A stretch of 64,000 nt of DNA from Hemileia vastatrix (Eukaryota; Basidiomycota; Pucciniomycetes; Pucciniales; Zaghouaniaceae): assembly GCA_030280995.1 (NCBI GenBank), contig JASXTE010000005.1:24593001-24657000 (forward strand), read 5' to 3'. The notes below the pieces were generated by a model. That model searched no databases. It saw nothing but the letters and a program-made list of their open reading frames with translations, and was not told the DNA's origin. The position numbers were made by a program, and so were the translations under genes. Numbering within the stretch: the stretch's first letter is position 1; the number at the start of each line of letters is the position of its first letter. Shown here piece by piece: positions 1-64,000 of this stretch.

Positions 1-1260
1 GTGATCATTATTCATCTTTTTTAAAAAAAACCCAGTTATTTTTTGCAACAGTAAATGAGAGTTTATCTAGTCTTCCAAGAGTGAAAACCAGACAAACAAC
101 CATTGAAAAAAATTGAATTCATTTCTTAATGATCAAAAATATTCTGAAATGTCTTTGAAGGGGCATAGGGTACAGGATGCTCCAAGTTTACCTGTTGCTA
201 GTTTATCTAAATTAAAATTAGATTCAGAAATGCCTGTTGATACCACTGAGTTTCCATCAAAAATTGATGATGCACCAGGATCTTCTATGGAAGTATTAGA
301 CAATGAGATTACTGTAAAATTGGAGAAGTTACAGCTGCTTCTTACTCATAAACAAGCTAATACTAAGGAGGCTCCTTCAAATCAAAAGAATTGGCCAAAA
401 CTTGACCAGTATCCAACATTTTATGGTGATTCTTCTTCTGATCGGCAGAAATTCATTTCAGAATTGATAACTTGAAAAATTCTTACAAACTCCCAGATGA
501 GTAAATTGTGTCTAAGTTAGTTTCTTTTTTTTTACCAATGTAGCTCTAATGTGGTATGAATCTGTTAACCTGGATAGGAATTACTACTCATGGGAAGATT
601 GGAAAAAAATTGATTAAAGCACAATTTGGTGGCTCCAAGTTTAGGATGGCTCAACAAAGGCAGTATGAGGAAACTAGATATAGCTCTTCTACTGATAAAC
701 CTATTGAGTTCTTAATGAAACTTGTAAAAATCTTGAGGGCAATGGACACAAATATGGAGTTTGAGTTATGGAAGTACAGGATCCTTTATAAATTACCAAT
801 GTCTTTGAGAGACTTGATAGTGGCCAGGACTGAGTTCTCCGGAGAACCTTCTTCCTTCATTGATACATGTAATGAGATCCTTCTAAACAACAATTATTAA
901 GCCAGAAGATTCATTCCTAGGACCCCTTTGGAGAAATGCTCCACTTACCAACAGAAACCTCTGGAAAGGGTTTGTAAACCTTCTGCCCCTGTTGCACCTA
1001 AAAAGTGTGCAACAAACACTTGCTTCAAGTGCAAAATGCCTTGGTAGAAAGGCCATGTTTGTGACAAGAGGATAAATCTTGTTGAAAAAACTGAGGAGCA
1101 GCCTGATGACACAATAGCACTGGATGATACTTCAACTGAATGTGCCAGCAATATTTCATATGAATTTCTACAAGAAATCTTGATGCTGGAAGAAGATATT
1201 CATTATATAAACACTATTGATATTGATAATAATGATTTATCTACAGTCTAGGATACTGAG
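1..1260 (+). pseudogene. Gag of element A (broken)
   Basis: Open pieces lie at 113-475 and 556-900, with several stops and frame changes between and after them. The protein corresponds to the Gag of element B (8863-10151): both share the NQKNWPK-DQYPT segment and the following FGGSKFR...QQR segment. A zinc-knuckle-like CFKC...GH-x-C motif is readable at about 1021-1062, but a TAG sits in the middle of it. Gag would form the virus-like particle. An acidic stretch follows, as in B. The family assignment is good; the exact start is not visible. Confidence 0.75.
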
Positions 1261-3541
1261 ATCATAAGTAACATTGAGGATAGCTCAATTGTTATTGCCC
1301 CTCTCAAAGCACCAGTCTTGATCAATGGAACCAGCATTGAAGTTTTTCTGGATTCTGGAGCTGGAGGAAGTGTAGTATCTGAAACAGCACTTTCTTCAGT
1401 GGATTAAGACTATAAATCAAAACTGATGCCTATAATTTCTGAAAATTGAAGAGGTTATGGCTCTGTTTTGTCCCCCATTGGTAAATACAAAGCCACAGTG
1501 TTTTTTAAATATAACCATGGTTTTGTAAGAGCTATTTGTAATTTTTTTGTCATGAAAAATGATAATTTAAGCAGTTGCTTTATCATAGGAAATAAAATTT
1601 TAACCAAATATTGCATACAATTAGATCCTTCAAACCAATGCTTCACAATAGGGATGAATGGGAAGAGAAAATTTAAGATTTCCTCCCCCAAAAAATTGTT
1701 AAAACCAAAATTGAACACATGTAATTCTATCATTCAATATAAAGGAAGGTCTAAAAAGGAAATGCATGCTTTTATCTCTGAAATTGACAATGCCTCTTTT
1801 GGAGAACAACTTTCTGGTGAGGATAAAAATTCCATCATTAAATTGATATAATCTTTTCCTATGGCCTTTGCTCATGGGTCACATGAACTAGGATTAGTTA
1901 AGGAAGAAATGAAGTTTGAAGAAGAAGCTTTACCCTGCTTCTCCCACAAAGAGAAAAGATATTGAGGATAATATCTCTACCCTTATGAAAATGGATATTA
2001 TTGAAAAGGTAGTTGAAACACCTAAATATTGTGTTATCTCACCTGTTGTAATTTCTTATGAGAAAGAAAAAGCCAGGTTATGTGGTGATTATAGAGCTTT
2101 GAAGACTTATACTGTTGATGATATCTACCCTTTACTTAGAATTAGCTCTATACATGCTACCCAACAAGGTGCCAAATATATAAGCTGCTTGGATGGTAAC
2201 ATGGGATATCACCAGGTACCTTTTGAGAAGAATTCCAAGAATTTTCTGATTATTGGTACTCATATGGGTATTTATAAGTATATTAGGATGCCATATGGCC
2301 CTAATAATGCCTCTTCAGTTTTTCAAAAAGTTATGAATAACACATTCCACCAAGAAATAATTGAAGGATGGCTGATGGATTATATTGATGATATCATTAT
2401 ATTCTCAAAAATATTTGAGGACCATCTCACCCACATTTGTAAAGTGTTCCACAAAATGGATGAAATAAATATGACACTTGCTTTGAAGAAATTTAAATTT
2501 GGTTTTCATTCCTTAAAAGTGCTGGGTCATGTTGTTTCAGGGTTACAGAAATGTGTTAACCAAAATAAAGTGGCAGCCATACAGAAGGTGAAGGCTCCTA
2601 CCACAGTTACAGAGCTCCAGAGTTTTTTGAGAATGTGTGGATACTGTAAACACTATATTAAAAATTACCAAGTCATAGCTTTACCCCCTACCCAACTGAC
2701 TAGAAAGAATGTTGCTTTTTTCTGGAATAGTGAAAGACAGAGAGCTTTTGACACTATGAAACACTGTTTTATGTCAGCACGAATTCTTGCCTTACCTGAC
2801 TTTAATCAGCCATTTGTTTTGTCCACTGATGCCAGTTTTATTGGTCTTGGTGCTGCCCTCCATCAAAAACAAGTGATGAATGATAAAGTATCAGAAGTGG
2901 TAATTTGTTATATTTCAAGAACCTTGAGAAATAGTGAATTGAAATATGTTGCCACTCAGCTTGAATGCTTAGCCGTAGTGTGGGCTCTAGAAAAGCTTCA
3001 TTATTACCTAGATGACCAGAAATTTGAACTTTTTCCTGACTGCAGTGCAGTTAAATCCCTTTTAAACTTGAAAACACCTAACAGACATATTTTCAGATGG
3101 AAGTTAGCTGTTCAGGAATACAGAGGGAAAATGAAAATTATTCATAGGGCTGGTATTGTTCACTCAAATTTGGATTTGTTATCAAGGTTACCTTTACCAA
3201 ATGATGACTCTAATCCTGCTTATGATCTTGAGGATGAAATTATTCATATTCATGGGATATATGTGGTTGATATGGAGGAAGAGCTATTACAGTTTATTCT
3301 GAATTCATATGATAAGGACACTGACTTAAAAAAGTTATGCACCATATTAAATGATCTAAAAAATGCTTCAATACAAGCATTAGTTAAAACCCCTCCAACA
3401 AAGTACCAGAAGACTTTGGAAAAAGGCAAATTTTCAATTGATGAAGGATATCTATATTATAGAAGAAAGTTGAGTAATGTCATTGTTATTACTCTTTCTA
3501 TGAAAGAAATAATCTTGAAATTTTTCATGATGTTATATTAG
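1261..3541 (+). pseudogene. Protease, reverse transcriptase and RNase H of element A
   Basis: The aspartic protease site reads FLDSGAGGSVVS near 1345-1380, with the catalytic D-S/T-G triplet intact. A 541-residue open frame at 1916-3541 holds the RT palm and RNase H. The RT catalytic box is YIDD near 2380-2391, preceded by the RMPYGPNNASSVFQ segment. RNase H shows the STDAS aspartate, the TQLECLAVVWAL glutamate and the following PDCSA aspartate. Stops at about 1406, 1449 and 1851 separate protease from RT, so no single polyprotein can be made. The catalytic RT residues are better kept here than in element B. Confidence 0.88.
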
Positions 3542-4819
3542 CTGGACATTTTGATCTTTAAAAAACAATTATCAGAATTAAAAACACTGCTTGGTGGGTT
3601 ATTATGTCTGAAGAGGCCAAATTATATGTTGAATCTTGTTATTCTTGCCAAAAATCAAAAAGATTGACTGGTAAGAGAGCTGGATTAATGCAACATATTG
3701 AACCTCCTGATGCACCATGGCAGATAATAAACATGGATTTTGTAACAGGATTACCTGTTGCTGGAAAAGACAGTTATAAATCTTGTTGGGTTATTGTGGA
3801 AAGATTCACCAAAATGTGTAAATTTATCCCTACTCACAAGGATTTTCCACTCAGGAATTATTTTTTGTATGATGATCTCATATTTTTAATACTGCTGCTT
3901 TTCCTAAAGCCATAATCTCTGACAGAGACCCAAAATTTACTTCTGAATTTTGGATGTCTCTGATGGATGTTTGTGGTTGTGATCTGAAACAATCTACTTC
4001 CCATCACCCTCAGACTGATGGATTAGCTGGAAGAATGATTCAGACTCTAGAGGACATGATAAGAAGGTACTGTGCCTTTTTCCATGAGTATAAAGACAAT
4101 GAAAGATTCCCTCATGATTGGGTTACCTTACTGCCTGGTTTGCAAGTTGCTTATGATAGCACTGTTCATTCTGTTAATCAAAGAAAGCCTTTTGAGCTCT
4201 GGCTTGGATATGTTACAAATAATCCTACCCAAAATCTCAATAATAAAATACCTAAATAAGATTTACATCCTGGTGTAAATCTTTTCTTCAAATGCAACAA
4301 ATTTGCAGGAGTCATGTTCAAAAATGTATTGTAAAATTATTTGAATATTAGAAGAAGAGATGGGACAATTCCCATAAAGAATACACGTTTAAAAAGGGTG
4401 ATGAGGTGTTGATTTATACAGTCCACTTCAATTTTCAAGATAATAACAAATTGAAAGACCCATTTGTTGGTCCATTTGTTGTAAGAAGAATTGTTGGTGA
4501 TAATGCAGTTAAAATTATTTTGTATTCTCCATATGACAGAAAACATCCTGTTTTTCCAATATCTCTTTTGAAAACTTATACACCCAATAGTGATTTACTT
4601 CCCAAAAGGAGGGGAAGACCAAAAAAGACCCCTAGAAAAATCACTGAGACAGCAGAAATTGATAAGATTCTAAATAACAGAATAGTTACTGCTGAAAAAT
4701 GTACAGAATACTTATTGAGATTCAAGAATAAATCTTCTGAATATGATTCTTGGATAACTGGGAAGGAAATATTTAATCTACCCACTCTTCTAAAGAAATA
4801 TAAAAAGAAAAAATCATAG
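3542..4819 (+). pseudogene. Integrase and chromodomain of element A
   Basis: The integrase zinc finger (H in GHFD, then CYSCQK) spans about 3545-3660. The core has NMDFVTGLP (first Asp) and SDRDPKF (second Asp, about 3920). The third catalytic residue is altered: GLAGRM here, where element B has GLAERM, so Glu is Gly. A frameshift near 3860-3915 breaks the core. The GPF/Y-type linker (DPFVGPFVVRR) and a C-terminal chromodomain (AEIDKILNNR ... YLLRFKNKSSEYDSWI) lie in the open frame 4406-4819. In this family the chromodomain guides integration to marked chromatin. Non-functional copy. Confidence 0.88.
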
Positions 4820-4851
4820 TATTTTTTTATTGTTTTTTTAGAGTGAGGGAG

Positions 4852-5687
4852 TGTCAGCCAGGATACTAGACTTATCCAGTAAAATAATTAATTATCTTAC
4901 TTAGATGAAGCCATGTCTTTTAAAATACTTATTAATAATTAATTATTTACTACCCACTTATGTATTACTTACAACTAACTAGCTAAGTACACTAAGTAAT
5001 GTAAATAATTAATAAAAATATGTGATTGTCACATACATTTTTACTCCCTAACACCATGCTCAATAATACAGATGAAAGTGAATAAAAATAGAATTAAAAT
5101 GTAAAAAATATAAAAAGAAGAAAATTTTCAAATTCCTTTATAAAAAAATTTAAATTTTGTTGAATCAACATTTTAAATCAAATTTTTTGTACTAAATGTG
5201 ACAGTCCAAGGGATCTTAAGTTTTATTTCAAATAAAGTGATACCTTTATTTACGCACCATTTAGTATATCTTTTATTATTTCACATACACTCTTTATTTA
5301 GTTTCTTTTTCTCACACCCTTGTATTAGGTGGTGTTAACTCAGTGTCTTTATTTCTCACATCTCTGCCTATAAAAGGCCCTTTCTTTTTGTACTTTTCAG
5401 ATCATTCCTTACTTAATTACAAAAACTTAAAATTCATAAATTAAATCTTTTATTTCTATATTTTATAACATTAGTACTTTTATCCACGTAATTCTAAGAT
5501 ATTAATTATACTAATATTTGTAATCACCTCTTATTATTTGAGTAAAATAATCAAAAGATTAAAGAAAATACGTACATTGTTTTTGGGAGCTCAATAAATC
5601 CACTTAAACCCTTGTAGGACCTCCAGATATATCTACTAGACTAAGATACTCACCAAAAGACCTCCATCCCCTCATCAATCCTTAGCA
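4852..5687 (+). repeat. 3' LTR of element A
   Basis: It begins TGTCAGCC right after a purine tract (GAGTGAGGGAG, 4841-4851), the same arrangement as in B and E. A TATA-like CCTATAAAAGG sits at about 5367-5377, the likely promoter core. The start is firm because it matches the LTR start of the relatives. The right end is uncertain: element B lies at 5693, and the LTR could continue beyond B at 35092. No coding sequence is seen inside. Confidence 0.6.
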
Positions 5688-5692
5688 CATAC

Positions 5693-6872
5693 TGTCAGCC
5701 TAGATATCCCTAGGACTGAGTATTTCTTATGCTTAAAGTAAGATAACCATAAGTAAATTAAGCTTATATCTTAAAAAATAAGGTTAAAATAATAATATAT
5801 ATTATTATATTATATATATATATAATTATTATTCTATTATACAACTTATAGTAGTTTAAATAGCTTATCCATAGCCTAATAATACTTATTAAAGTGTTAA
5901 TGGAGTCATAATATACTTATCTTAAGTGATATGAAGTAATTATTGACATACATAAGCTTATATGTATACATAAATCTCATATTCAGTGAAATATGCAGTA
6001 TATTATGTATATTTAGGTATATAAGTGGGTTTTAGCCCCTTTATAGCCTATAAACTTTGTTTTTCTGCTTATTTTAGGTCATATGGACGAAATCAGTGGA
6101 CTCTCAACGCCTACAGAAGAATAGACACCTATATCAGGCGCATACACCCAGTTTGGACAACTTAAATTACTTCCTTGGATGGTTATTCACGGATTTATGG
6201 GTTGGAAGGACATTTCTGGGTTAATATGGATGCTTGGGGATGTTATTGGGTGATTGGACATTTTATTTGTTTCCTTTATATGCTTTTGGTTTCATTAAAC
6301 TTCTTTTTGATTATTTATTTTACCTGTTTCTTTATGGTATCCACTTTTATCTGGATTTTCTATTTGTGGTATAGATCTGTGGTATCATTAATAGTGATGG
6401 AGGGTCCTTACTGGAGGTCTGGGTGTTGAATCTGCTTGAAGTGGACGCCATGGGGAGGTGATGGGCCCTCACAGTGCTGTAATTGCTGGGGATAGAAGTG
6501 ACATCATCTGGGTTGAAGGTCTGTGCACTCCAGTGGATTTGGGTATAAGTAAGGAGGGATTTTGACGGTTATTTATCATCATTCAATTACTACTATTCAA
6601 ACAAAACACTACTATACAATTATTAGCATTCAGAAATATATTGTAAAAGCTGTTATAAATTGATATTATCTTTATATAAGCTATAACTATATTTTATTCA
6701 TCTATTTTCAACCACTAGCACACATTTAAATCCAAGTATTGTGAATTTTATTTTAGTAAAACTATTTTATTAGTCTTCCCCTGAGGTTTAATCACTAAAT
6801 CATCTATCAATGAGTAGTAGGACCATAAATGAACACTATTATATCATACTTATATACTAGACTATACTGACA
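5693..6872 (+). repeat. 5' LTR of element B
   Basis: It starts TGTCAGCC and ends CTGACA, so the termini are inverted TG...CA with a six-base inverted repeat. It is the same length as the 3' LTR at 33907 and closely matches it. An alternating AT tract sits near 5800-5825. A TATA-like TATATAAG occurs at about 6019. An 84-codon open stretch (6175-6429) exists in all three LTR copies of this family but lacks a conserved ATG, so I do not call it a gene. Confidence 0.93.
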
Positions 6873-7381
6873 ATTGGGGGTCTTTACTTATATTTTACTT
6901 ATTATTTAGTATAAGCCTTGGGACGTGATTTTTACTTTAGTACAGCTCAAAATAACCTAATATTAGGGTCTGCTGCATATTAGTGGGCCATAATAACTCA
7001 GTGATTTCAGAAAAGAACCCTTAAAATAATTTTACTAATTTTTTATCATAAAAATTAGGTATTTACAGTGGTAACTGTACCCAATATAAACCCAATTTCA
7101 CTTGGTATTTGGACACCAATATAACACCCAATTAAATTGGTATTTGGTTAAAGCTTGGTATGCTACTTATTCACCCTTATAAAGGTCTATTTGAACTTAT
7201 TAATATATTTTTAACAGATTTTTTTGAATTTTCTTATAATTTATTTAAATAAATAAAGATATAAATTCAGGGTAAGCTCCATTGCTTTTTTATTAGTAAT
7301 ATCATTGCTAATATCTTTTGTCTACTAATTCCATAGAGTTTTTCCTTTTTGTAGACATAAAATATTGTCATTCTTACAAAT
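6873..7381 (+). other. Leader of element B, no gene
   Basis: This lies between the 5' LTR and the first Gag ATG. The sequence straight after the LTR (ATTGGGGGTC) does not look like the usual tRNA-complementary TGG primer site, so the priming mode is unclear; some chromoviruses self-prime. A motif TTGGTATTTGG occurs twice (about 7104 and 7138). I see nothing else. Confidence 0.5.
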
Positions 7382-10151
7382 ATGAGTGCTCCCCAGGACA
7401 GTGTAAGTGAGAAGCCTGCTTATAATACCAGTTCTAAAGCTAACAAAAACTTTTCAGGACATCACCATTGAGAGTCAACAATACCCCCAAGCAGAAAGCA
7501 TGAGTATAGAGGAAAAGGACACCCTCTTAAAAAAGATAACTATAAAAAAGACGTCTCCTCCTCTTCAGTATTAACTTTCCCACCTGGCCAAACAGGTTCT
7601 GAACTTGGAAGAATCCAAATCACTCATGTTCAAAGAGGTAGAGCAATTGCAAAACAATTGCAAGGTAGGGTTTCAGCAGATGAATCAGGCATTAGCAGAG
7701 TTAAAGGGGGGCAAGCCCAGTAAGCCAAATCAGCAACCCCCTAACCAAGGCGGGTTAACTCACTCCCAGGTGAAAATCCTGGTAGACAAATGGAAATGGG
7801 ACTGGTTTCATCAACAGTGGACCAGCCACAATTGCAACAGGGATCCACCACCTAATCTGACTTCCTCAGCTCACACTTACAAAGGAAAAAAGCGCCAAAA
7901 ATCAGGACTGGAATCTATCCCATGGTAAGTAGATTACCCTCTCAGATTTAACATAATACTGATAATTACAATATAGGTAATTCTATTGATGTTAAATCTG
8001 TGCAAAAAATAAAGGAGGATTTAAGAAATTTAGGTTTTAGAGTAGATACACCTGACTTGTCTTTTGTCCGCAATAACAGTACTATTTATAATGATAATAC
8101 AGTTAACCCTCAGTTGCAAACACCTACTAGTGAGATGAGAAGCTCACAGGAGAGTGAGAGAATTGAAAAGGAAGACATGGAATACTTTAACAATAATCTA
8201 ACTGTCCATAGAATTGTTTCAGCATTGTGGAATATAATGACTGATTTTGAGGAACAGACAGTTAAGCTCACTAGTGATACAATTTCATCTTTAACATTAA
8301 ATATTTTTCAACTGAAAACATGTAATAAAGAATTAGAGAATGAACATTTCTCTCTATCTCTTAAATATGATTCATTGAGTAATAAATATAATGAACTTTC
8401 TAAATAATTCTGAAGTTGGAAAAATTTTATAAAACACATTTATTGAAAACTGAATCAAGAAATAAGTTATCTTTTTCCCAGAAAAATCAAAGTGTCTCTG
8501 AGATACTACAAAGATTAACTAAAGTTGAGATTGAAACTGCCAATCTACTAATGTACCAGGATAATCATAAGTATAATCAATATAATAATAATCCTTTCAT
8601 TCACTACGCAATATAGGGGGTGGACTTGCTAGCAAGTCCTCAACCTGAACTCAGATGGAACTCAGATGGAACTCAGACTGAACTCAGACTGAACCCATAC
8701 TGAACTCTACTTGAACACCCAACTAAAACTGTTCTGGTGAGTGGTTTTCATCCCTGATTGTATGGTTCCTTTATCAATAGCTCAATGTGTGTTCAATCTA
8801 TGGTGAGTTTGGGTCCAAGGTTGCGGACTTGCTAGCAAGTCCGCCCCCCATATTGTGTGGTGATTGGCAAAAGTGAATCTCATTCCTTGCCTATACCACC
8901 ACAATTAAAACCATCTGGTGGTAGTGTCAAATCTGAAAATGTAAGTCACAAATCCGTGCAGGAGGAAATACAAGACCATTTATCAAAAGTGAATGAGTTG
9001 TTGAATTTACCTAAGATTAGTGAGATAAAATCCAATCAGAAAAACTGGCCTAAGATGGATCAGTACCCAACTTATGATGGGGAAGCCAGCTCTGATTGGC
9101 AACATTTTATTCAAAGAATTGACAACTTGAAATTCTCATATAAGTTACCATATGAAGAAATAACATAAAAATTAATTTCTATTTTAAGGATGTTGCTTTA
9201 TTATGGTTTGAAGCTGTATTGAGTGAGGGTAAAGATTACTCTTGGGCTGAATGGAAACAACTTATTGAAAAAAAATTTGGAGGCTCTAAATTCAGGCTTA
9301 CTCAGCAGAGACTTTATGAGAAGACTAGGTATAATCCGTTGAATGGTGACAAACCTATGGTATTTTTAATGAATTTAAATAACATATTAAAAGCCATTGG
9401 GTCTCATATGGATTTTAACTTATGGAAAGATAAGATAATATATAAATTACCTATATCTTTCAGAGATATTGTTGTAGCTAGAACATTAAATTTTACTGAA
9501 TATTCTGATTTTATTAATATTTGCAATGAAATATTATTAAAGCATAAGTATGAATCAAGGTATTCCACTTATAAACAAAATGTTGAACCCGTAAAAATTC
9601 AGAATTCAAAAACACTTCAGGAGAAGCAGAAAAAACCTACTGCACCTATAGTACCTAAAAATTATGAAACAAATACTTGTTATAAGTGTAACAAACCTTG
9701 GGTAAAAGGTCACAAATGTGAGAAAAACATAAATATTGTTGAAAATCAATGTGAATCTGAAACTGAAACTGAAAAAAGTAATGAATCAAGTGATTATGAC
9801 AGCAATATCTCATATAGTGATGAAAATGAAGTCTGTATGTTGGAAGATGATTTGTCCATCTTTGAAAATCCAAAATTAAATATGGACTCAAATGAATCTT
9901 TAATGAATTTTGAGGATGCTGAAATCATTAAGGATATACAAGCTGATAACTTTAGATTGACACCTATCATGGTTCCAGCTATCATTTCTGGTGAAAATGT
10001 TAATATAGTACTGAACACAGGAGCTGCTGGTTCTGTTGTTTCCACTAATACATTACAGAAAATTGATAGTGAATATAATTCTAAGCTTGAACCACTTCAA
10101 AGTAAACAATGGAGAGGTTTTGGATCAGTGCTACACCCCATTTTTAAATAA
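7382..10151 (+). pseudogene. Gag and protease start of element B
   Basis: The first ATG is at 7382, followed by an early TGA and frame changes. Open pieces lie at 7605-7928, 8000-8407, 8416-8601, 8863-9168 and 9219-10151. The frames at 8416 and 8863 are the same and are separated only by the MITE at 8602-8862. A zinc-knuckle-like motif CYKC-x7-HKC lies at about 9679-9720, followed by a Glu/Asp/Ser-rich segment. The protease triplet near 10012 reads NTG where element A has DSG, so the catalytic aspartate is lost. A stop at 10149 ends the frame. Confidence 0.82.
8602..8862. mobile_element. 261-bp MITE with palindromic TIRs
   Basis: The left end reads CACTACGCAATATAGGGGG and the right end, read inward on the minus strand, CACCACACAATATGGGGGG. 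Both continue into the same 18-bp perfect palindrome GGACTTGCTAGCAAGTCC. The flanks carry the 3-bp direct repeat ATT (8599-8601 and 8863-8865). Element plus one duplication is 264 bp, a multiple of three, and the Gag frame is the same on both sides. The centre holds short GAACTCAGA-type tandem repeats. No coding capacity. The ends match the left TIR at 40137, the likely source family; the TIR starts with CAC and the 3-bp duplication resemble CACTA elements. Confidence 0.9.
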
Positions 10152-11381
10152 AAAGCTGCTGTTTTCTTTAAACATCAACATGGTTATGTAAGGGTAACTT
10201 GTGACTTTGTAGTAATGGATAATTCTAACTGTAGTAACTGTTTTATCATTGGAAATGATATTCTGACTATGTTTGGTGTGAAATTAGACCCTTCTAATAA
10301 CAATTTTACAATTGGCATGAATGGTAAAAAGAAATTTAAAATAAATTCTTTTAACACAGTCTTACACATTGAGTCAGTTACTAATATTCCATGCAAAGGA
10401 AGAGAATCCAATGAGATGGAACTTCTGGAAACAGAAATTTCAAAAGCATCATTTGGCACTCAGATAAGTGAAGCTGAGAAAAACAATATTTTGGACTTAA
10501 TTAAAGCATTTCCAATGGCTTTTTCACATGGTACAAATGAACTTGGCCTTTTAAAAGATCATGTGATGAAAATAAGTTTAACCTGTGATATGGATAATAT
10601 TCCTGCTAGTCTTAAAAAGAAACCATACCCTGCTTCACCAATGAAAAGGAAAGACATAGATGATAATATTAAGATGTTATTAAAAATGAACATTCTTGAA
10701 AAGGTTGAAACTACTCCAAAATATTGTGTAATATCACCAGTGCTAATTTCTTATGAACAAGACAAAGCAAGACTGTGCGGTGATTATAGAGCATTAAATA
10801 CATTTACAGTAGATAATATTTATCCCTTGCCAAGGATTGCCTCTATACATGCTACACTTTAAGGTGCTAAGTATATAAGTTGCTTAGATGGAAATAAAGG
10901 GTACCATCAAATTCCTGTTGAAAAGAATTCACAGAAATTTTTGTTGATAACAACACACATGGGAATTTATAAATATGTCAGGATGCCATTTGGGCCAAAA
11001 ACTGCTCCATCAGTATTTCAGAAGTTAATGGATTTAACATTCCATAATGAAATAATTGAGGGATGTTTAATGGTAAACATTGATGACACCATAGTGTTCT
11101 CTAAGAAATATGATGAAAACTTAACCCATTTAAAGAAGGTATTTCAGAAAATGGATGAACTAAAAATGACCCTTTCATTGAAAAAAAGTAAATTTGGGTT
11201 TGAGTCTTAAAAAGTGCTTGGTCATATTGTAACTGGCTCACAAATATGTGTAGACCAAAATAAGGTGGCTGCAATAAAGAATATTGGCATTCCTCAAAAT
11301 GTAAAGGATGTAAAATCTTTTCTGAGTATTTGTGGTTATTATAGACAATAAATAAAAAATTACCAATTAATTGATGCACCA
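10152..11381 (+). pseudogene. Protease end and reverse transcriptase of element B
   Basis: RT homology runs through the open pieces 10215-10862 and 10941-11210 and on to about 11350. Stops at 10861 (where A has Gln), 11208 and 11349 break it. The catalytic box reads NIDD near 11078-11089 where element A has YIDD, a second sign of decay. The RMPFGPKTAPSVFQ segment is well kept. Alignment with A is collinear with no large gap. Confidence 0.88.
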
Positions 11382-12995
11382 TTGACCACACTGATAAAGA
11401 AATCAGAAGCTTTCATTTGGAATAATGAAAGACAACAGGCATTTGATAAGTTGAAAGAATGTTTAATGACAGCTCCTATCTTTGGATTACCAGATTTACC
11501 ATTGCCTTTTGTATTATATACAGATGAAAGTTTTATTGGTCTGGGTGTTGCTTTGCATCAAAAACAACTTATTGAAGGAAAAATGTCAGAAGTAGTAATC
11601 TGCTATATTTCACGTACTCTGAGAAGTAGTGAATTGAAATATGGTGCTACTCAACTTGAATGTTTGGCAGTAGTATGGGCTCTTGAGAAGCTACATTATT
11701 ACCTTGAAGACCAAAAATTTGAGTTAATAACTGACTGTAGTGCATTTATGTCACTCTTAAACATGAAAACTCCTAATAGACACATGTTTAGATGGCAATT
11801 AGCTGTACAAGAATACAGAGGACAAATTACTATTACACATAGAGCAGGAACCTTGCACCCTAATGTAGATCTGTTATCTAGAGTACCTCTGCCTAATAAT
11901 GATGATAATCCTGCTTATGTTCCTGCTTCAGAGATTATTAACATGTATGGCATTTATATTGTAGATCTTGAGGATGAATTTATGCAATCAATTCTTGATA
12001 ATTATAATTCAGATCCTGACTTGAGTAAACTCACTACAATATTAAATGATCCATCTAATGCTTCAATGAATGTTTTAATAAAAACATTACCAAATAAGTA
12101 TAAAGAGGCATTAGAAAAAGGGAAAAATTCCTTTGAGGATGGTTTTATATATTACAGGAAAAAATTAAGTAATGTAATTGTGATTCCCCCTTCAATGAAG
12201 GAGTTAATGTTAAGTATATTTCATGATGATATATTAGCAGGTCATTTTGACTACCATAAAACATTAACCAGAGTAAAAAACACAGCTTGGTGGATTAACA
12301 TGTCTGAAGATGTTCAGAAATATGTTGAAACATGTGATTCTTGTCAAAAATCTAAAAGATTAACAGCCAAAAGAGCTGGTTTATTACAACAAATTGAGCA
12401 ACCAAAAGCTCCATGGGAAATCATTAACATGGACTTTGTAACAGGTTTGCCAATAGCAGGGCATAAGAGTTATAACTCCTGCTGGGCAATAGTAGATAGA
12501 TTTACAAAGATGTGTAAATTTATTCCTACCCACATAGAGGTTTCTGCAAAGGACTTAGATTTTTTATGGTGGACACAAATGTTAAATATAGCAGGTTTCC
12601 CCAAAGCAATAGTTTCTGACAGAGATCCTTAATTTACTTCTGAGTTCTGGACATCACTTATGGATGTTTCAGGGTGTCAATTGAAACTTTCTACTGCACA
12701 CCATCCACAAACTGATGGGCTAGCAGAAAGAATGATACAAACTTTAGAAGATATGATAAGAAGATACTGTGCTTTTGGTCTTAATTTTAAAGACAATGAC
12801 AAATTCACGCATGATTGGGTAACCCTTATCCCAGGTTTAGAATTTGCATATAATAGTACAGTACATTCTGTCACTGGCAAAAAGCCATTTGAGTTATGGT
12901 TGGGTTATGTACCTAATACCCCTGCTAAAACTCTTAATAAGTTACCTAGATTGGATATCCATCCAGGTACTAAATCTTTTCTTCAGATGCAGTAA
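11382..12995 (+). pseudogene. RNase H and integrase of element B
   Basis: A long open frame (11382-12632) covers the RT-RNase H connection, RNase H (YTDES, QLECLAVVWAL, ITDCSA) and the integrase zinc finger (GHFDYHKT...CDSCQK) with the first core Asp (NMDFVTGLP). A stop at 12630 follows the second Asp (SDRDP). The core continues at 12660-12995 with the catalytic Glu intact (GLAERMIQT), ending at a TAA where element E has Glu. It is better preserved than A in this part. Confidence 0.88.
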
Positions 12996-13511
12996 TTATG
13001 CAGAAAACATGCTCAAGAATGTATAAATAAGGCTTTTGAGTATGAAAAGAAAAGATAGGAGAAAGCCCATAAAGAACAAATGTTCAAAGAGGGTGATGAA
13101 GTCCTTATTTCAACGCTACATTTCAATTTAAATGGTAATGTTAAATTGAAGAATCCATTCATTGGACCATTTGTAGTTATAAAGATGGTTAGTAATAATG
13201 CTGTTGAGGTTATTCTATATGCACCTTATGATAGAAAACATCCAGTATTTCTTACTTCTCTTATAAAACCATACCATTCTAATGATACTGCTCTATTTCC
13301 AAGAAGATCAGGAAGGCATAAACAGCAGCCTGAAGAAATAGTTGAAAAGGCAGAAATTGAAAAGATACTTAAAAAGGGACACCTTACTAAAGAAAAGGGA
13401 GTTGAGTATCTATTAAGATTTAAAAATAAATCAAGTGAATATGACCAGTGGATTCCAGAAAATGAAATCTCTGATCTTAAAAATCTCTTGAAAAAATTTA
13501 AATCAAAATAA
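12996..13511 (+). pseudogene. GPF/Y module and chromodomain of element B
   Basis: After a stop at 13055-13057 (TAG where element E has Trp), the frame 13080-13511 encodes the GPF-type linker (IGPFVVIKMV), a basic segment (RRSGRHKQQ) and a chromodomain (EIEKILKK ... YLLRFKNKSSEYDQWI), ending FKSK. It is nearly identical to 63032-63465 in element E. The CACTA-like element begins eight bases after the stop codon. Confidence 0.85.
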
Positions 13512-13559
13512 TACTGTTCACCACGGGAAATCTGGGGGTGAACTGCTAGCAGTTCCCAC

Positions 13560-13800
13560 AATTTGAAACTATCAGGAATTTGTCAGGAAACTGTTGGGAA
13601 ACCATCCTGAAACTGTCAGAAAGATGTTTTTAAATCTGATGAAAAAACATTGAAAAAATAAACTGTCACAGATTGAATCCAGAACAATCCCTCCTCGAGC
13701 AGAGCTTAAGAACCACATTGAACATCAGTTAATCTCAGGTTTGTCAAAAGGTTGAACAACATCACTTAGCATACCTTAATATTCAAATATTAAACTTGAA
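13560..13800. other. Left subterminal region of the CACTA-like element
   Basis: No gene is seen. Short imperfect repeats of a GAAACTGTCAGGAA type occur at 13564-13620. They are compatible with the subterminal transposase-binding repeats common in CACTA elements, but this is inference. Confidence 0.4.
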
Positions 13801-14230
13801 TATATGTTGCGTGTAAGATATAGATGCATACGCATTTGAATTTGCATGGTGGATACTTATTGCATGCTAAATATTGATGTGAAATGCCTATCCAAAGTGT
13901 ATGCATAATGACTATGAAGAATAAATATGCATATAAATTATACATAAAAATATGCTTAATAATATGCATAGTGATTATGCATAAAAGATATGCATAGTGA
14001 TTATGCATAAAAAATATGCATATTAAATATGCATAAAAATATGCATATTGAATATGCATTAAAAATATGCATATTGAATATGCAAAAAAAGGTGCATATA
14101 TGTATATGAATAAAATATATTAGTATGCATATAAATCTGTATAATGAATATGCATAAATATGCATAATGATTGAAAAATGCAAAAAAATGATGCTTAACA
14201 AGTATATTTTATGCATAAATAGAAATATGC
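13800..14230. repeat. ATGCAT-rich subterminal repeat array
   Basis: About 16 copies of the palindrome ATGCAT lie in some 400 bp, mostly as TATGCATA separated by AAAA, TTGA, TAATG or AGTGAT spacers. The spacing is irregular. It lies within 0.7 kb of the left TIR of the 20-kb element. I see no coding sequence; the open frames here are by-products of the repeat. Confidence 0.75.
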
Positions 14231-14478
14231 AACATGAATTCATATTGCATACAGATAACACTGGCAAACCATTTTGACCAAAACTCATACTAAATTTTCA
14301 TTCTGGACTAAAGGTGTGAGGGAAGGAAGAAAAACAGTCTGACGTTAGAAAAATGCTACATGCACTCATTTTGTAGCAGAGCAAATGAGAAGTGCTGAAT
14401 TATGGTTGGTGCCCATAATTTAGTATGATATCATAATTTTATTTAATTGTTTTCAATATTGAAAAGACTTTAGGTCGG

Positions 14479-15570
14479 TGTAGACAATCCTATTGTACTA
14501 GCTATAGGTCTTGACCAAGGGAGTTGGAGAAAAACCAGAGAGAAAATCCCCTGCCCCTTTAGAAAAATAGAGTGAGATTTACTTGCTAAAGTAAGTTGGT
14601 TCCTGTTTTGCTAAAGCTCCTGTTTAACACACTTGACTGCTTGATGAGCCAAGAAAGTAGTCCCCAGATAGACTACCAGACCAAAGAACTGAAATGTAGA
14701 ACAAAGTCCACACCAGAGACAGCAAAGATACTTGATGTAGGCTGCAAATCCACATCAGAGACAGCAATAATACTTGCTATAGCTTGCAAGACTATAACAG
14801 AGAAAAAAGTTGCCAAAGTTAAGTTAAATGAAGAACTCACTTGCAACAAACACAGCCAATTGTGGCCAGAAAACAGTGAAAACTGAGTGAGGAACAATGA
14901 TATCACCTCCGGATGGTTGTATGATGATTAAGGTTGCCCCAAACTGTCTTATTCACTATGTACACACAGACCACTAACTAAGAGCCCATGCGCACCCACC
15001 AATCTGGCGCCTGTACCCGCCAAATTGCATAAAAAACCCTCCTGAAGCACTCCCCAACCTCCTAAAACAGAGGCGGGGGGGCTGCCCGACATTGGAGATG
15101 CCACCTGAGGCGGCCCGGCCTCCCTGAAGCCAGAAAACCAACAAAAACCACTAATCTACTTAGAAAAATTAGCTACAACTACTAAAACCTTTAAAACACA
15201 GAATTTCACTATAACAACATTGTGACATGAAATATAGAGAAAAATTAGCTCTATCCAATGGTACTAAGCACTTAACCCTAAGACTTAAGGTTAGCCCGTA
15301 AAACACAAAAAACAAAATTAAACAGCAATCTTTTATAATGAAAAATGAGGAAATGACTCCTTAAAACTCAGAATATGAAAAATGTCTACATGACATAAAA
15401 TATAGAGAAAAACCAGGGCTATCCAATGATAGTATCCACATACCCGCAGACCCATTGTACACAGAATAAAACCAGAAAAATACCCAATTCCTTAACAGAT
15501 GTCAAAAAAGACATGCACAAACCACGCCAATTCACACAACAAAGGCCCCCGCCAATGTTGGAAGACCACA
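14479..15570 (-). repeat. 3' LTR of element C
   Basis: On the minus strand it starts TGTGGTCTTCC and ends GGATTGTCTACA. Its partner at 25559-26649 has nearly the same length. It is preceded on the minus strand by the purine tract GGAGGGAGGA (complement at 15571-15580). The antisense gene starting at 15619 lies 49 bp from its edge, so this LTR may also promote plus-strand transcription. Confidence 0.93.
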
Positions 15571-15618
15571 TCCTCCCTCCAATTGAGAATGTCTGCATTC
15601 TTTCTTCATCCAACCACC

Positions 15619-16258
15619 ATGTTTAACCTTCTTCCCAAATCTGCCTCTGAAATGGGTCCCTGCCAATACTGCATTGACAATAATTTTATCTGCTCCATGA
15701 CACTACCTGTCCATCCATACAGAACGTCCTGCAATGTCTGCCAATCTAAAAAGAAGACCTGCCACAGACCTGGTCCACTTTCTTCCACAACAGATTCACC
15801 TCCACCTCAACCTGGTCCATCTTCTGCCAGCACAAAAAGGTCTAGGCCATCCATCCTGATACCCAGATTAATCAAAAACTTCACCCTTCCCTAAAGAGTG
15901 CCACAACCCATAAAACAACTAGTTCCACCATCCCTGGTCCATCTGATGGTAAAGAACTTTCACTTCTTCCTTCAACTTTAAAACTGATGACTTCTCAGTT
16001 CCTCCTACTTCTGATAGTGATGATAACAATGTAGGATCTATTTCACCACCAACACCAACGCACTTGCCCACTATCAAGGCCAAGTTCAAACAACACACAT
16101 CTCAACAGAACCAACTTCTGCTTCACTACTTCCAATCCACTCCTGCTAGAGATCCACAGGACATTGAGAACAGAAGACACCTCATTCACCAGTTCAAGGC
16201 TAATTCTGAACACTTCATTTCATCTCTTGATTCTCTCTGTAATTCCACTAGTACTTGA
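15619..16258 (+). pseudogene. Antisense gene 1 of element C, Zn2Cys6-like protein
   Basis: It begins at the ATG at 15619. The N-terminus carries six cysteines spaced C-x2-C-x6-C-x12-C-x2-C-x6-C (CQYC ... CNVCQSKKKTC), the fungal binuclear zinc-cluster spacing but with the basic KKK in the second half, the reverse of Gal4. A one-base frameshift near 15885 puts a stop at 15892-15894. A GT-AG intron fits 15949-15998; the second exon (15999-16258) encodes a short helical segment with LLLHYFQSTPARDPQ and NRRHLI. The element D version (47803-48479) has the same cluster, the same intron position and phase, and a matching C-terminus. Probably DNA- or RNA-binding; function unknown. Confidence 0.72.
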
Positions 16259-16319
16259 GTTTGATTCAGAAAAGAAAAATTGACCACACCCTCTATAGGA
16301 TGTAACCACAAACAACCCT

Positions 16320-16960
16320 CAGTTTTAAGTCTTGGGGGACCATCCTAATTTTATAGTCTTGGGGGACTCAAAAACCCCCAGTTTAAAGTCTTTGGGGACT
16401 CAAAAACCTAAATCATAAACCCAGAACCAGAGATCAACAACATTAAGACACAGAGAAAAAACTAACATTCTGGGGTAATTGTAAATAGAGCAGCCAGCCC
16501 ATCAATTACCCCCAAACTTGCCTTTGCTAAATTCAGAGGCTCCCCCTGTGGATACCCTCCACCAATCTTTCAAAACCAATTCCAACAACAAAAACTTCTC
16601 CCTCAGTTTATAGTCTTGGGGGACTTACAAACCCTCAGTTTAAAGTCTTGGGGGACTAACACAGTGTTCAGTTTAAAGTCTTGACGGACTAGTCTTGATA
16701 AAATCTTGAAACCAGCCAGTTTAAAGTCTTGGAGGACTAACAGAAACCAGATTTCAGTTTAAAGTCTTGATGGACTACCTTGATACCATAGCTTTTCCAG
16801 TTTAGAGTCTTGATGGACTGATATTGATACCATAGATTTTTCAGTTTAGAGTCTTGATGGACTGATCTTGATACCATAGATTTTTCAGTTTAATGTCTTG
16901 ATGGACTTATCTTGATACCATAGATTTTTCAGTTTAGAGTCTTGATGGACTGAAGGAATT
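16320..16960 (+). repeat. CAGTTTA-hairpin repeat array of element C
   Basis: Twelve imperfect copies of a 22-base motif: CAGTTTA, one variable base, AGTC, a six-base loop (TTGGGG, TTGATG or similar), GACT. AGTC and GACT can pair. The last five copies form a regular array of about 43-45 bp with the spacer TTGATACCATAG. It lies between antisense gene 1 and gene 2, at the place where element D carries its own array (49083-49550). Confidence 0.85.
16472..16512 (+). promoter_or_regulatory. Conserved foldable module M3 (copy 1)
   Basis: GGGGTAATTG at the left pairs with CAATTACCCC at the right, a 10-bp stem around a loop containing AGCAGCCAGCCCAT. Other copies lie at 19484-19525 and 19744-19784 in C and at 51405-51445 in D. 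The stem changes in a paired way (TAATTG/CAATTA here, TAACT/AGTTA at 19484). It follows the end of antisense gene 1. Role unknown; an RNA structure in a 3' untranslated region is my inference. Confidence 0.6.
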
Positions 16961-17102
16961 TTGCATAAAATAGACGCACCCAATTTCATGCAGAACATCT
17001 CTACAGCCAGCCTGCTGAACTTCCACCTTCACTTCATCATCTACCCATCACTGACAAAAATCTCCTCCTATCCCTTTTAATCATCTTTTCTCGCCACAGA
17101 TC

Positions 17103-18655
17103 ATGGCTGGATCTCCTGATGTTAACCTTTCTACTCTCCCTTTCATCACTGCTCCCATAGACTATGCCTGAAAACAGTGCATCCACATGTGCAGACCTTG
17201 CACATTCACTCTTCCAAATCCTGAATCCAAATTCTACAACAGGGCTTGTGATTCTTGCTATTCCAAAAAGAAAAGATGTGACAGAGACGCCAACTACCCT
17301 ATTCCTCCTCCTTCACCTTCTCACAAATACATCTCTAGATCCCCTACCAGATCCCCAGAGCTTGGTCCTTCCTCTTCCTCTTTATCTTCAGCACCTTCCA
17401 GATGATCCAGAAGCTCCGCTTCCAGAACTCTTCCCAAAAGACCAGCCTTAGCGTCCCAAAAAACTTCTTTTATCTCGGCCAAATTAGCTCCAAAAGCTTC
17501 AAGATCAACTCCCAGGCTTCTAGACCGTGTCCAGGCAGCCCACCCGCCTCACCAAACAGTGAAAATCAGGGCCAAAACCTCCAAAAACGGCCATAAAACA
17601 GCCAAATTCATCCAGACAACAACAACAACTCAACCTAACTACCTCCTACTGCTCCCAGAGCAATGCAATCCACCCTTCCAAAGTCCAAAAGCAACAAAAT
17701 TTCCCAGATTTCTAAGAGACATGCCAGAGAACACCAAGAAGAAACCAGAAAACCACACACTGCGCCACAACAACAACTTCGTCCCCAACTAAGACAAAGA
17801 AACTACACCTCTCCTCTGTCAGCCAACTACTCTTCTGAAAGTTCCATTTCTTCAAAAGCTCCATCCAGAAGAGATCCATCTGCTTCCAAATCCCCCTCTC
17901 CTGCTCCATCCTTTAACAACCCTGGTACTCAATCACCAGCACCTCCTCCAGCTAAATCCAACAGAAATAACAACCACAACAACAACAACAATCCCACTGC
18001 TCCAACTAAGCCCCAGGAACATCAACCTCCTAGTTCACCTTCTCAAAATCTTTCAGAGGAAGACCATGAGAATCCATATCTTTCCCTAGTTGATCCACCC
18101 ACTATGACCATTAAAAAATCTTCAGAGATACATATTCCAGCTGCTTACAAATTTGATGAGCTTCCAATCTGTAAGTACCAATTTAATTTATCCCATTTCT
18201 TCAACAAAAATAATTACTGATCCAATTCTTCTTGTCTAGTTGGCATCCCTCCTCCTGAATCTATTATTGGAGTTGGCCAACCTCTTGAAACTTCTTTGAC
18301 CCTGGATTATGGAGACATGAAGAAACACCAAAGCACCATGTGTTCCAACATGCTAAAAGCCTTTGCCCTCCATGGACCTTTGAATGACTTTGAAAAATCC
18401 CTAAGAAAGCGCCTGTTGAACGACCACTGGAAAATGTCTAGGATCATTAAGCACACCCTCCAGCACTCCATTCCTTCCTCTTCTTCTTCCTCCTCTGAAC
18501 TTCCCTCTAATCCAATTCCTGACCATTACAATCCCTATCATCTCTCCAGCAGGATGCACTTCAAAGAACACAGTGCTCCCCACAATCCCAACAAAAAACA
18601 AAAAAGTCATCACAATCTGGAACAGCCTCCAGAAGCTTCATCATCCAGACAATGA
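17103..18655 (+). pseudogene. Antisense gene 2 of element C, Zn2Cys6-like protein
   Basis: The likely ATG is at 17103. The second half of the zinc cluster is clear (CDSCYSKKKRC, about 17247-17279) and is preceded by a cysteine 14 residues upstream, as in D gene 2. The first half is degenerate, with a TGA just before it. A further TGA (17403) and a frame change follow in a Ser/Pro/Asn-rich region. From 17663 the frame is open to an intron (GT at 18171, AG at 18238-18239, 69 bp, phase 1). Exon 2 (18240-18655) encodes a helical segment with LRKRLLNDHWKM, aligning with LREQLLRD-type sequence in D gene 2, then a Ser-rich tail. Not intact, but the architecture matches D. Confidence 0.68.
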
Positions 18656-18659
18656 GCTC

Positions 18660-18830
18660 CTGCAAAAGATTAGAAAAATAATCATAATATAAAACAATTA
18701 GTAAAAATAATTTCAGAATTTTTTTTTTTTTTTTTGTATCTATACTAATATACTAAAATTAAAAATTAATAAATAAAATTAAATGAAATAACACAAATGA
18801 AATAAAATAAAATATAAAAAATAATACAAA
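18660..18830. other. AT-rich spacer after antisense gene 2
   Basis: A/T-rich simple sequence with a T17-like run at 18720-18736. No gene. The equivalent place in element D (50700-50990) is also A/T simple sequence. Confidence 0.5.
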
Positions 18831-18831
18831 T

Positions 18832-19925
18832 GGTATCCCCCAGCCAATTGATGAGCTGATCCCCTGATACCTTATGCACATTCAAGTGCACCTTGATGTG
18901 GATACACAATTAAATATTTTAAAAGATTAAGAGAAAACAAAAAAACAAAAATTTAGAAATTCAGAAGATAATAATAAAAATAATGAAACACAGAAACAAA
19001 TGAAATAAATAATAAATAAATAATAATAAAAAAAAGAAAATAGCATTGCCTGGCCAATTGATGAGCCTTTCCCCACCAATGCTTGCCCATATCCAGGTGA
19101 CTCTGATGTGGTACCACCCTATATTTTTGATCTTATAATTTTAAACAACCCCCATAAAAAAATTAAAAGAAAAAAAGAGAAAACAGAAAATAATCTAAAA
19201 CTGCTATCTAGCAAAAACATAACTACAAAATCAAAGACAGTCCAGTTCCATAGATGGTCCAATAAGGGAAAGTCCGATCCATAGAAATGATCACTGGGTG
19301 GGCTCCCTCCAATAAGTAAAAATGATGGGAGACCACCAGTGATCCACCACCAATCTGAAAGAACCAAAGATAAAGAAGCCAGTCCCAAACCAGTTTAAAG
19401 TCATAGTGGACTTGAAACCTGAATAATAAACAACAGAACTAGAATTCAACTAGGAAAAACAAAAGACTTGAGACAGACATTCTGGGGTAACTGTTCTACA
19501 GAGAAGCCAGCTCATAAGTTACCCCCACACTTGCCAAAATAAAATCTAGAAGCCCGCCCTGGGTACCTTCTAACAAAAACAAAACATCCAACACAAAAAA
19601 CCAAAACCAATAAGAGTGAAGAGACAAGCACATGAAAACCAGAGGAAATTCCAGTTTAAAGTCATAGAGGACTAAAACCTGTGAAAAGAAAACAATACTA
19701 GGGTTCAACCAAATTAAGAGAAAGGGTTTGAAACAGAAAATCTGAGGTAACTGTTGATAGAGAAGCCAGCCCATCAGTCACCCCTACACTTGCCAAGATC
19801 AAATCTAGAATCCCCACCCATGGGTACCTTCTAACAAATAGTTTCCAACACAAAAGTTGCTCTGCAACACCAAAAAATTCCAAAACAAAAAAGAACGTTC
19901 CATAGTTTATCCTCATTGCGGAGTC
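18832..19925 (+). promoter_or_regulatory. Structured 3' module region of element C
   Basis: A series of foldable blocks is shared with element D (50997-51880) in the same order. M1 (18832-18906, weaker copy 19043-19122) has CCAATTGATGAGC and a CACATTCAAG/CTTGATGTG hairpin. M2 (19291-19342) pairs TCACTGGGTGG with CCACCAGTGA. CAGTTTA hairpins lie at 19393 and 19651. M3 copies lie at 19484-19525 and 19744-19784, each followed by ACTTGCC and a small AGAA/TTCT hairpin. A CCTC/GAGG hairpin at 19903-19923 covers the end of pol. No open frame of note is seen. Conservation of pairing suggests function in RNA. Confidence 0.65.
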
Positions 19926-22629
19926 AATCTTCTTCATGCCTAGTGCCTCTATGACCAAGGTCTTCATGCAAAGACTTCAAAACCAATTCTTGACCCTTCT
20001 TCTGAGTCACCACCACTTGAGGATTTGGATGTCTCCTCTTCATCAACCACCTTTCTTACACATAAAATCCAGGATTCTTCTTTTTGATTGCCAACCAAGT
20101 ATCATCATCACAAATATCTGGCCTCTCCAAGGTCAACAGATATTCCACCAAAATAAAATAAAACCCACACTGACCCCAGGTCTCATCTTCAAAATCCAAC
20201 AAAACAACATCCAAGGGTACAATTCTGTCACCAAAATCCCCAGTGTGAACATGAGCCAATTGAGCAGCCTAACCAGGACACCAATATTTAAATTTTGGCA
20301 CGTCCTTCCCTTTCCACTGAACCTTATGAGAATCCAGTTCACTAAAAAAACACCCTTTTCCAATTTTGAGCTGTCCCAAACAACAACTCCATCTTCATCA
20401 ACAAAAAAATCCTGATCACCAGAATCAAGATCAGATCCAGCCAGTTTAGCCTCTTGGGGGAGGTCAGAAAAATCTTCAGCACCCTTTGTGCTGGCCCTAA
20501 CCACTGGAACATCCTCATCAAACTCTTCAGCCTCAGAATCTTCATCTGTAGGTGGCCTCTTTGATAATCCATCAGGCATAGTAACAGTTTTACCTGGTTT
20601 GTGTACCAGGTCAAAAGAAAAATGTTTAATAAATGCCACCCACCTAGTCATTGGAGCATTTGGAAGACTAGGTGTATTGATCATCTGAACCAAAGATTTT
20701 GCATCCACCTGCAGCTCAAAATGCTGCCCCCACAAAATCATCTGTAGCTTCTTTAAAATTTTAGCTATGCCACACAATTCCAACTTAGGTTGAGAATACC
20801 TAGATTCCACCTCATTAAACACCACAGACTCATATCTTACTGGCCTCACCCTCCCAGTTTTATCTTCCTGAGACAAAATAGCACCAGCAGCAATATAACT
20901 TGAGTCCACTTCCAGATAAATTTTTCCAGCACCAACACCATAATCCAACATGTGAAGAACAATATCTTCACCAACCACCTTTTTCAACTTCTGAAAAGCC
21001 TCCCCACACTCTTCAGTACATTCCCAAGCTGCATCTTTTCTGGTCAACCTCCTTAAAGGTGAAGCCAACAAAGAAAAATCTTTAATAAAAAATCTGACAT
21101 ATACACATACACCCAAAAATCCCCTGACTTCAGTAGTATTTTTTAGGCCTTGGCCATGACTGAATTTTATTAATATTCTTCTTTGCCATAATCCTTCCCT
21201 CTTTACATACCACATGACCCAGAATTTCCAAAGCAGGAACACAACAACAGAATTTTGACCCTGAAATGGTCAAACCAGGCTCTTCAATCCTAAACAACAC
21301 TCTCTCTAGAGTTATTGTATATTCCCACACAAACCTCCTTATGCCAGGGTTCTCCGCTAACACCTCATTACCATAATCAGTGGATAGTCCTTTAATTCCA
21401 CCATCATCATTAAAATTACTAGCATGAGTAGGAACCTCATCCTGAAAAATCCAAGCCATCTGTGCTTGATAAACTGCCACTGAATTAGTTGCTCCTTGAG
21501 GCAACCTAGTGAGCTGAAATCTTCCCAAAGGAGTCTCAAAAGTTGTGAGAGGCCTTGAATCTGTATGGAGCTCCCTCTCATCATAACCACCCATAATATC
21601 ACCCAAACCATAACACACCCTTCCAGCAAAAGCTTCAACAAAATCCTTTGCACTTGGTGGCATACCAGCATTCTTGATAGTGACTCTATTCAAGGCTCTA
21701 AGATCATGAACCACCCACAACTTTCCATTCTGCTTTTTTACGCAGAAAAACGGACTTGAGTAGCTGGAAGTCGATTGTTCATATAACCCAGTCCTGACTC
21801 TTTCTCTAAAAATCTCTACAAAATCTTCTCTAATAGCGGCTGGAATCGGAATAGGTTTGATTTGCCAAGGTTCATGACAAACCACCGGAATCAAGTAAGT
21901 TTCCCCATAAGAGTGCTTCAATACACCCCTTTCCTCCTCAAAAAATGCCACCGCTTTTTCCCTTAGCACAATAACGTGCAAAAACAACTTCTTTTCTTCC
22001 TCAGACAACCACCCATCAGGACCAAAATTAACAACTTTCAATCTTTCCACGGTCACCCTTGCCGTCTCTAAAAATTCTGGAGGATTCTTCACCAAAGGAG
22101 TACATTGCGTATCTCTTGACAAAGGAGGTCTCTTCAAAGGCGGATTCAAACCCACAGGCATAGGCTCATTGACAGGCCTAATCTTCTGCGCTACCTTCTT
22201 ATACTTTGCCGCTCCACCTTCAACTTGAGGGATCTTCAGGAAATCTTCACCACCAGACCTGGAACAAAAACCAAGGGTTTCCCCATTGCTCACATGTGTG
22301 GCCAAGGTAATGTTTTTGACAGGTGTAGAAGAAACCCTAGCGGTGCACAATTGGGAGGACTTACTTTTAGACCCCAATCTCACCACTCCAAAACTTTTCC
22401 GCAATTCCACATCTTCATACTCACTTCCAACTTCCAAATCTTCAAATCTTGATTCGTCTTCTGAATCACATCTTCTAAAATTGTGCAGTTTATCCTCATG
22501 CTGGAGGTCCAAAAATTGATCTTGACGATCATCATGCTTCAAAATTTTCTGCAGTTTAACCTCATGCTGGAGGGCCAAAAATTGATCTTGACAATCTTCA
22601 CAACAATATTTTGCATCTTCTTTCTTCAT
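19926..22629 (-). pseudogene. Pol of element C (integrase core deleted)
   Basis: The frame 22629-21130 encodes a linker with DLQHEDKL-type repeats, then RT up to CVPALEILGHVVC. The RT catalytic box reads FNDD where D has FIDD. A frame change near 21130-21242 leads into RNase H (YLEVDSSYIAAGA, PKLELCGIAKIL, VDAKSL) down to about 20570. Further shifts follow to FDLV...LLTLERP near 20100. The sequence then passes from the start of the integrase zinc finger (HEDLGHRG, about 19965) almost directly to the C-terminal RNEDKL end, so the zinc finger remainder, the DDE core and the GPY module are missing. The copy cannot encode integration. Confidence 0.85.
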
Positions 22630-22634
22630 TATCT

Positions 22635-23095
22635 TCAGATTTTTTCATGATTTTTATGAATTATCTTGAAATTTTTATCTTCTATTCTTGAGTTTTCTTC
22701 TGACCTACAAAAATAACCAGGGGTTTCCCCAATGCTCACAGGTGTGGCCCAGGTAATTTTTTTGAAAGGTGTAGAAGAAACCCTAGCAGTGCACAATTGG
22801 GAGGACTTACTTTTACACCCCAATCTCACTGCCCCAAAACTTTTACACATATCTTTCAATAAAGATATATAACCAATCTTCTTCTTTGAACTTGAATGAA
22901 AAATAATTAAGAATCTTGAGAGAGAACAGTGACTTGATAAAAAGCTTGATGAATACTTGCAGAGAAGAGAAACATTAAATAGAGAAAGTTGAAAATCCAC
23001 TTGGTATATCTCCAAGGGAGCTGACCTACTACAACCTGGGATTTCTTCATCTTGGGGAGAGGTTTTAGCACTAGGGTGATCAGCCCTCATTACTC
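22635..23095 (-). pseudogene. Pol N-terminal linker of element C in the -1 frame
   Basis: This open stretch lies in the -1 frame relative to the end of Gag-protease and begins at the frameshift heptamer. The segment EIPGCSRSAPLEIYQVD aligns with EIPDCNRSAHLEIIQVD in element D, so the frame is coding in both. A block around KSSQLCTARVSSTP is present twice in C (about 22750-22830 and 22310-22390), a local duplication. A further indel separates it from the main pol frame. Confidence 0.6.
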
Positions 23096-23102
23096 TAAAA
23101 AA
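23090..23102 (-). promoter_or_regulatory. Putative -1 frameshift site of element C
   Basis: On the minus strand the Gag-protease frame ends TCT TTT TTA GAG TAA. T TTT TTA is a canonical X XXY YYZ slippery heptamer in the correct phase, two codons before the stop. The -1 frame continues open into the pol linker. Element D has T TTT TTG at the same place. No stimulatory structure was worked out. Confidence 0.65.
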
Positions 23103-25468
23103 GACAGACTCTCAATAGAGCCTGAGCCGCACTCCAAAAAAACAGAGGCAGCACCCACTTCCTTCCTTCTCCTGCAACAGTCCATGCACTGGCACATTGA
23201 AGATAAACCAGGCCTGGTCTCCCAACCATCCTCTCCAGGGAATGATAACCTCATGTGAAGTCTCCTTTCATCTTCACCAGTCAACTCCAAACTGATTCCC
23301 AAATCAAATGATAACCAATTCTTGCCTGAAAATCCATCAAGAATGGCCCACCCAAAACTGCTTTTACATTGCCTTTAGCAATGTAAAAATGAACCTTCCC
23401 TGAGGCTCCACCAACGTCTAACTTCAAAAACTCTGAAGTTCCAACCAATTCAGTGACATGGCCACCGATCCCTCTCAAATTCCCACCAATACCAGTTTTG
23501 ATGGGGAGGCCCATATGAGTTGCCTCAAACAAAGAAATCAGGTTTATCTGAGAACCAGAATCCACCAATGCCCCTGCCTCCCTGCCATTCAGAGTGACAT
23601 TGACATATCCCAGAGAAGCAGAAAAATGAGTTCCCAACCCCTCACCAAACTTTTCAGCAGAATCACAAATGTATTCTACCTCACCAGAAGAAACTCTTCT
23701 CCTTGTCAACAATTTTTTCTGCCTATCAGCCAACCCTGGACTAATAGCATACAATTCCCCATAAGATAGGGAAACCTGACCCTGATTCATCCTTTCCAGG
23801 ACAGAGTCCATAAAATTAAATTGACCAGACACTACCGGCCTCTCAAAGTGAGCCCTTGGCTTCACCACCTTGGTCCTAGAAGCATCTTGAGGACCAGCAC
23901 CACCAACAGATTTACCATTAATAGGAACCAAACCAGATCCCTCACCAGAACCTCTGACTCAAGCAGGCTTTGGCAATGAAGCCAAAGGGACATCTCCCTC
24001 AGAGTCATAATCAACCTCCATTGGCATTGGCTCACCATTCATATCCAATGCGCCAAAACTAGGGGGGCCCATGTCAGACATACCGTTCTGCATCTTGTAC
24101 AGCTCCTCTTTGCTTTACCTCTTCCTAGCTGCACTCAGCTTAGGATCCACCTTTGAAGCATTTAGCTTTGGTTGGGTATGGGAACTTCTCTTAGGCCTTC
24201 CCACCTTTCCTGCTTCCACATCATAAACACCAGCCAAGCATTCACCACTTGACTGTCCACCACAAGAATACAACTCCAAACCACCAAAGGAAGTAGAAAA
24301 AGAGACCTTATTGACATCCTTCCCCTTTCCCTTGACTCCTCATCTACCTTAACAGAAGAATTCCCCTGATCAGGGATCTCCTCAAGCCTTGGCCTCCTTT
24401 GATTAAGACCATCCCTTCTCCTGACCAAATCCACAGGAGCCTGCCCCTCACTGGGCTTCACAAAAGAACGGTCAGGGAACTTAAAAACCCTGCCATCAAA
24501 CTCCACTTTTCCTTCAGACACATCTCTGTTCAGTACCCAACAATCATTGGACCTGTGCCCCCTCCTACTGCTATAAGAGCAAACCTAAGGATCACTCCTA
24601 CCAGCCCTCCTTTCAAAATCTCTAGGCTGAGAAGGTGCCTTATTAAACTTCTTAGCCTCCTGAACAAAAATGTGCAGCTGCTTTGCAAGATCAGCCAACT
24701 GCTCCACCATTGTGTCCCTCTCCTGTTTTGGAACCTTCACCAAATTCTTCTCCTCCTACTTCTCCTTAACTTCCTCTTCAGCCAAAGCCTCACTGACTTT
24801 TCTGACATACTTGGCACACCCCTCCTGATAGGTGTCCACAGCCAATAACTTCAAATGGGCCTCAACAGCCTCCTTCACCTTATCCAAGGCAAGCCACTTC
24901 TTATCCCCATTAGAAAGAGTTTTCATCAATTCCTTTCTTGACAACTCCTTCAACACATCCATCCTGACATCTCTATCCAGGGCAGACCAAAAACATCCTT
25001 GGCAGCATTTTCATGTGCCAGCTCCTCCACTTCCACCAAATATTCCACCACAGGTTCAAACTGTAGCAGAAACTTCCTGTAACTATGTAAGTTAACAACA
25101 CCACAATAAGATTGCCATTCACTGACAACCTTTTTCAGATCCACCATAGTGAACCTGACACCCCATCTATCCACCATATCCCTACACAACTATTTCCAAT
25201 CCCTCTTCTTGTAGCCAGACATGGCCACAATCTCCTTCTCCACTGACCTATCACCAATGAAGAAGATAATTTGCTTCACCATGTCCAGGTAGGAAGCACC
25301 ATCCACTCCAGCAGCAGTTTCATACTTCTCTAGAAACCACTTGACATCCTCCCCATTAAACTTGGTACCATCCCAAGTTTTAATCCTCACACACTCCCTA
25401 ACCATCACAGAAGGAGGACCATCCCCCCCACTGACAGTCACTACAGGAATATCACAACCAGAAGCCAT
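23090..25468 (-). pseudogene. Gag-protease of element C
   Basis: The start is at the ATG at 25468, 70 bp inside the primer site. Open pieces 25468-25190, 25189-24950, 24962-24756, 24521-24162, 23931-23281 and 23302-23090 align in order with the intact 869-residue protein of element D: WDGTKFNGEDVKWF near the start, MVDRWGVRFTM, the protease DSGSQINLIS at about 23545-23575, and the GWETRPG segment near the end. The zinc knuckle is partly lost near 24540-24590. Stops and frameshifts make it non-coding. Confidence 0.85.
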
Positions 25469-25537
25469 TCTTCCAGTCCAAACACCAAAAAGAGCCAACC
25501 AAAGAAAACAGAGATTCCAAAGAACTAGCAAGTTCTA

Positions 25538-25554
25538 CCCCACGTTGGGCACCA
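25538..25554 (-). other. Primer-binding site of element C
   Basis: On the minus strand TGGTGCCCAACGTGGGG begins four bases after the end of the 5' LTR. It starts with TGG, as expected for pairing with a tRNA CCA end, and differs from element D's site (TGGCGCCCAACGTGGGG) by one C-to-T change. The tRNA identity is not established. Confidence 0.8.
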
Positions 25555-25558
25555 GAAA

Positions 25559-26649
25559 TGTAGACAATCCTATAGAACTAGCTATAGGCCTTGACTATGG
25601 GAGTTGGAGAAAAACCAGAGAGAAAATCCCCTGTCCCTTTAGAAAAATAGAGTGAGATTTACTTGCTAAAGTAAGTTGGTTCCTGTTTTTCTAAAGCTCC
25701 TGTTTAACACACTTGACTGCTTGATGAGCCAAGAAAGTAGTCCCCAGATAGACTGCCAGACCAAAGAACTGAAATTTAGAACAAAGTCCACACCATAGAC
25801 AGCAAAGATACTTGATGTAGGCTGCAAATCCACACCAGAGACAGCAATAATACTTGTATAGCTTGCAAGACTATAACAGAGAAAACAGTTGCCAAAGTTA
25901 AGTTAAATGAAGAACTCGCTTGCAACAAACACAGCCAATTGTGGCCAGAAAACAGTGAAAACTGAGTGAGGAACAATGATATCACCTCCGGATGGTTGTA
26001 TGATGATTAAGGTTGCCCCAAACTGTCTTATTCACTATGTACACACAGACCACTAGCTAAGAGCCCATGCGCACCCACCAATCTGGCGCCTGTACCCGCC
26101 AAATTGCATAAAATACCCTCTTGAAGCACTCCCCAACCTCCTAAAACAGAGGCGGGCGGGCCGCCCGACGTTGGAGATGCCACCTGAGGCGGCCCGGCCT
26201 CCCTGAAGCCAGAAAACCAACAAAAACCACTAATCTACTTAGAAAAATTAGCTACAACTACTAAAACCTTTAAAACACGGAATTTTACTATAACAACATT
26301 GGGACATGAAATATAGAGAAAAATTAGCTCTATCCAATGGTACTAAGCACTTAACACTAAGACTTAAGGTTAGCCCGTAAAACACAAAAAACAAAATTAA
26401 ACAGCAATCTTTTATAATGAAAAATGAGGAAATGACCCCTTAAAACTCAGAATATGAAAAATGTCTACATGACATAAAATATAGAGAAAAACCAGGGCTA
26501 TCCAATGATAGTACCCACATACCCGCATACCCATTGTACACGGAATGAAACCAGAAAAATACCCAATTCCTTAACAGATGTCAAATAAGACATGCACAAA
26601 CCGCGTCAAATCACACAACAAAGGCCCCCGCCAATGTTGGAAGACCACA
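25559..26649 (-). repeat. 5' LTR of element C
   Basis: Matches 14479-15570 over its length with scattered substitutions and few indels. It is flanked on the right by the duplication TCGG and on the left by the primer site. It includes the GC-rich patch near 26150-26200 also seen in the partner. Confidence 0.93.
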
Positions 26650-26653
26650 TCGG

Positions 26654-27000
26654 TTGGTATGGATCTAGCTGTTCCAGGGTCTAATCTAATTATTTTAACA
26701 ATTTCTTAATAATTAATGGGTTTTAATACAAAAACAGGTTGTATTTTTTGTGGGATATTGGATATGATAAGGTCTATTGTAAAAAAAACTTATATTGTTT
26801 AAAAATATTCCTGAATCAGATGTGGGATAATCACTGCAAAAAATTGTAGCACTGTGGGCAATAAAATATAGGCACAAGCAGTAAAGAAAGGACCGAGTGA
26901 ACCCTTTTTGTGCAGTGGGAATCATTAGAGTGGAATTGTGGATGAAAAATATAATTCATTATTACCATTTTATTTAATCAAAAAATTTATAATATTAAAA
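26654..27000. other. CACTA-like element interior, no gene
   Basis: A/T-rich unique sequence between element C and the hairpin array. No supportable open frame. It is the continuation of the sequence interrupted at 14478. Confidence 0.5.
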
Positions 27001-30000
27001 AGAACTATTGATTAATTGGTATTTGACCTTTGTGCCTCACTCATATTTATCATTTGATTGATTTTTGTCACCATTATGTTATTAATATTATAAGTATAGC
27101 AAAAACTTGTGTGCCCAACGCATACCGGGTGATGTTACACCTTTTATAATATTATTCAATAAAGGTAAAAAAATATGAAAATGATTTGTTTTACAAAAAA
27201 TAAATTGATATACAAAAGCAATATGAGGGATAAAAAGGTATAATTAATCTCAAAGAGATCAATTATGAAAAACAAAATACTAGTAAAATTCTTGCTCTCA
27301 AGACCCAGTAGAAGTGTTGAAACAAATGGGAGCCATCAGGGCTAAATTTTAATAAGTGACTTTTTTTTTAAAGATAAAAAGTTATACACCTGAGGTCGGG
27401 AAGAACAACAGGTGGATGATTCAGCTAAACAAAACTAGTTGTAGTGAAGTTTAATAAAAAATGTTTTTTTGTTGACATATAGAGAATTGATCCCACCTGA
27501 CTGCACATGACTAAAAGTGACCAGCTCAAGTTTGGTTAAACTTGTGCTGGACACTTTTATGATGGAGAGTAGCTTGGGTGAAAATTTTCTTTAGTTCCTT
27601 CATCTTGTATTTCTCATAAACATGTCTACTGGTATTTGATCAGTCTGTATCTTTCATATTTATCATCCGATTAATATTTTATCACCATTATATTATTAAT
27701 GTTATTAGTATAGCAAAAACTTGTGTGCAAAACGCATACCATGTGAAGTTATACCTTCAATAATTTTTTAAAATAGATGTAAATAAATATGGAAAGGATT
27801 AGTTTTACAAAAATTAAATAGAAATTTAAAAGTAAAAAGAGGAATAAAAGAGTAAAATAAAAGTCAAAGAGTTAAAATATGAAAAAAATACTAGTAAAAT
27901 TCCTGCTATCAAGAGCCAGTAGAGGTGTTAAAGCAAATGGAGCCATCAGGGCTTAATTGTAATAAGTGACCTTTTCTTTAAAGATAAAAAATTATACACC
28001 TGATATTGGGCAGAACAGAAGGTGGATGATTTAGCTAAACCAAACTACTTCTAGTTAAATTTGATAAAAAAATTTTTTGTTGCCATACAGAGAATTGATC
28101 CCATCTGACTGCACATGACCAAAAGTGTCCAGCACAAGTTCGGCTGAACTTGTGCTGGACACTTTTATGATGGAGAGTAGCTAGGGTGGAAGTGTTTCTC
28201 AGTACATCAGTTTTTTGTCTTTCACATTTCTATTGGGTTTTTAACTTTTTTTATCATTCATATTTATCTTATAATTAATTTTTTGTCACCATATATATTA
28301 TTAATGTTTCTAGTATAGCAAAAACCTGCATGCCAAATGCAAAATTGGTGATGTTACACCTTTAATAATATTATTATATAAAGTTAAAAAAATATGAATA
28401 TGTTTAGTTTTTAAAAAAATAAATTAATATTTAAAATTAAAAAGATTAATAGAAAAGTAAAATGAAAATAAATGGGATCAAATACGAAATAAAAAATACA
28501 AGTAAAATTTTTTCTATCAAGAGCCAGAAGTGGTGTTGGGACAGTTGGGGACCCCTAGGTCAAGACTTGGTCTAAACATACTTTTATGTATAGCTAACAA
28601 ATTTTGACCTGAGGTTTGGACAGACTTCCAGGGGACAATTTTACAATATTAAACATTCTTTACTTCAATAATTGAGTGAAATATCAATTTTATTGCCATA
28701 GAGAGAATTTATCTCATATGACTTCATGCAAGCAAAAGTGTCCAGCACAAGTTCGGCCGACCTTGTGCTGGAAACTTTTATAATTGAAAGTAGGCATACA
28801 ACAAATCTTCTTAAACTCAAAAGGGATTTCTTATAAACATTTCCACTGGAATTTGATATTTCTGTGTCATTTAAATTTACCATTTGATTAATTTTTTGTC
28901 ATCATTATATTATTAACGTTATTACTATAGTAATAACTTGTGTGAAAAATGCATACCAGTTGGTGTTCCACCTTTAATCATATATTATTAAATAAAGTTA
29001 TAAGACTATGAAAAAAATTTATTTTAAAAATTAAAAATTGATATACAAAGCAATATGAGCAATAAAGAAGTAAAATAAAAGAGATAAAATAAGAAAAAAA
29101 AATCTAAGGAAAATTCCCACTATCAATAACAAGTAGAGGTGTTAGATCAAATGTGCACCACCAGGGCTAAACTTGCACTATATTTTCTTTTTTGCTAAAC
29201 CAAAGAAAGTGTCCTTATGAGTTTTGAAAAATCATCAGGAGGATATTTTGGCAATATCAAACTACTTCTTGTGCAATGATTGAGCAAAATGTCATTTTCA
29301 TTTCCATAGAGTAAATTTATCCCATCTAACTGCATGCAACCAAAAGTGTCCAGCACAAGTTCGACCGAACTTATGCTGGACACTTTTATGATGGTGAGTA
29401 TCTAGGGTGCAAGTCTTCTTCAGTTCATCAGGTATTCTTTCTAAAAAAATCCACTTTTATATGATCTTTCTGTGTCATTCATATTTATCATTTGATTCAT
29501 TGTTTTTCACCATTATACTATTAATGTTATTAGTATTGAAAAAACTTGTAAGCCAAATGCATACTGGGAGATGCTACATCTTTCATAATCTTATTAAATA
29601 AAAGAAAAAAAAAATGAAAAGTATTAGTTTTACAATAAATAAATTGATATTTGAAAGCAAAAAAGGAATAAAAAAGTAAAATAAAAGTAATTAAATATGA
29701 AATTAAAAATTCAAATAAAATTTCTGCCATCAAAGATAATTTGAGTTTTCAGACCAAATTTGCACCACCAGTTCTGGATTTGGAATATATTTTCTCTTTT
29801 TAAAAATTAATTAAAGTTTCCACCTGAGGTTTTTCAAAAATTCAGGGGAAAGTATAGCAGTATAAAACTACTTCTTGTGCAATGATAGAGTAAAAATTCA
29901 TTTTAACTTCCATTGAGTAAATTTATCCCATCTGACTGCATGCAACCAAAATTCTCCAGCACAAGATGAGCTAAAATTGTGCTGGATATGTTTATGATGG

Positions 30001-33000
30001 AGAGTAGCTAGGGTGCAAGTCTTCTTCAGTTAATCTTATATTCATTTTAGAAATGTCTATGGGTATTTGATCTTTCTGTGTCATCCATATTTATTATTTG
30101 ATTATTTTTTAGTCACCATTATATTATTCATGTTTTTAGTATAGCAAAAACATGTGTAATGAATGTACACTGGGTGATTTTAGAACTTTAATAATATAAT
30201 ATAATAAATGTAAAAAATGTGAAAGTTATCAGTTTTACCAAAATAAAATTGATATTTAAAAGCTGAAGTATAAATAAAAGGGTAAGATTAAAATTAAAGA
30301 GATCAAACATGAAATAAAGATATTAAGTATAATTTCAGCTATCATGAGCCAGTAGAGGCTTCAGAAAAAATGGGCACCATCATAGATTAACATGGATCAA
30401 ATTTAATTTTTACCAAAGGAAACAATTTTCTATCTTAGGATTTGACAAACTTCCAGGGGAAAATTTGTCCATATAAAACTACTTTCAGTGCAATGATGGA
30501 GTGATAATTCAGTCTTATTTCCATAAAAAGAGTTGATTGCGTCTAACGGCATGCAACCAAAAGTGTCCAGCACAAGTTTGGTAAAACTTGTTCTGAACAC
30601 TTTTATCATGAAGAGTAGCCAGGGTGCAGGTCATTTTAAATCATCTGAAATTTCTTATAAACATTTCCACTATTATTAAATCTTTGTGCCTCACTCATAT
30701 TTATCAATTGATTAATTTTTTGTCACCATTATATTATTAATATTATCAGTATAGCAAAAACTTGTGTGCCAAATCAATACTGGGTGATGTTACACCTTTT
30801 AAAAAATTATTAAATAAAGGTAAAAAAATATGAAAATGATTTATTTATCAAAAAAAAACTTCTATCCAAAAGCAATATGAGAGGAATAAAGTAAAATAAA
30901 AGAAATCAAAGATGAAAATTTAAATCCAAGTTAAATTCCTGCCATAAACAGAAAAAAGAGATGTTGAATCAAATTAGCACAATCAGGGCTAAACTTGAAC
31001 TAAATTTTCTTTTTTGTAAAAATAAAAAAAAAATCCACTTGGGCTTTACCAAAACTTCAGCATGAAAATTTTGCCATATCAAACTACTTCTAGTGTAATT
31101 TTATATCAAAAATTTATCTTCATTTCCATAGAGATAATTGCTCCCATATCACTGCACCTGACCATAAGTGTCCAGCACAAGTTCGGCCAAACTTGTGCTG
31201 GACACTTTTATGATGGAGAGTAGCAAGGGTAGAGTTTTTCTTCAGTTCATCTAGTATTTCTTACAAACATGTCTACTGGTATTTTATATTTGTTCCTCAC
31301 TCATTAATATCATTTGATTAAATTTTGGTCGCCATTATATTATTAATTTTATAAGTATAGAAAAAACTTATGTTCCAAATGCATACCAGGTGATGTTATG
31401 CCATTTATAATATTATTAAATAAATTTATAGAAATATGAAAATAATTAATTTTAAAAATTATTAATTGATATCCAAAAGCAATATTTGGAATAAAAAATT
31501 AAGTTAAAGTGATCAAATATGAAAAAAGAAATCCAAGCAATATTCCTACTATCAAAGGCCAGTAGAGGTGTTGAAGCAAATGAGAGCCATCAGGGATAAA
31601 TTGTACTAAATTGACTTTTTTTTAAAGATAAAACATTGTGCACACGTGGTTTGGATGAAATCTAGGTAGAAAATTTGGCTAAGTAAAACTACTTCTAGTG
31701 AAGTTTTTTATCAAATAGTTTTTCTCCTTGCCATAGTGAGAATTGATCTCATATGACTGAAACTGACCAAAAGTGTCCAGCACAAGTTCGGCCAAACTTG
31801 TGCTGGACACTTTTTTGATGGTGAGTATCTAGGGTGCAGCTCTTCTTCAGTGCAACTGGTATTTTTTTAAAACATATCCACTGGTATTTGATCTTTCTGT
31901 TTTATTAATATTTTATCATTTGATTAATATTTTGTTACCAGTATATTATTATTTTTATTAGTATAGCAAAAAAACATGTGCCAAATGCTTACAGGGTGAT
32001 GTTTAACATTTAATAATTTTATTAAATACAGGTAAAAAATTATGAAAATGATTTGTTTTACATAAAATTAATTGATATCTAAAAGAAAAAAAAGGGATAA
32101 AAAGAAATAGGTTGAATAATAGGGATTTTATATGAAATTCAAAATTCAAGCTAAATGCCTACTTTCAAGGCTCAGAAGAGGTGTTTGATAAAGTGGGAAT
32201 CATCAGGAATAAAATTTTACTTAATTTAATTTTTTGAAAAAACTAAATGAAGTTTTCAACTGATTTTTTTCCAATATTTAGTTGGACACTTTGTCTATAT
32301 CAAATTACTTCTAGTACCATGATTGACCAAATTTAATATTCATTTCCATATGCAGAATTGATCCCATATGGCTGGACCAGGCCAAAGGTGTCAACCACAA
32401 GTTTGAGAATTCTTCTAGTGGACACTTTTATGATGGACAGTAGTAGGATTCAAGTCTTCTTAAGTAATCTAGTATTCCTCATAAAAATTTCCAACTTATT
32501 TTTGGCCAAAAATCAGGTGGAAAGTTTGTCCATATAAAATTACTTCTAATGCCATGATTGACTAAATATTGATTCTCATTGCCATATAGAGAGTTGATCC
32601 CATATGACTGTATCTGGAAAAAGTGTCACCACAATTTTTGATAAACTTAAGTTTAAAAATTTTATGATGGAAAGTAGTTGCAAGTCTTCTTCCTTTCATC
32701 AAGTAATCCTCATAAAAATTTCCACCTGTATCTTGGCCAAACTTCAGGTGGACACTTTGGCCATATTAAATTAATTTCAGTTCCATGTTGATAAAAAACT
32801 GATACTTATTGCCATATATAGATATTAAACCCATCAGACTGTGCCTTTCCAAAAGTGTCTACCAGAAATATGGCTAAACTTCAGTTGGACACTTTTTTGA
32901 TGCAGAGTAGCTAGGGCAAAAGTATTCTTCAGTTAATTTGGTATTCATAATAAATTTATACTCCTGAAGTTTAGCCTAAATTCAGGTGGACAATTTTGGA

Positions 33001-33230
33001 AAGCACCAGTTAGTCACTATCAATCAAAAAAGTGTTCAACAAAATTTTGGCTAAACTTGTGGTGGACCCCTTTGATCAGCCACAGTCAGATGAGATCAAA
33101 TCTTTAGATGGAAATGAGGATGATGTTTTGGTCAATCATGGAAATAGAAGTAGTGTGATGTGGCCAAATTACCCCCCTGAAGGTCAGACAAACCTCACAA
33201 GGACACTTTTTAGCAGGGAGTGACTGAGAA
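27000..33230. repeat. ~610-bp tandem array with long hairpins
   Basis: At least nine units of about 600-615 bp, each with the block GTATAGCAAAAACTTGTGTG (about 27090, 27710, 28315 and onward) and one long palindrome of about 46 bp. The palindrome arms read AGTGTCCAGCACAAGTT and its complement around a GGCC-type centre. Palindromes lie near 27513, 28121, 28733, 29342, 29948, 30559, 31164, 31769 and 32383, then at shorter spacing near 32619, 32851 and 33028. After 33075 the flanking repeat sequence appears in inverted orientation. Units differ by many point changes, so the array is not young. Confidence 0.88.
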
Positions 33231-33793
33231 AAATCCATTTATCAGAAGGAAAATCTTTTATTGGATAGATGCTAAGGTTTCATACTTGTGTATTATGGTC
33301 AGTATTAATTTTGAAAGTGTCTGTCCAAGCAATTTCATTGCCCATCATGACACATTTTGTTTTAAATGTTTCAAACTGCGTGATACAGTATTAAGGTGTC
33401 ACATAGTATAATTAAGTTCTATTAAGTGCCCTCCTATGATGCCTAAATTTATAATTTAATATCTTACATAGTAATTTTTTTATATAAATTCATCAATATT
33501 TTATTTTATTATCAAATTTAATAGAGCAAGTATTTTGAATTATTATAGATGCATAAGCTTATGTTAGATCAATTTGTGCTCATCAGAGGACAAAAATCAT
33601 GTTGTAGAGGATCAAATTGTGCGTAATTTGGAATCAGTTGATATTCTGTCTATAATCAATCTGAGAATAAATGTAAATCTAACTCTAATTTACTTATGTT
33701 TATAAAGTATTCATAAACCTGGCATAATTAAGGGACAATCTAAATTTCAAGAGAGGGGATCGCTAGAAATTCACCCCTAGATTTCCCGTGGTG
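33230..33793. other. Right subterminal region of the CACTA-like element
   Basis: A/T-rich and without a gene that I can support. The last 40 bases carry the right TIR with its CTAGC-centred imperfect palindrome (GATCGCTAGAAATTC). Confidence 0.5.
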
Positions 33794-33906
33794 GTTTATT
33801 CAGTATATGTATTATAAAAATATTTTTATTTTTTTCTATTTTCACTCCTTACTTTTAATTAAAATGTCTTAACTTTTTTTTTATTGTTTTTTTTGGGGTG
33901 AGGGAG

Positions 33907-35086
33907 TTTCAGCCCAGATATCTCTAGGACTGAGTATTTCTTATGCTTAAAATAAGATAACCTTAAGTAAATTAAGCTTATATCTTAAAAAATAAGGTTA
34001 AAATAATAATATATATTATTATATTATATATATATATAATTATTATTCTATTATACAACTTATAGTAGTTTAAATAGCTTATCCATAGCCTAATAATACT
34101 TATTAAGGTGTTAATGGAGTCATAATATACTTATCTTAAGTGATATGAAGTAATTATTGACATACATAAGCTTATATGTATACATAAATCTCATATTCAG
34201 TGAAATATGCAGTATATTATGTATATTTAGGTATATAAGTGAGTTTTAGCCCCTTAATAGCCTATAACCTTTGTTTTTCTGCTTATTTTAGGTCATATGG
34301 ACAAAATCAGTGGACTCACAACGCCTAAAGAAGCATAGACACCTATATCAGGCGCATACACCCAGTCTGGACAACTTAAATTACTTCCTTGGATGGTTAT
34401 TCACGGATTTATGGGTTGGAAGGACATTTCTGGGTTAATGTGGATGCTTGGGGATGTTATTGGGGGATTGGACATTTTATTTGTTTCCTTTATATGCTTT
34501 TGGTTTCATTAAATCTCTTTTTGATTATTTATTTTACCTGTTTCTTTATGGTATCTGCTTTTATCTGGATTTTCTATTTGTGGTATAGATCTGTGGTATC
34601 ATTAATAGTGATGGAGGGTCCTTACTGGAGGTCTGGGTGTTGAATCTGCTTGAATTGAACACCATAGGGAGGTGATGGGCCCTCACAGTGCTGTAATTGC
34701 CGGGGATAGCAGTGACATCATCTGGATTGAAGGTCTGTGCACTCCAGTGGATTTGGGTATAAGTAAGGAGGGATTTTGACGGTTATTTATCATCATTCAA
34801 TTACTACTATTCAAACAAAACACTACTATACAATTATTAGCATTCAGAAATATATTATAAAAGCCATTATAAATTGATATTATCATTATATAAGCTATAA
34901 CTATATTTTATTCATCTATTTTCCACCACTAGCACACATTTAAATCCAAGTATTGTGAGTTTTATTTGAGTATAACTATTTTATTAGTCTTCCCCTGAGG
35001 TTTAATCACTAAATTGTTTATCAATAAGTAGTAGGACCATAAATAAACACAATTATATCATACTTATATACTAGAATATACTGACA
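33907..35086 (+). repeat. 3' LTR of element B
   Basis: 1180 bp, collinear with 5693-6872. The first bases read TTTCAG instead of TGTCAG, a point change in the terminal dinucleotide. A polypurine tract (GGGGTGAGGGAG, 33895-33906) sits directly upstream. It is followed by the target duplication CATAC. Confidence 0.93.
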
Positions 35087-35091
35087 CATAC

Positions 35092-35570
35092 CACTTAATA
35101 AGTTTTTCAACATTATATTGCAAAAGTTTTACCAGGAATGTTTTCCTTCTTTTTTTATTTCTTTAAACTCATGATCTCTTTTCTTGTAAAATACAAGTTT
35201 CATAATTCTTCTCAGAAAATACAAAAACTTAAAATGTAATTCAAAAATATTTCTTCATCACAAAAGTCTCCTTTGAAGCAAGCCCCTTGTCTGAAAAATA
35301 AAATTCTGGACAGCTGAAAGAGGATGATTATCTCATCATTATTAATTTCCACAAAGTTAAATGAAATTAAAATGCATGTATTGGATTGGAGAAGTACTCT
35401 TATATTGGATTTACAGCTTCATCAAACTTAAATGGCTTCTTGTTGATGGAAACTGAGGTAAAGAATAAAACAAGAGGGAGAATTGACATCAATCCTATGA
35501 AAATGAAGGAGAGATTCAGAATATAACAATGAGAATATAAGAAGGCTCATTTTTCTAACACTTTAACTGG
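35092..35570. other. Intergenic A/T-rich sequence
   Basis: No gene or repeat recognised. It could contain the remainder of element A's LTR, which I cannot delimit. Confidence 0.4.
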
Positions 35571-35578
35571 GTTTATTA

Positions 35579-36355
35579 TTGATTATGATGATTTTGATGG
35601 TGGAATTACTTTTGTTTCTTAAAGGTACAATGTCATGTTTCCTTTCTATGAGGAAATGGATATTCTTTTTGGTTCCCATGATGATGTCAACCCTTGTTTT
35701 CTACATGATAATCCTAAGGATATACCCTCTGGATCTCAACCATCCAAAAATCCTCCTGACACACCTGTACTCCCAAGAAATCAATCCCCTGAAACCCCTT
35801 ACACTAGTTCAGCTTAAGATTATCTTGACTTCAAGCAGAAGAATTATCTCAGAGCAGATATGAGTCCTAAGAGCTCCTATTTTTTGATTTACGTTTAATT
35901 TTTATTTTTTCAAAAATTAATTTCTTAATTACTCATTAATTATTTTTCTAGTATCCTATTCAAACAGTAATAATTATAGAAATGAGAATTCTACTTTAGA
36001 AGCTGATTCAGATGAGCTTCCTGAACCCTCAAGCTCAAATTACAAACTTAATCATCAAGTGTCAACTTCAAAGAACTTGAATCATCTTTTAAAATGTGTA
36101 ATACTTCAATCAGATCTTTGGGCTCCCTTGATATTTATTTTGAGAAAAAATATATAAGTAACAATTTTTCTTTATATATCTTGTTCAATAACATGTAAGA
36201 ATTGTTCCTTATATATCTTTTTCTATAACATATTTATTTATTTTATGTATTAAATTTTCTCTTAGAAAAATCTACTATTTCAAAAAAAACCCTTGACTTT
36301 GAAAAGATGAATTTTGATGATATGCTATTTAAAGATCAGAAGTCCTTAGATTTTT
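35579..36355 (+). pseudogene. SANT-associated-like gene fragment
   Basis: The segment FPFYEEMDILFGSHDDVNP (about 35638-35700) matches CPYFKEIDAIFGEKFDVNP of the minus-strand pseudogene at 60669-61723, including position relative to a downstream Pro/Ser-rich tail. This pattern is familiar from Myb/SANT-like proteins linked to PIF/Harbinger transposons in fungi. A GT-AG intron (about 35895-35952) may lead to NSTLEADSDELPEPSSSNYK. Stops interrupt it. Fragment only, family call by recollection of the motif. Confidence 0.4.
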
Positions 36356-36472
36356 TGTAATTTTTTTTGATTAAATCAAACATTGAAAAGGACAAATTTG
36401 AGGTGAAAGAGATGCAAAGAGTTGATCTTCACACAGTGAAAACAAAAGAATGTGAATTTCAAAGAGAATTGA

Positions 36473-37981
36473 TGTCATGCTGAGCTCAAGTACAGAGATT
36501 TCAATATCTTGATTAGTAAGTCTTCTAGAGGATTTCAATAGTCCAGTATGAATTGATATATATTCCAATATAATGTTCTCAGTAGTTTAATCTCACTTTT
36601 TATCAATGGTATACAGCTTACAGTTGGTAGAAAAATAGAACTAATGATTACAAAGAATATTGAAAAGACTTTAATATTACTAATGAATATGTATTGTAAT
36701 TTATTGGTTATATGTTAAAAAGTTGATTTAAAAAGTATGTAGAATAATAGACCAAGAGCCTCCTTCTTATATACCCATAAATCCCTAATGTCCACCCCTT
36801 GCCATTAGACCTCTATCCCCAGCTATAACAGCACTCTGATGATTCTCATATCCTTATGGAGTCCGCTTAATGCAGTTTCAAAGGCCTAGTAACTAAAGGA
36901 CTTTCCCATGCAAAAGAAGAGCCATTTCACAGGCCAAAAAATGAAAATAACATGGGATAATCTATCAAAATATAGAAATAAACCAAAAACAGAATATATG
37001 TGTATTATTCTTTAAATAAAAATACTTATAAAGGAAAGAGAAGAAGAGAAAATAGCTTCTAAATTAGGGGGATCATCAATAGACATTAAACAATAAGAAT
37101 AACAATTTTTCCAATGAACTTCTCATTTAAAAATACCCAATATATCCTTTAAACCCATTAAGAAACTAGAAAAAGGCATGAAAAGTGGGGTAAATGACTG
37201 TAGAGTCTTTTCAGGTGCTTGCATGGTTAAATCCTTGACTATTTAGGGCATTAAGAACGTTTTAGGCATGATTGTGATTTTTTGTGGTTGATATTGAGAC
37301 TAATGCAATTATAAGTGCATATAATGAAGTTGGTGCATGTGTAATGAAATTAGGAGACTAAATAAGCATCTCTTTCCTAATTTAGAGTGATTAAACATAA
37401 GATGCATGTATCCAAGTGAGTAGTTTGTGTGAAATTGCTAAATTTTTAATTAATGAAGATATGTATGTGGGATAAATGAAGGCAGTATAAGTCCAGTACA
37501 TATAAGCCAATTCTAGCATAAAATTTTATCAATTTTTTAAAGAGTTATTTGAAAAAATTTAAGTTGACAAATAAAATGGGCTGAATAAAGCTAAATGATC
37601 TTTCAAAGTGCAATTTTAATATAATCAAATTTTCAGTGCATATATCCAGCTTTTAAGTCTTTTAAAGCACATTTAACAGTTGTTTCAAAATAATAATGTA
37701 GAAAACAACTTTAAGCTCATTGAAAAATTATCTAACCTTATTTCTAAGGTACATAAGATTACCCTAACTTATTCACACCTAATATTAAGTACAAAAGACC
37801 TATGAAAGGTGAGTATATTCATGTATCTAAGGCATTATAATAGCATATACTGTAGTATAAGACTTATTTCACTTATTTATACCTATTTTATACACTTGAT
37901 TATTGTCTAAATGCCTAATGAATGTGTCTAGCATATTTTATAAGATTATTTTACTCAGAACTGGCTATATCCAGGCTGACA
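36473..37981 (-). repeat. Diverged B-type solo LTR (tentative)
   Basis: The right end CTCAGAACTGGCTATATCCAGGCTGACA (split match) parallels the minus-strand LTR end of E (ACTCAGTACTAG then GATATCTAGGCTGACA). A middle block (CTCCTTCTTATATACCCA, about 36768, and CCCCAGCTATAACAGCACT, about 36819) parallels E at 62050-62140. No internal gene or partner LTR is seen. The left end at TGTCAT is a guess and no target duplication was found. Confidence 0.4.
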
Positions 37982-38399
37982 AATAAAAATTCTTGAATTG
38001 GAAAAGAATGAAAATTAAAAAAAAGGATTCATTACAGAATGTATAAAAAATAGCCAATCTTATGAGGATATTAAAAAACTAATTAGTTTTTTTGATTGAT
38101 TAATTGCTTTTTTTGATGGTTGACTCATATTTGAAATGTTATTCTCATTTTCTCTGATTATATTCACTTCCCCCTCTCCATAGCTTCAAATTGCATATTT
38201 TTAACAGCCATTTTGCATTTGTCATTAAAATTTCTGCTTTACTGTCTTCATTTGTTTCTTCTCCCTCCAAAATTTTCAATTGTATATTTCTCCTTATTGC
38301 ATAACATTTAATTCAATCACTCCCCCAATGGCTTAAAAATTTGACATTCCCTTTATTCACATTTTGCAAAATTCCTCATATCCTTTTTTGGCATTTTTT

Positions 38400-39915
38400 T
38401 TTGATTTTTTGGCCCTTAGTGAAATCTTTAGGATTTTTAGGATTTTTTTGTAATATTTGACAGTCATTTTTGTAATTTTTTGCTATTATTTTTAGGAATT
38501 TATTGGCATACTTTGCCTGCATTTTTCAAATATTTTTTGTAAAGGTTTTTAATATTGTTTTCAGGTGTTTATTAAGGTAGTTTTCAGGTATTTTTGGAGT
38601 ATTTATAAGAAATTTTTAGATATATTCTGAATGTGTTTATTAGCATATTTTTCAGGATTTTTTGTCATTGTAGAAAGAATCATACAGTTGCCTTGCTGTA
38701 AGAATAATATAAGGGAGTTGAGAAACATAAGAAACCCCTTTCCTATTAAGTAAAGTAAGAGTTCTCAAATAAATAAACTTAAATTTTTAATAGATAAAGG
38801 AAAAAATTTTTTATCAGTTTTTATTGATGCTTTTGAAATTTTAGATTGGTGTTCTTTGAAAAATATAGTGAAATACAACATAAAGTTGTACCAGTAGAAA
38901 GATATTTAAATTATTGTATTTATATGTTTTTATAAGGATTTATATTTTATGAATATAATGTTGATTTTGATATACTTTGGTTTAGAAATTTCTAATGGTA
39001 CCCTAAAAGTATATATTTATGAGCTGTTGAGTGAAATTATTTTTATTATAAGTAAAAATGTTATTTTATGAGGATACAAATAAATCTTCACTTAAATTTT
39101 AATGGCTGTTAGAAATACATTTTTGGTGGTTAAATTTAAGTTTTATTCCTATTGATTTTCTATAAAGTCAGGTTTTCAGCCAAATATATGTGTAAACCAG
39201 TCACATGTCTTAGTCTTCCCTCTCAGACATGTCCTGAAGCTCATTCAGACTTCCAGACTCAATTGATAGCTACAAAATACTGAAAAATCTAGAAAATTAT
39301 TATTAAAGATAGCTAAAAATATGAAAAAAAAAATTCCTGATTTTTCTGTAGCCCATGTAGCCCTATTAATTGAACTAAAAATCATCAAATCTGAGTAAAT
39401 TATACAAAATAAAAAATTCATAAAATCACTAAATAAAATTATTTAAGTTATTAAATAATCATGAAGAATATGGGGAGATTCAAAAAGGTTCTTGAAAATA
39501 AGGAATATCTTTTAAATCCACTTTTGATCTCTTGAAAATATTTTTTACTGTAAAATTAACATCTAAACCTAAGTTTTAAAATAAGAAATTTTGCATTGTA
39601 TCCAACAAATGTTCACCAATATAAAATTATTATAAAAATAAAATAGCCTCCGGGAATTACTAAATGAGTGTCTAGTATTTTTTTACATAGGCTGTTACTG
39701 CATTACTAGACTTCAGAATACCACAGTGTGATTTTAAGGCATTTATTGGCATATTTTTCAGATATCTTGCAGGAATTCTTAAGGAGCTTTTCAGGGGTTT
39801 TTGGCAATATTTTGAAGGCTATTTTATGTAGTTTTTAAGATATCTTTCAGGCTTCATTTAGGAATTTTAAAGGAATCTTTGGAGGCCTTATTTTGGAATT
39901 TTTTGGCTTTATAGA
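38400..39915 (+). repeat. T-rich minisatellite interrupted by a solo LTR
   Basis: Loose tandem repeats of a TTTTTCAGG...TTTATTGGCATA kind run over 38400-38668 and resume at 39726-39915. Examples are TTATTAGCATATTTTTCAGG before the LTR and TTATTGGCATATTTTTCAG after it. The repeat identity across the gap shows that the LTR was inserted into a pre-existing array. Confidence 0.6.
38669..39725 (-). repeat. Diverged D-type solo LTR
   Basis: It is collinear with the LTRs of element D. ACAGTTGCCTTGCTGTAAG near the left end matches ACAGTCGCCTTGCTGTAAG; the TTTTATGTTTTTATAA-type stretch, the CTTCCAGACTCAATT block (about 39259) and the ACCACA end also correspond. There are no internal sequences, so it is a recombined solo LTR. 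Divergence is far greater than between D's own LTRs. The 4-bp flanks do not match. Confidence 0.75.
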
Positions 39916-40107
39916 ATGATGTTTACCAAAATTAATGAAGATGGATACAGTTCCTGCTCATTATCTTCTCTAACTTCAATCTCTTCCTCATCACTTTCCT
40001 CTCTATCCTCAGTCCTATCTTCAATAAATTTGAAACAAACATCCAAAAAACAGAAGAAAAATCTTAATGAAATAAAAAATAGTGTGAATATTTCTTTTGT
40101 CACTTAA
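39916..40107 (+). pseudogene. Serine-rich ORF fragment
   Basis: 63 codons with a Ser-rich stretch (CSLSSLTSISSSSLSSLSS) followed by a Lys-rich segment. It resembles the Ser-rich repeats at 43655-43985 that precede the TET-like remains, so it may be a detached N-terminus of that kind of gene. It ends 30 bp before the left TIR at 40137. Low-complexity sequence could also arise by chance. Confidence 0.3.
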
Positions 40108-40189
40108 CTGGTGTTAATTTTTTCAAAACCAGTATTCACCATGAAATATGGGGGGTGGACTTGCTAGCAAGTCTTCAACCTTGAACCCT

Positions 40190-41055
40190 AATTAATATCT
40201 TATTCAGCATACATTGAAGAAGTGATGAAACAATCATGAAAAAGGGATGAATCTTGACTGAAATTACCTTGATAGCAATATGAAAACAATTGAAGTGGTG
40301 ATGATAATAGTTTAAAAAATGTGGGAGTCTTTTTGAAAAATTATAATATTAAAATGTAAAAAAAATATCAGTAAATGCAAATCATACAGTGATAAGAAAT
40401 TTATAGCAGATATTACATGGTTGAGTAACTAGGAGGAGAAATAATTCTTTCACAAGATGCAAGCTATATAAGCCCCTAATCATGTAAATATAATAACACA
40501 CTTTAAAAAATTAAAAAATAATAAAAATTAGTAATACCTAAACTTTTCAACCTAATCAAAACCTGTCCAGTAACTTTTATACCAAGTAGGGGGTATCAAA
40601 GTTGAATGATCTGCAATTAGGGATCAGAAATTTTTTTTTCCAGGATAAAACATTATTAATTGCAGAAGATATTTATCAACCAGCCCCAGGGCTAGTGGAT
40701 AAGAGATTCATGATTATGCATCATACCGCCTCTTATACCCCAATTTTCATTCCTAATTCCTGATACCAAACTCATCACATCCATGATGGATTTTTAAGAA
40801 ATTCATATGACTTAAAATTGCTGATGCCATCCTTAAGTCTTTCCCCACTATATGCAAATTAATTTTAATGGCAAACACTTAAAGTTTTTATCTATCTACA
40901 CACCCTAAATGCGCATTTGGCAGTGAATTCCCACTTCCCTCATCACATGAGCCTTCCACCAGCAACTATGAAACACTTCTCTACTAGGCAGTACTTCACT
41001 CAACTATGAATGCTATTGCTTTAATTTTAGTTTTTTACTATAAAACAGACTCTGA
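40190..41055. other. Spacer between TIR and transposase
   Basis: A/T-rich with no open frame that I can support. A stop at 41053 bounds the transposase frame on its left. Confidence 0.45.
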
Positions 41056-42119
41056 TTTGGAAGATGCTTTAGCCTATTTTTCTTTTCTTTCCAAAGACAT
41101 TACATAAACCCAAGGGAGCCAAATCTTCATCATCATCCCAGATATAATCTCTTCTCCGTTCTCAACATTCCTCAACTAAAATTCACTCAACTATTTAGAT
41201 TTTCTCCTGATTCTTTCATCAAACTTTATAAACTCATCTCCAAACATCCTATCTTTCATAATGATTCTCAAAATAAACAGTGTGATCCTGATATTCAACT
41301 TTCTGTTGCACTATGTTTCTTTGCCTCAAATGGAAATGGTGCTGCTGTAAAACTGTTTGAAAATATCTTTAGCATAGGATATGGTATGGTGATATTATAC
41401 AACAAGCGCTGTATAATTACCATCCTTTCCCTGAAGTCTCAAACACTTGCTTGGAAAACTCCACAACAGCGACTTAAATCCTCTCAAGTAATGCAAGCTG
41501 TAGTTTTCCCTGGCTGTGTAGGTTCTGTTGATGGCACAACTAAACCCCTGAGTCAAAAGCCTGCTCATGATGGAAACCATTATTTTGATTGCACAAAAAG
41601 GTTTCTTCAAAATGTTCTCCAATTTCACATCTTTCATGAACTAACTTTTAATCTTCTTTGTAGATAATCTATTGCCATTAAAATTGACTGTGACTTCAAA
41701 AAAAGATTATTTCTTTTCATAGTGGCTGCCCAGGCTCATGTCATGACTCCTCCATATTCCAAAGAATCAGGATTTCTCAAAGTCATTACTCATACTTTGA
41801 TGAATCTCAGTACCTCCTTGCAGACTCAGCATATGAAAGTGGAAAGTACATTATACCTGATTTTCATGGTGCAAATTTAGAAAATTACCCCCAAAAAAAT
41901 TTTAATTATCACCTTGCACAATCAAGAGCGCTGATTGAGCATGCTATTAGGATTTCAAAGGGAAGATTTTCTAGTCTCCACAATCTCAGAATCCAATTTC
42001 AAAAAAACTTGGAGATGAAAACAAAAAATTATTGGGTCATGACTTGCATTATACTCCACAAGATTCTAGCTGACCTAAAGAATGATTGGAATGATCTTTA
42101 TGAAGGAGAGGATCCTTAA
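41056..42119 (+). pseudogene. PIF/Harbinger-like transposase (DDE_Tnp_4 type)
   Basis: Exon 1 is open from 41056 to 41600 and reads through an N-terminal helical domain (FTQLFRFSPDSF, LSVALCFFASNGNGAA) to GCVGSVDGT, the first catalytic Asp, and the PLSQKPA...YFDCTK segment. An intron fits 41601-41663 (GT...CTAAC...TGTAG). Exon 2 opens with a TAA where the family has Tyr (R-Y-S-I). After a one-base shift come GCPGSCHDS, LLADSAY (second Asp) and SRALIEHAIRISKGRF (Glu). It ends at the TAA at 42117-42119. The enzyme would cut and paste TIR elements with 3-bp duplications. Broken by one nonsense codon and at least two shifts. Confidence 0.8.
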
Positions 42120-43050
42120 CCAGCACCAGCTCTCCCCTTTCTTGAATCACAAAATATTTATTCAACCAGCATAAGCTCTGTCTTTATGCCAATCACACTC
42201 CACCATTTTGACACACAACCCTTTTAATTTTTTGTTTTCATACTCTCCAAATGTCGACTTTGTTTACCTTATTCACTTGGCTTGTTTTTTTTGTTGCATA
42301 TTCTTTTTTTTTTTTTTGGAATTTACGGTGAATATTACTATTTTGGATGGCTCATTGGTTTTCTTACACCAGCTCAACACTACATCACATATTTTCTGAA
42401 ATCACATAATTTTTTACTGTTTCTTTTTTTCATTTATCCCTCATATCCTTTTCCTCTTTTCAACCAACATCCCTAAAAAATTTGATTTCATTTATTTTCT
42501 CATCTGATCTCTCCAGGTAAGTCATTTTATTCTTTTTTTGATTTTTTGATTGCTAATTATATTTTTTTTTGGTTTTTATTTCTGTTTTTCTTATTTTTTT
42601 TATCTAAATTATTTTTGTAAGTGTTTATTTTTGATTTCAATGGTACCTTTTTCTCTCTCCCTCTTTACTTTCTTTTCTAGCTCCATCACCCTACTCTTCA
42701 TCCCTCCTTGGCATGGTCATTATCCCCCCTTTCCCCTATTTTACTTTTTTTGGCTCCATGTCATTAAAAAACATACATTTCACACTCTTTATGCATTTCA
42801 CTTACTCCATATTCAATTTCCCCACAATTCCAACATCAATCTTTCTCACTCTATTTATCCTACTTTTCAATCAAGGTAAGTTTCATCTCCTTTTTTTCAT
42901 ACCTATATTATATCTCATTCCTTTTATGAAAATTTCATACTTAAATATATTTATGACTCTTATCTGTATAAAAGTGAGCTTATTAAACTCCTTTTGTTCC
43001 CATCTCCATTACCACTTTTCAAGTTTTTGTAAAATTTTGAAAATCAGACT
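42120..43050. other. Pyrimidine-rich stretch, no gene
   Basis: Strongly T/C-rich on the plus strand. The open frames here are hydrophobic Phe/Leu-rich by composition only. I see no homology. Confidence 0.5.
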
Positions 43051-43054
43051 ATGA

Positions 43055-43620
43055 ATTAGGGTTATGTTTATTCAAGTATAATGTTCTTTTTAATAAAGAT
43101 TCTCCTGAAGGCTACCTTTCATTTACCAAAAACAGGTTTAAAGTTGGTTCAGTGGTTGCTGAGATATTGACTATTAAATTTGAGCCTTTTTTTCCCAATT
43201 TAAATTTAAATTCATTTTTTTATGTAAAAGTTAGGGTTAGGTTTATTTAAATCACATATCCTTTAACTGAAGATTCTACTAAAGCCTATCTCTCATTTTC
43301 CACAAACATATTTGAATTAGGTTCAGTGGTTGCTGAGATTTTCACCTTTGAAGTTGAGCCTTTTTTTTCCCAATTTCACTTATCTTATTTTACATTTTTA
43401 TATTGCATAATTAGAGAATAAGGATTCTGAAACTCATATATGATTATTATCTAGGCTTTTATCTCCCTCTTTTTGGACTTTTCATCATCACTGTTCAAGT
43501 TTTTGTGCAAATTTGAAAAGTAGAGTCAGAATTAGGGTTAGGTTTATTTGAATCAACTGTCCTTTTAGCTGAAGATACTTTAAGGTTAAATAAACAAACT
43601 AAATTTTGTGAGATTTATTT
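43055..43620 (+). repeat. ~185-bp tandem repeat
   Basis: About two and a half units. The shared blocks are TTAGGGTTA(G/T)GTTTATT, GAAGATTCT, and TTCAGTGGTTGCTGAGAT followed by GAGCCTTTTTTT. Units start near 43055, 43225 and 43515. Confidence 0.7.
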
Positions 43621-43654
43621 TTTTGGTTTTTGACACAATATTTTTGTTCAGAGA

Positions 43655-44887
43655 AGAAAATGTCTATTTCATCAGAATCAGCTCTTACTTCTCTATCATC
43701 ATCCTCTTTTTAAAATTTAACTTCATTTAAATCATCATAAAATTTTTCAGAGAAAAAAATTTCTATTTATTCCGAATCACCTCTTACTTCTCTATTATTA
43801 TCTTCTTTATCCTCTTTATCATCTTTTTCAAATTCAACTTCATTTCAATCATTGTACAATTTTTCAGATAAAAAAATGTCTATTTCTTCAGAATCACCTC
43901 TTACTTCTCTATCATCATCCTTGTCATAATCCTCTTTATCCTCTTTATCATCTCTTTCAAATTCAACTTTCTTTCAATCATCATCCAAAATATCAAAAAA
44001 TTAATGATTTTTGAAGTCAGAAGAGTAAAAGAAATTTGAAAAAAAAATTCATTTTGATTTCTTAATTGGCCATATATCAAATATCAAGTACTATAAAACT
44101 AGAGTGCATCAGAAAAATTTTCATCCAAATGAGTTACCAGAAGGTTTAAAATATTTTAACAAATCAGGGGACAATCAAATTAAAGCAGTAATCAGTAATT
44201 ATTTTAAACCTCAATTTATTTATGAAAAACATTCTTTCAATGGTTCAAAATATGAAACCTTTAATTAACTATCCAATCTCATAATAACACTATATCAATT
44301 AGATTTGGCTTGTTTACCATTAAGGAATACAAATTTTTCAGGTGGTATTATGATTGGATTTGGTCGGAGACCAGGATTTCTTCAAAGCTATTCTATTGGT
44401 ATGTCTGATAATATATGTTTTTTTCTTAAAACAATGTCACTAATTTTATTTCCATATATGTCTATTCTTTACTTAAAAATTTCTATAAAGCTGAAAAAGA
44501 TGACAATTTTTGCTTATGGGACACCTTACCTTCTTTCAATACTTTTATTTCTCTTTTCCTCAAAAGACTCTGTAATAAAACTTTTGAAAAGAATCATCAA
44601 CTTTTTACCAAAGTTGGAATAACAACTTGGTAGAAATTAGTGACCAATATCTTTTATTTTTAAACATTATTATTACTCATTCAGGATTCCACAATAAGAT
44701 TCATATCAATATAAATGATTCCAATTATCTTACTTTTGGAATTTTCTCATATATCAATCCGATAACTGGACAACTTATTCCATACCCAGCTAAAATAAAA
44801 GTTTATGGGTTATACCTTTCAGATAAAAACTGTATAATTTATTTTGGATTGGGAACTGGAATCATTGAAACTATTTGGAACTTGTAA
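43655..44887 (+). pseudogene. Serine-rich N-terminus and TET/JBP-like oxygenase remains
   Basis: Three ~110-bp tandem units (43655-43985) encode MSISSESPLTSLSS-type Ser-rich repeats. Downstream comes YYKTRVHQKNFHPNELPEGL, then FSGGIMIGFGRRPGF (about 44335-44385), and finally FHNKIHININDSNYLTFGIF with a GLYLSDKNCIIYF...GIIETIW end. The order (G-x-R-x-G block, H-x-[DN] with NDxS, F-x-D block, GI-x-x-x-W end) resembles TET-like Fe(II)/2-oxoglutarate oxygenases expanded in basidiomycetes. The second iron ligand reads Asn (H-I-N) rather than Asp, and stops occur at about 44266 and 44622. The family call is tentative. Confidence 0.45.
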
Positions 44888-46134
44888 GCCAGGCTATCTC
44901 AGGAGCCCTTAATTTATATACTAAATTACTCGAATCATTTTAGAGAATAATGCTATACATTTTATGTAGTTACATTAAAATATCTTATTGATTAAAACTA
45001 TATAAATATTTTATAAGTAAAATAATTGTTATATTCATTTTTAAGAAAAATTTTATTACAGAGAAAGAAATTATATTCTGTAACATCATGGTGCATTTTG
45101 TATGTATTTAATATTTCTAAATTAATAAATTAATAATTTAAAATTATATTATAAGTGTAATAATAAATTTAACTTATAAAGTAAATATAATTTAAATAAT
45201 AAAATTTATATAAACTAAATACAACTTATCATATAATACTATCCATTAATATTGAACGCTTCCTTTACCCTTAAGTGTGTCACTAAAATTACTAAATTAA
45301 TTAAAATACTTATTTAATATGATAAATTGAAATTCTCACTCTAAATAAGTTATTTTATTAAATTAATTAATTTTTTCAATTCAATTAATAATTAAATTAA
45401 TTGAAATAGTTAAAACAATTAATTTTCTTTTCTTTATACTGAATTAAGATATATTATATACATTAAAGTGTGAAAATAATTCCTTTTGTTTTAATTAAGC
45501 CCTTTTCAGCTATATGTACTACCTGTTTAAGATTTTCTTTCTCACAGTTCTCAGGCTTCTGACTTACGTAGTTATCTATTATCTTAATTGTTTTGTTTTG
45601 GGATTTTATGGTGGGAAATTGGTTCCTTATTCATGGGCTTAAATTGTTGTTTCAATTTTTCACCTTATTTTTGAATGTTTCAATTAAATTAAACTACTTT
45701 TTTTTTAAAAATTACTATATTCTTTATAAATACAATTGAGACGCTTGAGATAGTCTTCTTGCCTATAAAAGGGCCTTTGAATCCTCTCTGTCAGTCATCA
45801 CTTACATTACATACATTTTACAAACTTACAATACATTATTTTTTTTAGCATTATAATTCTAATATAAATAATCAATAATTAATCTAAGGTTGCTTTAAGT
45901 TTATTAATAGTAAATATTGTTTGCCACACAGAGAAGACATGCTTACCTTATTAAAACTTTTACTAATTAACTAAACCTAACTGTTGCGTTATTCTTCATA
46001 AACTATAGTTGTATTACTCTCATTTTGTTTTAATTCTTTAATTAAATTATATATTTTTTTCATTTCTTTCTTTATTTTGTTGTCCTCTCTTTAGTTCTTC
46101 CTTTTTCTCTGTTCCATTTCTTCTTTTTCTTCTC
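44883..46134 (+). other. AT-rich region with a TATA box, possible solo LTR
   Basis: TGTAAGCCAGG at 44883 resembles the LTR start of A (TGTCAGCCAGG), and GCCTATAAAAGGGCC at 45752-45766 resembles A's TATA region (GCCTATAAAAGGCCC). No right end or target duplication was found. No gene. Confidence 0.3.
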
Positions 46135-46564
46135 CTTTTTCTAGAGGACCTGCCAACAGAACTCTTCTAAGGATAATCACCAAACAACAAAAGCTTCCCC
46201 TGGTTTGGAATCTTGTCACAACTTTACTCATTTTGGCTGCTCCTTCCAAATTAGGGAAAAACTAATCCAACAAATCAATAAGGTAAAAAAAGAAGGTAAA
46301 TTTAACAGATGTAAAAGAACTTGATGTAGACCAAAAAAGTATGGGGATAAGTAGAGTCATCAAATATTTTTTATTTTTTCATAAATATTTTATAAATAAC
46401 TCTTACATTTCAAATTCTTAAAGTAAATTAATGGCCCTACTACCCTGTGTTGTATAAATGGGAATCATGACAACATTTATTTGTTTCATGAGGTTCCTCA
46501 GCCTACACTTGTGGAAAGTCCCATACATTTGTTTCTAGATGTATCCAAATTTTGGCTAAAGGAA
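46135..46564 (+). pseudogene. Unidentified coding remnant
   Basis: A frame reads PTTLCCINGNHDNIYLFHEV and ESPIHLFLDVSKFWLKES just before the element D insertion at 46565, with stops upstream. The codon-like composition differs from the surrounding A/T-rich sequence. I do not recognise the family. It continues for only a few codons after D (60001). Confidence 0.25.
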
Positions 46565-46568
46565 TCGT

Positions 46569-47679
46569 TATGGTAAGGTAAACTCTTACAGTCGCCTTGC
46601 TGTAAGCAGAATCCGGAGGAGATATGTGGATTTAGCTGAAAACCCTGTCCTTCCAATAAAAATAACAAAATGGGAATTCTAAATCACTAAGCTAACCAGT
46701 CTACTTGGATCTGTTTGATAAAAATAATGAAACTCTAAAATAATTAACGCTTATTGAGATTTAAAGAAAGTGGCTGTTGAGAAAGAAATACTGATTACAA
46801 CAATTAAGGTGTACCAGTGAAAGATCTGTAAAGATTGACTTTTATGTTTTTATAATAATTTGAATTTTTATGAGACAGCAATAATCAAGTCCCAGCGACA
46901 AAGACCTTTCTAAAGATACCCTGTATGAAGTGTGTTTTAAATTGTTGAATAGTATTTCTAAAATGTTAAATATAAAAAAATATAAAGTTATAAGGGTATT
47001 ACAATTTATTTAATTTGTTGAGTAATAAAAAATGAGACTGTGGTGGTTAATGATTAAGCTGTATGATGTTTTTCCCCTCCTCAATTTCGAGTTTGAGAAG
47101 CGCTTAAGTATTCCTAGTCACGTGCCTAAGTTTTCCCCTCCAGAGCTCTTCCAGAGTCAATCCGGAGCCCGTACGGAGTCCGTACGGAGTCGAAACGGAG
47201 TCCGTCCGGACTTCCGGACTCAATTAGAACCTTAAAACTATAATAAAAAATTTAGAAAAATTACACATAATAGGGCTACTTCCCCTTTACATACCAAACT
47301 AATTTTCGTAGTCTGCGCAGCTCTAATTACCCCGTGAAAATTCATCGAAGTTAAGTAATTTCTGAAAACGTAAATATTTCTATAAAACTTTAAAATTCAT
47401 TTAAAAATATAAGAAAAATAGTAAAAATTCTGGGAAAATTTCCCAAGGTTCTTGAGTGACTTGACTTGATACTTATAAATTTTTCAGACCGTAAAAATAA
47501 GTTTTCTCCGCAAAATAAATTGTATTTGTGTAGGCATTTGCTCATGACCAATTTCTTCATATTTTAAACTCCAATAAATTAAATAAAACCCTTTTATAAA
47601 AAATAATAACGCCAATCTTGCACGCCGTAATAACTCCATTTACATATTTAGGTGCCGTACTAAACTTTAGGCTACCACA
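46569..47679 (-). repeat. 3' LTR of element D
   Basis: On the minus strand it starts TGTGGTAGCC and ends near TTACCATA. The purine tract GGAGGGAGGA (complement at 47680-47689) adjoins it. A small minisatellite of the unit CGGAGTCCGTA lies at about 47161-47215. Antisense gene 1 starts 124 bp from its edge. Confidence 0.95.
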
Positions 47680-47802
47680 TCCTCCCTCCAATCGAGAATG
47701 TCCCCATTCTTAAAACTTTGCATAAGTGGTCGAACACAATATTCATCTTTAACCTTCAACCACCATCTTCTTTAATCAACTATAAAATTCATCTTCATCA
47801 AT

Positions 47803-48479
47803 ATGTCTTCCAAAGAACTTGTTGCTCCATGTGAACTCTGCGCTCGATACCAGGTACCTTGTTTAATGTCCAACCCTAATCTTCCTGGCAGAACAGCTTG
47901 CGACTTATGCCGTGTGAAAAAAGTCAAATGCAACTGGCAAATAGTTCCTTCTAAAACAAACATATATTTAGGACCAGCAGCTCTCCCTGATCCCTCAACT
48001 TCTAAAAAGCGATCCAAAATTCCTGTCTTCTTAAAACGAATAAGATCAAAAACAGCTTCAAAAGTTCAATCTTCATCAACGGATCCCGGCCTAATTTTGC
48101 CTTCACAAGATCCTAATCCTATAACGCCAGTACCCCCAACTAACTTTGCTGAGACTATGTTTCCTGGCTCTAAATGTAAGACCCTATTTATCTTACTAAA
48201 AAAACTTTTAATAAAAATTGACTAAACCTATGACTCAATAACATATTTGAACTTCTAGCTGTCGAAATAACCAACACTGATGATGTTGGTAGAGTGAAGA
48301 CGGACTATATCAATCATTACCCAAATTTTCATTGCTATCTTTTTCTTGACTTTACTAATGAGTTGAAACGAAAAATGCTGGCCTATTTTCAAGAAACTCC
48401 AGCTAATAACCATGAAGACCTCATGAAAAGAAGAATTTTAATGCAAAGCTTTGATAATGATGTAGAACAATTTCAATGA
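47803..48479 (+). CDS. Antisense gene 1 of element D, Zn2Cys6-like protein
   Basis: Two exons, 47803-48175 and 48259-48479, joined across an 83-bp GT-AG intron in phase 1, give about 197 residues with no stop. Residues 11-46 hold C-x2-C-x6-C-x12-C-x2-C-x6-C (CELC ... CDLCRVKKVKC), the spacing of fungal binuclear zinc clusters with the basic run in the second half. A Ser/Pro/Lys linker follows. The C-terminal ~45 residues (KRKMLAYFQETPANN, MKRRILMQSF) look helical and align with C gene 1 and with both gene 2 copies. It lies antisense to the retrotransposon. Likely a nucleic-acid-binding regulator or silencing antagonist, but this is inference. Confidence 0.75.
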
Positions 48480-49080
48480 AATTATCTTTTCTAACAGTAT
48501 AACTTGATAAAATTTTGTTTTTGCTTGGTCTTCTTAAACTTTCAACATAAATGATGTTTTCTTTCTTCTCTGGCTTGATATAACATAAAATAAAATAATA
48601 TAAATCTTGTGATGATTCCACTACTGAGAGCAAGGTTTGAATCCCTTCAGACTCCCATATACCAGTCTTCCTTCTTGTCACAGCATTGAGAGAGTGGATC
48701 TTCCTATGAGCCAAATACTCCTGATTCCAACCTCATAGGGCCCCCCACTGAGCCGAATTCTATGATTCCAATCTAGCCATAAGGTCCTCCAAGCTTCACA
48801 CCAAAAAAAATGGCCTAACTATGAGGCACTAAAAAAAATCATTCCCTAAAATCCAACTACCATCCTAACTTCTGATTCCTTCATCACAATTTTCAAACTT
48901 TGCTATACAGCAAACCCATAAAATACTTTTGCCAGGCTTCCAATAATAATATTAACTTTAGACCATGTTAAAGCGCCACAAATTTCACCTAAATAACCAT
49001 TATGCTTTCCTTAGCATCATCACCACCTAAAATTTTAACCTCCTAAAGCTATCAGCACCCAATTCCAGAAATAATTGAAT
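48480..49080 (+). other. Region between antisense gene 1 and the hairpin array
   Basis: No open frame of substance. It probably includes the 3' untranslated region of antisense gene 1. ATTCCAACCTCATAGGGCC and a similar GATTCCAATCTAGCCATAAGG occur at 48724 and 48764, a weak duplicated block. Confidence 0.4.
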
Positions 49081-49082
49081 AA

Positions 49083-49550
49083 CCAGTTTAGAGTCTTAGT
49101 GGACAGTGATAAATTAAAAGATTGAATTGAGTTATCCAAACAAGATTGACATTCCAATTTAAAGTCTTGGTAGACCAAACATATAATCAATTGCCAGTTT
49201 ATGGTCTTGGTGGACCAAAGATCGTTTAAGTGCATAAATATCTTGATATATTCCTAAGTAAGGCCTAGGCTTGACCAAAGATTGAATAAATTTGATAATC
49301 CAGTTTAATGTCATAGTGGACCAAAAATTTGATCGACAAGTAATCCAGTATAAGGCCATAGTGGTCCAATGAATGTTGAATTATCCTGCAGATATTAATT
49401 TTCCAGTTTAAAGTCATAGTGGACTAAACAATGAATGAACTACCAGTTTAAAGTCATGGTGGACCAAACATTTAATCGATAAGAAATCCAGTTTAAGGTC
49501 ATGGTGGACCCAACACTTGTTAATAGTCCAGTTTAAGGTCTTGGTGGACC
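49083..49550 (+). repeat. CAGTTTA-hairpin repeat array of element D
   Basis: Nine copies of CAGTTTA-N-(stem)-N6-(stem), at about 49083, 49155, 49195, 49301, 49349, 49404, 49444, 49489 and 49529. The stems are AGTC/GACT in some (49404) and GGTC/GACC in others (49195, 49489, 49529). A few have one mismatched pair. The array ends about 95 bp upstream of the ATG of antisense gene 2, the same position as the array in element C. Confidence 0.85.
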
Positions 49551-49644
49551 TAACAACTTCTCTATCCTTGAACCCAGATTTTGCCACCAGCTTTCTTCAT
49601 CCTAGTTTCAAGTTTTCTTCTTCAAAAAAATATCTCCTAACAAG

Positions 49645-50658
49645 ATGAAACCTTCTGACTTCATTGCTTCAGCTGATCAATCTTGCAAATACTGTGCCTT
49701 CACCCATAGGGAATGTATCTTCTCTTTTAACTGGCAAAAGCACACTTATAACAGGGCCTGTTTATCCTGCTATGAGAAGAAAAGAAAATGTTCTGGCTTG
49801 AACTGTGGTTCTTTCCCCATCACTGCTACTAGCTTCGCCGCCTTCTGCAAACCTCTTCCTTCTTCTTCACCTTCTACTCCACCCCCTATTCCATCAACCT
49901 CTAAAGATCCCATCCCTTTTTCTCCATCAGCCTATTTAAATCTTTCTCCATCACCTAATCCTCTGGGTCCTTCTCTCCAATCTAGACTTGCTGCTACTCC
50001 CCCAAGAACTCTTGCTGCTCCCAGGGCCATGCTTCAACCTTCTAACAATTCTTCTCCTTCTTCCAACATCTTGAAGCACAAAAGTTCCTATAATAGCCAG
50101 CAGTCTTCATCTTCTCTTGTATCATCCAAAAGGCCCAGAACATCTACTTCAAACACCAAATCCAACACCTGTCCTCCTCATCTATCAAAAATAAAAAATC
50201 CTTTTCTAAACATAAAAAATCCCACTCCATTACCAAGTAAGCCATTTATCTATGATCATGATAGTGTTGACACAGGTTAGTTGTCTCTTTTTATTTTCTT
50301 AATCTTCAGGTTTTAATTTGCTGATATTTTAATTTGATAAACGTCCACCGGTTCTCCAATTTCATATTCTGCTTATGAACTACCAGAACCTAATCCAAGC
50401 TTCCCTAGAGTTCCAATTCACCTAGTGTCTGAAAAGCTTTTTGCTAATTTTAATAACCTTATCGCTTATTTCCAACGATACCCGCCCTCTGATAGGTCAG
50501 AATCTTGGATGAGAGAGCAACTGTTAAGAGACCTTTTCAAAATAGCCAACTGGCTTCAACACTATCGTGACCGTGAAATAAGATTCAAATCCCAGGAAAT
50601 CGATCAAGGTCCTTCTAAATTTTCTAATTTCGATTCTTCAAAAGATAACAACCCTTGA
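49645..50658 (+). CDS. Antisense gene 2 of element D, Zn2Cys6-like protein
   Basis: Exon 1 is 49645-50275 and exon 2 50387-50658, with a 111-bp GT-AG intron in phase 1; the product is about 300 residues without a stop. Residues 13-49 hold C-x2-C-x6-C-x14-C-x2-C-x6-C (CKYC ... CLSCYEKKRKC). A long Ser/Pro/Asn-rich disordered linker follows, then a C-terminal helical segment (NNLIAYFQRYPPSD, MREQLLRDLFKIANWL) similar to that of gene 1. The acceptor was chosen because it keeps the frame and avoids an in-frame TAA at 50338. Antisense to the retrotransposon; the element C counterpart is at 17103-18655. Confidence 0.75.
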
Positions 50659-50689
50659 TGGTGTTCTTCCTGGTATGTAGCTTTCTTGA

Positions 50690-50996
50690 ATAATGTTTGA
50701 AAAATAAAATATAAACATCTAAACTACCTAAAACTAAAATACCTTTTATTATTATTATTATTATTATTATTTTTTTTTTTTATTTTTATTTTTTTTTATT
50801 TTTTTATTTTTATTTTTATTTATTTTTATAATTTTTTTTTTAAAAAAAAATAGTTTTGAAATAAAAGTTAAAATTTAATTTTTAAAGAAAGATAAACGAA
50901 TGTGAAAAGAAAAAAAAATAAAAAAATAAAAAAAGTAATAAAAAAAAGTAATAAAAAATTTTTTTTTTAAAATAAAATTTTAAAAAATGCCCCCCC
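50690..50996. repeat. A/T simple sequence
   Basis: ATT and TTTTTA microsatellite runs followed by A-rich runs. No gene. It precedes the structured modules and matches the A/T-rich spacer at 18660-18830 in element C. Confidence 0.7.
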
Positions 50997-51880
50997 GGCC
51001 ATTTGATGAGCCGTACCCTCGACATCATACCCACATCCAAGTGCAACTTGATGTGGTTACACAATTTTGAGAAATTGAAAAGTAAAGAAAATAAATGAAA
51101 GTTTTTAGAAGATAATTTTTATAATGATGATCACTGGGTGGGCTCCCTCCAATTTATAAAAATGATTTGAGACCACCAGTGAGCATCACCTTTACAATAA
51201 TTCATAATATATATTAAAGAAAAGAAATCACAATCTAACATATAAAAAATCAAAAACAAAATAAAATAAAAGAATCTTGAATCCGGCGTTGAGAGCGGTG
51301 TCTCTTGATTTGTTCCAGTTTATAGTCTTAGTGGACTTCCTAAAATTAAAAGACAAAGCCAGGATTCAACTAGAAACAGGGAAAATTTTGGAAACGAACA
51401 TTATGGGGTAATTGTGTATAGAGCAGCCAGCCCATCAATTACCCCCACACTTTCCAATATTAAATTAAGAAGGTTCCCCTGTGAACACTTCTTCCAATAA
51501 ATTTTAAAAATTTTCCAACACTATCTTCACCCATATTTTAAGAATTTTAAGTTTTCGAAAATTTCAAAGAAGGTCTTCTTGCATTTCGTTAAGTTTCATC
51601 ACAGTTTCGTTGTCCATATACAGTGTAACGATAGTAAAGTATTTTGATAAAAAAAGAAGATAGTTTATCCTCGTTGCGGAGGTATTCATAAAATTTTGTT
51701 GATATCATAGTTTATCCTCATTTCGGAGGTATAAATTTAATAAAAGTCATTAAAACTGTAGTTTATCCTCATTTCGGAGTTCGTCCATATAATTTCATAA
51801 ATGTCATAGTTTATCCTCATTGCGGAGGAATCCATAAAGTTTCATTGATATCATAGTTTATCCTCATTGCGGAGGAAGAC
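50997..51880 (+). promoter_or_regulatory. Structured 3' module region of element D
   Basis: M1 has GGCCATTTGATGAGCC, then CCACATCCAAGT pairing with ACTTGATGTGG (51031-51056). M2 pairs TCACTGGGTGG with CCACCAGTGA (51131-51182). A CAGTTTA hairpin lies at 51316. M3 pairs GGGGTAATTG with CAATTACCCC (51405-51445) and is followed by an AAGAAGG/CTTCTT hairpin. Five TAGTTTATCCTC-N-GGAGG hairpins are spaced 46-51 bp apart (51661, 51708, 51759, 51807, 51854); the last covers the C-terminal codons of pol. The order of blocks is the same in element C. Confidence 0.65.
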
Positions 51881-54800
51881 TTCAGCACTCCTGGTGCCTC
51901 TAGGATAGAACCGTTTCACTTGATCGGCCGCTACCCTCTTCTTCAATACTACTCCATCCAACTCTTCTAGCACATATGAACCGCCGGAAACTTGCTCCTT
52001 GATTTTATACGGTCCATTCCACCTATCTTCAAACATCTTTCCCCACTGACTTTCCAAACTCCTATTATACACCAGGACCATATCTCCTGGGTTCAAAGGT
52101 TTCCTTAATCGATGTGCCAACCGCTCATCCCAATATCTAACTGATTGATTTTGGATCTTCATCATCTGTGAATATGCCTTTTCTAAATATTCTTCTTTCT
52201 TTTCTAGCTGCATCATTCTTGCACACAATAATTCTTCAGTAGTTTTGACCGTGTCCCAGTCAACTCCAAGATATGATTCAGCTTCTAAATCAACCGGTAA
52301 AACTGCTTTCTGTCCAAAAACAAGTTCATAAGGTGAAAATCCGGTCGTCCTTTTGGCAGTGATTTGATCAGCAAATAAAACTAAAGGTAAATAGTGCCTC
52401 CACTTTTCGGCACTTGTCCCACACATTTTAACTAAAGCATCCTTAATAACTTGATGCCCTCTTTCAACCATGCCTTCAGCTTCAGGATAATATGGGGTTG
52501 CTACCCTAACCTTTGATCCAACTTTCAATACGGCCTCTTTAAACTCTGTCCCAAATTCAGGACCTCCATCTACCGTTACCAACTTCATCACCCCATACCT
52601 ATATACCCAATTATTCAAAAAAAATTCTGCCACATTTTTGGCAGTTAAATTAATAAGAGGCGCTGCCTCTACCCAACCAGATAAATCATCTCTGGCCACA
52701 ATTAAATATTTATACCGTCCCTCTTTTATATGAACGGCATCTAAACTAACTCTCCCAAAGAGTGTATATTCACCGGTCGCGCATCCAGGTTCTTTTGGCC
52801 TTAAATAACTTCGTCTTTGACATTCTTCGCATGACTGAACCCACTGTTTAACAGCCATCTTCATGCCAGGCCACCAAAATCGATCAGAAATTCTTCTAAA
52901 TGTTTCTCCAACGCCTCTATGCCCAAGATCTTCATGCAGTGATTTCAAAACTAATTCTTGCCCCTTCTGTTGAGTTATAACTACTTGAGGATTTGGATAC
53001 CTCCTCCTCATTAAACGTCGACCAGACAGGTAAAACGTAGATGACTTCCTCTTGATAGCCACCCATTCATCATCTTCACACTCTTCTGGCTTCTCTAAAG
53101 TCAACAAATATTTGACTAACAAAAAATAAAAACCAGTCTGACCCCAGACTTCATCTTGAAAATCGATTAATATAACATCAATAGGGACTTCTCTATCACC
53201 AATATCACCTGCACAAGAATGAGCCAATAATCGTTGACCCCTAAATAAATCTTTAATCGAACTATGTCGACGTTTTTCTTCTGAACCTTTGGATCCTTCG
53301 AAAACCGTATTTGAAAATACCTCTTTCTCTTTATCCACCCTTTTATTTAAATTCTCTAATTCTCCAACATATACACCATTCCTTAATTTACTACTATCCC
53401 ACACTACCAATCCATCTTCCTCTACATACACCACATCTTCTTCTACCTCCTCTCTGCCGAATTTATCTACACCTTTTCCAACACCTTTATTAACATAAAA
53501 ACTATTTTCCAGTTTATCCTCTTGGTGGAGGTCATCATCATCATAATCTAAACACAATAGTCCTGCCATTTTAACCTCATGGGGGAGGTATGGAAAGTCT
53601 TCAGCTCCTTTAGTGCTGGCTTTGATAATAGGTATATCTTCATCGAACTCTTCTGAGTCTGAATCTTCTTCAGTGGGTGGTCTCCTTGATAAACCATCTG
53701 GCATAGTAAAAGTTTTGCCAGGCTTATGAACTAAATCAAACGAAAAATGTTGAATAAAAGCTACCCATCTCGTCATGGGTGCGTTCGGTAAACTTGGGGA
53801 ATTAATCATCTGGATTAACGATTTCGCATCCACTTGCAACTCAAAATGTTGCCCCCACAAAATATGCTGAAGTTTATTCAGTATTTTTGCCACACCACAT
53901 AATTCCAATTTTGGTTGAGAATATCTTGATTCGACCTCAGTAAATACTACAGATTCATACCTAACTGGCCTGATGTAACCAGCTTTATCCATCTGAGACA
54001 AAACCGCCCCAGCTGCAACCTGACTTGAATCAACTGCTAAATAAATTCTACCAGAATCTTTTCCATAATCCAACTTGTGCAGGACTAAATCCTTCCCCAC
54101 AACCTCCTTCAACTTCACAAACGCCTTCTCACACTCTTCATCCCACTCCCAGTCTGCATCCTTTCTCGTTAACCGTCTCAATGGAGCTGCCAATGAAGAA
54201 AAGTCCTTGATAAACATTCTAACATATACGCAAACGCCTAAAAACCCTCTAACTTCGGTCCTATTCTTGGGTCTTGGCCAGGAGTGAATTTTGTTAACTT
54301 TCTTCTTGGACATAATCCTACCCTCTCTACATACCACATGGCCTAATATTTCTAAGGCTGGAACACAACATGAAAATTTTGAACCTGAAATAGTTAAACC
54401 AGCCTCTTCAATTCAAAACAAGATTCTTTCTAAAGTAATTGCAAACTCCCAAATGAATTTGCGTATCTCGGGATTCTCTTCCAACACCTGGTTATCATAT
54501 TCGGTTGTTGGTCCCTTAATTCCTCCATCATCTATAAAGATTCCAGCATATTGTGGAATTTCATCTTGAAGGATCCAAGCCATCTGAGCTTGATAAACTG
54601 CAACCGAATTTGTTGCTCCTTGAGGTAATCTTGTTAACTGTAAACGTCCTAGTGGTGTATCGAATGTAGTGAGAGGCCTTGAGTCCGGATGTAACTCTCT
54701 CTCATCATATCCACCCATAATATCTCCCAAACCATAACACACTCTCCCTGCAAATGCTTCAACAAACTCCTCAGCACTAGGCGGTATCCCAGCATCCTTT

Positions 54801-55699
54801 ATTGTAACCCTATTTAATTCCCTAAGATCATGAACAACTCTAAGCTTGCCATTAAGTTTCTTGATACAAAATACAGGACTAGAATAACTTGATGTTGATT
54901 GCTCATACAGTCCAGTGCGTATCTGTTCTCTGACAACTTCAATATAGGCTTCTTTTAATGCAGCCGGAATAGGAATCGGTTTCTGCTGCCACGGTTCATG
55001 ACATACCACAGGAATCTTGTAAGGCTCCCCATAGGAATGCTTCAACACACCCCTCTCCTCTTCTACAAAAGCAATGGCCTTCTCTCGCTTGACCATCACA
55101 TCCAACAACAACTTCTTCTCTTCACCAGACAACCAACCATCAGGTCCAAAATTAACAACACCCAGTCTCTCAAAAGTGATTCTTGACGTCTCAGAAAATT
55201 CAGGCGGATTCTTTACCAAGGGACTTTCATAAGGATCTCTTGATAACCTTGGTCTTCTCAAGGGTGGATTTAATTCAGCAGGTAGCGGTTCATTAATAGG
55301 TCAAACTTTATTTGCTACTTTCTTATATTTGGCTGCGTCCACATCTAAATAAACTTGAGGTAAAACATTTTCTTTTGTATCGCCATTAAAACGTTCATCA
55401 AATGAATCTTCTTGATTGCCAGAATCGGAATAAGAAAAATTAGAAAAATATTTTATTTCATTTTTAAATTTTACCCTTTTCTCCTTTCCCTTGTCTAATT
55501 TATAAACAGATTTTCCAACACCTTTGCTTCCCTTTTCAAACAGTAAATCACCCGTAAAGAAAGTTGGCAGTTTAACCTCTTGCTGGAGAACCGGAATTGA
55601 ATTTTCACAAAAATTATTTTTTTGTGTTTTAAATATACTGAGATTTTTTATTGGATTTTGATAAGATTTTCGCAGTTTACCCTCTTGCTGGAGGTCCAA
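51851..55699 (-). pseudogene. Pol of element D (one frame, two TGA codons)
   Basis: A single minus-strand frame runs from 55699 to the TGA at 51851-51853 and is interrupted only by TGA at 55301-55303 and at about 54413-54415. Element C has Arg at both places (KIRPVNEP and LFRIEEP), so both are CGA-to-TGA changes. RT shows LRVVHDLRELNRV and FIDDGG (about 54530-54545); RNase H shows AVDSSQ, LELCGVAK and VDAKSL. Integrase has the zinc finger HEDLGHRG ... CEECQ (about 52935-52830), core Asp in LDAVH, Asp in VDGGPEF, Glu in EGMVERGHQ, and a C-terminal NGPYKIKEQ module. All catalytic residues are present. Ends RNEDKL. Confidence 0.9.
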
Positions 55700-55845
55700 A
55701 ATAGAAGGAGATAATTGCAGTTTAACCTCTTGCTGGAGGTCCGGAAATGAATTTTCACAAAAATTATTTTTTTGTTTTAATTATACTGAGATTTTTAATC
55801 AGATTTTGATAAGATTTTCGCAGTTTACCCTCTTGCTGGAGGTCA
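55567..55845 (-). repeat. ~150-bp tandem duplication in the pol linker of D
   Basis: 55569-55695 and 55718-55843 are near copies, each bounded by CCTC/GAGG hairpins and encoding LQQEGKLRKSYQN...KNLSI. The upstream copy on the minus strand lacks two bases in the A-run after KT, which turns its frame into a stop. The downstream copy reads through. The duplication and this deletion explain why the -1 frame does not run into the main pol frame. Confidence 0.8.
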
Positions 55846-56111
55846 TAAAACATACCCTTCCAATTTTTATCCAACCTAATTTGGCCCATTTTGCCTTTTT
55901 CACCATTTTTAAATTTAATAGAAAAACAGGGTAAATCCAATAAACATATAGAAAAGTCCATAACATATTTGCACTCCAAAGTAATATTAACAGAAAATAA
56001 TTGAGAATCCACTTGAATTATCTCCAAGTGAGCTGACCTATTGCAATCCGGGATCTCATTATGAGGAGAGATTACAACATTAGAGCGATCAGCCCCTGCT
56101 ACCCCAAAAAA
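55764..56111 (-). pseudogene. Pol N-terminal linker of element D in the -1 frame
   Basis: It starts at the frameshift heptamer at the end of Gag-protease and continues open through EIPDCNRSAHLEIIQVD, conserved in element C, to a stop at 55764. It lies in the -1 frame relative to Gag-protease. An ATG at 56120 is in this frame, but the conserved upstream heptamer makes frameshifting a more likely entry. Confidence 0.65.
56099..56111 (-). promoter_or_regulatory. Putative -1 frameshift site of element D
   Basis: On the minus strand Gag-protease ends CAT TTT TTG GGG TAG. T TTT TTG is an X XXY YYZ heptamer in phase, two codons before the stop, as in element C (T TTT TTA). A G-run and GCAGGGGCTG follow, which might form the downstream stimulator. 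Confidence 0.68.
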
Positions 56112-58708
56112 TGAGGGCATTCATCCCTTTCCAACAAACATAATTCACCAGAAGCCGTCCGTTTTATATGCCGCTTCTTGGTGCAAACACAACACTGGCA
56201 CAGAGTAGTAATCCCTGGCCGTGTTTCCCAACCTTCATCTCCAGGAGGCGCTAAACGCATATGTAACCTCCGCATATCTTCACCAGTGATCTCCAAACTA
56301 ATCCCCATGCCAGCTTGATACCCTATCCTGGCCTCAAAATCCATCAAAAAAGGACCACCAAGAACAGTTTTGACTGCTCCTCTGGCCACATAAAAGTGAA
56401 CCTTACCAACAGATCCACCAATGCCTAACCTGAAATGCTCAGCTGTACCCATCAGCTCTGTTGCATGCCCTCCAATACCTCTGAGGTTTCCCCCAGTCCC
56501 AATTTTAATTGGCAAGCCTATACTCGTCGCTTGCTCCAATGAAATTAAATTAATTTGAGACCCTGAATCGACCAAGGCCTTAACTTCTTTACCATTAAGA
56601 GTTACCACCAGGTAACCCAGGGGAGCGGAAAAATGTGTATCTACATCTTCCCCAAACTTTTCAGCATTTTCACAAATATATTCCACCTCTCCAGTGGAAA
56701 CCCGACGCCTCGTCAAATGCTTCTTTTGCTTTTCAGCAAGCGCCGGACTAATCGTTAATAACTCCCCCAAAGATAAGGGAATCTGAAGTTGATTCACCCT
56801 ATTCAAAACTGCGTCTATCGCATTAGCTTGACCAGAAACTACTGGCCGCTCATACTGGACCTTTGATTTAACAACCTTGGCCCTGGGTACCTCTTGAGGT
56901 CCAACCGAGCCATCTTCACCCCCCATTATAACATCTTCACTTTCTATAACCCTAACTCCGTCACCAGCTTCTTGCACTAATCCTGATCCATCGCTAGTCC
57001 TTCTTACACCCTCCATTGGGATGGGACCGCTAAAACTTGGTCTGGGTAGAGACGCCAACGGTACGTCCTCCTCAGAATCCGAATCATCATCTGGCATAGG
57101 CTCACCATTTAAATCAAACTTGCCATAACTAGGGGGCCCCATATCAGCAATCCCCTTCTGCATTTTATATAATTTGTCCTTAGAGTAAGGGTTCAATTTG
57201 TTGGTGGCAGTTTGAGCACTAGAATTCTTGTCCTTAGAGTAAGGGTTCACTTTGTTATTGGCCTTGCCAGGATTAGCCCTCAATTGGCTCTGAATGCTAC
57301 TTTTCGCCTTAGTAGCAGCTGCTCTTCTAGCAGCATTAACATCGTATTCGCCAGACATACAGCTACCCTCCACCTGAGCAACCGTCGCCAGCTCTAAACC
57401 ACCAAAAGAAGTAGAAAATGTGGCTTTACTGACCTCTTTCTCCTTGCCCTTGTCAGCTTTACCACCATTACCATTACCATTTTTGCCACTCTTGGCATTA
57501 ACATCTTCATCCGTCACCTCTTCAAATCTGGCTCTCCTTTCAGCCGTTAAACTTCTTCTGACCAAATCAGAAGGAGACTGTCCATCACTGGGCTTGATGA
57601 ACAAACCATCAGGAAATTTATAAACTTTACCATCAAATAAAACTCGCCCAGCATCCATATCCTTATCAAGAGCAAAACAAACTGTTGCTCTGTGCCCCCT
57701 CCTATTACAATAGGAGCACACCTTTGGCTCATCATAGACACCTCTATATCCATTACCACCATTCCCACCATTTCTCCCATTGCCTGGGAAGCGGTTACCA
57801 TTATTATTGCCATTATAATTTCGACGTTCATACCCTTTAGACTGATAAGAAGTTGACGTCGACGAAGAAGCGATTGGGGCCTTATTGGCCTTCTGGGTTT
57901 CTTGAACAAATATTTTTAATTGTTTCGTTAAATCGGCCAAGTGATCGACCATCTTATTATCTACATTACCCTCAACTTTAGCAGCAGGTAATCCCATTTG
58001 AGCCTTCTTGGCCTCCTGGGCTTTGACCATAATATCGTTGTTTTCGGCCAAAACTTCGCTAACCTTGCTAACATATTGAGTGCATGACTCTTGATATTTG
58101 TCCAACGCCAATAACTTGAGATGGGCCTGAATGTTCTCTTTGATAACCTCCAGAGCCGGCAGTTTCTGCTCACCATTAGGCAGTTCCTTCATCAAATCTT
58201 TTCTTGAAAGATCCTTCAAGACGTCCATTCGAATATCCCTGCTGCATGCTGTCCAAAACAAATCTTTTGCTTGGTTCTCATGCACTAACTCGTCCACCAG
58301 TATGAGATATTCCACCACTTCATCAAACTGAACACAGAGCTTTTTGAAGTCAGCCATAGAAGAAACACCACCTTTTGCTTGCCAGTCTCCAACAATTTTA
58401 TTGAGGTCCATCATAGTAAACCTAACACCCCATCTATCAACCATAGCTTTAGAAAGCTTAACCCAATCCTTGTCCTTGAATGCCTGCATAGCAATAACCT
58501 CTTTTTCCACCTCCCTATCAGCAATAAAAAACCTAACTTGCTTCACCATATCCACATGGGAAGCACCATCAACAGCAGCAGCAGCTTCATACCTGCTAAT
58601 GAACCATTTAACCTCCTCCCCATCAAACTTTGGGCCATCCCAAGAAACAATTCTAACTGAGGGAGTAAGAGGGTTAGAAGATCCAGAAGCAACAGCAGAA
58701 GAAGACAT
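56099..58708 (-). CDS. Gag-protease polyprotein of element D
   Basis: Intact 869-residue frame. The start ATG at 58708 is the first after the primer site (58867-58883). The N-terminal Gag part has SWDGPKFDGEEVKWF and MVDRWGVRFTMMDL. A canonical CCHC knuckle (C-x2-C-x4-H-x4-C, CSYCNRRGHRATVC) lies at about residues 329-342, after a Gly/Asn-rich segment. A Ser/Lys-rich linker follows, then the aspartic protease with ALVDSGSQINLIS near residue 714 and a GGPFLMDF segment. After it comes a Cys-rich tail (CQCCVCTKKRH) and the frameshift heptamer. It would form virus-like particles and process the polyprotein. The same frame is shattered in element C. Confidence 0.93.
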   Translation of the reverse strand: MSSSAVASGSSNPLTPSVRIVSWDGPKFDGEEVKWFISRYEAAAAVDGASHVDMVKQVRFFIADREVEKEVIAMQAFKDKDWVKLSKAMVDRWGVRFTMMDLNKIVGDWQAKGGVSSMADFKKLCVQFDEVVEYLILVDELVHENQAKDLFWTACSRDIRMDVLKDLSRKDLMKELPNGEQKLPALEVIKENIQAHLKLLALDKYQESCTQYVSKVSEVLAENNDIMVKAQEAKKAQMGLPAAKVEGNVDNKMVDHLADLTKQLKIFVQETQKANKAPIASSSTSTSYQSKGYERRNYNGNNNGNRFPGNGRNGGNGGNGYRGVYDEPKVCSYCNRRGHRATVCFALDKDMDAGRVLFDGKVYKFPDGLFIKPSDGQSPSDLVRRSLTAERRARFEEVTDEDVNAKSGKNGNGNGGKADKGKEKEVSKATFSTSFGGLELATVAQVEGSCMSGEYDVNAARRAAATKAKSSIQSQLRANPGKANNKVNPYSKDKNSSAQTATNKLNPYSKDKLYKMQKGIADMGPPSYGKFDLNGEPMPDDDSDSEEDVPLASLPRPSFSGPIPMEGVRRTSDGSGLVQEAGDGVRVIESEDVIMGGEDGSVGPQEVPRAKVVKSKVQYERPVVSGQANAIDAVLNRVNQLQIPLSLGELLTISPALAEKQKKHLTRRRVSTGEVEYICENAEKFGEDVDTHFSAPLGYLVVTLNGKEVKALVDSGSQINLISLEQATSIGLPIKIGTGGNLRGIGGHATELMGTAEHFRLGIGGSVGKVHFYVARGAVKTVLGGPFLMDFEARIGYQAGMGISLEITGEDMRRLHMRLAPPGDEGWETRPGITTLCQCCVCTKKRHIKRTASGELCLLERDECPHFLG

Positions 58709-58866
58709 CCCAATAAGTAATGAAAAGCGTTAACAATCGATAAAATAACAAGCCTCTTGCAGGCCAATAACAAAAATCCAATCAGAGTTCCAGAAAATAA
58801 GCCTCTTGCAGGCTAATAACGTTCTTGATCCAAGTAAGTTTTTTAAAGAAAGCTAGAGAAATCGAA

Positions 58867-58883
58867 CCCCACGTTGGGCGCCA
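58867..58883 (-). other. Primer-binding site of element D
   Basis: TGGCGCCCAACGTGGGG on the minus strand, directly inside the 5' LTR. The match to a tRNA-like 3' end may extend further, since GTTCGA, a T-loop-like sequence, follows. Which tRNA is not established. Confidence 0.85.
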
Positions 58884-58885
58884 AC

Positions 58886-59996
58886 TATGGTAAGGTAAAC
58901 TCTTACAGTCGCCTTGCTGTAAGCAGAATCCGGAGGAGATATGTGGATTTAGCTGAAAACCCCGTCCTTCCAATAAAAATAACAAAATGGGAATTCTAAA
59001 TCACTAAGCTAACCAGTCTACTTGTATCTGTTTGATAAAAATAATGAAACTCTAAAATAATTAACGCTTATTGAGATTTAAAGAAAGTGGCTGTTGAGAA
59101 AGAAATACTGATTACAACAATTAAGGTGTACCAGTGAAAGATCTGTAAAGATTGACTTTTATGTTTTTATAATAATTTGAATTTTTATGAGACAGAAATA
59201 ATCAAGTCCCAGCGACAAAGACCTTTCTAAAGATACCCTGTATGAAGTGTGTTTTAAATTGTTGAATAGTATTTCTAAAATGTTAAATATAAAAAAATAT
59301 AAAGTTATAAGGGTATTACAATTTATTTAATTTGTTGAGTAATAAAAAATGAGACTGTGGTGGTTAATGATTAAGCTGTATGATGTTTTTCCCCTCCTCA
59401 ATTTCGAGTTTGAGAAGCGCTTAAGTATTCCTAGTCACGTGCCTAAGTTTTCCCCTCCAGAGCTCTTCCAGAGTCAATCCGGAGCCCGTACGGAGTCCAT
59501 ACGGAGTCGAAACGGAGTCCGTCCGGACTTCCGGACTCAATTATAACCTTAAAACTATAATAAAAAATTTAGAAAAATTACACATAATAGAGCTACTTCA
59601 CCTTTACATACCAAACTAATTTTCGTAGTCTGCGCAGCTCTAATTACCCCGTGAAAATTCATCGAAGTTAAGTAATTTCTGAAAACGTAAATATTTCTAT
59701 AAAACTTTAAAATTCATTTAAAAATATAAGAAAAATAGTAAAAATTCTGGGAAAATTTCCCAAGGTTCTTGAGTGACTTGACTTGATACTTATAAATTTT
59801 TCAGACCGTAAAAATAAGTTTTCTCCGCAAAATAAATTGTATTTGTGTAGGCATTTGCTCGTGACCAATTTCTTCATATTTTAAACTCCAATAAATTAAA
59901 TAAAACCCTTTTATAAAAAATAATAACGCCAATCTTGCACTCCGTAATAACTCAATTTACATATTTAGGTGCCGTACTAAACTTTAGGCTACCACA
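58886..59996 (-). repeat. 5' LTR of element D
   Basis: Nearly identical to 46569-47679 with equal length. It carries the CGGAGTCCGTA minisatellite at about 59478-59532. Followed by the duplication TCGT. Confidence 0.95.
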
Positions 59997-60065
59997 TCGT
60001 CATCACTTTAAAACTAGGGAAATTGATATATATTAGTTTTTTATATATTAATTTATGTAGTTATA

Positions 60066-60375
60066 ATAAATTTGGTGATTTTCACCCCTTACTTCAATAA
60101 AATGCAAAGGAGGGTATTGCCAAATTTTTAAATCTGAAATGTGAAATTAATGACTTGGAAAATTTTTGGTGATACCCACCTCTTGCTACAATAAAATGCA
60201 GGGGAGGGTATTGCCAAATTTTTATATGAAACTTGCGAAAAAATTGACTTGAAATTTTCAGGGGGGAGTATTGCCAAAATTTCATATAAGACTTTCAAAA
60301 TTCTTTACTTGAAGGAATTTTGGTGATACCCACACCTTATTTCCATCTAATTCAGGGGTGGGATTGGGAAATTTT
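60066..60375. repeat. Cluster of imperfect inverted repeats
   Basis: Repeats of TTTTGGTGATACCCAC...GGAGGGTATTGCCAAA lie at about 60070-60128, 60165-60222 and 60310-60372, with a partial arm near 60258-60280. Each can fold because TTTGG and TACCC pair with GGGTA and CCAAA. Unit length is about 95 bp. No gene. They could be nested miniature elements or a young satellite. Confidence 0.65.
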
Positions 60376-60668
60376 CAAATGTGACTTGAAAATTTTAACT
60401 AAAAAAGGATTTTTAACATTAAATATTCTTGAAAATTGTATTTAAAAAAGAATTTATAACACTAAAATATGAAAATTCAACTAATGATGGATAGAGTAAA
60501 GAAATACAGGAAATTAAGATAAAATTTTATTTACAATTAATTATGAACAGTTGAAGTGTGAGAGAAATAAAAAAAATAGACATCAAACAATTTCTTTAAA
60601 CTTTCAATTTCCTCAACAGATTAATTAGCTTTAACACATTATATCCAGAAATCTTCCTTTTTGGAATT
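60376..60668. other. A/T-rich spacer
   Basis: No supportable feature. The block AAAATTGTATTTAAAAAAG resembles the preceding AAAATTTTAACTAAAAAAG, a local duplication of about 55 bp. Confidence 0.35.
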
Positions 60669-61723
60669 TTATTCACAATCAAGATTATATTTCACCTGTT
60701 TCATGTGGTTTTGATTCTCAAGTATTTTATCCTCTTTCATTGATTTTTCAATACTTAGAGATAGCTCAAATATCTTCTCCTCCAAGTCTTTTGCCCTATC
60801 ATCCTTCTGTAAAGAGAGTTTGGACATCCTCATCTTAAAGACTTGTGTCCTATGATCCTTCCATAAATAGAGTTCTAGATTCTTCTCTTTAAAATCATGT
60901 ACCCTGCTATCCCTTCTTAAATAGAGCTTGTATTTTTTCTTTTCAAACTTTAGAGTCTCTTTAGCAACTTCCACTTGTTGTAGAGTGATAATAAATATTA
61001 AAAAAATGTAGATGAAAGGCAGTGTAATGTATTAAGAGGTTTAGTATCACTAACCAGCATCTCGTTTCTCCATAAATTCTTTGATAAAAAAAGGGGGTTT
61101 GAGATTAAGTATCATCTTTTCTTCTTCTTTGAGGGTAGCAATTTAGACTACTTGAAGCCCTTTGCCTTTTGTTAAAGGTCATTTTCCTTATCATCATTTT
61201 CACTGGCTTCTGACTAAGTTGATTTTGGCCCCTGTATTTGTTCTTCAGCCTTTTTAGAAATAAGATAATGTTAATAAAAAAAATTGTTAAGATAAAAGAA
61301 AAGAAACATACTTGAGTTAGATCAGGTTGGTTTATATCAACATAAGGATCTATTAAAAAAGATATCTTGATTTGTGGAAGTAAAATGAGGGGAGGCTTGA
61401 GTAGAAGAAGAAGGAAAAAGATTTTTTTTGAAATCATGTTTGGAGATAGCATCTTCACTATCCAACATGTTTGCAGGATTAACATCAAATTTTTCCCCAA
61501 AAATAGCATCTATCTCTTTAAAGTAAGGACATAAATAATCAAGTAAATCATCTATGGATTTTATGCCTTTACTCATATCAAGGTCAGTAATACCAAAGCC
61601 AGTAGTAGATAAAAGAATATTTGCCTTCTTGTATTTGGCTTGATAATTTATGAAGAGTTCAGAAATCTGTTTAGGTACAAGATATATGCTTTTCTTGGTC
61701 TTATTCTTTAATTTGTTGGCCAT
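60669..61723 (-). pseudogene. SANT-associated-like coiled-coil protein gene
   Basis: The ATG at 61723 starts a frame with LLSTTGFGITDLDMSKGI and CPYFKEIDAIFGEKFDVNP, a pattern seen in Myb/SANT-like proteins linked to Harbinger-type transposons. A GT-AG intron fits about 61255-61315 and a second about 60981-61058. The last exon (60980-60669) encodes a charged coiled coil with three to four degenerate ~23-residue repeats (FKEKNLELYLWKD, FKMRMSKLSLQKD, LEEKIFELSLS). The middle exon contains stops. Element E's LTR begins 15 bp upstream of the ATG, so the promoter is replaced. Family call from motif memory. Confidence 0.5.
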
Positions 61724-61737
61724 TAGAAGATAACCTT

Positions 61738-62915
61738 TGTCAGTATAGTCTAGTATATAAGTATGATATAATAGTGTTTATTTATGGTCCTACTACTTAT
61801 TGATAAATGATTTAGTGATTAAACCTCAGGGGAAGACTAATAAAATAGTTATACTGAAATAAAACTCACAATACTTGGATTTAAATGCGTGCTAGTGGTG
61901 GAAAATAGATGTATAATATATAGTTATAGCTTATATAAAGATAATATCACTTTATAATGGCTTTATAATATATTTATGAATTCTAATAATAGTATTGTAG
62001 TGGTTGTTTGAATTGTAGTAATTGAATAATGATAAATATCCGTTAAAATCCCTCCTTACTTATACCCAAATCCACTGGAGTGTACAGACCTTCAATCCAG
62101 ATGATGTCACTGCTATCCCCGGCAATTACAGCACTGTGAGGGCCCATCACCTCCCCATGGCGTCCACTTCAAGAAGATTCAACACCCAGACCTCCAGTAA
62201 GGACCCTCCATTACTATTAATGATAACACAGATCTATACCATAAATAGAAAATCCAGATAAAAGCCGATACCATAAAGAAACAGGTAAAATAAAAAATCA
62301 AAAGGAGATTTAATGAAACCAAAAGCATATAAAGGAAACAAATAAAATGTCCAAGCCCCCAATAACATCCCCAAGCATCCATATTAACCCAGAAATATCC
62401 TTCCAACCCATAAATCCTTGAATCACCATCCAAGGAAGTAAATTAAGTTGTCCAAACTGGGTGTATGCGCCTGATATATGTGTCTATGCTTCTGTAGGCG
62501 TTGTGAGTCCACTGATTTTGTCCATATGACCTAAAATAAGCATAAAAACAAATTTTATAGCCTATTAAGGGGCTAAAACCCACTTATATACCTAAATATA
62601 CATAATATACTGCATATTTCACTGAATATGAGATTTATGTATACATATAAGCTTGTGTATGTCAATAATTAATTCATATCACTTAAGATAAGTATATTTT
62701 GACTCTATTAGCACCTTAATATGTAATATTAGGCTATGGATAAGCTATTTAAACTACTATAAGTTATATAATAGAATAATAATTATATATATATATAATA
62801 TAATAATATATATTATTATTTTAACCTTATTTTTTAAGATATAAGCTTAATTTACTAAAGGTTATTTTATTTTAAGCATAAGAAATACTCAGTACTAGGG
62901 ATATCTAGGCTGACA
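61738..62915 (-). repeat. 3' LTR of element E
   Basis: 1178 bp, starts TGTCAGCC and ends CTGACA on the minus strand. It is collinear with both LTRs of B, including the AT tract and the 84-codon open stretch. Confidence 0.93.
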
Positions 62916-63031
62916 CTCCCTCACCCCAAAAAAAACAATAAAAAAAATGTTAAGACATTTTAATTAAAAGTAAGGAGTGAAATATAAAATAAAAAAAAAG
63001 TTTTTATAATACATATACTGAATAAACAGTA

Positions 63032-63790
63032 TTATTTAGATTTAAATTTTTTCAAGAGATTTTTAAGATCAGAGATTTCATTTTCTTGAATCCACTGGTC
63101 ATATTCACTTGATTTATTTGTAAATCTTAATAGATACTCAACTTTCTTTTCTTTAGTAAGGTGTCTCTTTTTAAGTATCTTTTCAATTTCTGCCTTTTCA
63201 ACTATTTCTTCAGGTTGCTGTTTATGCCTTCCTGATCTTCTTTGAAATAGAGCAGTATCATTAGAATGGTATGGTTTTATAATAGAAATAGGAAATACTG
63301 GATGTTTTCTGTCATATGGTGCATATAGAATAACCTCAACAGCATTATTACCAACCATCTTTTTAACTACAAATGGTCCAATAAATGGATCCTTCAATTT
63401 AACATTACCATTCAAATTGAAATGTAGTGTTGAAATAAGGACTTCATCACCCTCTTTGAACATTTGTTCTTTATGGGCTTTATCCCATCTTTTCTTTTCA
63501 TACTCAAACGCCTTATTTATACATTCTTGAGCATGTTTTCTGCATAATTCTTGCATCTGAAGAAAAGATTTAGTACCTGGATGGATATCCAATCTAGGTA
63601 ATATATTAAGCGTTTTAGCAGGGGTATTAGGTACATAACCCAACCATAACTCAAATGGCTTCTTACCAGTGACAGAATGTACTGCACTATTATATGCAAA
63701 TTCTAAACCTGGGATAAGGGTTACCCAATCGTGCGTGAATTTGTCATTGTCTTTAAAATTAAGACCAAAAGCACAATATCTTCTTATATA
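63032..63790 (-). pseudogene. Integrase C-terminus and chromodomain of element E
   Basis: The frame 63643-63032 is open over 203 codons: RLDIHPGTKSF, the GPFVVKKMV module and the chromodomain ending FKSK. It is nearly identical to B but with Glu and Trp codons where B has stops. Upstream (63644-63790), in continuing homology, lies the end of the integrase core; the catalytic Glu and everything before it are removed by the deletion. Confidence 0.85.
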
Positions 63791-63794
63791 TCCT

Positions 63795-64000
63795 TAATGA
63801 TTTTAACATCCTCAAAATTCATTAAAGATTCATTTGAGTCTATATTTAATATTGGATTGTAAAAGATGGACAAATAATCTTCCAACATACAGACTTCATT
63901 TTCATCACTATATAAGATATTACTGTCATAATCACTTAAATCATTACTCTTTTCTACTTCATTTTCAGATTCATGTTGATTTTCAACAATATTTATGTTT
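63795..64000 (-). pseudogene. Gag fragment of element E
   Basis: The minus strand matches B's Gag acidic region (9740-9944; YCNISYSDENEV-like, LNMDSNESLMNF-like). It is joined to integrase sequence at about 63790, where a TAA follows at once, so no fusion product is possible. Continues beyond the window. Confidence 0.8.

What the first reader, a model, noticed from the sequence alone, without database searches (positions are those of the whole stretch)
47803..50658. Two antisense Zn2Cys6-like genes inside a gypsy retrotransposon, both intact
Element D carries, between pol and its 3' LTR and on the opposite strand, two genes with one intron each. Both encode C-x2-C-x6-C-x12/14-C-x2-C-x6-C at the N-terminus with the basic run in the second half, unlike Gal4. 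Element C carries the same pair in the same order and orientation (15619-16258, 17103-18655) with matching intron positions and phases. Retention in two diverged elements argues for function in the element's life cycle. Antisense ORFs are known in plant Tat/Ogre elements; I know of no described fungal equivalent with this domain.
Basis: partly seen in the sequence, partly recalled or inferred. Interest (0 to 1): 0.92.

Follow-up and report, generated by a model that had tools for sequence, protein, structure and literature searches.

The report
Backward zinc-cluster genes in fungal retrotransposons
A jumping gene in what looks like a rust fungus carries, on its reverse strand, two intron-bearing genes for small probable DNA-binding proteins, built like a well-known fungal gene switch with its two halves in swapped order, and a dispersed set of short repeated motifs of its own that these proteins may recognise.

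Summary
Element D is a 13.4 kb Ty3/gypsy retrotransposon (46569-59996, minus strand; [quoted passage not shown] Element C carries the same pair, order, orientation and intron phase, but broken. Each D exon aligns to C in the expected frame above 200 of 200 codon shuffles, while third codon positions are close to chance identity: the proteins look constrained over a long divergence. The cysteine domain resembles Zn2Cys6 with its halves exchanged. New here: a 21-base motif with a covarying 4-bp dyad has 34 exact copies in the window, all on the sense strand of C or D, with arrays just 5' of antisense gene 2 in both. Best reading: element-encoded nuclear DNA-binding regulators acting on the element's own DNA (like plant VANC or retroviral HBZ); target and effect are inferred. 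Antisense accessory genes are already described in plant Retand and fungal Boty (brtn), so this is a new variant. Genome-wide paralogues, dN/dS and RNA evidence could not be obtained: the host-genome search did not complete.

The parts
46569..47679 (-). 3' LTR of element D (sense of the element is minus)
   Evidence: 99.1% identical to the 5' LTR over the 1113-bp BLAST match; edges set by the TCGT duplication and the polypurine tract
58886..59996 (-). 5' LTR of element D, followed by a primer-binding-site-like TTGGCGCCCAACGTGGGG
46565..46568 (.). Target-site duplication TCGT, left copy; right copy at 59997-60000
   Evidence: sequence printed
56099..58729 (-). gag and protease ORF of element D
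   Evidence: Pfam aspartyl protease E 5.6e-9
51851..55300 (-). pol of element D: RT, RNase H, integrase; in-frame TGA at 54413 and just 5' of it at 55301
   Evidence: Pfam RVT_1, RT_RNaseH, Integrase_H2C2 above cut-off, rve 30.2 against 32.6 bits; stops
47680..47802 (+). Space between 3' LTR edge and D1 start codon (123 nt): polypurine tract (sense GGAGGGAGGA), a palindrome GAATG-N4-CATTC shared with C, leader of D1
   Evidence: read
47803..48175 (+). Antisense gene D1, exon 1: six-cysteine domain and basic linker
48176..48258 (+). D1 intron, phase 1, GTAAGA...CTTCTAG
48259..48479 (+). D1 exon 2: C-terminal two-helix domain
   Evidence: AlphaFold2 helices at residues 23-45 and 51-71 of the 72-residue piece, block pLDDT 85-88 over residues 31-60
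49082..49550 (-). Seven exact copies of the dyad motif between the antisense genes, just 5' of D2
49645..50275 (+). Antisense gene D2, exon 1: six-cysteine domain and long Ser/Pro-rich linker
50276..50386 (+). D2 intron, phase 1, GTTAGT...CTACCAG
50387..50658 (+). D2 exon 2: C-terminal domain related to D1 exon 2
   Evidence: score 49, 0 of 500 shuffles as high
51314..51875 (-). Six exact dyad motifs at and after the end of pol
53508..55842 (-). Five exact dyad motifs in pol and the gag-pol junction; four of the five are read in the pol frame
47163..47210 (.). 11-bp repeat CGGAGTCCGTA in the D 3' LTR, core of the densest CGG/CCG cluster of the window (47161-47280: 12 against 2.35 expected)
14479..26649 (-). 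Element C, sister element: LTRs 97.0% alike, duplication TCGG, integrase core not found
15619..16258 (+). C1, counterpart of D1 in element C (frame broken)
16377..16951 (-). Ten exact dyad motifs between C1 and C2
17103..18655 (+). C2, counterpart of D2 in element C (in-frame stops and frame change)

Best explanation
The pair are genuine accessory genes of a Ty3/gypsy lineage of a rust-like fungus. They look like copies of one ancestral gene (clear by sequence for the C-terminal exon of D only). Each encodes a small, probably nuclear protein: an N-terminal six-cysteine zinc cluster that is Zn2Cys6-like with its two halves exchanged, a linker with basic runs, and a C-terminal two-helix module probably used for pairing. 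Gene 1 is probably transcribed from an antisense promoter in the 3' LTR (start codon 124 bp from the LTR edge in D, 49 in C) and gene 2 from a promoter in the motif-rich spacer. The proteins most likely bind the element's own DNA, the dyad-motif arrays and/or the CGG-rich LTR segment, and regulate or de-repress the element. Because the genes lie opposite to the genomic RNA, their introns survive reverse transcription. Shown: gene structures, shared architecture in C and D, protein-level similarity with third positions close to chance, half-swapped zinc-cluster similarity, motif distribution. Inferred: expression, promoters, zinc and DNA binding, target, effect.
For: D2's ORF beyond all 300 shuffles. 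Four exons find C in + frames in collinear order, local scores 105, 86, 125, 58 against the best of 60 query shuffles 57, 50, 93, 58; with fixed frames the scores are 97, 86, 125, 58 and 0 of 200 codon shuffles reach any of them; third-position identity 0.32 pooled over 320 codons against 0.25-0.29 by composition. Four phase-1 introns at the same place. D1 passes the Pfam Zn_clus cut-off (22.5 against 21 bits); its second half matches model positions 1-14 (23.3 bits) and C1's first half positions 16-32 (14.2 bits); the three-row profile finds LEU3 and GAL4 with halves in exchanged order (best E 0.04). 34 exact motifs, 16 in C and 18 in D, all in sense orientation, none elsewhere in the window; 96.0% of stem cells paired and covariation 0.469 against 0.121 in shuffles, 0 of 500. 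CGG/CCG cluster in both D LTRs, 12 and 11 in 120 bp against 2.35 and 2.19 by shuffling.
Against: No relative of either protein at E <= 10 (1761 and 23 candidates scored) in a database where pol does find rusts. No RNA evidence. D2 and C1 miss the Pfam cut-off as whole sequences (8.3 and 16.3 bits), and 3 of the 6 halves scanned apart match nothing. The D2 exon 2 score only equals the best shuffle, and D1 exon 1 has third-position identity 0.40 against 0.28, so it is not fully saturated. Low-confidence model of the cysteine domain (pLDDT 58, no PDB match at E <= 10). The CGG cluster is not above composition in C's LTRs, and one in pol (51901-52020, 7 against 2.37) is. Motif covariation: two of five measures do not exceed shuffles (500 of 500 and 168 of 500 as high) and the structure slid by +1 still scores 0.275; the signal is mostly a split between two motif classes, and within a class it is not significant (fractions 0.086 and 1.0). 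The whole D1/D2 comparison is weak (score 60, 2 of 500 shuffles as high).
Confidence: 0.55

Rival explanations
1. The dyad motif is an RNA hairpin of the genomic transcript (Gag binding, packaging or dimerisation), and the antisense proteins act on RNA or on something else; the two features are unrelated.
For: Both stem sides change together, and the 4-bp hairpin is the minimum-energy fold in 7 of 7 copies folded (7 of the 34); copies also lie in coding sequence, always in sense orientation.
Against: Only 1 of the 7 folds is clearly more stable than shuffles (z -3.41; the rest -1.71 to 0.38); half of the copies lie between the two antisense genes (17 of 34). Rfam on 46000-60100 gives one match only, a snoRNA family at E 0.51, far below its gathering score, over 49374-49462, which holds copies of the motif.
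Confidence: 0.15
2. Passenger genes: an ancestral element picked up a host zinc-cluster gene that duplicated and persists without a role.
For: Fast divergence compared with pol (25-41% against 65-78% identity); C's copies are broken.
Against: Similarity persists in all four exons with third positions close to chance; six cysteines are invariant in D1, D2 and C1 and intron phase and gene order are kept; an unselected ORF should be unrecognisable (inference).
Confidence: 0.12
3. The antisense transcripts matter as RNA (dsRNA, small RNA, transcriptional interference) and the ORFs are incidental.
For: Antisense transcripts that may regulate retrotransposition are discussed for plant elements (PMC7264820, passages).
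Against: Similarity between C and D is at the protein level, with in-frame splicing in both genes.
Confidence: 0.08
4. The proteins act after reverse transcription: nuclear import of the integration complex or choice of target site.
For: Both have basic runs; nuclear roles are proposed for plant antisense products (PMC7264820, passages); C and D have similar 4-bp duplications, TCGG and TCGT.
Against: Nothing here ties the proteins to integrase; no integrase core is found in C.
Confidence: 0.1

Closest known systems
Boty-like Ty3/gypsy elements of Botrytis cinerea with antisense gene brtn (Zhao et al. 2011; not held; seen only as cited in passages of PMC7264820, PMC8365987, PMC4227169, PMC5987419)
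   Same: Fungal gypsy element with an additional antisense gene; PMC7264820 groups it with the antisense ORFs between pol and 3' LTR
Plant Retand/Grande/RIRE2 elements with antisense ORFs (TRP28 domain) and tandem repeats between pol and 3' LTR (PMC11963269, PMC7264820; abstract and passages)
   Same: Position, antisense orientation, suggested DNA-binding product, tandem repeats in the same region
   Different: TRP28 (PF04195) not found here; zinc-cluster-like domain, two related spliced genes, fungal host
VANC anti-silencing proteins of Arabidopsis VANDAL transposons (PMC5735166, PMC10398659; passages)
   Same: Element-specific short motif in same-orientation dense arrays, mainly in noncoding parts, of an element that encodes its own fast-evolving proteins
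   Different: A transposase-bearing element, not a retrotransposon; no comparison with VANC protein sequences was made; binding and anti-silencing shown there, not here
HBZ of HTLV-1 (passages of PMC11963269 name its nuclear localisation and PMC7264820 the antisense promoter in the 3' LTR; splicing and bZIP fold recalled)
   Same: Antisense gene beside the 3' LTR of a retroelement coding for a nuclear regulator
   Different: Different domain; [quoted passage not shown]
Fungal Zn2Cys6 binuclear cluster domain (PF00172; GAL4, LEU3, PPR1)
   Same: Two CX2CX6C halves; D1 and D2 second halves resemble the model's first half, C1's first half its second
   Different: Halves in exchanged order; linker of 14 in D2

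Membership tests
Ty3/gypsy LTR retrotransposon | LTRs, target duplication, PBS, polypurine tract, gag-PR-RT-RH-IN order | tested here: met
   rve just under its cut-off (30.2 against 32.6 bits)
Zn2Cys6 (PF00172) | Curated Pfam cut-off reached | tested here: inconclusive
   D1 22.5 of 21 bits; D2 8.3; C1 16.3
Zn2Cys6 (PF00172) | Order of halves: basic half first, second half after the loop | tested here: not met
   halves that match do so in exchanged order (3 of 6 halves match); so not filed as a canonical member
Zn2Cys6 (PF00172) | Two zinc ions bound by six cysteines; binding of CGG half-sites | not testable with these tools
   no metal or binding assay; LTR CGG cluster beyond composition only in D
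[quoted passage not shown]
   C and D, the only two elements compared; C's copies broken
Antisense additional ORF between pol and 3' LTR (plant Retand type) | TRP28 domain PF04195 | tested here: not met
   not among matches at E <= 10
Boty/brtn | Homology to BRTN | not testable with these tools
   paper not held; its sequence was not seen
VANC-like self-recognition system | Dense same-orientation arrays of a short element-specific motif | tested here: met
   34 of 34 exact copies of the window in C or D, all sense strand; the rest of the genome not examined
VANC-like self-recognition system | Protein binds the motif and removes silent marks | not testable with these tools
   needs binding and chromatin data

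The most novel reading that the evidence does not exclude
The lineage carries a self-recognition system: two half-swapped zinc-cluster proteins, spliced from the antisense strand, read a 21-base dyad motif spread through the element and concentrated at the promoter of the second antisense gene, and thereby lift host silencing or switch the element on. It would be a fungal retrotransposon counterpart, evolved independently, of the VANC system of plant DNA transposons, using a rearranged form of fungi's own main transcription-factor domain.
Probability: 0.22. Interest if true: 0.85.

Novelty: new variant of a known kind. Interest (0 to 1): 0.6.

Why it matters
Antisense accessory genes of LTR retrotransposons are known in plants and in one fungal group, but their function is described as unknown (PMC7264820, PMC11963269, passages). 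Here the product has a recognisable DNA-binding-type domain and the element carries its own candidate binding motif in countable arrays, so the question becomes directly testable: does the protein bind the motif? It would also add a half-swapped form to a major fungal transcription-factor fold and might show how retrotransposons persist in repeat-rich rust-like genomes.

Tried and rejected
Codon-position identity as a test of selection: first- and second-position identity exceeded third, but codon-shuffled controls gave the same pattern, so it was dropped; only the alignment scores and the third-position level are used. Orthodox Zn2Cys6 membership: rejected on half order. CGG enrichment as a shared LTR feature: rejected for C. 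The motif as a conserved peptide in relatives: 0 of the 120 listed pol relatives (of 712 found) hold the peptide read. Rfam on 46000-60100: one sub-threshold snoRNA-family match, E 0.51, taken as chance. NCBIfam: nothing beyond one match at E 0.082 far under its cut-off. Relatives elsewhere: D1 and D2 find no protein; scans with pol of viral and of prokaryote contigs, with D2 exon 1 of viral contigs (a few pattern matches, none confirmed) and with one motif pattern of viral contigs gave no locus, as expected of collections of viruses and prokaryotes. My first guess of an agaricomycete host (note) was replaced by rust-like. The first motif scan script failed.
Full report
1. What is there. The finding lies in a Ty3/gypsy element, D, on the minus strand. 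Its LTRs are 46569-47679 and 58886-59996 (99.1% identical over the 1113-bp match; edges from the sequence), flanked by TCGT (46565-46568, 59997-60000). A PBS-like stretch TTGGCGCCCAACGTGGGG follows the 5' LTR and a purine tract GGAGGGAGGA precedes the 3' LTR. Gag-protease is 58729-56099 and pol 55300-51851 with RT, RNase H and integrase matches. Pol has in-frame TGA at 54413 and 55301 where the ORF of element C reads on, so this copy looks no longer autonomous.

2. The two antisense genes. D1 is 47803-48175 + 48259-48479, D2 is 49645-50275 + 50387-50658; introns of 83 and 111 nt, both phase 1 with GT-AG ends. The 211-residue ORF that holds D2 exon 1 was not reached in 300 dinucleotide shuffles of the region; 5 of 300 shuffles did reach 124 residues, the length of D1 exon 1, so D1 by ORF length alone is only moderately unusual. 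The opposite strand there holds no Met-ORF above 66 residues, hence no env-like gene.

3. Element C. C (14479-26649, LTRs 97.0% alike over the match, duplication TCGG) has the same pair at 15619 and 17103. Searched against six frames of C 15573-19900, the four D exons score 105, 86, 125 and 58, each best in a + frame at the collinear place; the best of 60 query shuffles are 57, 50, 93 and 58, so the last is borderline in that test. With fixed frames (for D2 exon 1 only the 17103-17640 part of C2) the scores are 97, 86, 125 and 58 and 0 of 200 codon shuffles reach any of them. C1 and C2 introns are phase 1 at the corresponding place. C's genes are broken. No tblastn match (E <= 1e-3) to D's RH/IN residues 514-853 exists in C, so C seems to lack the integrase core.

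4. Selection. Third-position identity over the 320 aligned codons is 0.32, against 0.25-0.29 expected from composition; by exon it is 0.40 (expected 0.28), 0.28 (0.26), 0.30 (0.29) and 0.29 (0.25), so D1 exon 1 is not quite at chance. Amino-acid identity is 25-41%. Synonymous sites are near saturation, so dN/dS cannot be computed from this pair, but unconstrained reading frames would not be expected to align above all shuffles. The excess of first- and second-position identity is reproduced by codon-shuffled controls and carries no weight. Pol (65-78%) and gag-protease pieces (46-68%) are better conserved.

5. The proteins. N-terminal: C-x2-C-x6-C-x12 (D1) or x14 (D2)-C-x2-C-x6-C; the six cysteines are invariant in D1, D2 and C1. 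Pfam Zn_clus reaches its cut-off in D1 only (22.5 of 21 bits; D2 8.3; C1 16.3). Scanned apart, the second halves of D1 and D2 match model positions 1-14 and 1-15 (23.3 and 14.7 bits) and the first half of C1 matches positions 16-32 (14.2 bits); the other three of the six halves give nothing. A profile of D1, D2 and C1 aligns to solved LEU3 and GAL4 domains with the halves exchanged (best E 0.04), and D1 exon 1 finds PPR1 at E 0.0046, the stretch beginning at its second half. The cysteine-domain model has low confidence (pLDDT 58, two short helices, no PDB match). The C-terminal exon of D1 is modelled as two helices (mean pLDDT 70.6; residues 31-60 at 85-88). D1 and D2 are related there (score 49, 0 of 500 shuffles); whole D1 against D2 is weaker (2 of 500), exon 1 alone weaker still (19 of 500); of the other tail pairs C2/D2 exceeds all 500 shuffles, C1/D2 does not quite (6 of 500), C2/D1 (36) and C1/C2 (86) do not. 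So descent from one gene is supported by the C-terminal exon of D, the cysteine plan and the intron place, not by every comparison.

6. The motif. While reading the spacers I found a repeated NNTC-N6-GANN-NTAAACT (the pattern was set after seeing the copies). Exact matches: 34, of which 16 in C and 18 in D, all on the sense strand, none elsewhere in the window or on the other strand. Five block-wise base shuffles of the window gave 0, 0, 0, 1 and 1. Seventeen lie between the two antisense genes (10 in C, 7 in D); of the other 17, nine are at or after the pol end (6 in D, 3 in C) and eight in pol or the gag-pol junction (5 in D, 3 in C). Of those eight, seven lie in listed ORFs in frame and one (55842) is out of frame. 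The outer two stem pairs were not used to pick copies: the inner pair is G-C in 20 and C-G in 14 of 34, the outer pair Watson-Crick in 27 and G-U in 2 of 34. On 31 distinct rows 96.0% of cells pair and covariation is 0.469 against 0.121 shuffled, 0 of 500; but the number of pairs changed on both sides (500 of 500) and of further pair types (168 of 500) do not exceed shuffles, and sliding by +1 still gives 0.275. Copies are related and the signal is largely a two-class split; within a class the outer pair is not significant (0.086; 1.0). An RNA hairpin and a DNA dyad cannot be told apart here.

7. LTR content. The densest CGG/CCG clusters of the window are in D's two LTRs: 12 and 11 per 120 bp, against 2.35 and 2.19 in shuffles, none of 20,000 as high; C's LTR clusters (8 and 6) do not exceed composition, while one in D's pol (51901-52020; 7 against 2.37, fraction 0.005) does. 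CGG is the usual Zn2Cys6 half-site (recalled). This is support in D only.

8. Host and relatives. The pol search found 712 relatives, 120 listed; 11 of the 120 carry an organism name: Puccinia coronata, P. striiformis, Austropuccinia psidii, Tilletia indica, and two records labelled as a Sphingobacteriaceae metagenome bin. With a G+C mostly between 0.26 and 0.45 I read the host as a rust-like fungus, species unknown. D1 and D2 find nothing at E <= 10 in the same database; antisense spliced genes in repeats may go unannotated and diverge fast, so this absence is weak evidence. The host genome could not be searched.

9. Literature. Plant Retand elements carry antisense ORFs between pol and 3' LTR, 97% of clusters with a TRP28 domain, and about half have tandem repeats there (PMC11963269, abstract and passages). 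PMC7264820 (passages) lists Boty of Botrytis and Sclerotinia among carriers of such antisense ORFs; PMC8365987, PMC4227169 and PMC5987419 mention brtn (passages); the original paper is not held. VANC proteins bind short motifs arrayed in one orientation in noncoding parts of their transposons (PMC5735166, passages; PMC10398659, abstract and passages). None of the listings of my ten answered paper searches showed a zinc-cluster antisense gene in a fungal retrotransposon. PMC7014384, the top hit, counts Zn2Cys6 genes and gypsy elements separately (passages), and PMC3411680 on Laccaria elements holds none of the terms antisense, zinc, opposite or additional ORF. This covers the open-licence library only.

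10. Verdict. Architecture of this kind has precedents, so I call it a new variant of a known kind.

Noticed in passing
window 49082-55842 and 16377-22573, minus strand: 34 exact copies of a 21-base dyad motif found in the window only in elements C and D; 7 of the 8 copies in pol or the gag-pol junction are in frame.
   Followed up: yes
window 47161-47280 and 59461-59580: Densest CGG/CCG clusters of the window, in both LTRs of element D, built on an 11-bp repeat.
   Followed up: partly
window 47696-47709 and 15587-15600: Palindrome GAATG-N4-CATTC kept beside the polypurine tract in both elements.
   Followed up: no
window 14479-26649: No integrase core found in element C, though its LTRs are 97% alike and it has a target duplication: moved in trans or deleted after insertion.
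   Followed up: partly
window 27017-32900: Array of roughly 610-bp diverged repeats (72-78% alike), satellite-like.
   Followed up: no
window 5693-6873, 33794-35086, 61737-63027: Repeats of about 1.2-1.3 kb, 94-97% alike, probably LTRs of the other gypsy family of the window.
   Followed up: no
window 41056-41667, plus strand: 203-aa ORF resembling a harbinger-type transposase (judged by eye, no search made).
   Followed up: no
proteins P0010 and P0046: Rust-like gypsy pol proteins filed under a Sphingobacteriaceae metagenome bin, probably fungal contamination.
   Followed up: no
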